Part shown: one piece after another, positions 1 to 43,248 of the stretch
How the letters are laid out: every line of letters starts with the position of its first letter
How positions within the stretch are numbered: the first letter of the stretch is position 1
Source of the DNA: Acidimicrobiia bacterium
Lineage (GTDB): Bacteria > Actinomycetota > Acidimicrobiia > Spongiisociales > JAHEDJ01
Length of the DNA stretch: 43,248 nucleotides
Reading direction: 5' to 3'
NCBI GenBank assembly: GCA_029210695.1
Contig: JARGFH010000031.1
Span: 1 to 43,248, forward strand
Made by a program: the position numbers and the translations under genes
Notes under the pieces: model-generated
The model's input: only the letters and a program-made list of their open reading frames with translations
What the model was told of the DNA's origin: nothing
The model's database searches: none

Positions 1-131
1 GCGTAGTAACCATCAGATTGGCAGAGCCCTCCTAATCAACCGGGAACCCCTACACCCCGCTCAATTCCGAAGCGCCCCTTAACTTCGCCTTTGCTGGCTG
101 GGGATGCCCCCCTCCCCTCGAAGACTCGGGA

Positions 132-154
132 CTCCCCCCACTGTGTGGGGGGAG
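132..154. other. GC-rich perfect hairpin downstream of the minus-strand gene pair
   Basis: A 10-bp perfect stem (132-141 with 145-154) closes on a 3-base TGT loop. It lies about 30 bp past the stop of the minus-strand propeller gene, so it could end that transcript. No T-run follows on the minus strand, so a classical intrinsic terminator is not proven. The rest of 1-185 shows no convincing gene. Confidence 0.5.
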
Positions 155-185
155 AACGCGGTGTTCGGCTTTGCTTGGCGGCCGG

Positions 186-920
186 TTACTTGCTCGGGTC
201 CCAGGTTCCTTCCGTGTAGCCGGGGATGAACCAGGAGGCCGGCGACCAGTTGTCCGAGTTATCGACGAGGATGCGGGGGTTCGGGTCGCCTTGAGCGGCG
301 AGGATGAGCACCCGTCCCTCGGAGTCTTGCACGAGGAGCCACTCTCCGTCTGGCGACCAGGTCGCCTGGTTGAACGAGTAGTCCTTCGGGCCCTCGACTT
401 CCAGGACCGTGCGATCGACACCGGTCGGGCTCTGCACCACAACGCGCGGTGTGCCGGGATCGAACTCCGTGTAGATCTCCGAACCATCGGGAGCGGTGTA
501 GAGGACCCGGCCGACGGGATCCCGCGGGGTTACCGTCTGATCGACCGATATCCGGTTGAGCGTTGTTCCGGTTTCGGGATCGATTACCCGGAACGTCTGC
601 GACTCACCTCGAAATTCCTGCACCAGCAGCATTCCCTCCGGCGTCCAACCCGGCAGAGGATCGGCGAATCCGATGTTGTTGTCACACAGCACCTCATGCG
701 GTGCTTCACCGCCGGCTGCATCGACCGTCCAGATGCATAGATCGCCGTTGTCCCATTGGCTGAAGGCCACGGTGCCGGGGATCGAGGGGTCCGGCTCGTC
801 CACCAGCGAAGCAAACGTTGGAAGCGGGATGATCGCGAAAGCCAGTACCAGTCCGACGACAACTCCGATTACGACCACCGACGCAATAACCGAAATCCAG
901 ACCTTGCGTGAGTCGGTCAT
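186..920 (-). CDS. Membrane-anchored TolB-like (PD40/WD40-type) propeller protein
   Basis: The protein has 244 residues. Residues about 7-32 form one hydrophobic segment (valine/isoleucine-rich), which looks like an N-terminal anchor or uncleaved signal, so the rest is probably outside the membrane. The remainder carries repeated motifs typical of TolB/PD40 beta-propeller blades, such as a WSPDGEWLLV stretch near residue 190 and W-x-P-x-G turns. At 244 residues it is too short for a full six-bladed TolB propeller. Its ATG overlaps the stop of the upstream DUF2157 gene by 4 bp (917-920), so the two are probably co-translated. Function is unknown; a link to the translation genes is not implied. 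Confidence 0.75.
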   Translation of the reverse strand: MTDSRKVWISVIASVVVIGVVVGLVLAFAIIPLPTFASLVDEPDPSIPGTVAFSQWDNGDLCIWTVDAAGGEAPHEVLCDNNIGFADPLPGWTPEGMLLVQEFRGESQTFRVIDPETGTTLNRISVDQTVTPRDPVGRVLYTAPDGSEIYTEFDPGTPRVVVQSPTGVDRTVLEVEGPKDYSFNQATWSPDGEWLLVQDSEGRVLILAAQGDPNPRILVDNSDNWSPASWFIPGYTEGTWDPSK

Positions 921-1885
921 GATGTCAACTCCTCCGGTTCATGGTCGGCCTCAGCGATGTCTTCCTTGATCTCACCCATCAGCCGCGCCAGCGCCACCGC
1001 GCCGCCGATCAGTGCTGCGCCGGAGAGGAGCAGTGCCACCGGCGCTCCGAGTGAATCCCCGAAGAAGTGGAACACCACCTGCGGAACGAAGATGAACACT
1101 CCGGCTGCACCGAGTCCGAGGAGCACGATCTGGCGTAGCGTGACGCTGGCCACGATCAGGGCTCCCGCCACCACCACGCCGAGGAGCAGAGGCCAGCCCT
1201 CTCCTGCAAACGACAACAGCTGAACGCCGAACAGCGAAGCGGTTCCCCCCAGCGCGTAGCCGGTGATCATCGGGCGGATCGCCGTACCCCAGGTGAGGAA
1301 CAGCCAGGCGGTCCCTACTGCCCACATCGTGATTCCGAAGAACTCGTCGGGCCACTCGAGCAATGCCACCGCCGGCACAGTCGCAGCCAGCACCGCAGCA
1401 AAGAACGCCAGTTGTTGAAGGCTCATGGTTCGGATCCGCCACAGGAAGAAGCCGAGGACACCGGCAACCAGGGCCCCCAGCGTCATCGACGCTTCGTCTA
1501 TCCAATCGAAACCGTCGGCAGACAGAATGCCGAATGTGAAGCCCGTGCCGACCACGGCGAACAACCACAAAAACCCGGCCAAGCGTCGGATCGCCACGAG
1601 GGGCGAATCGCGCAACATCCAGCCGGCAATGAGCAAACCAAGCGTCACGGTGCCGAGCAGAGCCAACCGGCCCCACAGCTCGAGGTCCGCCCAGAACTCC
1701 TGGGCGAGAATCAGCACTGCAATCACGGCCAGCGCTCCACCGAGGTAGCCGAGCGCTTCCACGATCAGTGGAATCCGGCGCTCCGGTGCGGCGGTTCGTG
1801 ACGCTTCAAATGTCCGGATTCGGGATGCTTGATCGTCGGTGATGAATCCGGCTTTCACCCAACGAGACAGTTGTTCTGACAGCAT
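917..1885 (-). CDS. DUF2157-family multi-pass membrane protein
   Basis: The protein has 322 residues. Residues 1-45 form a soluble N-terminal part (LSRWVKAGFITDDQASRI) typical of the DUF2157 domain, in which a short helix-rich cap precedes a membrane array. From about residue 45 to 305 there are roughly ten hydrophobic segments. The acidic tail (EADHEPEELTS) is probably cytoplasmic. The gene overlaps the downstream propeller gene by ATGA, forming a two-gene minus-strand operon. The biochemical role of DUF2157 is not established; nothing here specifies a substrate. Confidence 0.8.
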   Translation of the reverse strand: MLSEQLSRWVKAGFITDDQASRIRTFEASRTAAPERRIPLIVEALGYLGGALAVIAVLILAQEFWADLELWGRLALLGTVTLGLLIAGWMLRDSPLVAIRRLAGFLWLFAVVGTGFTFGILSADGFDWIDEASMTLGALVAGVLGFFLWRIRTMSLQQLAFFAAVLAATVPAVALLEWPDEFFGITMWAVGTAWLFLTWGTAIRPMITGYALGGTASLFGVQLLSFAGEGWPLLLGVVVAGALIVASVTLRQIVLLGLGAAGVFIFVPQVVFHFFGDSLGAPVALLLSGAALIGGAVALARLMGEIKEDIAEADHEPEELTS

Positions 1886-2030
1886 GTCTGCCTCCTATTC
1901 ACCTTCATCATCCCGCATACCAGCTCCCAGGACATCAGGGGCCGACCCTCACCGTCCCTCAGGGATCTCAGGGTCGTGCCACATGGTTCAGAGTGCTTCG
2001 TGCGGCTTTGCTCGAGCCTCGCCTTCCCGG

Positions 2031-2060
2031 TTACGGCCAATCGGCATCATTGGCTAATCT
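2031..2060 (+). promoter_or_regulatory. Candidate promoter for the tRNA-Tyr / tRNA-Thr / tRNA-Met / tuf unit
   Basis: A TAATCT box (2055-2060) lies 18 bp after TTACGG (2031-2036), about 33 bp before the tRNA-Tyr 5' end. The space between the boxes holds a 6-bp inverted repeat, GCCAAT (2036-2041) and ATTGGC (2049-2054), which might be an operator. The -10 box is good and the -35 match is only fair. Confidence 0.4.
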
Positions 2061-2092
2061 ATCGACGAGCCCGGCCCACGCCGGGCTTTGAT

Positions 2093-2174
2093 GCCGGGAT
2101 GCCCGAGCGGCCAAAGGGAGCAGACTGTAAATCTGCCGGCAATGCCTTCGGAGGTTCAAATCCTTCTCCCGGCA
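2093..2174 (+). tRNA. tRNA-Tyr (anticodon GTA)
   Basis: A class II tRNA. The acceptor stem GCCGGGA (2093-2099) pairs with TCCCGGC (2167-2173), with discriminator A at 2174. The anticodon stem-loop CAGA-CTGTAAA-TCTG gives GTA, followed by a long variable arm and a GTTCAAAT T-loop. No CCA is encoded. It is the first gene of the tRNA-tuf cluster. Confidence 0.95.
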
Positions 2175-2219
2175 CAGCAACGTTTACAATCCATGAGCAA
2201 CGGTCCTTGAGTACAGGCC

Positions 2220-2240
2220 GAGAAGTGCTTCGCACTTCTC
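2220..2240 (+). other. Spacer hairpin with a three-base loop between tRNA-Tyr and tRNA-Thr
   Basis: GAGAAGTGC (2220-2228) and GCACTTCTC (2232-2240) form a perfect 9-bp stem with the loop TTC. It could guide tRNA precursor processing; this is inference. Confidence 0.6.
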
Positions 2241-2245
2241 AAACG

Positions 2246-2269
2246 TGCCTGGGCCTAAGGGCCCAGGCA
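2246..2269 (+). other. Second spacer hairpin just before tRNA-Thr
   Basis: TGCCTGGGC (2246-2254) pairs perfectly with GCCCAGGCA (2261-2269) around a 6-base loop. It ends one base before the tRNA-Thr 5' end, so it may shape processing of the precursor. Confidence 0.6.
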
Positions 2270-2270
2270 T

Positions 2271-2343
2271 GCCCCCTTAGCTCAGCTGGCAGAGCGCCTC
2301 CATGGTAAGGAGGAGGTCTCCGGTTCGAATCCGGAAGGGGGCT
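2271..2343 (+). tRNA. tRNA-Thr (anticodon GGT)
   Basis: The acceptor stem GCCCCCT (2271-2277) pairs with AGGGGGC (2336-2342), with discriminator T at 2343. The anticodon arm CCTCC-ATGGTAA-GGAGG gives GGT. D-loop (AGCTCAGCTGGCAGAGC) and T-loop (GGTTCGAATCC) are canonical. No CCA is encoded. Confidence 0.96.
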
Positions 2344-2349
2344 CGGTAG

Positions 2350-2370
2350 GCGGTGAGCGCAGCTCACCGC
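2350..2370 (+). other. Three-base-loop hairpin after tRNA-Thr
   Basis: GCGGTGAGC (2350-2358) pairs perfectly with GCTCACCGC (2362-2370) across a GCA loop. It directly precedes the heptamer repeat at 2372. Confidence 0.6.
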
Positions 2371-2371
2371 G

Positions 2372-2406
2372 GTACCAGGTACGAGGCACCAAGTGCCAAG
2401 TACCAA
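2372..2406 (+). repeat. Heptamer repeat array H1 (GTACCAA type, 5 units)
   Basis: Five consecutive 7-bp units in perfect phase: GTACCAG, GTACGAG, GCACCAA, GTGCCAA, GTACCAA. It lies in the spacer between tRNA-Thr and tRNA-Met. The period is exact although the unit sequence drifts. Confidence 0.75.
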
Positions 2407-2426
2407 AGGAAGAGGGCGAAGCTGGT

Positions 2427-2469
2427 GCGGTTGGCATCGCCAACCGCCAACGGCTTGCGTAGCAAGCCG
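2427..2469 (+). other. Pair of three-base-loop hairpins before tRNA-Met
   Basis: GCGGTTGGC (2427-2435) pairs with GCCAACCGC (2439-2447) around ATC. CGGCTTGC (2451-2458) pairs with GCAAGCCG (2462-2469) around GTA. Both stems are perfect. They end 5 bases before the tRNA-Met 5' end. Confidence 0.6.
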
Positions 2470-2473
2470 CGGA

Positions 2474-2550
2474 GGCGGCGTAGCTCAGTCGGTAAGAGCG
2501 CTCGACTCATAATCGAGAGGTCGGCAGTTCAAGTCTGCCCGCCGCTACCA
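2474..2550 (+). tRNA. tRNA-Met, elongator (anticodon CAT), with encoded CCA
   Basis: The acceptor stem GGCGGCG (2474-2480) pairs with CGCCGCT (2540-2546), with a G-U at the first pair and discriminator A at 2547. The anticodon arm CTCGA-CTCATAA-TCGAG gives CAT. CCA is encoded at 2548-2550, unlike the other three tRNAs here. The anticodon stem lacks the three G-C pairs of an initiator and the first acceptor pair is not C-A, so it is not tRNA-fMet. A lysidine-modified Ile-CAT tRNA cannot be fully excluded. Confidence 0.9.
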
Positions 2551-2579
2551 AGTGAAGAACAGTACAAGGAGAGAATCCC

Positions 2580-3776
2580 ATGGGTAAGGCGAAGTTTGAG
2601 CGGACGAAGCCGCATGTGAATGTGGGGACGATGGGTCATATTGATCATGGGAAGACGACGTTGACGGCTGCGATTACGAAGGTGTTGTCGGAGTCTGGGG
2701 TTGGTGGGGCGACGGCGTTTACGGCGTTTGATGATATTGATAAGGCGCCGGAGGAGCGTGAGCGGGGTATCACGATTTCGATTGCTCATGTGGAGTATGA
2801 GACGGCGAATCGTCATTATGCGCATGTGGATATGCCTGGTCATGCTGATTACATCAAGAACATGATTACGGGTGCTGCGCAGATTGATGGGGCGATTTTG
2901 GTGGTGTCGGCGGCTGATGGTCCGATGCCGCAGACGCGTGAGCATGTGTTGTTGGCTCGTCAGGTTGGGGTTCCGTTCATTGTTGTGTATATGAATAAGA
3001 CGGACATGGTTGATGATGATGAGCTTCTTGATTTGGTTGAGTTGGAGGTTCGTGAGTTGTTGTCGGAGTATGAGTTTCCTGGTGATGAGTTGCCGGTGAT
3101 TCGTGGTTCGGCGTTGAAGGCGCTTGAGGGTGGGGATGAGGCTTCGGTTGCTTCGGTTATGGAGTTGATGGAGGCGGTTGATACGTATATTCCGGTGCCG
3201 GAGCGGGATACGGAGAAGCCGTTTCAGATGCCGATTGAGGATGTGTTCTCGATTACTGGTCGGGGGACGGTGGTGACTGGGAAGGTTGAGCAGGGGATTC
3301 TCAAGACGGGTACTGAGGTTGAGATTGTTGGGATTCGTCCGACGCGCAAAACGGTGGTGACCGGGGTTGAGATGTTCCGGAAGTTGTTGGATGAGGCTCG
3401 GGCGGGTGACAATGTTGGGTTGTTGTTGCGGGGGATTGGGAAGGATGATGTGGAGCGGGGTCAGGTGATTTGTATTCCTGGTTCGATTACTCCGCATACT
3501 GATTTTGAGGCGAATGTGTATGTGTTGACTCGGGATGAGGGTGGCCGGCATAACCCGTTTTTCCCTGGGTATCGGCCGCAGTTTTATTTCCGGACGACGG
3601 ATGTGACTGGGTCGGTGACGTTGCCTGAGGGTACTGAGATGGTGATGCCTGGTGATAACACGACGATGACGGTGGAGTTGATTAATCCGATTGCTATGCA
3701 TGAGGGTCGTGATTTCGCGATTCGTGAGGGTGGTCGGACGGTTGGTGCTGGTCGGGTCACCAAGATTCTGAAGTAA
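2580..3776 (+). CDS. tuf: Elongation factor Tu, copy 1
   Basis: The product is EF-Tu (398 residues), the GTPase that brings aminoacyl-tRNA to the ribosome. The G1 P-loop (GHIDHGKT) is near residue 19, the G3 DMPGH box near residue 84, and the NKTD box near residue 139; domains 2 and 3 follow. The ATG is preceded by AAGGAG (2566-2571). It lies directly behind three tRNAs, as E. coli tufB does. The gene appears base-identical to the second copy at 24891. Its codon use is extreme: nearly all third positions are G or T, with a couple of dozen C-ending codons and only one A-ending sense codon found (AAA at 3348). Neighbouring genes favour C and G. Confidence 0.98.
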
Positions 3777-3782
3777 GTGACC

Positions 3783-3804
3783 GGACGGGTCTGGTGGCCC
3801 GTCC
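3783..3804 (+). terminator. Hairpin after tuf copy 1 (weak terminator or processing site)
   Basis: GGACGGG (3783-3789) pairs with CCCGTCC (3798-3804) with an 8-base loop. No T-run follows, so it may only attenuate or stabilise the tuf mRNA. The same hairpin follows tuf copy 2 at 26094-26115. Confidence 0.5.
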
Positions 3805-3808
3805 GCTC

Positions 3809-3836
3809 GTACCGGGTACTGGGTACTGGGTACCGC
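3809..3836 (+). repeat. Heptamer repeat array H2 (GTACTGG type, 4 units)
   Basis: GTACCGG, GTACTGG, GTACTGG, GTACCGC in perfect 7-bp phase. It lies between tuf copy 1 and rpmG and belongs to the shared tuf repeat. Confidence 0.75.
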
Positions 3837-3862
3837 GAACGAGTGAAGCGAGAGAGCAAACA

Positions 3863-4024
3863 ATGCCAAGTGACAAGAGACCGGCCATCACGCTGGCTTG
3901 CGACGAATGTAAGCGTCGCAACTATGTGACGGTGAAGAGCAAATCGAACACCCGTGAGCGGCTGGCGCTCAAGAAGTACTGCCGCTGGTGCGGATCGCAC
4001 ACGCTGCATCGCGAACATCGCTGA
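3863..4024 (+). CDS. rpmG: 50S ribosomal protein L33
   Basis: L33 of the large subunit, 53 residues, normal for the family. Two zinc-type CxxC pairs (CDEC near residue 13 and CRWC near residue 40) mark the zinc-binding form. I chose the ATG at 3863 because it gives the canonical short protein; an upstream in-frame extension would read through the repeat. The purine-rich GAGAGAGCAAAC before it is a weak ribosome binding site. The order tuf-rpmG-dehydratase-tRNA-Trp-secE-nusG resembles the actinobacterial rpmG-had-secE region. Confidence 0.95.
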
Positions 4025-4167
4025 ACACGGGGCACGACCCCGACCCGCGGTGCTAGTTTGGCCGCAGGATTCCGCGGGCGGAACAAGCGGGGCCTGATTG
4101 AAGAAGGCGGGCGACATGCCTGCCTTCTTCGCGTCCGGTCGGGTGCAGGGAACTCCTCAGCGTCCAG

Positions 4168-4195
4168 GTGCCAAGTCCGAAGTACCGGGTACCCT
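4168..4195 (+). repeat. Heptamer repeat array H3 (GTACCGG type, 4 units)
   Basis: GTGCCAA, GTCCGAA, GTACCGG, GTACCCT in 7-bp phase, ending 8 bp before the preferred start of the dehydratase gene. It probably lies in that gene's 5' untranslated region. Confidence 0.65.
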
Positions 4196-4203
4196 CTTGG
4201 CCC

Positions 4204-5046
4204 ATGGGCATGGAAGAACTCCAGGGACGCGTATACCGGCGAAAGTTTCGGGCGGATCGTTCGACGATCTCGGCGTTCATCGAGGCGACCGGCGATGATC
4301 CTGCCCGCTGGCCGAACATCGCCCCACCGGGGCTGGCCGCCGCCGCGGTCTTCGCCGTCGCCCCGGCCTTTCTCTTCGACCCGGATGTCGGCGAGTTCTC
4401 GCGGATCCTTATTCATGCCGACCAAACATTCCGGTGGCTCGCTCCATGGGAGACCGGAGCCGACTACGCCGTCACCGGGACCGTCGATCGGGTGCGCATG
4501 CGAGGCGGAGCGGCGTGGGTGACCTTCTCGGTTGGAGTGGTAGCCGCAGGCAACCGGGTCCTCGATTCCACCTCAACGTTTGTCATGTCGGACCAGCGCC
4601 CCGACTCCGAGGTAGCGGAGCGAAACGAACCCGGTCCTCTCGAACGGGCAGACGAGATCCGTCCGGTTTCCTATCCATCCAGCGGGGAGTTGCCCGAAAC
4701 CGTCCGCTCGGCGAGCCGAGCCGATCTGATCCGGTACGCGGCTGCCAGTCGCGACTTCAATCCATTGCACTGGGATCACGAGACTGCCCGCAATGCCGGT
4801 CTGCCAGGCGTAGTGGTGCACGGCTTGCTCATGGCATCGTGGATGCTGCAAACCGCGACGGCGATCGTATTCCCGTCCGCTGGGCGGCCGATCCACGCCG
4901 CCAAGTTCAGGTTCCGCAACCCGCTCTTCCCCGGAGAAGCAGCTTCGATCACCGGTGCAATCGGCGCCGCACCGGGCCCGGTCAGTCTCGAACTCACATC
5001 CAATTCGGGACCGCTGGTCGGCGGCCTGATCACGGTGGAGCGGTAA
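4204..5046 (+). CDS. Fused double hot-dog MaoC/HadAB-like dehydratase
   Basis: The protein has 280 residues and two hot-dog folds. The N-terminal half (about 1-135) resembles the FAS1-type dehydratase domain of HadA. The C-terminal half (about 150-280) is MaoC-like, with the hydratase-2 motif around DFNPLH: Asp and His there are the expected catalytic dyad, and GVVVHG follows. In Mycobacterium separate hadA-hadB-hadC genes lie between rpmG and tRNA-Trp/secE and dehydrate 3-hydroxyacyl-ACP; here one gene seems to combine the two halves. The acyl substrate is not shown by the sequence. The start is uncertain: ATG at 4204 or 4210 avoids the heptamer repeat, and no clear Shine-Dalgarno is seen. 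Confidence 0.82.
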   Translation: MGMEELQGRVYRRKFRADRSTISAFIEATGDDPARWPNIAPPGLAAAAVFAVAPAFLFDPDVGEFSRILIHADQTFRWLAPWETGADYAVTGTVDRVRMRGGAAWVTFSVGVVAAGNRVLDSTSTFVMSDQRPDSEVAERNEPGPLERADEIRPVSYPSSGELPETVRSASRADLIRYAAASRDFNPLHWDHETARNAGLPGVVVHGLLMASWMLQTATAIVFPSAGRPIHAAKFRFRNPLFPGEAASITGAIGAAPGPVSLELTSNSGPLVGGLITVER

Positions 5047-5050
5047 CCCG

Positions 5051-5617
5051 ATGGAGAATCCAGAAGTCGAACCCGTCGACGAAGCACAGCTGATTCGGAC
5101 GGCTCAGGTCGGCGACAGAAGCGCATTCGAAGAACTGGTTCGAAGACATCAACACGGAGTATTCACCTTGGCTCTGCGACTGGTAAACGATCGGGAGTTG
5201 GCAGCAGACGTCACCCAGGATGCGTTCATCCGGGCCTGGCGCGGACTGCCGCGCTTCCGGGGTGATGCCGCCTTCAAGACATGGATTCATCGGATCACGG
5301 TGAACGCCGCATGGTCGATGAAGAAGCGCACCGGTCGCCACCTGGCCGTTCCTCTCGAGGGTGCTCCCCAGATCGCAGACAAGACGCTGTCGGGCGACCT
5401 CGAGCGAGCAGGGGAGAACCTCGAACTTCGCCACCGCCTGCGGGCTGCACTCGATGAGCTACCGCGTCCCCAGCGCACGGTTGTGGTGCTCAAGGACATC
5501 TACGGTTGGTCGCACGGCGAAATTGCTGAGTCGTTGGGTATCACCGTCACCGCCGCCAAGGTCCGCCTGCATCGCGCCCATCATCGGCTCCGCCAACACC
5601 TCGAAGGTGAATCATGA
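5051..5617 (+). CDS. ECF-type RNA polymerase sigma factor
   Basis: The protein has 188 residues, normal for group 4 sigma factors. Region 2 (about 20-90) has the FEELVRRH start, the DVTQDAFIRAW core-binding helix and F-K-T-W-I-H-R. Region 4 (about 125-180) has the LPRPQRTVVVLKD and GWSHGEIAESLGIT helix-turn-helix that reads the -35 element. Regions 1.1 and 3 are absent. The gene overlaps the next by ATGA (5614-5617), and that gene encodes a zinc anti-sigma factor, so this is a coupled regulator pair. Its position inside the rpmG-secE cluster is unusual; its signal and targets cannot be told. Confidence 0.92.
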   Translation: MENPEVEPVDEAQLIRTAQVGDRSAFEELVRRHQHGVFTLALRLVNDRELAADVTQDAFIRAWRGLPRFRGDAAFKTWIHRITVNAAWSMKKRTGRHLAVPLEGAPQIADKTLSGDLERAGENLELRHRLRAALDELPRPQRTVVVLKDIYGWSHGEIAESLGITVTAAKVRLHRAHHRLRQHLEGES

Positions 5618-5961
5618 AGGGCATGCTCGCCCGGGAGTGCAAGCGGGTCAGAGGGCGGATCAGCGAAGTCGTGCTCGGCGATGAGCGGCTGTCGGTTGAG
5701 GACGAACGACATGCGGCGGCCTGCCTTTCTTGCCAGGCAGAGATTGCTCGCTACAGAGCCATCGACCGCGCTTTCATCGCTTTGCAGCAGGAGGTTGCCA
5801 TCGCCCCACCCGGGTTGGTGAGCAAGATCATGGCGGGGCTCGATCGCCCGCCCATCCCATGGTTTCGTCGCCCGGGCACCGTCTCGGTGTCGGCAATGTC
5901 GGCCGTTGCTGTGGCGACCACGGTGGCCCTCGCCATTCGTCGCCGCCAGGCAGCAGCTTGA
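5614..5961 (+). CDS. Zinc-binding anti-sigma factor, single-pass membrane protein
   Basis: The protein has 115 residues. An H-x3-C-x2-C motif (HAAACLSC, residues about 33-40) is the signature of zinc-containing anti-sigma (ZAS) domains. A hydrophobic segment near residues 92-109 precedes a short basic tail, so it probably sits in the inner membrane with the zinc domain inside. There is almost no extracytoplasmic part, so sensing must occur in or near the membrane or through a partner. Overlap with the sigma gene supports coupled synthesis and stoichiometric inhibition. Confidence 0.85.
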   Translation: MKGMLARECKRVRGRISEVVLGDERLSVEDERHAAACLSCQAEIARYRAIDRAFIALQQEVAIAPPGLVSKIMAGLDRPPIPWFRRPGTVSVSAMSAVAVATTVALAIRRRQAAA

Positions 5962-6013
5962 TGCCGGAGCCGGCCGGCACTCTCGGCGTACTCATGCCGG
6001 AATCCGGCCACAC

Positions 6014-6041
6014 GTTGTGCGATGTACGTAGTACGTTGTAC
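6014..6041 (+). repeat. Heptamer repeat array H4 (GTAGTAC type, 4 units)
   Basis: GTTGTGC, GATGTAC, GTAGTAC, GTTGTAC in exact 7-bp phase, in the spacer between the anti-sigma gene and tRNA-Trp. A small GGAGC-AAA-GCTCC hairpin follows. Confidence 0.65.
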
Positions 6042-6122
6042 ACGTGGAGCAAAGCTCCGCGGCCCGGCTTTACACTGGAGTCTGACGCTCCGTATACTTG
6101 CGCCACCGTCCGAACCCCCCAT

Positions 6123-6198
6123 AGGGGTGTAGCTCGAAGTTGGTTAGAGCGCCGGTCTCCAAAACCGGAGGTTGGGGGTTCGAGTCCCTCCACCCCTG
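6123..6198 (+). tRNA. tRNA-Trp (anticodon CCA)
   Basis: The acceptor stem AGGGGTG (6123-6129) pairs with CACCCCT (6191-6197), with discriminator G at 6198. The anticodon arm CCGGT-CTCCAAA-ACCGG gives CCA; the T-loop GGTTCGAGTCC is canonical. Its place just before secE is widely conserved. No CCA tail is encoded. Confidence 0.96.
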
Positions 6199-6226
6199 CT
6201 GAGAAACCCGAGGAACAAAGAAGATC

Positions 6227-6532
6227 ATGAACCGAGAGATGCGCCGGCTCCAAGAGGCCGAGGACCGACGAGCGAAGAAGCGGGGGCGCGCCCCGCAGAA
6301 GCGTCGACCCAAGCAGAGCACCGGCGAGAAGAAACCGCTCTGGAAACGTCTCGCGACGTTCCTCGGTGAAGTGAGGATCGAACTGCATCGGGTGTCCTGG
6401 CCGACCCGATCGCAGATGGTTGCGTTCACGTCCGTAACTCTGATCACCTCGACGGCCGTCACGCTCTATGTTTTCGGCCTCGACTTCGGCTTCGGCGAAG
6501 CGATTCTCTGGCTGCTCAAGCGAGGATCGTAA
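6227..6532 (+). CDS. secE: Preprotein translocase subunit SecE
   Basis: SecE stabilises SecY in the Sec translocon. The protein has 101 residues: a basic, arginine/lysine-rich cytoplasmic region (about 1-40), the conserved amphipathic helix with VRIELHRVSWPTRSQM, and one membrane helix (about 65-90). This is the short single-helix form. It sits between tRNA-Trp and nusG, whose start follows 2 bp after the stop. Confidence 0.95.
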   Translation: MNREMRRLQEAEDRRAKKRGRAPQKRRPKQSTGEKKPLWKRLATFLGEVRIELHRVSWPTRSQMVAFTSVTLITSTAVTLYVFGLDFGFGEAILWLLKRGS

Positions 6533-6534
6533 CA

Positions 6535-7242
6535 ATGACAATTGCAGAGACACCTGAAGAGACTCCGGTCGAGACCACTGCTCCGGCCGCCGAAGAAACC
6601 GCAGTAGCGGCCGCCGGCGCGGTTGCCGTTGTTGAGGAGAGCCCGGCAGAGTCAGATCCGGTTGACGAGACCGTCCTCGAAGAAGAGGAGCCCTTGAGCC
6701 CGTTCGATTTGCCGGGCGATTGGTATGTTGTCCATTCCTACTCCGGTTACGAGAACAAGGTGAAGGTAAACCTCGAGACTCGCTCCAAGTCGATGCACAT
6801 GGAGGATCGGATCTACGAAGTTGCCATCCCGATGGAAGACGTCGTTGAGATCAAGAACGGCAAGAAGGTCACCGTCCCGCGGAAGATGTTCCCCGGCTAC
6901 ATCCTCGTGCGCATGCACCTCGACGACGACTCCTGGTACGGGGTGCGGAACACTCCAGGGGTCACGGGGTTCGTCGGATCGGCCAACAAGCCGGTTCCGT
7001 TGTCCCGGCGTGAAGTCGAGCGATTTCTCGGAGTCAAAGAAGAGGAAGACAAGAAGGCGCCTCGCTACAAGCCCTCATGGGAGATCGGCGACAGCGTTCG
7101 TGTACAGACGGGGCCATTCGCCGACTTCAACGGAGTCATCGAGGACATCAACCTCGATCAGTCCAAGGTCGTCGTGCTCGTCAACATCTTTGGTCGGGAC
7201 ACTCCGGTCGAGTTGAACTTCGAGGACATCATCAAGAACTAG
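6535..7242 (+). CDS. nusG: Transcription termination/antitermination factor NusG
   Basis: NusG binds the RNA polymerase clamp and links it to Rho or the ribosome. The protein has 235 residues. Residues 1-60 are an alanine/glutamate/threonine-rich acidic extension. The NGN domain follows (WYVVHSYSGYENKVK, then FPGYILVRM), and the C-terminal KOW domain begins near residue 180 (GDSVRVQTGPFADFNGVI). Such N-terminal extensions are common in actinobacteria. secE-nusG-rplK is the standard order. Confidence 0.96.
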   Translation: MTIAETPEETPVETTAPAAEETAVAAAGAVAVVEESPAESDPVDETVLEEEEPLSPFDLPGDWYVVHSYSGYENKVKVNLETRSKSMHMEDRIYEVAIPMEDVVEIKNGKKVTVPRKMFPGYILVRMHLDDDSWYGVRNTPGVTGFVGSANKPVPLSRREVERFLGVKEEEDKKAPRYKPSWEIGDSVRVQTGPFADFNGVIEDINLDQSKVVVLVNIFGRDTPVELNFEDIIKN

Positions 7243-7277
7243 GTACCAAGTACCGAGTACCAGTACTGGGACCAAGT
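7243..7277 (+). repeat. Heptamer repeat array H5 (GTACCAA type)
   Basis: GTACCAA, GTACCGA, GTACCAG, then TACTGGG and ACCAAGT, beginning at the base after the nusG stop. The spacing is 7 bp throughout, although the unit frame shifts by one base in the last two. Confidence 0.65.
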
Positions 7278-7315
7278 CTTCGTAGGCCTGGACCACTCAA
7301 TGCATAGGAACCAAC

Positions 7316-7744
7316 GTGGGTAGAAAAAAACTGAGTACCGTCTTGAAGCTGCAGATCCCGGCCGGGCAGGCCAGCCCCGCCCCTCCGGTGGGTCCTGCGC
7401 TCGGCCAGTACGGTGTCAACATCATGGACTTCGTCAAGGCCTACAATGAGGCTACGGCGTCGCAGATTGGGACAATCGTTCCGGTCGAAATCTCGATCTA
7501 CGAGGATCGGACGTTCACATTCGTCACCAAGACGCCGCCCGCCGCGGTGTTGCTGCGCCAGGCGGCGCGGATCGAGAAGGGCTCGCCCGAGCCGCAAACC
7601 ATCAAGGTCGGAAAAGTGACTCGCGCCCAGGTGCGCGAGATCGCGGAGACGAAGATGGTCGACCTCAACGCCAACGATGTTGATGCAGCCATGAAGATCG
7701 TCGAGGGCACGGCCCGTTCCATGGGTCTTTTGGTCGAAGGCTAG
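7316..7744 (+). CDS. rplK: 50S ribosomal protein L11
   Basis: L11 forms the GTPase-associated centre of the 50S subunit with 23S rRNA. The protein has 142 residues, the normal length, with the proline-rich N-terminal domain ([28 protein letters not shown]) and the C-terminal RNA-binding domain. The start is GTG at 7316, with AGGAACC upstream; it gives the canonical N-terminus. nusG precedes it and rplA follows. Confidence 0.97.
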
Positions 7745-7838
7745 GAACCCTCGACCGGGATGAACAGCGGCGCGACTGCGTGCCGGAAGATGGGAGGTTT
7801 CGCACAAGGCGGAGCCGTTCGAACCACAGGAGAGAGAC

Positions 7839-8555
7839 ATGCCCAAGCACGGCAAGCGATATCGGGATCTGGTACAGCGGTATGACAAAGAGACCGCCTA
7901 CTCCCCGGAAGAAGCCATCGAGTTTGTTCGGATGTTCGCAGATGCGAAATTCGACGAGAGCATCGACGTAGCCTTCAAACTCGGAATCGACCCCCGGCAG
8001 GCAGATCAGATCGTTCGTGGAACTGTCAGCCTTCCTCACGGCACGGGCCAGGTGGTGCGCGTGGTCGTGTTCGCGCAGGCGGATAAGGCCCGCGAGGCCG
8101 AAGCCGCCGGTGCCGACCTGGTCGGGGGTAGCGAACTCGCCGAAGAGATCGCAGGAGGACGGGCTCTCGACTTCGACATCGCCATCGCTACTCCGGACAT
8201 GATGGCTGAGGTCGGGAAACTCGGGCGGGTGCTGGGCCCTCGGGGCCTGATGCCGAACCCCAAGGCCGGAACCGTGACGGTGGATGTCGCCAGAGCGGTT
8301 CAGGAGTTCAAATCCGGCCGCATCGAGTACCGCAATGATCGATTTGGCAACGTCCAGGTTCCGATCGGCAAAGCGTCGTTCGAAGCCGAAGCGCTCGTGA
8401 CGAACCTCGGCGCCTTGGCCGCCGAACTTCAGCGAGTTCGTCCCGCCTCCGCCAAGGGCCGCTATTTCCGTCATCTTGCCATCTCGTCGACGATGGGCCC
8501 CGGGATCAAGATCGACCCGGCTCGCCTAGAAGATCTCGTCAAGGCGAGTAAATAG
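7839..8555 (+). CDS. rplA: 50S ribosomal protein L1
   Basis: L1 forms the mobile stalk near the E site and in many bacteria represses the L11 operon. The protein has 238 residues, and the signature [18 protein letters not shown] is near residue 128. An AGGAGAG ribosome binding site precedes the ATG. The 94-bp spacer from rplK is the place where an L1 autoregulatory site is usually found, but I cannot identify one with certainty. The stop codon TAG overlaps the first unit of a heptamer array. Confidence 0.97.
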
Positions 8556-8589
8556 TCGCGGGTCGCTAGTCGCGGGTCGCGGGTCAATC
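8555..8589 (+). repeat. Heptamer repeat array H6 (GTCGCGG type, 5 units)
   Basis: GTCGCGG, GTCGCTA, GTCGCGG, GTCGCGG, GTCAATC in exact 7-bp phase. The first unit starts on the last base of the rplA stop codon. Confidence 0.75.
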
Positions 8590-8617
8590 GAAGGGCGGCC
8601 GAACCCGGCCGCCCTTC
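8590..8617 (+). terminator. Strong hairpin after rplA, probable terminator of the L11 unit
   Basis: GAAGGGCGGCCG (8590-8601) pairs perfectly over 12 bp with CGGCCGCCCTTC (8606-8617) around an AACC loop. Only a short pyrimidine stretch (CTGCTCCG) follows, not a T-run. It is flanked by heptamer arrays H6 and H7 in opposite orientation. Confidence 0.65.
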
Positions 8618-8633
8618 CTGCTCCGTGCTGATA

Positions 8634-8682
8634 CTCGCGACTAGTAACTCGCGACTAGGAACTAGCAACTCGCGACTAGGGG
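8634..8682 (+). repeat. Heptamer repeat array H7 (CTCGCGA/CTAGNAA type, 7 units)
   Basis: CTCGCGA, CTAGTAA, CTCGCGA, CTAGGAA, CTAGCAA, CTCGCGA, CTAGGGG in perfect phase. The nine bases CGCGACTAG occur three times and are the reverse complement of CTAGTCGCG in array H6. Confidence 0.8.
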
Positions 8683-8992
8683 CGGAGAGCGAGGGGGTTC
8701 CGCTGAGAGCGCCGATGCTGCTCGGGCGGCGCCGGGGCCGGGGCCGGCGACTGCGGGCTGCAGTCGCCGTGGGTCACCCTCGCTGCGACGCTGTCAGGGT
8801 AGGGGCTGCACGCGTCGCCGGGTATACCCGGGCCGATCTCAGTTGCGGGCGAGGGCGGTCAGGTCAACCCACCCGTCGTTACGAAACCCCCTTCGGGTGT
8901 CTCTCCGTGTTGGCACTATCGCGCATATGCCGCAACTTGGCTAGCGGAAACTCGGTGCGTGACGCGGATCGCGCGGATAGAGAAGTTGCGGC
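8683..8992. other. Long spacer before the L10 leader, no convincing gene
   Basis: I see no supported coding sequence. It holds a 9-bp hairpin (GGCGACTGC at 8746-8754 with GCAGTCGCC at 8760-8768) and a 14-bp palindrome CCGGGTATACCCGG (8818-8831). Open frames crossing it are GC-driven and lack homology signs. Confidence 0.5.
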
Positions 8993-9055
8993 GTCGCGAG
9001 TCGCGGGTCGCGAGTGGCTGGTGCGTGCCCGCGACTCGCGACGAGTAACTCGCGA
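8993..9055 (+). repeat. Heptamer repeat array H8 with orientation switch (9 units)
   Basis: Nine 7-bp units in unbroken phase: GTCGCGA, GTCGCGG, GTCGCGA, GTGGCTG, GTGCGTG, then CCCGCGA, CTCGCGA, CGAGTAA, CTCGCGA. Bases 8993-9007 are the exact reverse complement of 9028-9042, so transcription across it would give a 15-bp hairpin with a 20-base loop. It lies just upstream of the rplJ promoter candidate. Confidence 0.8.
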
Positions 9056-9068
9056 CGATTCTGACAAC

Positions 9069-9097
9069 TTGCTGTTCCCAACAGGAGGGCGTACGCT
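9069..9097 (+). promoter_or_regulatory. Candidate promoter for rplJL-rpoBC
   Basis: TTGCTG (9069-9074), a 17-bp spacer and TACGCT (9092-9097, fitting TANNNT). It is about 150 bp before rplJ, leaving room for the L10 leader. The spacing is ideal and the -35 match is partial. Confidence 0.55.
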
Positions 9098-9104
9098 CCG
9101 TGCC

Positions 9105-9215
9105 AACAACTCCAACCTCGGTTCTGAGACCGCCGGTGCCTTCGGGCTCAAAGGGTTCGCCCGCCTGCGTAGACCGCCTCCCACAGGGGTCCCCGTCTCA
9201 TCATGACCGAGGGAC
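9105..9215 (+). promoter_or_regulatory. Probable L10(L12)4-binding leader of rplJL
   Basis: The untranslated stretch between the promoter candidate and rplJ has the look of a ribosomal protein L10 leader: GAGACCGCCGG near 9126, CCTTCGGG near 9138, GCCCGCCTGCG near 9160, then a GACCGAGGGACCTTTT stretch that may act in attenuation. In many bacteria the L10-L12 complex binds such a leader to repress its own operon. The boundaries are approximate and I could not fold it by covariance model. Confidence 0.5.
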
Positions 9216-9243
9216 CTTTTCTAATGTGAGGAGGAGTACGCGT

Positions 9244-10053
9244 ATGCCGAGACCTGAAAAGGTCCAAGCAGTTGAAGAAATCAAGGAGCGTCTCGAGAAC
9301 TCTGAGGCGACCTTCCTGGCCGAGTACCGGGGACTGTCCGTGTCCGAGCAGCAGCAGCTGCGTCGCGGATTGCGGGCTGCAGATGCCGAGTACAAGGTTG
9401 TGAAGATGTCGCTGGCCCGCCGCGCCGCGACCGAACTCGGACTCGATGAACTCATCGAGTCGATGCACGGGCCGACGGCGCTTGCGTTCGCGAATTCGGA
9501 TGCGGTTCCGGTTGCCAAGGTTTTGAAGGACTTCGCCAAAGAGCACGATCGTCTCGTGCTCAAAGTTGGTCTGATGTCCGGCAAGCTCTTGCCGCCGGAA
9601 CAGGTGAGCAAGCTCGCCGAAATCGAACCGCGCGATGTCTTGCTCGCCAAGATTGCGGGAGCTGCCAAGGCGCCGCTCAGCAAGATGGCAGGCATGCTCG
9701 GGTCGTTTGTGCGGGATTCCGCTTCGTTGTTCTTCCAACTGCTCGAGATAAAAGAATCGAGTGAACCGGCGCCGGCCGCTGAAGTCGAGGCACCCGCCTC
9801 GACAGACCGGGTCGAGGCTGCTGCCGACCCCGCCGAGGTTTCCGCTCCGGCAGACAAGGCCGAAGTCGCCGAAACGACGACCGATGAAGCAGCCGAGGGC
9901 GAGGAGCCCACAGCTGAAGTTGATCAGACCCATTCGGCCGAGGCAGAACTTGCCGAAGCCGGCGAAGGTCCCGAGGAAGAGGCCGAGTCAGACGACGAGT
10001 CCGATTCCGACTCCCAAAATGATGACAAGGCCGACCAGGCCGAGGAGGAGTAA
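9244..10053 (+). CDS. rplJ: 50S ribosomal protein L10 with a long acidic C-terminal extension
   Basis: L10 anchors L7/L12 dimers to the stalk. Residues 1-172 are a normal L10: [15 protein letters not shown] at the start, a globular rRNA-binding domain, then the C-terminal helix for L12 (about 140-172). Residues 173-269 are extra: low-complexity sequence rich in alanine, glutamate, proline and aspartate, with no cysteine or aromatic residues. L10 is usually 165-180 residues. The start at 9244 follows GAGGAGTACGCGT. Other proteins here (RpsC, RplD, NusG) carry similar extensions, so a lineage trait is likely. Confidence 0.95.
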
Positions 10054-10055
10054 AC

Positions 10056-10439
10056 ATGGCAAAGATGACTACCGACGACCTCTTGGGTGTCTTCGAGGAG
10101 ATGACGGTCCTCGAGCTCAAGGAGTTCCTCGATGCCTTCGAGGAGAAGTTCGATGTGACTGCCGCCGCGCCCATGGCGATGGCCGCCGTCGCTGCCGGAG
10201 GCGCCGATGCTGTTGCCGAAGAGGAGCAAGATGAGTTCAGTGTCTTCCTCGTTGCAGCCGGCGACAAGAAGATCCAGGTGATCAAAGAGGTCCGCGCACT
10301 CACGAGCCTCGGGCTCAAAGAGGCGAAAGAACTCGTCGACAACGCCCCCAATGCGGTGCTCGAGGGTCTGGACAAGGAAACAGCAGAGAAGGCGAAAGAG
10401 AAACTCGAGGGCGCAGGCGCCACCGTGGAGCTCCGGTAG
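10056..10439 (+). CDS. rplL: 50S ribosomal protein L7/L12
   Basis: L7/L12 is the multicopy stalk protein that recruits translation GTPases. The protein has 127 residues: an N-terminal dimerisation helix pair (1-33), an alanine/glycine-rich hinge (about 40-60), and the C-terminal domain from about 61 with [24 protein letters not shown]. Length and order are normal. The start lies 2 bp after the rplJ stop. Confidence 0.97.
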
Positions 10440-10445
10440 CGGTGT

Positions 10446-10468
10446 CTCGGGACGCTCTGCGTCCCGAG
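10446..10468 (+). other. Hairpin with three-base loop directly after rplL
   Basis: CTCGGGACGC (10446-10455) pairs perfectly over 10 bp with GCGTCCCGAG (10459-10468) around TCT. A second similar hairpin, GTTCGGGC-TTC-GCCCGGAC, follows near 10477. They may protect the 3' end of rplL mRNA. Confidence 0.55.
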
Positions 10469-10521
10469 CTTTGGAGTTCGGGCTTCGCCCGGACATCCCC
10501 TGCCTTCGCTGCAACGTATTT

Positions 10522-10555
10522 CGAGAGGGGCCGTCCGGAAGGGCGGCCCCTCTCG
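10522..10555 (+). terminator. rplL-rpoB intergenic hairpin, likely attenuator or RNase III-type site
   Basis: A 15-bp stem (10522-10536 with 10541-10555, one G-T pair) is closed by a GGAA tetraloop. It lacks a T-run (TTGCTCC follows). In E. coli the same position holds a partial terminator and an RNase III site that set rpoBC below rplJL; the location suggests an equal role, by inference. Confidence 0.6.
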
Positions 10556-10689
10556 TTGCTCCTCGCGACGACTCCGGGGATCTCGCTATCCAGTACTTGA
10601 ATACCCTTGACCATGCGACCATCAATTCGATACACTTCCCGGGAAGGGGCCGCGGTACAGCACCGCGGATAATTGATTGTTTTTCCGCC

Positions 10690-10718
10690 TTGTAGGCAGG
10701 GCTAGCGCGTGCTATCCT
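10690..10718 (+). promoter_or_regulatory. Candidate rpoBC promoter
   Basis: TTGTAG (10690-10695), a 17-bp spacer and TATCCT (10713-10718), about 54 bp before the rpoB start. It would let rpoBC be transcribed separately from rplJL. Confidence 0.6.
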
Positions 10719-10771
10719 GCTGTTTCGCCGTTTCGAGATATCCATCCCTAGGGTCATAAGGAGGCTCGCCG

Positions 10772-14155
<3,384 letters not shown>

Positions 14156-14183
14156 CCTCCAGCTGTGAGCGAAGGAGCGTGTC

Positions 14184-18134
<3,951 letters not shown>

Positions 18135-18154
18135 TCGGTCGGCTGCTACCGAGT

Positions 18155-18181
18155 GGAAGAAGGGCCTCTGGGCCCTCTTCC
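18155..18181 (+). terminator. Terminator-like hairpin after rpoC
   Basis: GGAAG (18155-18159), a bulged A, and AGGGCC (18161-18166) pair with GGCCCT (18171-18176) and CTTCC (18177-18181) around TCTG. No T-run follows. It separates rpoC from the convergent minus-strand block. Confidence 0.55.
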
Positions 18182-18236
18182 AATTGCCGGCATCGATCGA
18201 TACCCGGCATAGGGACTTGGCAATGTAAGAACGATG

Positions 18237-18803
18237 TCAGTCGAGTGCCTGCTCCAGGCGGCCGAGCAGATCCGGCATGACCTGCAGAAACGGCTCGGTC
18301 CCGACCATCGCCGCGCATCTGGCCCTGATAGAGGTCCAGTTGATACGGTCGCGCGCAGCTACCGCGAGAGCAAATGCTTCGTTCCATGTGACCGCCGTTC
18401 CGTCGGTTGCCTGGAGCAGCCGGTCCATCATCAGGTCGTTGACGGAGATGATGCGTACGAGTAGTCCTCCCAGATCGATGACCTCGGGCGGTTCCTCGCC
18501 CAGGAGCGTGTCGCCGGGGACCTCAATCGCCACAGCTCCCTTCGGCGACTCGAATACCCAATGGCGGCCTCGTTTCTCCAGACCAGCCGACCGGATGCGT
18601 TCTTCATCGCGGGAGGTGACCGGACCGACGACGTCGACGTCCGTGATCCGACCTATACCCGTGTGAGTCAATTGGGCGCCGCCGCCGACGAGGACGAGTG
18701 GGGCGGCGGTGAGGGCATCGATGGCCGCGACGGCAAACAAGATTCGCTCAGCTGAATCGGCGGGCGCCTCCAATGCTTGCTTCAGCAAGTCCGCGGGTGT
18801 CAT
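18237..18803 (-). CDS. Nucleotidyltransferase-fold protein, probable toxin of a toxin-antitoxin pair
   Basis: The protein has 188 residues. Residues about 36-62 read LVLVGGGAQLTHTGIGRITDVDVVGP, the G-G-x-A and R-x-T-D-V-D pattern of small nucleotidyltransferases such as AbiEii/MNT-type proteins; the two aspartates would bind metal. No further domain is seen. Its ATG overlaps the stop of the XRE gene by ATGA (18800-18803), so the regulator is made first. The partner and AT-rich operator suggest a mobile toxin-antitoxin or phage-defence module. The substrate (tRNA, protein or other) cannot be told, and a housekeeping nucleotidyltransferase is possible. Confidence 0.7.
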   Translation of the reverse strand: MTPADLLKQALEAPADSAERILFAVAAIDALTAAPLVLVGGGAQLTHTGIGRITDVDVVGPVTSRDEERIRSAGLEKRGRHWVFESPKGAVAIEVPGDTLLGEEPPEVIDLGGLLVRIISVNDLMMDRLLQATDGTAVTWNEAFALAVAARDRINWTSIRARCAAMVGTEPFLQVMPDLLGRLEQALD

Positions 18804-19141
18804 GTGAGCAGGTTCTCCTCAGTCGACGTGTCTATGCCCCGCCGGCGCTTCCACTCGAGACGTTTGGCCGCTTCGCGGTTCGTGATTCCGCGCGCCCCCA
18901 GACGTTCTGAACCTTGCTGCATGCGAGCCTGTACGGCGTCGAGGCTCGAGTTCGTGCGCAATGACAAGCTCAGCTCGAGGCCCAGGGCACCTGCAACAAC
19001 CTCGATCGTCGAAAGTCTCGCGTCGACCTTCCCCAGCTCGAGACGCGAAAGGTTGGGCTGGGCAATACCGGTCAGGTCGGAGAGTTGGGCGAGCGTGAGT
19101 CCCATCAGCCTTCTGGAAGCACGAAGTTCTGAACTGATCAT
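18800..19141 (-). CDS. XRE-family helix-turn-helix regulator, probable antitoxin
   Basis: The protein has 113 residues. Residues about 5-58 are a lambda-repressor-like HTH: RRLMGLTLAQLSDLTGIAQPNLSRLELG, then a further helix with VAGALGLEL. Residues 75-113 are basic and may bind the partner. It is the first gene of a two-gene minus-strand operon, overlapping the nucleotidyltransferase gene. Its ATG lies inside one arm of an 11-bp inverted repeat, which indicates autoregulation. A -10 box 7 bp before the ATG implies a leaderless mRNA. Confidence 0.85.
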   Translation of the reverse strand: MISSELRASRRLMGLTLAQLSDLTGIAQPNLSRLELGKVDARLSTIEVVAGALGLELSLSLRTNSSLDAVQARMQQGSERLGARGITNREAAKRLEWKRRRGIDTSTEENLLT

Positions 19142-19169
19142 ATAAGATATATTACCATATATGATCAGT
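19133..19169 (-). promoter_or_regulatory. AT-rich palindromic operator and promoter of the XRE/nucleotidyltransferase pair
   Basis: Arms ACTGATCATAT (19133-19143) and ATATGATCAGT (19159-19169) are perfect 11-bp inverted repeats centred at 19151. On the minus strand TAATAT (19154-19149) lies 7 bases before the ATG (19141), fitting a leaderless -10 box. Binding of the XRE dimer here would block the promoter and cover the start codon. The base composition is sharply AT-rich against the GC-rich surroundings. Confidence 0.75.
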
Positions 19170-19212
19170 AGTCGGATGGCAGTGAGCGGGTGCGTTCCAG
19201 GTTTGGAATGCT

Positions 19213-19240
19213 GCTCATGGCCTATTGCCTATTGCCCATG
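19213..19240 (+). repeat. Heptamer repeat array H9 (GCCTATT type, 4 units)
   Basis: GCTCATG, GCCTATT, GCCTATT, GCCCATG in exact 7-bp phase, between the sensor kinase stop and the XRE promoter. The unit sequence is unrelated to the GTACC family, but the period is the same. Confidence 0.65.
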
Positions 19241-19242
19241 TC

Positions 19243-21507
19243 TCAACGCACTGCCTCGAGTCTCCTGGCGGCCGGCAAGGTCAGCGTGAAGACGCTCTCA
19301 TCGCCGGTGTGGAAATAGGTGAGCGACCCATCCATCAATTCAGCGAGTTGGAGTGAGACCGAGAGGCCCAGACCTACAGAGGCAGGCTGGCTCGGGATGT
19401 TGTGCGCCCTCTGGTAGGGCTTGAAGATCCGATCATGCGCATCGGCCGGAATCGGGTTGCCCGAATCATGAACACGGATCACAACGGTGTGTTCTTCTTG
19501 AGCGAACGTCACCCGAACCCGTTCGCCGCCGTATCGAACTGCGTTGGTCAGGAGATTGCGGAGAATCTGGCGAACACGCGTTGCATCCGCCCAGGCCGGC
19601 CGCACGTTACCGTTGCTCGATACGGACACCTTCTCCGCCGGGAGCAGGGTGTTGCCGGCGAGAACGGACTCCGTCTCTCTTCGCAGATCCACTTCACGTC
19701 TAATGATGGTCAGACCACCCGTCTCCGCTCTAGCGGAAACGAGGAGGTCTTCGACGATATTGGCCACGTCGAGGCTCTGATCGGCGATCAGCGCGATCAG
19801 TTCCCGGACCTCGCGCTCGTCGAATTCGGCCCCGTTCTCGCGCAGTTCATGAGCGAGACCAACCACCGCGGTCAGCGGCGTGCGCAACTCGTGGCTGACG
19901 CTGGCCACGAACTCGTCTTTCGACCTGACCAGTTCTTCGAGGCGATGCCTGTTCTGTTGCCTCTCCCAGAACGCCCCCACCAACGCCGCCGCCGTGTGGA
20001 GCAAGGCTCTCTCGGCTTCTTCCCAGTTGCGCACTTCTAGGTAGTCCGTGAACCCGATCGATCCGGCCCATCGCCCGGAGACCAAGATCGGGATGTTGAG
20101 TTCGACCTTCTCGTCTCCGTACTCAGACCCATTCGCGTTCGGGTCCGTCTCCGGAAACATGGTGAAGTGGTGTCCCTCGGCCAGTCGATCACGCATCTCG
20201 GGGAACTCGTCGTAACAGAACACGTAGTTCTCATATTTGCCGGAGTCCGCGTCGAACCAGATTTCGGGGTCGACGAGTTCCTGGTATCCGGGTCGAATGT
20301 ACTCGTGGGTGACCCGGGCGTAGAGTCGGTCGTCGTCACCAACGAAGTTCTCATCGACGAAGATCTTTTGAGCCTGCATGACCTGCCCGAGGGCGTGGAG
20401 GGTGGCGTCGATCGCCTGTTCATCTTCGTTCATCAGGAGCACTCGCGCGGACTCCGCGATGGCTCGTTCGAACCGGATGCGTGCGGCCTGCGCTTCGGCT
20501 AATTCCTCCAAGCGCTGTCGCTGACCGCGTCGCTCCAGAAAGGCAGCAATCGCAGAAGCGGCCGCCTGGAGCACCGCGATGTCATCCTCATCCCACTCAC
20601 GCGGTTCGAGGTCGTCGGAGACGCCGATGAGTCCCACCCATGTTCCTTCAACAAAGATGGGGATGTCGATTTCCGACTTGATTCCCGAGTGCTCGTACTT
20701 CGCCCGCTCGGTTCCTCCTAGATCTTCCACGCGAAATGCAAACACCTCTCCGGCTTCCATGTGGCGCCGCGCCACCGGCATCGTCGACCACGGGACGTCG
20801 GTCCAGAAACCCTCGGTTGGAGAGTCGGTCCTTGCCCGGGCGGCTTCGTAGAGGATCGACGTGCACAGTCCGATACCCGGTTGCGTGGAGTTCATCTCCA
20901 CGAACACCGATCGTGCCTCCGTTCCTTCAAGTAAGGCGTTCAGCGCAGCCTCGATCGCGTCCTCGTGTTTGCCCTCGTTGAGAATCCTGGTCGCTTCGGC
21001 GACTGCTTGTTCGTAACGAAGGCCGCGAGAGGCGATGTGTTCCGCCCGCCGCGATCGTTCGTCCATGCTGAGCGCCAGGTAGCCGATGAGCAAAAGGATG
21101 AATACCCGGGTCGGCACGAGTTCCGGCGGAGCGGGCGGGTCGGTGAATGGAATCGCCAGCGAGTACATCCCGGCCGCCACCGCCGGTAGAAGTCGCCCAA
21201 GCTGTCGTGGGAGGAGCAGGGGATACACAGCTACCAGCACGACATACCATGGCAAGAAGAGACTCCGCACGCCATCGGTCTGGATCAGCAGGATGAACCC
21301 ACCGATGAGTATGAGCGCCGCTCCAATGACAAGCGGTGGATGACGCCCGGTCTCCGACATGTAGGCGAGACCCACCACGCCGGCTGATGCTACGAGTATC
21401 CAGGGGACCACGCGCGAGTCGCCCTGGAGCACCAGCACAAACGCACCCTGACCAGCGACGCCGATGAGAGCGAGAGCCTGAATCGGAGGTCTCTTGATGC
21501 GGTGCAA
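19243..21507 (-). CDS. Membrane sensor histidine kinase with two GAF domains
   Basis: The protein has 754 residues. Residues about 10-160 hold five or six hydrophobic segments forming a membrane input module. Two GAF-like domains follow (about 180-335 and 350-510), each with a similar G-L-I-G-V/S-I-G-F-T-D core. The HisKA domain has the phosphoacceptor motif SVSHELRTPLTAVVG near residue 530. The HATPase domain (about 600-745) has LRNLLTNAVRYGG as N box and a VGLGLSV G box. No response regulator lies beside it, so its partner is encoded elsewhere. It is transcribed against the ribosomal genes. Confidence 0.93.
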   Translation of the reverse strand: MHRIKRPPIQALALIGVAGQGAFVLVLQGDSRVVPWILVASAGVVGLAYMSETGRHPPLVIGAALILIGGFILLIQTDGVRSLFLPWYVVLVAVYPLLLPRQLGRLLPAVAAGMYSLAIPFTDPPAPPELVPTRVFILLLIGYLALSMDERSRRAEHIASRGLRYEQAVAEATRILNEGKHEDAIEAALNALLEGTEARSVFVEMNSTQPGIGLCTSILYEAARARTDSPTEGFWTDVPWSTMPVARRHMEAGEVFAFRVEDLGGTERAKYEHSGIKSEIDIPIFVEGTWVGLIGVSDDLEPREWDEDDIAVLQAAASAIAAFLERRGQRQRLEELAEAQAARIRFERAIAESARVLLMNEDEQAIDATLHALGQVMQAQKIFVDENFVGDDDRLYARVTHEYIRPGYQELVDPEIWFDADSGKYENYVFCYDEFPEMRDRLAEGHHFTMFPETDPNANGSEYGDEKVELNIPILVSGRWAGSIGFTDYLEVRNWEEAERALLHTAAALVGAFWERQQNRHRLEELVRSKDEFVASVSHELRTPLTAVVGLAHELRENGAEFDEREVRELIALIADQSLDVANIVEDLLVSARAETGGLTIIRREVDLRRETESVLAGNTLLPAEKVSVSSNGNVRPAWADATRVRQILRNLLTNAVRYGGERVRVTFAQEEHTVVIRVHDSGNPIPADAHDRIFKPYQRAHNIPSQPASVGLGLSVSLQLAELMDGSLTYFHTGDESVFTLTLPAARRLEAVR

Positions 21508-21656
21508 TTCCTCTCATTCCTACCCGATGAGGATGGTGTGTGACTACCAATACCTATGTCGGCACCAAGACATGGTTCCTGAAGCTTCTAGGTCCTGTTA
21601 TCGGCGGGTGGTGCGCGCTATGATCCGGTTCCTGGCGGTGTTGCTAGGCACCGGCT

Positions 21657-21685
21657 TTGACGCCTGTCCGGCGGGAACATATACT
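21657..21685 (+). promoter_or_regulatory. Strong candidate promoter of the str operon
   Basis: TTGACG (21657-21662), a 17-bp spacer and TATACT (21680-21685) form a near-consensus housekeeping promoter. It leaves a leader of about 150 bases before rpsL. The leader holds a GTGGTC/GACCAC hairpin near 21695 that may take part in regulation. The 335-bp gap 21508-21842 is otherwise without a gene. Confidence 0.75.
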
Positions 21686-21842
21686 GTGCCGCCGTGGTCC
21701 TCGCGACCACACATTCCCTCTCGCAAAGGGTCTACCGGTGTGACCTGTGCCGGTGTATGCGTCTCGAGAGTGGACAACTCAGGTTTCGGCGGAATCGGTC
21801 GGAGTCGACCGTGCGCCGAATTTCGCGTGTAGAAGGAGAACG

Positions 21843-22214
21843 ATGCCGACAATCCAGCAGTTGGTGCGGCACAATAGGAAGCCGAAGACTAAGAAAGAGA
21901 AGACGCCGGGTCTCGCAGGGGCACCCCAGCGTCGCGGCGTTTGCACGCGCGTCTATACCGTCACTCCGAAGAAGCCGAACTCGGCGCTTCGCAAGGTCGC
22001 CCGCGTCCGTCTTTCTTCTGGGATCGAGGTGACCGCCTACATCCCTGGTGAAGGACACAATCTTCAGGAACACTCGATCGTCCTCGTCCGCGGTGGACGT
22101 GTGAAGGACCTTCCCGGTGTTCGGTACAAGGTCATCCGGGGCACGCTGGATGCCTCCGGAGTTGCCGATCGCCGACAGGCTCGCTCCCGCTACGGGACGA
22201 AAAAGGAGTCCTAA
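21843..22214 (+). CDS. rpsL: 30S ribosomal protein S12
   Basis: S12 sits in the decoding centre and helps fix accuracy. The protein has 123 residues. The KPNSALRK loop and the GGRVKDLPG loop both keep the lysines whose change gives streptomycin resistance, so the wild-type, sensitive form is expected. The ATG at 21843 has AAGGAG (21833-21838) upstream. Its stop overlaps the rpsG start by one base (TAATG). Confidence 0.98.
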
Positions 22215-22687
22215 TGGCACGGCGTGGACCTGCATCCAAACGCAAGATCGAGGCCGACCCGGTATTCCGGAGTGTTCTCGTCGGCCAACTGATCAACAAG
22301 GTTCTTCTCAAGGGCAAGAAGGAGAAGGCCCGTACGATCGTGTACGGAGCGATGGAAATCGTCGAGCGCCGCGCCGGGCAAGACCCGCTGACGGTTCTCA
22401 AGCGGGCCATCGACAACCTCAAGCCTCAGCTCGAAGTCCGTTCTCGTCGGGTCGGCGGTTCGTCCTACCAGGTTCCGGTTGAGGTTCCTCCCCGTCGATC
22501 GAACACGCTGGCCATCCGCTGGTTGGTCGGCTACTCGAGGAAGCGCAAAGAGAACATCACGATGGCCGAGCGTCTGGCCAACGAGATTCTCGATGCCAGC
22601 AACCGCAACGGCGCGGCATTCAAGCGTAAAGAAGACATCCACAAGATGGCTGAGTCCAACAAGGCCTTCGCCCATTACCGCTGGTAG
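22214..22687 (+). CDS. rpsG: 30S ribosomal protein S7
   Basis: S7 nucleates the 30S head by binding 16S rRNA and contacts E-site tRNA. The protein has 157 residues, the usual length, with the signature [11 protein letters not shown]-like start, a positively charged beta-hairpin near [16 protein letters not shown], and the helical C-terminal end (AHYRW). It is translationally coupled to rpsL by TAATG. fusA begins 78 bp later. Confidence 0.98.
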
Positions 22688-22765
22688 GTAGTGAAGCGGC
22701 AGTCACCTAGGTGACCCGGCCGCACGACTGACAAGTCCATAGCGACCGGAGAAGTAGAGAAGAAG

Positions 22766-24877
22766 ATGAGCAACAAGGATGCCTTGACGCACTTGCGTCA
22801 GATTCCTCTAAGCCGTACCCGCAACATCGGGATCATGGCGCACATCGACGCGGGCAAGACCACCTTGACCGAGCGGATCCTCTACTACACCGGTAAGACC
22901 TACAAGCTGGGTGAAGTCCACGAGGGCGCCGCGGTCATGGATTGGATGGAGCAGGAACAAGAGCGCGGCATCACGATCACTTCTGCCGCGACGACCTGCG
23001 CCTGGCACGACCATACGATCAACATCATCGATACGCCCGGTCACGTGGACTTCACAGTCGAGGTCGAGCGTTCCCTTCGAGTACTCGACGGCGCGGTGGC
23101 GGTATTCGATGCCGTGGCCGGGGTCGAGCCGCAGTCGGAGACGGTCTGGCGACAGGCCGACCGCTATCGAGTACCCCGCATGTGCTTCATCAACAAGATG
23201 GACCGGACTGGTGCGGACTTCTATTCGGCGCTCGCTTCAATTCAAGATCGGCTCGAGGCGCGTCCTGTTGCTCTGCAGCTCCCCATCGGTGCGGAAGCGG
23301 AATTCGACGGCGTCATCGACCTGGTCGAGATGCGCGCCCACATCTGGAAGGGCGACGACGGCAAGCACTGGGAAACCACCGATATTCCCATCGACATGCT
23401 CGACAAGGCGAAGGAGTGGCGTCTGTCGATGCTCGAAACCCTCGCCGACAGTGACGAACAGATCATGGTGAAGTACCTCGAAGAGGCTGAGATTTCCGCA
23501 GACGAGATCCACTCCGCGGTGCGGAGTGGTATCCGGCGGATGGACTTCACGCCGGTGCTGTGTGGTTCGGCTTTCAAGAACAAGGGTGTTCAGCCCCTTC
23601 TCGACGCCGTCATTCTCTACCTTCCGAGTCCGGCCAACCTTCCCCCGGTCACCGGATTCAAGCCGGGCGATGAAGACGTCTTGCTGTCCCGTGAGCCAGA
23701 TGACTCAGCTCCCTTTGCAGCACTGGCATTCAAGATCATGAGCGACCAGCACGTCGGCAAGCTCACCTACTTCCGTGTGTATTCCGGCCACGCCTCCAAA
23801 GGCGATTCGATCCTGAACACCAGCAACGGCAAGAAAGAGCGTCTCGGCCGTCTCCTGCGAATGCATGCCAACAGCCGTGAGGACATCGATGACATCTTCA
23901 CCGGCGACATCGTGGCCACGGTTGGGCTGAAGAACACCACGACGGGCGACACCCTGAGCGTGGTCAGCCATCCGATTCAGTTGGAGTCGATGACGTTCCC
24001 GGCGCCGGTGATCTCGGTTGCGATCGAACCCAAGACCAAGGTCGATCAGGAGAAACTCGGCGATGCACTGCATCGCCTCTCCGAGGAAGACCCGACGTTC
24101 CTGGTTCGGACCGACGAGGAGACCGGCCAGACCATCATCGGCGGCATGGGGGAACTCCACCTGGAAGTGTTGGTAGACCGCCTCGTCCGTGAGTTCAAGG
24201 TCGAAGCCAACGTCGGCCGGCCTCAGGTTGCGTACCGTGAGACGATCAAGAAAGCGATCGAAAAAGTCACGATCCGCTACGTCAAGCAGTCCGGCGGCAA
24301 GGGCCAATTCGCCCATGTGGTCATCAGCCTCGAGCCGACCGGTCCCGGAGGCGGATACGAGTTCGTCGACGAGGTCAAGGGCGGCCGTATACCGCGGGAG
24401 TTCATCCCATCGGTCGACACGGGCATTGAGGGTGCCATGGATCAGGGCGTCCTGGCCGGCTACCCACTGGTTGACGTGCGAGCCCATCTCGTTGACGGAT
24501 CGGCGCACGACGTCGACTCGAGCGAAATGGCGTTTCGTATTGCGGGATCCATGGCGCTCCAGGAGGCTGCCAAGCAGGCGGGCGTCAAACTGCTCGAACC
24601 GATCATGGCGGTCGAGGTTGTCACCCCTGAGGACTACATGGGTGACGTGATCGGAGATCTCTCCTCCCGGCGGGGAAAGATCGACAACATGGGTCAGCGG
24701 GGGAATGCTCGCGTCGTCGAGGCAGAAGTGCCGCTGGCTGAAATGTTCGGATACGCCACCGACCTGCGGTCGAGAACCCAGGGTCGCGCAACGTACACCA
24801 TGCAATTCCATTCGTACCAAGACGTACCGGACCAGGTCGCTCAGGAGATCGTGGCGAAGGTTCGCGGGGAAGCCTAA
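22766..24877 (+). CDS. fusA: Elongation factor G
   Basis: EF-G is the GTPase that drives ribosomal translocation. The protein has 703 residues and five domains. The P-loop AHIDAGKTT is near residue 25, the G2 segment [10 protein letters not shown] near residue 68, the G3 box DTPGHVDF near 91, and the NKMDR box near 145. Domain IV (about 490-610) includes GGKGQFAHV, and domain V ends with Y-x-M-x-F-H-S-Y. Codon use is ordinary, GC-rich with many C-ending codons, in contrast to the next gene, tuf. Confidence 0.98.
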
Positions 24878-24890
24878 GGAGGGCTCGACT

Positions 24891-26087
24891 ATGGGTAAGG
24901 CGAAGTTTGAGCGGACGAAGCCGCATGTGAATGTGGGGACGATGGGTCATATTGATCATGGGAAGACGACGTTGACGGCTGCGATTACGAAGGTGTTGTC
25001 GGAGTCTGGGGTTGGTGGGGCGACGGCGTTTACGGCGTTTGATGATATTGATAAGGCGCCGGAGGAGCGTGAGCGGGGTATCACGATTTCGATTGCTCAT
25101 GTGGAGTATGAGACGGCGAATCGTCATTATGCGCATGTGGATATGCCTGGTCATGCTGATTACATCAAGAACATGATTACGGGTGCTGCGCAGATTGATG
25201 GGGCGATTTTGGTGGTGTCGGCGGCTGATGGTCCGATGCCGCAGACGCGTGAGCATGTGTTGTTGGCTCGTCAGGTTGGGGTTCCGTTCATTGTTGTGTA
25301 TATGAATAAGACGGACATGGTTGATGATGATGAGCTTCTTGATTTGGTTGAGTTGGAGGTTCGTGAGTTGTTGTCGGAGTATGAGTTTCCTGGTGATGAG
25401 TTGCCGGTGATTCGTGGTTCGGCGTTGAAGGCGCTTGAGGGTGGGGATGAGGCTTCGGTTGCTTCGGTTATGGAGTTGATGGAGGCGGTTGATACGTATA
25501 TTCCGGTGCCGGAGCGGGATACGGAGAAGCCGTTTCAGATGCCGATTGAGGATGTGTTCTCGATTACTGGTCGGGGGACGGTGGTGACTGGGAAGGTTGA
25601 GCAGGGGATTCTCAAGACGGGTACTGAGGTTGAGATTGTTGGGATTCGTCCGACGCGCAAAACGGTGGTGACCGGGGTTGAGATGTTCCGGAAGTTGTTG
25701 GATGAGGCTCGGGCGGGTGACAATGTTGGGTTGTTGTTGCGGGGGATTGGGAAGGATGATGTGGAGCGGGGTCAGGTGATTTGTATTCCTGGTTCGATTA
25801 CTCCGCATACTGATTTTGAGGCGAATGTGTATGTGTTGACTCGGGATGAGGGTGGCCGGCATAACCCGTTTTTCCCTGGGTATCGGCCGCAGTTTTATTT
25901 CCGGACGACGGATGTGACTGGGTCGGTGACGTTGCCTGAGGGTACTGAGATGGTGATGCCTGGTGATAACACGACGATGACGGTGGAGTTGATTAATCCG
26001 ATTGCTATGCATGAGGGTCGTGATTTCGCGATTCGTGAGGGTGGTCGGACGGTTGGTGCTGGTCGGGTCACCAAGATTCTGAAGTAA
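24891..26087 (+). CDS. tuf: Elongation factor Tu, copy 2
   Basis: EF-Tu (398 residues) in the classical str operon position, 13 bp after fusA, with AAGGAGGG (24876-24883) as ribosome binding site. The protein is identical to copy 1 at 2580. The third codon position is again almost always G or T. The upstream fusA and downstream rpsJ use mostly C and G, so the composition change is sharp at both ends. Apart from its ribosome binding site, the 5' flank differs fully from copy 1. The start is fixed by this site and by the repeat edge. Confidence 0.98.
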
Positions 26088-26119
26088 GTGACCGGACGGG
26101 TCTGGTGGCCCGTCCGCTC

Positions 26120-26147
26120 GTACCGGGTACTGGGTACTGGGTACCGC
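26120..26147 (+). repeat. Heptamer repeat array H2b (copy of H2)
   Basis: The same four units as at 3809-3836 (GTACCGG, GTACTGG, GTACTGG, GTACCGC), carried in the tail of the second tuf repeat, between tuf and rpsJ. Confidence 0.75.
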
Positions 26148-26170
26148 GAACGAGTGAAACGAGAGAGCAA

Positions 26171-26485
26171 GTGGCAGACGAAGGACAGAAGATACGGATC
26201 AGGCTCAAGGCCTACGACCACGAGGTGGTCGATGAGTCGGCGCGCAAGATCTCTGAGACGGTTATCCGGACCCAGGCGAAGATCAAAGGGCCGGTTCCGC
26301 TCCCAACGGAGATTCACCGCTACTGCGTGATCCGATCACCGCACGTCAACAAGGACTCGCGAGAGCACTTCGAGATGCGCATTCACAAGCGCCTCATCGA
26401 CATCCTCGAGCCGACGCCGAAGACCGTCGATTCCTTGATGCGTCTCGATCTGCCTGCAGGCGTTGAAGTGGAGATCAAGCTGTGA
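26171..26485 (+). CDS. rpsJ: 30S ribosomal protein S10
   Basis: S10 (NusE) is in the 30S head and also works in transcription antitermination with NusB. The protein has 104 residues, with [11 protein letters not shown] at the start and the family motif [24 protein letters not shown]-type segment at about 45-70. The GTG at 26171 is chosen since it gives the normal length; an upstream in-frame ATG would read through the tuf repeat tail. It opens the S10 operon and overlaps rplC by GTGA. Confidence 0.96.
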
Positions 26486-27114
26486 AAGCGATTCTCGGCG
26501 AGAAACTGGGTATGACCCAGGTCTTCGATGATGAGGCGCGGGCGATTCCCGTGACCGTCATCAAGGCTGGGCCGTGCCGTATCGTGCAAATCAAGACACC
26601 AGAGACCGACGGCTATTCGGCCATCCAGCTCTCGTACTTCGAGGTTCCTGCCCACAAATTGACGAAGGCTGAAGCAGGTCACTTCGGCAAGTCCGGCGTA
26701 GCAACCTCGCGCCATCTCGTCGAGATCCGGGTCGATGACCTCTCCTCGTTCGAGATTGGACAAGAGATCACGATCGCCGATGTGCTGGTCAAGGGAGGCA
26801 GGGCTGATGTGTCCGGTGTCTCCAAGGGCAAAGGCTTTCAAGGCGTTATGAAACGCCACAACTTCTCCGGCCAGGGAGCAAGCCACGGCGTCCACAAGGT
26901 TCACCGTGCTCCCGGATCGATCGGCGCCTGCGCCACACCTGCCCGGGTGTTCAAAGGCAAGAAGTTGCCGGGTCGCATGGGCGGCGAGCGCACAACGACC
27001 CTCAATCTCGAGGTTGTCGAGATCGACAGCGCCCGGGGACTCGTGTTGCTCGGCGGTTCGGTGCCGGGGCCTACCGGCGGGGTCGTGCTCGTCCGTGAGG
27101 CGGTGAAGAACTGA
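26482..27114 (+). CDS. rplC: 50S ribosomal protein L3
   Basis: L3 is an early assembly protein near the peptidyl transferase centre. The protein has 210 residues, starting at GTG ([15 protein letters not shown] follows). The conserved [28 protein letters not shown]-type segment is at about 115-140 and contains the finger reaching to the active site. The start overlaps the rpsJ stop (GTGA), and the stop overlaps the rplD ATG by one base (TGATG). Confidence 0.97.
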
Positions 27115-27866
27115 TGGCAGACATCAAAGCTCCTCTGTTCAGCGCAGACGGCGTTAGCAAAGGCGAGGTCAGCCTGGATCCCGCGGTGTTCGGAATTGAG
27201 CCGAACATCCCGGTCATGCACCAGGTTGTGACCGCGCAGATGGCGGCTGCCAGATCCGGTTCGGCATCAACCAAGACCCGTGCAGAAGTGCGCGGTGGTG
27301 GTCGGAAGCCATGGCGTCAGAAGGGCCTCGGGCGTGCACGGCATGGCTCGATTCGCTCTCCGCAGTGGACCGGTGGCGGTGTCGCGTTTGGCCCCAAGCC
27401 CCGTGACTTCAGCCAGCGGACCCCCAAGAAGATGAAGAAGCTCGCATTACGGGGCGCGCTTTCGGCACGGGCCAGCGAGTCCGAGATCAAGGTGATCGAT
27501 TCCTTCGATTGGATCGAGCCGAAGACCAAGAACGCAACCGCGTTGCTTGCTGCGATAGCTGCCGGACGGAAGATTCTCATCGTTCTCGGCGCAGGCGACG
27601 ATGTGGCCGAACGCTCATTCCGAAATCTCCCGAATGTGCTGACCTGCGACTCGGGCCACGTCACGACCTACGACGTCCTCTGGGCAGAAACCCTCGTGTT
27701 CACCACCGAGACGCTCGGCTCAATCACCGGTCTCGAGAAGTTCGACGTTACGAAGGACGACTTTGTGAAAGAGACTTCGAGCTCGAAGAGTTCCAAAACC
27801 GTGGAGGTTGTAGAAGAACCTGCCACTGCTCCTGACGATGAATCAGACGAGGGGGGTGAGGGCTGA
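27114..27866 (+). CDS. rplD: 50S ribosomal protein L4 with acidic C-terminal tail
   Basis: L4 lines the peptide exit tunnel and in some bacteria represses the S10 operon. The protein has 250 residues. The tunnel loop has [20 protein letters not shown] at about 54-75. The normal L4 fold ends near residue 212; the last 35-40 residues are a serine/glutamate/aspartate-rich tail. L4 is usually 200-220 residues. The start and stop are both coupled (TGATG). Confidence 0.96.
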
Positions 27867-28153
27867 TGAAGGATCCACGCGACATCATCTTCGAGCCGGT
27901 GGTTTCCGAGAAGTCTTACGACCTCATCGAACACGCCAATACCTACACGTTCGTCGTCGATCGCCGGGCCAACAAGACGGAGATCAAAGAGGCCGTCAAG
28001 TCGATCTTCGGCGTGAAGGTCGTTTCGGTGAACACCATGAACAAGCAAGGCAAAGTGAAGCGGACCGGTTGGGTCCTTGGCAAGCGTCCGAACTCGAAGC
28101 GGGCCATGGTGACGCTCGCCCAGGGCGAATCCATCGACATCTTCGGGGTGTAG
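27866..28153 (+). CDS. rplW: 50S ribosomal protein L23
   Basis: L23 lies at the exit tunnel mouth and docks trigger factor and SRP. The protein has 95 residues, with the motif [19 protein letters not shown] at about 9-27 and a C-terminal SIDIFGV. It is coupled to rplD by TGATG. The spacer to rplB is unusually long (138 bp) and is filled largely by heptamer array H10. Confidence 0.97.
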
Positions 28154-28192
28154 CGAATGATCTACACGGGTTCACGCGCAATTGAAAAGAAC

Positions 28193-28255
28193 CGTACAAC
28201 GGACAACGGATTCCGCACCACGACGTCGGAATACGAAGTGCGTGGTGCGTGGTAC
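28193..28255 (+). repeat. Heptamer repeat array H10 (9 units) inside the S10 operon
   Basis: CGTACAA, CGGACAA, CGGATTC, CGCACCA, CGACGTC, GGAATAC, GAAGTGC, GTGGTGC, GTGGTAC in continuous 7-bp phase between rplW and rplB. The outer units are clearly related and the middle three are degenerate. A near-perfect three-base-loop hairpin, GCGCTGC-GAA-GCAGAGC (28264-28280), follows just before rplB. Confidence 0.65.
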
Positions 28256-28291
28256 GCAGCTGAGCGCTGCGAAGCAGAGCGAGGCTGAGTC

Positions 28292-29125
28292 ATGCCGATA
28301 AAGAAGAGGAAACCAACTTCACCAGGTCAGAGGTTTCAGACCGTTGCCGACTTCTCGGAACTGACCAAGAAGAAGCCGGAGAAATCGCTGCTCGTCAAGC
28401 AGAGCGAGAGCGCAGGGCGCAACTCCCACGGTCGGATTACTTCACGCCACCGTGGTGGCGGGCACAAGCGCCGCTACCGGATCGTCGACTTCCGGCGCGC
28501 CAAGGATGGAATCCCGGCCACAGTTGCCGCCATCGAGTACGACCCGAACCGCAATGCGCGGATCGCACTGCTGCACTACCACGATGGTGAGAAGCGGTAC
28601 ATCCTGGCTCCCGTCGGGTTGAAGATCGGAGACAAGCTGGAATCGGGCTCCAAGGCCGAGATTCGCCCCGGCAACGCGCTCCCGCTACGGAACATCCCGG
28701 CCGGGACGGTCGTACATGCCATCGAGCTTCGACCCGGTGGAGGGGCCAAGATGGCTCGGGCCGCCGGGACGTCGGTCCAGCTCATGTCGAAGGAGGGCGA
28801 CAAGGCGCTCTTGCGTTTGCCCTCGAGCGAGATGCGGCTGGTGGCGCTCGATTGCCGGGCAACCATCGGCCAGGTTGGAAACACTGAATCCGAGCTCATC
28901 AAGATCGGCAAGGCGGGTCGCAATCGCTGGAAGGGTGTTCGTCCGCAGTCGCGCGGCGTCGCCATGAACCCGGTCGATCACCCGCTCGGTGGTGGCGAGG
29001 GCCGCTCATCGGGTGGCCGTCACCCGGTCAGCCCGTGGGGGAAACCCGAGGGGCGTACTCGCAAGAAGAAGAAGGCGAGCGATCAATACATCGTGCGTCG
29101 GCGAAGCAAGAAAGGGCGGCGCTGA
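28292..29125 (+). CDS. rplB: 50S ribosomal protein L2
   Basis: L2 is needed for subunit joining and peptidyl transfer. The protein has 277 residues, the normal length. The N-terminal RNA-binding part has [20 protein letters not shown] at about 40-60. The C-terminal [14 protein letters not shown] segment contains the conserved histidine of the active-site region. It ends [10 protein letters not shown]. The stop overlaps the ATG of a small ORF (TGATG at 29123-29127) that ends with nearly the same tail. Confidence 0.97.
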
Positions 29126-29214
29126 TGCATGCATTTGTCGTTGAAACATCCGCCGACGCAATCGCGCAGCTGGCTGCGCCCGTACGTCGGCGAAGCAGGA
29201 AGGGACGGAGGTAA
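29125..29214 (+). CDS. Small ORF of 29 residues ending in a copy of the L2 C-terminal tail
   Basis: The ATG overlaps the rplB stop (TGATG), and the stop lies 2 bp before the rpsS ATG, so its placement fits translational coupling. The first 18-19 residues ([19 protein letters not shown]) resemble nothing I know. The last ten ([10 protein letters not shown]) repeat the end of L2 ([10 protein letters not shown]). The two DNA tails (29093-29125 and 29182-29214) differ mainly at silent positions. It may be a remnant of recombination with a divergent rplB, or a real small basic protein. The middle can form a hairpin (GCGCAGC at 29164, GCTGCGC at 29173). Confidence 0.45.
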
Positions 29215-29216
29215 TC

Positions 29217-29489
29217 ATGGCGCGCAGCCTGAAGAAGGGTCCCTTCGTTGATGATCATCTGATCGGAAAAGTCGAGGACCTCAATGCCAGGGGAGAGAAG
29301 CGAGTGATACGCACGTGGAGTCGTCGCTCCACGATCTTTCCCGAAATGGTGGGACATACCATCGCCGTTCATGACGGCCGCAAGCATGTCCCCGTATACA
29401 TCACGGAGTCGATGGTCGGGCACAAGCTCGGCGAGTTCGCTCCGACCCGCACATTCCGCGGGCACGCCGGTTCGATGAGGAAGCGATGA
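29217..29489 (+). CDS. rpsS: 30S ribosomal protein S19
   Basis: S19 sits in the 30S head and touches the A-site finger of the 50S. The protein has 90 residues, with the typical [15 protein letters not shown] start and the motif [23 protein letters not shown]-type core. AGGGACGGAGG before the ATG serves as ribosome binding site and lies inside the preceding small ORF. The stop overlaps the rplV ATG (ATGA). Confidence 0.97.
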
Positions 29490-29827
29490 AAGCTCACGCA
29501 CAGGCCAAATACATCCGGCAGTCGCCCAACAAGGTTCGGCGGGTTGTCGATCTCGTTCGTGGTCTCCCGGTCGGAGAAGCGCGTCAAGTGCTCGACCTGA
29601 CCCAACGCCGGGCGGCCGGCTACGTACGCAAGGTGCTCGATTCGGCAGTCGCCAACGCCGAGCACAACCTCGCCCTCGACGCCGATGAGCTGTTCGTGTC
29701 CGAGATCTTCGCCGACGAGGGTCCGACGTTGAAGCGTTGGCGTCCCAGAGCCCGAGGCCGGGCAACCCCTATCCACAAGCGCACCAGCCATATCACGGTC
29801 GTCGTGTCCGACGGCGAGGAGGAGTAA
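29486..29827 (+). CDS. rplV: 50S ribosomal protein L22
   Basis: L22 lines the exit tunnel; its long hairpin contacts nascent chains and is a site of macrolide resistance. The protein has 113 residues: [19 protein letters not shown] near the start, then the hairpin with [17 protein letters not shown] at about 88-104. No odd insertion is seen in the hairpin. It is coupled to rpsS (ATGA), and rpsC follows after 4 bp. Confidence 0.97.
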
Positions 29828-29831
29828 GAAG

Positions 29832-30968
29832 ATGGGCCAGAAGACACATCCTTACGGCTTCCGCATCGGTATCGTCACCGACTGGAAGTCCCGCTGGTAC
29901 AGCGACAAGGACTACACCGAGCTTGTCAATGAGGATTGGAAGATCCGCGACTATCTCGATGGCGAGTTGAAGCGCGGCGCCGTCAGCCGCATCGAGCTCG
30001 AGCGCACTCGCGACAAGGTGCAGGTCGACGTTCACACCGCCAGGCCGGGCGTTGTCATCGGCCGCAAAGGGTCAGAAGCGGAGCGTCTCCGGGACGGACT
30101 CGAGAAGCTCACCGGGCGCCGCATCAAGCTGAACGTCATCGAGGTAAAAGACCCGGAGACCGACGCACAGCTCCTGGCGCGAGGTGTTGCCGACCAGATC
30201 GAAAATCGGGTTGCCTTCCGGCGTGCGATGAAGCGCACCGTCGCTACCGCCATGAAAGCCGGCGCCGAAGGTGTGAGGGTCGAGTGCAAGGGCCGCCTCG
30301 GCGGCGCCGACATGGGGCGTCGCGAGTGGTACCGCGAGGGACGGGTTCCGCTGCACACGCTGCGCGCCGATGTCGATTACGGCGTTGCCACGGCTCGCAC
30401 GACGGTCGGAGCTATCGGCGTCAAAGTCTGGGTCTATAAGGGTGACGTCGTGGCCACCTCGAAAACCACTCGCGAGAAGATCGCGGCCGAAGCGGCGCTG
30501 GCCACCGGTGGCCCCAGTCGGGGTCGGGTCGCTCCTGCCAAGTCACGGGCTGAAGCCGCCGCCGGAAGTGATAAGATTCCCCGCCTCATTGAAGCCGGTG
30601 GCGGCAAGCGAATCATTGAAGCCGGCGGCGGGAAGCGCAAGGAGACAACGCGACGGGTCGAGTCGACCTCGCGGAAGATCGCTCCCGAAGAGGCAATCAG
30701 CCAGTACGAAGAAGCACGTGACGTGTTCGATTCTGAGGTCTCCGCGGTGGAGGCACCGGTCGAGGAGATCACGGAAGAAACACTCATTGCAGCGGAGCCC
30801 GAAACGGTTACCCCGGCATTGGAAGGAACGGTTGAGGAGGCGCCGGCAGAAGCCGTGGTTGAGGCAGCCGTTACCGGTGCTGAAACCGCCGTGGAAGAGG
30901 CACTCGACGCCGACGCAGCCGAAGTGGTTGAAGGCGGGTCGAGCGAAGTCGACGAAGGAGGCGAGTAG
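29832..30968 (+). CDS. rpsC: 30S ribosomal protein S3 with a long C-terminal extension
   Basis: S3 forms part of the mRNA entry tunnel. Residues 1-215 are a normal S3: the N-terminal [14 protein letters not shown] motif, the KH domain with [10 protein letters not shown] at about 77-86, and the C-terminal domain ending near [12 protein letters not shown]. Residues about 216-378 are extra: a basic linker with a tandem duplication of IEAGGGKR (about 254-272), then an acidic region rich in glutamate, alanine and valine. S3 is usually 210-280 residues. The linker repeat also shows at DNA level (near 30590-30640). Confidence 0.95.
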
Positions 30969-30970
30969 AG

Positions 30971-31384
30971 ATGTTGATGCCCAAGCGGACGAAGTACCGC
31001 AAGGTGCATCGCGGCCGGAGGCGCGGGCCTGCCAAAGGTGGCACCCGTGTCAACTTCGGTGACTACGGCCTCCAGTCGATGGAAGCTGCCTGGATCACCT
31101 CCAGGCAGATCGAATCGGCCCGTGTTGCGATCACCCGCGCGGTGCGTCGTGGTGGGAAGGTGTGGATCAACATCTTTCCGGACAAGCCGGTGACGGCCAA
31201 GCCCGCCGAGACCCGGATGGGTTCAGGCAAGGGAGCTCCTGAGTTCTGGGTTGCCGTCGTCAAGCCGGGTCGCGTGATGTTTGAGTTGTCCGGAGTCGAT
31301 GAAGATATGGCCAGGGAAGCAATGCGAAAGGCCGGCCACAAACTGCCGGTCAGGACACGATTTGTGACGCGGGAGGAAGGGTGA
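30971..31384 (+). CDS. rplP: 50S ribosomal protein L16
   Basis: L16 helps position A-site tRNA on the 50S. The protein has 137 residues, beginning [16 protein letters not shown]. The motif [29 protein letters not shown]-type core lies at about 57-85 and the normal C-terminus follows. An alternative start at the second ATG (30977) would shorten it by two residues. The stop overlaps the GTG start of rpmC (GTGA). Confidence 0.97.
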
Positions 31385-31614
31385 CTGCCGAGGAACTCCG
31401 AGAGCTCTCTCCGACCGAGCTGCACGAGGCGCTTGCCGAAGCGAAGGCTGAGGCTTTCAACCTCCGTTTCCAGCTGGCGACCAACCAGTTGGACAACACA
31501 GCCCGGCTCGGTGACCTCCGTCGCCAGGTTGCCCGCATCATGACGGTGCTGCGAGAGCAAGAACTCGAAGCGTGGCAGGCGCAAATGGCGACTGCCGACA
31601 AGGAAGGTGCGTAA
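31381..31614 (+). CDS. rpmC: 50S ribosomal protein L29
   Basis: L29 sits beside L23 near the tunnel exit. The protein has 77 residues, two helices: [34 protein letters not shown] then [14 protein letters not shown]. The start is GTG. The last 10-12 residues ([13 protein letters not shown]) are somewhat longer than usual. Coupling is by GTGA upstream and TAATG downstream with rpsQ. Confidence 0.95.
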
Positions 31615-31871
31615 TGGCAGACCGGACACGTCGCAAGACGCAAGTCGGGGTCGTGGTGTCTGACAAACGCGACAAGACGATCACGATTGAAGTCATCAGT
31701 TCCCGGCGCCATCCGATGTACGGCAAGGTCGTTCGGAGCCGTTCGCGGTTTCACGCACATGACGAGGCCAATGATGCTCGCCTGGGTGACACCGTTCTGA
31801 TTGCCGAGACCCGCCCATTGTCGAAGACCAAGCGCTGGCGCGTGGTTGAGGTCGTGGAGCGCGCCCGATGA
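31614..31871 (+). CDS. rpsQ: 30S ribosomal protein S17
   Basis: S17 is an early-binding OB-fold protein of the 30S body. The protein has 85 residues: [22 protein letters not shown], the loop [20 protein letters not shown], and the strand [21 protein letters not shown]. The ATG at 31614 overlaps the rpmC stop by one base. It closes the S10 operon, and its own stop overlaps rplN (ATGA). Confidence 0.97.
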
Positions 31872-32236
31872 TCCAGCAAGAATCCCGTCTCAAAGTGGCT
31901 GACAACAGCGGTGCCAGAGAGTTGCTCTGCATCCGCGTGCTCGGTGGCTCGAAGCGCCGCTACGCCGGCGTCGGCGATGTGATCGTCGGCACCGTCAAAG
32001 AGGCAATTCCGGGAGCGGCCGTGAAGCGTGGCGAGGTCGTGCAAGCGGTCGTGGTCCGCACGGCCAAGGAGCACCGCCGCCAGGACGGAACGTACATCCG
32101 TTTCGATGACAACGCCTGCGTTCTGATCGACACCAACCAGCAGCCGCGCGGCACTCGCATCTTTGGCCCGGTTGCTCGCGAGCTTCGCGAAAAGAAATTC
32201 ATGAGGATCGTCTCGCTCGCTCCGGAGGTGTTGTGA
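31868..32236 (+). CDS. rplN: 50S ribosomal protein L14
   Basis: L14 lies at the subunit interface and helps form inter-subunit bridges. The protein has 122 residues, the invariant length: [25 protein letters not shown] at the start and the segment [31 protein letters not shown] near the end. It opens the spc operon and is coupled to rpsQ (ATGA) and to rplX. Confidence 0.97.
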
Positions 32237-32541
32237 TGCGATTGCGTGAAGGTGACAAGGTCAAGGTCATGGCCGGCAAGGATTCCGGGCGAGAGTCCCG
32301 GGTCATCCGTGTCCTGCCCAAGAAGAACAAAGTGATCGTCGAGAATGTGAATACGGCAAAGCGGCACCAGAAGCCGCGCGGCCAGACGATGCAGGGTGGC
32401 ATCATCGACAAGGACATGCCTATGGATGCCTCCAACGTCATGATCATTTGTGACGAATGCGGTCCAACCCGCATCGGGTATCGCGTTGACGGCGACGGAA
32501 ACAAGACCCGCATATGCGTGAAGTGCGGAGGTGAGCTGTGA
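32236..32541 (+). CDS. rplX: 50S ribosomal protein L24
   Basis: L24 initiates 50S assembly. The protein has 101 residues with a KOW motif near the start ([19 protein letters not shown]). The C-terminal half has two CxxC pairs (CDEC and CVKC, about 73-97) that could bind zinc. I prefer the ATG at 32236 over the GTG one codon earlier because it makes a TGATG overlap with rplN. The stop overlaps rplE (GTGA). Confidence 0.96.
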
Positions 32542-33095
32542 TTCCCCGGCTGAAACAGCGGTACAACGACGAGATAGCCGCCAAGCTCAAAGAAGAACTC
32601 GGCGTCGCCAACGCGATGCTGGTTCCCCGCCTCGAAAAGATCGTGGTCAATGTCGGCGTTGGTGAGGCGGTTGCCGACAAGAAGGCCATCGAGTCGACCA
32701 TGGAAGAGCTGGCCATCATCACCGGGCAGAAGCCGAAATTGAATCGGGCCAGGAAATCGATCGCCAACTTCAAGGTCCGGAAGGACATGCCGGTCGGCGC
32801 ATCCGTGACTCTGCGTGGCAAACGCATGTGGGAGTTCTTCGATCGGCTCGTCGCCGTGGCGATTCCCCGTGTCCGTGACTTTCGCGGCCTGAACCCGAAA
32901 TCGTTCGACGGGCGCGGCAACTACTCATTCGGTGTCACCGAGCAACTGATTTTCCCCGAGATCGACTACGACAAGGTCGCCGCCGTGCGTGGAATGGATA
33001 TCACCATCTGCACGACGGCCGACAACGACGAACATGCACGGGCCCTGCTGAATGCGTTTGGGTTCCCGTTCCGCAGACAACAAGCGCAGGTGTAG
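32538..33095 (+). CDS. rplE: 50S ribosomal protein L5
   Basis: L5 binds 5S rRNA and the P-site tRNA loop. The protein has 185 residues. The start is GTG at 32538, overlapping rplX. Typical segments are [13 protein letters not shown] at about 33-45, [27 protein letters not shown] at about 63-90, and [24 protein letters not shown] at about 113-136. No change from the family norm is seen. Confidence 0.97.
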
Positions 33096-33105
33096 GAGCT
33101 AGTTC

Positions 33106-33291
33106 ATGGCGAAGAAATCGATGATTGCGAAGGCCAACCGCACGCCCAAGTTCAAGTCGCGTGCCTACAACCGCTGCAAGCGGTGCGGTCGGCCGCGCGC
33201 CTACCTGCGCCAATTCGGCATGTGCCGTATCTGCGTCCGTGAACTTGCTCGCAAGGGCGAGCTCCCCGGTGTGAGAAAGGCGTCGTGGTAA
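33106..33291 (+). CDS. rpsZ: 30S ribosomal protein S14, zinc-binding short form
   Basis: S14 belongs to the 30S head. This is the short C+ form (61 residues) with [24 protein letters not shown] carrying the four zinc cysteines (about 24-43). The long zinc-free form used under zinc starvation is not in this window. The ATG has GGAG (33093-33097) upstream. Confidence 0.97.
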
Positions 33292-33293
33292 TC

Positions 33294-33689
33294 ATGATGA
33301 CCGATCCGATTGCCGACATGTTGACCAGGATCCGCAACGGAGTCCAGGCAGGACACACGTCTGTGTCGATGCCTTCTTCGAAGCTGAAGGAAGCCGTAGC
33401 CGGCATACTCGCCGCCGAGGGATACATCGACGGGTTCGATGTCGAGCCAAAAGGGCCTGCCCGCGAGATGACGGTCCAGCTGAAGTACGGCCCGCGCCGT
33501 GAGAAGATCATCAGCGGCCTCCGCCGCGTATCGAAGCCGGGACGCCGTGTCTACAAGCGGGCCGATCAACTTCCCCGCTCACATGGTGGGCTTGGTGTCG
33601 TGGTTATCTCGACGTCGCAGGGACTGTTGCCGGACCGTGAAGCCAGGCGCCGCCAGCTCGGCGGCGAGATTCTGTGTGAGGTCTGGTGA
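33294..33689 (+). CDS. rpsH: 30S ribosomal protein S8
   Basis: S8 binds the central 16S domain and, in E. coli, represses the spc operon by binding its mRNA. The protein has 131 residues. TDPIADMLTRIRNGVQAGH starts it, and the C-terminal GLGVVVISTSQGLLPDREARRRQLGGEILCEVW matches S8. The start may be ATG at 33294 or 33297; both lie just behind the rpsZ stop (33291). Confidence 0.96.
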   Translation: MMTDPIADMLTRIRNGVQAGHTSVSMPSSKLKEAVAGILAAEGYIDGFDVEPKGPAREMTVQLKYGPRREKIISGLRRVSKPGRRVYKRADQLPRSHGGLGVVVISTSQGLLPDREARRRQLGGEILCEVW

Positions 33690-33690
33690 G

Positions 33691-34233
33691 ATGAGCCGTA
33701 TTGGAAAAGCACCTATCACCGTGCCGTCCGGCGTGACTATCGCCATCGACGGACAGAAGGTGACGGTCAAGGGCCCGAAAGGGCAACTCGAACGGGAGTT
33801 CCATGAGCGCGTTTCTATTGCAGAATCCGACGGTGTTCTCACCGTTGGGCGCTTCAACGACGAACGGCAGTCGCGCGCCATCCACGGTCTGAGCCGGGCC
33901 CTGCTCGCCAATATGGTGACCGGCGTTTCCGACGGGTACAGCAAGGAGCTCTCAATCGTCGGCGTGGGATACCGCGCTGCGCTCAAGGGCAACTCCATCG
34001 ATCTGCAGTTGGGTTTCAGCCATCCGGTGAGCGTCGACGCACCATCGGGGATTACCTTTGAAGTTCCGGAACCCACCAAAATCATCATCAGCGGAATCGA
34101 CAAAGAGGCAGTCGGTCAGGTTGCTTCCGAGATCCGGGCCCTTCGCCCGCCTGAGCCCTACAAGGGCAAGGGAATCCGCTACACGAACGAGCAGGTGCGG
34201 CGCAAGGCCGGAAAGGCAGGTGTTGCACGATGA
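33691..34233 (+). CDS. rplF: 50S ribosomal protein L6
   Basis: L6 lies near the GTPase centre and sarcin-ricin loop. The protein has 180 residues with two similar RNA-recognition-like halves. It begins [17 protein letters not shown] and ends with [26 protein letters not shown]. The ATG at 33691 is one base after the rpsH stop; longer in-frame extensions would overlap rpsH and are rejected. It is coupled to rplR (ATGA). Confidence 0.97.
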
Positions 34234-34583
34234 GCATCTCTAGAGGAGCGCAGCGGAAGATCCGCCATCGCCGCGTCCGCAAGCGCGTTGCCGGAACGGC
34301 CACCCGTCCACGGCTGGCCGTGTTCCGCAGCAATCGCTACATCTATGCACAGGTCATCGACGATGTCTCCGGCGTAACGCTGGCCACGGCATCTTCGCTT
34401 GAGAAGGATCTTCGTGGAAGCCGGCTCACCGTTGAGACCGCCACGAAGGTCGGCCATTTAGTCGCCGAGCGTGCTCGCAACGCCGGTGTCGGTCAGGTGG
34501 TATTCGATCGGGGAGGCTATCCGTTCCACGGACGGGTGAAGGCCCTGGCAGAAGCTGCCCGCACAACCGGGTTGGAGTTTTAG
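34230..34583 (+). CDS. rplR: 50S ribosomal protein L18
   Basis: L18 binds 5S rRNA. The protein has 117 residues: a basic N-terminal arm ([33 protein letters not shown]) and the C-terminal domain with [27 protein letters not shown]. The length is normal. The start overlaps the rplF stop (ATGA), and rpsE follows 8 bp later. Confidence 0.97.
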
Positions 34584-34591
34584 GAGATACG

Positions 34592-35173
34592 ATGGCAAGA
34601 CAGCAGCGCCAGCAGCGTCCACAGCAGGAAACCGACGGCCCGCAGCTCGACGAGCGGGTTATTCAGATCAACCGTGTCGCCAAGGTCGTCAAGGGTGGGC
34701 GGCGGTTCTCGTTTACCGCGCTCGTTGTCGTTGGTGACGGTAAGGGCAACGTCGGTGTCGGATACGGGAAAGCCAAAGAAGTACCGGCCGCCATTCAGAA
34801 GGGCATGGAGATTGCCCGTCGGGCAATGGTGGCGATACCGATGGCCGGATCGACGACTATCCATGAGAACATCGGCAACCACAGTGCCTCGCGGGTGCTG
34901 GTGAAGCCGGCTGCCCCTGGAACGGGCGTGATCGCCGGTGGCGCCGTGAGGCAGATCCTCGAGGCGGCAGGCATCCGCGATGCCCTCGCCAAGTCGCTCG
35001 GTTCGCCGACCCACCTCAACGTGGCGAAGGCCACCATGAATGCGCTCCTCACTCAGCATCGTCCTGACGAGATCGCCAAGCTGCGCGGCAAGAGCGCTGA
35101 AGAGGTGACTCCTCCGGGATTGCTGGCCGCCTACCGGTCGACCGAGATGATTCGTGCCCAGGCAGGGGAGTGA
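34592..35173 (+). CDS. rpsE: 30S ribosomal protein S5
   Basis: S5 helps form the mRNA entry pore and affects decoding accuracy. The protein has 193 residues. After a glutamine/arginine-rich N-terminal arm (about 1-15) comes the double-stranded RNA-binding-like domain with [31 protein letters not shown] at about 32-62, then the C-terminal domain with [16 protein letters not shown]. It is followed by rpmD after 7 bp. Confidence 0.97.
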
Positions 35174-35180
35174 AGGAACG

Positions 35181-35372
35181 ATGGCTGCCAAGAAACTGAC
35201 AGTGACGCTCCGCAAGAGCCTCATCGGGCAGAAGCCGAAGACACGCGCAACTGTGCGCGGCCTTGGCCTCCGCAGACTGAACCAGACGGTCCAGCACGAC
35301 GACACCGACGCTATCCGGGGAATGCTTCACAAAGTGAAGCACCTGATAGAGGTCGAAGAGAGCAAGAAGTAG
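35181..35372 (+). CDS. rpmD: 50S ribosomal protein L30
   Basis: L30 is a small globular 50S protein, absent in some bacteria. It has 63 residues: [38 protein letters not shown]-type core, as expected. The ATG at 35181 has AAGGAAC upstream. Heptamer array H11 starts right at its stop. Confidence 0.96.
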
Positions 35373-35400
35373 TCGGTACGTACCGGGTACTGCGTACCAC
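35373..35400 (+). repeat. Heptamer repeat array H11 (GTACCGG type)
   Basis: TCGGTAC, GTACCGG, GTACTGC, GTACCAC-type units at 7-bp spacing fill the 40-bp spacer between rpmD and rplO inside the spc operon. Confidence 0.65.
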
Positions 35401-35412
35401 GAAGAGGAACCC

Positions 35413-35883
35413 ATGGCCGAGAACGAGAAGAAAAAAGCGAAGCTCCAGTTGCACCATCTGAAGCCCTCGCCCGGTTCGAAGAAGAAGGGCATCCGCGTCG
35501 GACGCGGTGAGGGCGGACGTCGTGGCAAGACCGCAGGTCGAGGCACGAAGGGTTTGAAGGCGCGCGGGAAGGTCCGCCCCGGGTTTGAAGGTGGCAGCAT
35601 GCCTTTGCAGCGTCGCCTTCCTCATTTGCGGGGATTCAAGAACCCCAACAAGGAGTACTACGCCGTTGTCAACGTGGAGCTCCTCAACGGGTTCGAAGTC
35701 GGTGCAAACGTGACGCCGGATGATCTTCGATCGGCAGGTCTGATCAAGAAGCGCGGTAACGTCAAAGTCCTGGCCAGGGGAGATCTGACCAAGAAGCTGA
35801 CCGTCCACGCCCACGCCTTCAGCAAAGAGGCCACTTCCAAGATCGAAGCAGCAGGCGGAAAAGCGGAGGTCATTGGAGGCTGA
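35413..35883 (+). CDS. rplO: 50S ribosomal protein L15
   Basis: L15 is a late assembly protein that reaches into the 50S core. The protein has 156 residues. It has an unusual lysine/glutamate-rich N-terminus ([25 protein letters not shown]), then the glycine/arginine-rich [18 protein letters not shown] and [19 protein letters not shown] segments. The C-terminal domain is normal. Confidence 0.97.
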
Positions 35884-35927
35884 GGGTGCAATCGACCTGC
35901 CGGCTGCAAGAATGCCTCCGGATCACA

Positions 35928-35962
35928 ACCTAAAACCCAAGACCTAGAACCTAGAACCCAAA
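35928..35962 (+). repeat. Heptamer repeat array H12 (ACCTAGA type, 5 units)
   Basis: ACCTAAA, ACCCAAG, ACCTAGA, ACCTAGA, ACCCAAA in perfect 7-bp phase between rplO and secY. The unit is AC-rich and unrelated to the GTACC family. Confidence 0.8.
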
Positions 35963-35986
35963 CCAGACTCGAAACTCAGGATTGTC

Positions 35987-37312
35987 ATGCTCGCCGTTTA
36001 CCGCCACATGTTCACGATTCCCGATCTGCGCAGGAAGATCCTGTTCACTCTGCTGATCATCGGCATCTATCGCCTCGGGACGAACATCCCCGTCCCGGGC
36101 ACCGATCTCGATGCCGTCCAGTCGATCGCCGAGGGCGCAGAGGTCGGCGGTATCTTCGGCTTGCTGAACTTGTTCTCGGGTGGCGCCTTGGAACGATTCT
36201 CGGTTTTCGCCCTCGGCATCATGCCCTACATCACCGCCAGCATCATCATGCAGCTCCTCGCAGTGGTGATTCCACGTCTTCAGGCTCTTCAGGATGAAGG
36301 CGACCGGGGTCGAAAAGTCATCACCCAGTGGACTCGTTACCTGACCGTCGTCCTGGCGCTGCTCCAGTCGACGGCGTTGACGGCGCTCTTTGCCAGCGCC
36401 GGTGGCGCTGCCCAGCTGGGTCTGAGTCAGCCGCTGATCGCAGACTCGAGCCCCGGCAAATCCGCACTGATCGTGTTGACCATGACGGCCGGCACCGCCT
36501 TCATCATGTGGCTCGGTGAGTTGATCACCCAGCGCGGCATTGGCAACGGCATGTCGCTCATCATCTTCACGAGCATCATCAGCCAGTTACCTGCCAGCTT
36601 CTCGCTGATCTATCAGCAGACGGTCGGTGCTTCCCAACCGATGTTGTTCGTGCTGATCATGCTCGTCTTCGTCGCCATGGTTGTGGCCATTCTCTACATC
36701 GAGCAGGGTCAGCGCCGCATTCCTATCCAGTTCGCCAAGCGGGTACGCGGTCGCCGGGTGCTCGGCGGCCAGGCGACCTACATCCCGCTCAAGGTCAACA
36801 CCGCAGGAGTGATCCCGGTGATCTTCGCGACGAGTGTGTTGTTCTTCCCGGCGCTGATCGTGACGATGATTCCGAACGCGACGAACTCGGTACTCGAGTC
36901 GATTCGGAACTGGGTGAACGAATACCTCGGCTCGGGTGGCAGTTCGACATGGACCTACGTCATCATCCTCTTTGCTCTCATCGTGTTCTTCACGTATTTC
37001 TACACGGCCATCCAGTTCGACCCGGTCCGTCAAGCGGAGACGATTCAGCGTCAAGGTGGGTTCGTGCCCGGTATTCGTCCCGGCAAAGCAACGGTCCATC
37101 ATCTCGAGTACATCCTGAACCGGATCACCCTTCCGGGGTCGATGTTCCTGGCCACGATCGCGGTTCTCCCGGCGGTGGCTTCTGTCATTTGGGGTTTCCA
37201 GATCGGGTTCTCGGGTGTCTCGATTCTCATCGTCGTGGGCGTGGCGCTAGAAACGATGAAACAGATCGAAAGCCAGCTCACGATGCGAAACTACGAAGGA
37301 TTCTTGACGTAG
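35987..37312 (+). CDS. secY: Preprotein translocase subunit SecY
   Basis: SecY is the channel of the Sec translocon. The protein has 441 residues and about ten membrane helices. The N-terminal segment has LRRKILFTLLIIGIYRLGTNIPVPG; the plug region has FGLLNLFSGGALERFSVFALGIMPYI at about 55-80; the cytoplasmic loop RRIPIQFAKRVRGRR at about 243-257 contacts the ribosome and SecA. The last helix and tail (QLTMRNYEGFL) are typical. It follows rplO as in all spc operons. No Shine-Dalgarno is obvious. Confidence 0.97.
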   Translation: MLAVYRHMFTIPDLRRKILFTLLIIGIYRLGTNIPVPGTDLDAVQSIAEGAEVGGIFGLLNLFSGGALERFSVFALGIMPYITASIIMQLLAVVIPRLQALQDEGDRGRKVITQWTRYLTVVLALLQSTALTALFASAGGAAQLGLSQPLIADSSPGKSALIVLTMTAGTAFIMWLGELITQRGIGNGMSLIIFTSIISQLPASFSLIYQQTVGASQPMLFVLIMLVFVAMVVAILYIEQGQRRIPIQFAKRVRGRRVLGGQATYIPLKVNTAGVIPVIFATSVLFFPALIVTMIPNATNSVLESIRNWVNEYLGSGGSSTWTYVIILFALIVFFTYFYTAIQFDPVRQAETIQRQGGFVPGIRPGKATVHHLEYILNRITLPGSMFLATIAVLPAVASVIWGFQIGFSGVSILIVVGVALETMKQIESQLTMRNYEGFLT

Positions 37313-37413
37313 CAGTCAGAAGCAGCGCGTATGAAGTGCAACGGCCAACGTAACCCAGTCACCACCAGGAGACGCAGTTCTTGGCATGTGCCCGGGGAAG
37401 CGAGGCACCGAAC

Positions 37414-38052
37414 ATGAGGCTGCTCTTCCTGGGACCGCCAGGAGCGGGAAAAGGGACCCAGGCCAAACGGGTTGCCGCCGAACTCCGGATTCCACACATC
37501 GCAACGGGTGACATGCTGCGGCAAGCCGTCGCCGATGGCACAGAACTGGGGCTCCAGGCGAGGGCCGTCATGGAACGCGGCGACCTCGTCCCCGACAACC
37601 TCGTCATCGCAATGCTCATGGAACGTGTCGGTCGTGACGACGCCAGAGACGGGTTCATTCTCGATGGCTTTCCGCGAACGATTGCACAGGCCGAGGCGCT
37701 CGAGTCTCGTTTCGGCGACGCAGGCCTTGATGCGGCTGTGGTCATCGAGGTTGACACCGAGGAAATCGTCCGGCGGATCTCCGGTCGGCGAGTCTGCCAC
37801 AACGGTCACGTGTTCCATATCGACGAGGCGCCCTCATCGACTGGAGGTGTCTGTGACCAGTGTGGTGAGTCCGTGTATCAGCGCGAGGATGATCGGGCGG
37901 AGACCGTGCGAAATCGCCTCCACGTCTACAGGGATCTCACCGAGCCGCTCATTGCCTTCTACGCGGAACGCGACATCACGATGCACGTCGTCGATGGCGT
38001 CGGTGGCGTTGACGCCATCACCGAGGCCATCATGGCGGCTCTTCGCTCGTGA
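37414..38052 (+). CDS. adk: Adenylate kinase
   Basis: Adk interconverts ATP + AMP and two ADP. The protein has 212 residues, the long bacterial form with a LID. The P-loop GPPGAGKGTQ is at about 7-16, the AMP site DGFPRT near 85, and the LID at about 120-160. The LID has Cys128 and a later CDQC (Cys147, Cys150), but the second position of the first pair is Gly131 followed by His132, so a Cys3His zinc site is possible. The ATG at 37414 is preferred to an upstream in-frame TTG. The stop overlaps map (GTGA). Confidence 0.96.
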   Translation: MRLLFLGPPGAGKGTQAKRVAAELRIPHIATGDMLRQAVADGTELGLQARAVMERGDLVPDNLVIAMLMERVGRDDARDGFILDGFPRTIAQAEALESRFGDAGLDAAVVIEVDTEEIVRRISGRRVCHNGHVFHIDEAPSSTGGVCDQCGESVYQREDDRAETVRNRLHVYRDLTEPLIAFYAERDITMHVVDGVGGVDAITEAIMAALRS

Positions 38053-38822
38053 TCACGATCAAGAAACGGGATGAATTCGAGCGAATGGCTGTGGCCGGTG
38101 CCACGGTTGCGGTCGTGTTGCGAACCGTGAAAGAAGCCGCAGCCCCGGGCGTGACCATGAAAGAACTCGATGCGATTGCGGCTGAGGTGATCCGGGGGCG
38201 GGGGTGCACTCCATCTTTCCTCGGATATCACGGCTTCCCTGCTCACATCTGCACATCGCCGAACTCGGTGATAGTGCACGGTATCCCGAACACGTACCGG
38301 CTCAAGCCCGGGGACGTACTCTCCATCGATGCCGGTGCGATCTACGAAGGTTTCCACGGTGACGCGGCGATCACCTTCGGAATCGGCGGGATCGACCCCG
38401 CCGCCCAGAAGCTCCTCGATGCTGCGGAGGCCGGCCTGTGGGCAGGAATTCAAGAGGTCAAGCACGGCGCTCGCCTCGGTGACATCGGCAGCGCCGTCCA
38501 GGCAGAGGCTGATCGGCTCGGATATGGCGTGGTACGGGAGTATGTGGGACATGGCATAGGCCGGCAGATGCACGAAGAGCCACAGGTGCCGAATTTCGGG
38601 AAGAAGGGAACTGGCATGAAGCTCCGGACCGGCATGGCGGTTTGTATCGAGCCGATGTTCAATCTCGGAGGGCCTGAGACAAGAGTTGAAGCAGATGGGT
38701 GGACGGTCGTGACGGCGGATGGGTCGCTTTCCGCTCACTTTGAGCACACGATTGGCATCACCGAAGATGGCCCGGTGGTGTTCACCGCAGGCGATTTGTT
38801 GTCTGGTTCCGACGGCGACTAA
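38049..38822 (+). CDS. map: Methionine aminopeptidase, type I
   Basis: Map removes the N-terminal Met from new proteins. The protein has 257 residues with a GTG start overlapping adk. The pita-bread metal site is visible: His in YHGFPAHICTSPN at about 57-69, Asp in DVLSIDAGAIYEGFHGDAAITF, His in GHGIGRQMHEEP, Glu in CIEPMF and Glu in HFEHTIGI. No N-terminal zinc-finger extension is present. It normally precedes infA, which is absent here. Confidence 0.97.
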   Translation: MITIKKRDEFERMAVAGATVAVVLRTVKEAAAPGVTMKELDAIAAEVIRGRGCTPSFLGYHGFPAHICTSPNSVIVHGIPNTYRLKPGDVLSIDAGAIYEGFHGDAAITFGIGGIDPAAQKLLDAAEAGLWAGIQEVKHGARLGDIGSAVQAEADRLGYGVVREYVGHGIGRQMHEEPQVPNFGKKGTGMKLRTGMAVCIEPMFNLGGPETRVEADGWTVVTADGSLSAHFEHTIGITEDGPVVFTAGDLLSGSDGD

Positions 38823-38831
38823 GATCTCCGT

Positions 38832-38847
38832 CTGGCCCAAGGGCCGG
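38832..38847 (+). terminator. Short terminator-like hairpin after map
   Basis: CTGGCCC (38832-38838) pairs with GGGCCGG (38841-38847), followed by TTT. It lies 10 bp past map in the 150-bp spacer where infA is usually found. The rest of the spacer shows no gene and no clear promoter. Confidence 0.4.
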
Positions 38848-38972
38848 TTTGAGCGTGTTCGGCTCGAAGTAGGCGGACGAGCTTGAGTTCCCAATCATTC
38901 CCTCACCGCTTTGCGTCTGTGGTGTGAGGCTGTGGAACATCGGTGGTTTGTCCGAGAGTGTCTGGAGACACA

Positions 38973-39086
38973 ATGAAGGTTCGTCCTTCAACTAAGAAAA
39001 TGTGTGAGAAGTGCCGGATCATCCGGCGCCGTGGACGCGTGTGGGTCATTTGTCCGAACCCGCGTCACAAGCAGCGACAGGGGTAA
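38973..39086 (+). CDS. rpmJ: 50S ribosomal protein L36
   Basis: L36 is the smallest ribosomal protein, 37 residues: [14 protein letters not shown], then [20 protein letters not shown]. The zinc ligands are the CEKC pair, the later Cys and the His (C+ form). The ATG follows TCTGGAGACACA, with GGAG as ribosome binding site. rpsM starts 3 bp after its stop. Confidence 0.97.
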
Positions 39087-39089
39087 CTG

Positions 39090-39467
39090 ATGGCTCGTAT
39101 CGCAGGTGTTGACCTCCCTAGGGAGAAGCGACTTGAGATTGCATTGACCTACATCTTCGGAGTCGGTCGTACCACTGCTCTGAGTATCTGCGATCAACTA
39201 AGCATCGATCGCGGCACCAAGGTGCGCGATCTCACGGACGATGAGGTGTTGCGGATTCGTCGGCATCTCGATCAGAACACGCGGGTGGAGGGTGACCTCC
39301 GGCGCGAAGTACAACAGAATATCCGGCGAAAGGTCGAGATCGGCTCGTACCAGGGAATTCGGCATCGGCGCGGTTTGCCGGTACGAGGGCAACGGACTCA
39401 TACCAATGCCCGGACCCGCAAGGGCCCGAGGGTCGCAATCGCTGGTAGGAAGCAAGTCGGCAAGTAG
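39090..39467 (+). CDS. rpsM: 30S ribosomal protein S13
   Basis: S13 is in the 30S head and contacts the P-site tRNA and the 50S. The protein has 125 residues: [25 protein letters not shown] at the start, a helix-two-turn-helix, and the basic tail [24 protein letters not shown]. The family signature and length are normal. rpsK follows after 19 bp. Confidence 0.97.
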
Positions 39468-39486
39468 ATAGGTCGCGGAGGTCCCC

Positions 39487-39873
39487 TTGGCGGAACAGAG
39501 GCGAGTACGTCGCCGTGAGCGCAAGAACATCCCCCATGGGGTGGCGCGCATCAAGGCCAGTTTCAACAACACCATCATTTCAATCACCGATCAAACCGGA
39601 AACTCCATTGTGTGGACCTCCGGAGGTTCGGTTGGTTTCAAGGGCTCGAGGAAGTCGACGCCCTACGCCGCCCAGGTGGCGGCCGAAGAGGCTGCCAGGC
39701 GTGCTGGTGAGCATGGGGTCCGCAAGCTCGACGTGATCGTCAGCGGCACGGGTTCTGGTCGCGATACCGCCGTGCGCACACTGCAGAACATGGGTTTGGA
39801 GATCACCGGCATCCGCGACGTCACTCCGATCCCGCACAACGGTTGCCGGCCAAAGAAGCGCAGGGGAGGCTGA
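39487..39873 (+). CDS. rpsK: 30S ribosomal protein S11
   Basis: S11 forms part of the mRNA exit platform. The protein has 128 residues. The start is TTG at 39487, with GGAGG (39478-39482) four bases upstream; it gives the usual N-terminus ([19 protein letters not shown]). The core has [11 protein letters not shown] near residue 27 and ends with [16 protein letters not shown]. Confidence 0.96.
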
Positions 39874-39875
39874 GA

Positions 39876-40481
39876 ATGGCTCGCTACACAGGTCCCCGCC
39901 ACAAGGCATGCCGGAGGGCGCGCACACCGCTGTGCCAGTCGAAGCGCTGCCCCGTCGACAAACGACCGTATCCGCCCGGCGAGCACGGGCGTGCCAGAGT
40001 TCGCGAGAGCGACTACCTGATTCAGCTACGGGAGAAGCAGAAGCTTCGTGCCATGTACGGAATCCTCGAACGGCAGTTCCGCCGTTACTACGAGGAAGCC
40101 GCCAGACAGAAGGGCATCACCGGCGACAGTCTGTTGCTCATCCTGGAGAGCCGGCTCGACAATGTTGTATATCGCGCCGGTCTGGCCGCCACCCGGCCGC
40201 AGGCTCGACAGCTCGTGAACCATGGCCACTTCAACGTCAACGGTAAGAAGGTAGATATTCCCTCTTTCCGGGTTCGCAAGGATGACGTTGTCTCCCTTCG
40301 GGAAGGCAGCAAGGATCTCATCATCGTCCAACACGCCGTCGACACGGGCGACCGCACTCCATCGGAGTGGCTGGAGGTCGACTCGACGGCAAAGCGGGTG
40401 GTCGTGCGCGATCTTCCTAGTCGCGCGCAGATCGACACCCCAATTCAGGAACAGCTCATCGTTGAGCTCTACTCCAAATAG
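39876..40481 (+). CDS. rpsD: 30S ribosomal protein S4
   Basis: S4 is a primary 16S-binding protein and, in many bacteria, a translational repressor of the alpha operon. The protein has 201 residues. The N-terminal region has three cysteines (about 12, 20 and 25), reminiscent of zinc-binding S4. The S4 RNA-binding domain is at about 90-155 with LESRLDNVVYRAGLAATRPQARQLVNHGHF. The ATG at 39876 follows GGGGAGG. A nearby upstream in-frame start would overlap rpsK. Confidence 0.97.
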   Translation: MARYTGPRHKACRRARTPLCQSKRCPVDKRPYPPGEHGRARVRESDYLIQLREKQKLRAMYGILERQFRRYYEEAARQKGITGDSLLLILESRLDNVVYRAGLAATRPQARQLVNHGHFNVNGKKVDIPSFRVRKDDVVSLREGSKDLIIVQHAVDTGDRTPSEWLEVDSTAKRVVVRDLPSRAQIDTPIQEQLIVELYSK

Positions 40482-40495
40482 CAAGGGGAACCGTC

Positions 40496-41437
40496 GTGTT
40501 GATCGTCCAACGTCCACAAATCGAGGAGCAGGTTGTCTCCGATATCCGATCGCGGTTCGTCGTAGAACCGTTGGAGCCCGGATTCGGATACACGCTGGGC
40601 AACACCCTGCGTCGAACGCTCCTGTCCCGTATTCCCGGCGCCGCCGTGACCACACTGCAGATCGAAGGTGTGCAGCACGAGTTCTCCACGGTGGAAGGCG
40701 TCGTTGAGGATGTCGTCGACATCATCCTCAACATCAAACAGGTGGTCGTCCGAATGGAGGACAACGAGACTCAGACCATCTACCTCTCGGCCAAGGGGCC
40801 GGGCGAGGTGACGGCAGGACAGCTCAAGGTTCCCGCCGGCGTCGAGATCATCAACCCGGACCTCCACCTGGCCACGCTCTCGTCGAGCGGCCGTCTCGAG
40901 GTCGAAATGAGCGTCGAGCGAGGCGTCGGCTACCGCAGCGCCATGCGCGGGAGCGGCTCGGACGCCATCGGTGTCATGCCGATAGATGCGATCTACTCGC
41001 CGGTTCGGAAAGTCGCATACCGGGTCGAGTCGACTCAGGTTGGTCAGATGACCAACTTCGATCGTTTGATCGTTGACGTCGAGACCGATGGATCACTCAC
41101 CCCGAGTGAGGCCATCTCGTCGGCGGGTAAGACCCTCGGCGAGTTGCTCGGACTCTTCGCCGACATGGGCGAAGGTATCGGGCTGGAACTCGGCGATGTG
41201 GCCGTCGCAGAATCCAGTTCGCCGGATCTCGATCTTCCCATCGAGGCGCTCGACCTTTCGGAACGGCCCCGCAACTGCCTGCGCCGCGCCCAGGTGAAGA
41301 CCGTTGGCGAAATCGTTCAGAAGACCGAAGACGATTTGCTCAACATCACGAACTTCGGACAGAAGAGCCTCGAAGAGGTCATCGCAAAGCTCGACGAGCT
41401 GGGCCTGAGCCTGACCGCCGGAGGGGGCGAAGCCTGA
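40496..41437 (+). CDS. rpoA: DNA-directed RNA polymerase subunit alpha
   Basis: The alpha dimer scaffolds RNA polymerase assembly. The protein has 313 residues. The N-terminal domain (1-225) has [32 protein letters not shown] at about 22-53. A short linker leads to the C-terminal domain (about 240-305), with [43 protein letters not shown]. The start is GTG at 40496 with GGGGAA upstream. The stop is coupled to rplQ by TGATG. Confidence 0.97.
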
Positions 41438-41787
41438 TGCCTCGTCCCACTAAGGGCGCACGGCTCGGCTCCGGACCGACTCACCAGAAGCACTTGCTGG
41501 CGGGTCTGGCTGCCTCTCTCATCTGGGAGGGCAGGGTGACAACGACCGTTGCCAAGGCCAAAGCAGTGCGGCCGCTGGCAGAGAAGCTCATCACCAAGGG
41601 CAAGCGCGGCGACCTTCACGCTCGCCGCCAGGTGTTGAAGTTGATCCACGACAATGAGATCGTGACGAAACTGTTCGACGAAGTTGGCCCTCGTTATGAG
41701 GAGCGCAACGGCGGGTATACCCGCATTGTCCGCACCGGTCCACGTCGCGGTGACAACGCCGAGATGGCGGTGATCGAACTCGTCTAG
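41437..41787 (+). CDS. rplQ: 50S ribosomal protein L17
   Basis: L17 lies near the exit tunnel. The protein has 116 residues: [44 protein letters not shown] at about 9-52 and the C-terminal [25 protein letters not shown]. It closes the alpha operon. The truA gene often found after it is not here; a terminator follows at once. Confidence 0.97.
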
Positions 41788-41805
41788 ACGAGTTCGAAGC
41801 TGACG

Positions 41806-41833
41806 GCAGTCAGTAATCAGCCATGAGCTATTT
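41806..41833 (+). repeat. Heptamer repeat array H13 (GTAATCA type, 4 units)
   Basis: GCAGTCA, GTAATCA, GCCATGA, GCTATTT in 7-bp phase between rplQ and its terminator. Units are weakly alike, so this is the least certain of the arrays. Confidence 0.45.
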
Positions 41834-41836
41834 GAG

Positions 41837-41858
41837 AGCGGGCCCTGCGGGGCCCGCT
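41837..41858 (+). terminator. Rho-independent terminator of the str-S10-spc-alpha unit
   Basis: AGCGGGCCC (41837-41845) pairs perfectly with GGGCCCGCT (41850-41858) around TGCG, followed by the T-rich TCTTTGTGTT. This is the clearest terminator in the window. The 120 bp beyond it hold another 9-bp inverted repeat (CCGGGCAGG at 41904, CCTGCCCGG at 41959) and no gene. Confidence 0.88.
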
Positions 41859-41977
41859 TCTTTGTGTTGCAGCTAGTCACCTTTGCTCTGTGGCGCTGAC
41901 GTGCCGGGCAGGATCCGCGCCGATCTGGAGCCGTTCGGCGTACGACCAGGCCCGTGAGCCTGCCCGGTTGCCCCTCT

Positions 41978-42502
41978 TTAGTCTTCGGTTTTGAGGTCTT
42001 TGAACCAGGTGTCGGGGGGATACGCCTCGATGTCTCCTCCAACCTCGATGATTCCCGGCATGATCTCTGCCGAGTTCCACGACAGCCACTTCGCAGGCGT
42101 GATCTCGATCGTCGTGTCCTCATGAGCAGCCAGCAATAGGCCAATGGTTGCCAAGCCGGCCTCAGTCAATAACCGCTCGCGGATCCCCTCATTGATACGA
42201 GCCGCATCCTGTCCCATGATGACCCTGGCCGGGCCTGTGCAAGACACCCAACCGCCGCCGTCCAGCGACACGAAGAAGGTCGCCACCGGCCGGGCTTGGA
42301 CGTTCTTGACCTTTCGGGTCGCGTGTGGGGTCGGCAGATGGACCCGATCATGCTCATCAAGTGAGAAGAGAAGCTCGGTGAGGTGCGGAGACCCGTCGGG
42401 ATTCACTGTCCCCAGGATGGCGTTCCCTTCTTCGAGCAGGCGGGTCCTGAGATCATCGGCGAGTCCCTGAGGTGTCCGATACACGGGGTGTATTCCAGTC
42501 AT
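41978..42502 (-). CDS. PPOX-class flavin- or F420-dependent oxidoreductase-like protein
   Basis: The protein has 174 residues with a split-barrel fold pattern of pyridoxamine-5'-phosphate-oxidase-like proteins: NAILGTVNPDGSPHLTELLFSLDEHDRVHL, then TRKVKNVQARPVATFFV, then WVSCTGPARVI. Such actinobacterial proteins often use F420 or FMN or bind heme; the cofactor cannot be told here. It is convergent with rplQ across the terminator. No neighbour suggests a substrate. Confidence 0.8.
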   Translation of the reverse strand: MTGIHPVYRTPQGLADDLRTRLLEEGNAILGTVNPDGSPHLTELLFSLDEHDRVHLPTPHATRKVKNVQARPVATFFVSLDGGGWVSCTGPARVIMGQDAARINEGIRERLLTEAGLATIGLLLAAHEDTTIEITPAKWLSWNSAEIMPGIIEVGGDIEAYPPDTWFKDLKTED

Positions 42503-42627
42503 CTCACGAACCTACCCTGAAACGGCAAGACGATGAAGACGGCGGATTGGCGCGCAAGGCCGGCTGTGCCAACTGGCCGCCTTCAGGTGACCCGACGCTG
42601 AGCGGTCGAACCGTCTGTCCATGGCCA

Positions 42628-43248
42628 TGTGAAAGTCCTCGTTGGTGGCCAGCAAAAGTCCTCGCGGTGGATGTGTAGGTAATTCACTGCGGGGCCTCCT
42701 TGAGCGGTGATCGTGACTGATGCAAGTCAGGACACGAGTCACTCACCCGAGGAGGCTGCCGCCCATGTTGTCAGCGAGGAAGACGATGGATGTTGTTTCG
42801 GCGTATAGGGATGTCGGGTCGTATCGGGGTGCCGCGGAGGTCTGCGGGGTTGACCCGAAGACGGTGAAACGCAAGGTGTTGGCTTATGAGACTGGCGAGC
42901 TCGATGATCAACGGGTCAGTCGCAGGGTTGTGGCGAAAAACACCGACGTGGTTCGGGACTTGGTCGTCAAGCGTATCGAGACAACGAAGGCGAGGATCAC
43001 CGCGAAGCGACTGTTGCCCGAAGCTCGGGCGGCCGGGTATGAGGGGTCGGCCCGGAACTTCCGACGGCTGGTCGCAGCCGAAAAGAAGGCGTGGAGGATC
43101 AGCCACGGGCGTCAGCGTCGACCGGCGGTGTGGGTGCCGGGTGAGACGCTGGTGATCGACTGGGGCACCATTGACCACGCTCATTGAAACTCCCCAGACC
43201 TGCTCACTGAAATTCCCCACCTCCTGAGAGGGAATACCCACTGTTGGG
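42628..43248 (+). mobile_element. IS21-like element remnant, cut by a second insertion
   Basis: The left end is marked by two copies of AAAGTCCTCG (42632 and 42655) spaced 23 bp apart, the kind of repeated terminal site seen in IS21-family elements. The element starts near TGTGAAAG at 42628. An IstA-like gene follows. At about 43180 a second set of repeats begins: CTCATTGAAACTCCCCA (43180-43196) and CTCACTGAAATTCCCCA (43203-43219), again 23 bp apart, with a different sequence. This suggests the end of another IS21-type element inserted into the first. The window stops before the far end. Confidence 0.65.
42765..43187 (+). pseudogene. Truncated IS21-type transposase (IstA-like)
   Basis: The reading frame has 140 residues, whereas IstA proteins usually have about 400-550. 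Residues 1-40 form an HTH (DVGSYRGAAEVCGVDPKTVKRKV). The region to about 120 looks like the second DNA-binding part (RRPAVWVPGE). The last part, TLVIDWGT, holds the first catalytic aspartate of a DDE transposase, and the frame then stops after DHAH. The other catalytic residues are missing. The break coincides with the first foreign terminal repeat at about 43180, so an insertion, not a point mutation, probably cut the gene. It follows AGGAGG (42750-42755). Confidence 0.75.

Follow-up and report, generated by a model that had tools for sequence, protein, structure and literature searches.

What process gives the spacers of one bacterial tRNA operon a series of hairpins with the same form and unrelated sequences? 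The window analysed here, a whole stretch of 43,248 nucleotides, is one entire contig of a G+C-rich draft genome (G000; 3.91 Mb, 181 contigs, 97.9% complete) with 48 tRNAs and ribosomal operons. Judging by the named neighbours of its EF-Tu, its order probably falls within Acidimicrobiia. On the + strand of the window, tRNA-Tyr (gta, 2093-2175), tRNA-Thr (ggt, 2271-2344) and tRNA-Met (cat, 2474-2550) are followed by tuf, the gene for EF-Tu (2580-3776), and the only Rfam matches within positions 1-11000 are four tRNAs. A sequence-only reading had taken the hairpins of positions 2220-2469 as a sign either of some mutational process that recurs, for instance template switching, or of selection for RNA processing signals.

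Hairpins of the window

Between tRNA-Tyr and tRNA-Met there are four perfect stems of 8-9 bp with three-base loops, as that reading had described; these and the other hairpins of the window are given on the + strand. The stems at 2220-2240 (loop TTC, which reads GAA on the opposite strand), 2350-2370 (loop GCA) and 2427-2447 (loop ATC) have 9 bp and a closing C-G pair. The fourth, at 2451-2469, has 8 bp and the loop GTA, begins 3 nt (CAA) past the 2427-2447 hairpin, with which it forms a doublet, and ends 4 nt 5' of tRNA-Met. C-G-closed loops of the type GNA, or its complement TNC, are found at 2220, 2350 and 2451, that is, in three of the four triloops, and 2427 has ATC. At 2246, where a six-base loop had been proposed, the structure is a perfect 10 bp stem with the four-base loop TAAG (2246-2269), ending 1 nt 5' of tRNA-Thr; the six-base version leaves an inner C-G pair open. 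Another hairpin with a four-base loop (CCAC, 8 bp stem, 2068-2087) stands 5 nt 5' of tRNA-Tyr.

The further examples listed by the sequence-only reading were also found. A perfect 10 bp stem with the loop TGT (132-154) is a copy of a dispersed repeat, and a perfect 10 bp stem with the loop TCT (10446-10468) follows rplL. Near 10477 there is an imperfect hairpin with a TTC loop (core CGGGC-TTC-GCCCG, by eye), and an imperfect stem with one mismatch and a GAA loop precedes rplB (28264-28280, GCGCTGC-GAA-GCAGAGC, partly by eye). The loops ATC, TCT and TGT of the window are outside the GNA/TNC type. Perfect triloop stems of at least 8 bp are also present in coding regions of the window, at 23509, 24059 and 35323.

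Intrinsic terminators are likewise perfect, G+C-rich spacer hairpins, but the 2220-2469 hairpins have no T-run, and more tRNAs and tuf follow them on the same strand. The 8 bases after 2240, 2269, 2370, 2447 and 2469 contain 1, 2, 1, 1 and 0 T, respectively. This count of 0 to 2 T speaks against intrinsic terminators, in agreement with the earlier reading.

Stem excess and loop types in spacers

A census of perfect stems was made in 1,243,016 bases of G000, of which 88.5% were coding according to script-predicted genes and 140,360 were spacer. This sample and the larger one used below cover 1.24 or 1.50 of the 3.91 Mb, mainly the longest contigs, with spacers set by a home-made gene finder. 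Spacers held 34 stems of at least 8 bp with loop 3, compared with 2.8 in dinucleotide shuffles, and 40 with loop 4, compared with 2.6. Loops of 5, 6, 7 and 8 bases gave 8, 7, 6 and 8 stems (total 29 vs 8.4; about 2 each expected). Coding sequence held 41 stems with loop 3, compared with 23.5 in codon shuffles. The stem excess is genuine, bound to spacers, and equal for loops 3 and 4. The expectation that such stems would exceed what composition predicts, and would do so in spacers, was thus borne out. The idea of a constant three-base loop held in part: loop 3 is enriched, but loop 4 is as enriched, with many terminator-like members, and the loop sequence is not arbitrary.

Perfect inverted repeats in spacers, usually with 4-nt loops, are common in bacteria (PMC13155455). 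In our sample, the 74 spacer hairpins with loop 3 or 4 include terminator-like hairpins near gene ends, a dispersed repeat that includes the 132 hairpin, terminator-like hairpins after tRNAs and the tRNA-spacer hairpins. Several tRNAs of G000 are followed, 0-3 nt after the 3' end, by hairpins with AAACCCC...GGGGTTT arms (C6:37291, C7:46626, C12:8879, L267), which from their sequence look like terminators whose T-run has been absorbed by the stem.

The loop signature became apparent with stems of at least 7 bp. The spacers of G000, 173,331 bases in this sample, held 70 triloop stems, compared with 12.1 in shuffles; the loop was GNA or TNC in 44 of the 70 (13 of 121 in shuffles), and the closing pair was C-G in 51. 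Because the 132 repeat family inflates the count of 44, we used distinct arms, among which GNA/TNC made up 23 of 44 (binomial p 1e-11). The coding triloops of G000 were at chance level (14/126). In G010, a genome of the same order (400 kb sampled), the signature was found in 70 of 84 spacer triloops (5.1 expected in all) and in 26 of 30 distinct arms, 81 of the 84 were C-G closed, and coding triloops gave 13/39. A sample of G001, which belongs to the same genus as G000, had 16 triloops vs 4.1, just 6 of them GNA. With the same script, loop 4 led in 200 kb of E. coli (19 vs 2.3; GNA 1/8), and a triloop excess was absent from 150 kb of a Rhodococcus plasmid (2 vs 4.8; GNA 1/2). In 80 tuf loci from diverse bacteria, coding sequence included, GNA/TNC loops numbered 3 of 74.

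DNA minihairpins of the type d(GCGNAGC) are extraordinarily stable, and GCGAAGC melts at 78 C (PMC4686876; Hirao, Yoshizawa). Most spacer triloops of G000 and G010 share with them the GNA loop or its complement, the C-G closure and often a second G-C pair. The minihairpin described in that source is known from chemistry and aptamers; in our genomes it shows up as a statistical feature of the spacers, read from sequence. DNA folding energies did not separate GNA from its complement; the folding model has no GNA bonus, and the energies were left unused.

GNA triloops and tetraloops also differ in where they lie. In codirectional spacers, GNA was on the sense strand in 22 cases and on the antisense strand in 36 (p 0.087), so that there is no clear strand preference. 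Of 45 tetraloops (stems of at least 8 bp), 26 lay no more than 60 nt past the end of a gene, compared with 5 of 26 GNA triloops (p 0.003). Among the GNA triloops, a T-rich tail (T>=4) followed 1 of the 26 in G000 and none of the 43 in G010. Single mismatches in the sense strand, in a hand count that excluded 22 stems with other mismatches, were G-U rather than A-C by 12 to 4 in tetraloops and by 3 to 6 in triloops, a difference that is suggestive only (Fisher p 0.087). Two hairpin classes can be told apart by their loops and positions and, with less certainty, by their mismatches: one with 4-nt loops, terminator-like, and one with 3-nt GNA loops.

RNA folding and turnover of the tRNA-operon spacers

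The gene order Tyr-Thr-Met-tuf recurs in relatives within the order, and its spacers vary: many genomes have short spacers with no perfect hairpins and others have several hairpins. In G020, the Thr-Met spacer (L302, 275 nt) contains GGAGTTYGGC hairpin units, about four in number, with a CCGAAGGGTCGCGTCGACACAT linker that is repeated. Distinct spacers of the relatives were clustered to representatives, which removed 11 of 39 Tyr-Thr and 7 of 40 Thr-Met spacers as similar, and were folded in sense and antisense against their own dinucleotide shuffles. Among the 33 Thr-Met representatives, which are separated by the clustering alone and, as relatives, are not independent, the mean z was -3.07 in sense and -2.14 in antisense (p 1.1e-5), with z below -1.5 in 27 and 18 cases, respectively. 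With the same reservation, the 28 Tyr-Thr representatives gave -1.92 and -1.14 (p 5.8e-4). Neither control showed a difference of this kind: the 60-120 nt 5' of tRNA-Tyr (29 of 39) gave -0.22 vs -0.27 (p 0.7), and random 45-mers from codirectional spacers of G000 (55 of 60) gave -0.24 vs -0.44 (p 0.13). The stronger folding of the sense strand comes chiefly from G-U pairs, and therefore points to RNA. Sense-strand structure is kept in the inter-tRNA spacers while their sequences are mostly unrelated, which supports selection for RNA hairpins. The suggestion of selection for RNA processing signals is thus upheld as regards folding in the spacers of this operon across the order, and the processing role itself is a conjecture. 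Pairing of a leader with the tRNA end is reported to hamper RNase P on precursor tRNAs (PMC9433436), and insulation of the tRNAs would therefore be a natural role for the spacer hairpins.

The sequence of G001 is about 92% identical to the window and collinear with it. The stems at 2350, 2427 and 2451 are the same in both genomes and two of the three loops are altered, GCA to GCG and ATC to ATT, with the 2451 hairpin identical; the hairpin 5' of tRNA-Tyr also has the same stem and an altered loop. The Tyr-Thr and rplL-rpoB spacers of G001 consist of other sequence and have no clear arm in common with those of G000. Other hairpins are present in the Tyr-Thr spacer of G001, namely GGAGAATCG-GTTGG-CGATTCTCC in place of the 2220 hairpin and an unrelated hairpin in place of 2246-2269, and the sequence replacing the 10446 hairpin is unrelated to it. 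Eight triloop hairpins could be compared. Five have stems without any change in 88 positions, and 5 of their 15 loop positions differ; of the other three, the 10446 and 2220 hairpins are replaced, and one that follows tRNA-Glu is rebuilt by paired changes. In the eight together, 26 of 150 stem, 10 of 24 loop and 95 of 400 flanking positions differ. Insertion boundaries, sought between the window and G001 and for 23 G001 loci in 1.5 Mb of G000, amounted to the two replacements only, with no target duplication.

Replacement is also seen further afield, where a G010 spacer is replaced in its orthologous positions in G030, G017 and G050, with little alignable sequence. G001 and G006, which belong to different families, have GGAGAATCG...CGATTCTCC in common in the same place, and their second hairpins differ. 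The view that stems are unrelated and the form constant was right for the tRNA spacers, where the four triloop hairpins have one copy each in 1,497,490 bp of G000, but overlooks that the hairpin at 132 is a copy from a repeat family.

This family made a test of paired changes possible; the test covers the 132 family, and the tRNA-spacer hairpins have no copies. Its core is YCTCCCCC...GGGGGAGR, flanked by GACTCGG / AACGCG or similar, and it has at least 13 copies. Across 13 copies, 99.3% of 139 cells were paired. Changes on both sides occurred in 6 of 11 pairs (18 cells), and one-sided changes numbered 0; if change had gone via G-U steps, some one-sided states would be expected. On the RNA side, the tRNA-operon spacers of G105 and G115 differ, by eye, in paired changes and one G-U.

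Origin of the hairpins

In some relatives, similar hairpins are dispersed and strung together. A search of 119 genomes of the order for GGAGTTN{4,13}AACTCC gave 63 hits in G010 (control 3), 47 in G092 (0), 35 in G017 (0), 34 in G073 (4), 32 in G050 (3) and 28 in G043 (3). G030, which belongs to the genus of G010, had 2 (3), G000 had 7 (7), and most genomes had fewer than 10. None of 24 genomes behind the named loci came near the higher counts, the highest count being that of an 11.8-Mb Streptomyces with 16 hits (control 8). Of 26 close pairs of hairpins in G010, 15 are separated by exactly 3 nt, the same layout as in the 2427-2469 doublet. At C3:54533-55349, C3:156388-157061 and C4:8379-9325 (within L375-L394), G010 has strings of as many as nine triloop hairpins, which draw on a handful of stems (GGAGTTRC, GCAGTTGC, GCAACCC, GCCGGGC and GGAACGC) and have the 3-nt linkers CAA, TAA or CTA on one strand or the other.

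These strings recall REPs. According to the GTAG/CGTC superfamily description (PMC3733652), both are short extragenic palindromes with short loops that occur in strings and dimers, but REP loops are TY/CMA and those found here are GNA. No GTAG/CGTC tag stands beside the stem in the 13 copies of the 132 family that were aligned, and by eye GTAG precedes only 2350. The Y1 transposase domain PF01797 was found in 0 of 5 genomes of the genus and in 0 of 15 genomes including G010, with 5 of 14 control genomes positive. We rejected REP/RAYT mobility on the absence of PF01797 from these 5 and 15 genomes; CGTC REPs are themselves said to have no associated transposase (PMC3733652). The tRNA-spacer hairpins were rejected as REP elements on copy number, since each is unique in the 1,497,490 bp searched; the 132 hairpin does have copies.

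The reading that we favour, with a probability of about 0.5, combines RNA hairpins acting between tRNAs with a DNA fold-back process that supplies their perfect form. The hairpins between tRNA-Tyr, tRNA-Thr and tRNA-Met would be co-transcribed with the tRNA-tuf operon and act as RNA. Folding on themselves beside the tRNA ends, they would stop leaders and trailers from pairing with the tRNAs, and processing enzymes could then cut. Their perfect, tight form would derive from a DNA process active in the spacers of this lineage, in which a strand turning on a C(GNA)G minihairpin might fold back during replication and copy its own arm. In a single step, such copying would make or mend an inverted repeat with perfect pairing, and stems would therefore be replaced, or altered on both sides together, with the form kept. 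In some relatives, the products would have been multiplied as REP-like strings, and for G010 and others an added spreading process would be needed.

Perfect stems can be the product of template switching, and loops that are stable in DNA are over-represented where compensatory changes are instantaneous (PMC8794818). Fold-back template switching as proposed there agrees with the loop type, the lack of strand preference and the paired changes, and we consider it the best account of the genome-wide triloops: the GNA signature and the paired changes are observed, and the fold-back we infer from them. Perfect stems, paired changes and DNA-stable loops are common to both data sets, but the hairpins reported in that source are in RNA genes, mainly rRNA, and the loops enriched at compensatory changes have 4 nt and not 3 nt, which counts against the comparison with our spacer triloops. 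It also counts against template switching that no single-arm ancestral state was found and no event could be reconstructed, and the replacements in the Tyr-Thr and rplL-rpoB spacers of G001 could equally be explained by recombination or insertion. The mutational part of the sequence-only reading thus gains from GNA on either strand, C-G closure and paired changes genome-wide, but no event was caught. The chance-level GNA share in coding sequence of G000 is a further difficulty, as the process, if mutational, leaves no trace there; purifying selection may remove GNA triloops from genes. The low GNA share in G001, the non-GNA/TNC loops of the window, the many genomes of the order with short spacers and no perfect hairpins, and the non-independence of the relatives weigh on the same side.

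It is rather unlikely that ordinary RNA elements alone (terminators, attenuators and processing signals) are sufficient, with perfect pairing and tight loops reflecting selection for strong hairpins. The sense-strand folding of the tRNA-operon spacers across the order agrees with this, as do the tetraloops of G000, which show the 4-nt peak general in bacterial spacers (PMC13155455), lie near gene 3' ends and favour G-U over A-C mismatches in sense, and the terminator-like AAACCCC/GGGGTTT hairpins after several tRNAs. The GNA triloops behave differently in position, T-rich tails and, suggestively, G-U to A-C ratio, and show no clear sense bias; selection on RNA also fails to account for GNA turns on both strands, or for their lack in E. 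coli and Rhodococcus. An origin from mobile REP-like families moved by some enzyme, with the tRNA-spacer copies as diverged or rare members, is unlikely. It would account for the few stems that recur in dozens of places in G010 as strings with 3-nt spacers, for their near absence from G030 of the same genus, for the at least 13 copies to which the 132 hairpin belongs, and for the GGAGAATCG...CGATTCTCC shared in one place by G001 and G006. It is at odds with the PF01797 result, with the single copies of the four tRNA-spacer triloop hairpins in 1.5 Mb of G000, and with the boundary search, which revealed neither an insertion boundary nor a target duplication. In a G+C-rich draft of 181 contigs, one might suspect chance, base composition or an artefact of assembly, but these can hardly be the explanation, with spacers 12-fold above dinucleotide shuffles and little excess in coding sequence, three hairpins with the same stems in the separately assembled G001, and no triloop excess in Rhodococcus with the same script.

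The combination of RNA hairpins and DNA fold-back invites a wider but tentative proposal, with the odds somewhat against it. This Actinomycetota lineage may have a class of spacer elements defined by a three-letter DNA turn and not by sequence: perfect 7-10 bp C(GNA)G hairpins, single or in strings 3 nt apart, which would be made, kept perfect and spread by transposase-free fold-back synthesis and recruited by selection as ready RNA hairpins between tRNA genes. Perfect spacer inverted repeats (PMC13155455) and REPs (PMC3733652) are already known. We found no report, in the open-access literature searched, of GNA triloops that form a class lacking REP tags and transposase, or of tRNA-tuf spacer hairpins whose form is kept amid sequence turnover. 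The repetitive and double hairpin elements of mitochondria (PMC2800124) resemble ours in adjacent hairpins, conserved stems, free loops, rapid turnover and the lack of a known enzyme, but they are organellar, with other loops and spacing, whereas the genome studied here, with its tRNAs and ribosomal operons, is bacterial.

Mutations come singly, and how RNA stems originate and remain paired under them is an open question, for which template switching was proposed from RNA-gene data. Genomes with GNA-marked spacer triloops beside an operon that keeps the hairpin form would allow a direct test of this proposal in sister strains, and offer a hint of a possible route to new RNA structures. They would also add to the REPs a kind of bacterial palindromic repeat without REP tags and transposase. 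Even if the mechanism is wrong, the description is useful in separating 4-nt terminator-like from 3-nt GNA hairpins.

Two other features of the window concern the same spacers and tuf. A degenerate heptamer run of the RGTRCCA type lies between hairpins at 2371-2406 (partly by eye), with further runs at 3811-3834 and 8570-8586, and the same places differ in G001; degenerate tandem heptamers (RGTRCCA, TCGCGGG, ACTCGCG and ACCTAGA types) are over-represented in spacers genome-wide. The codons of tuf at 2580-3776 are, by eye, strongly G- and T-ending compared with those of neighbouring genes. A second tuf copy at 24891-26087 encodes an identical protein, and the spacers 3' of the two copies (3777-3859 and 26088-26170) are 98.8% identical, a sign of gene conversion extending past the gene.
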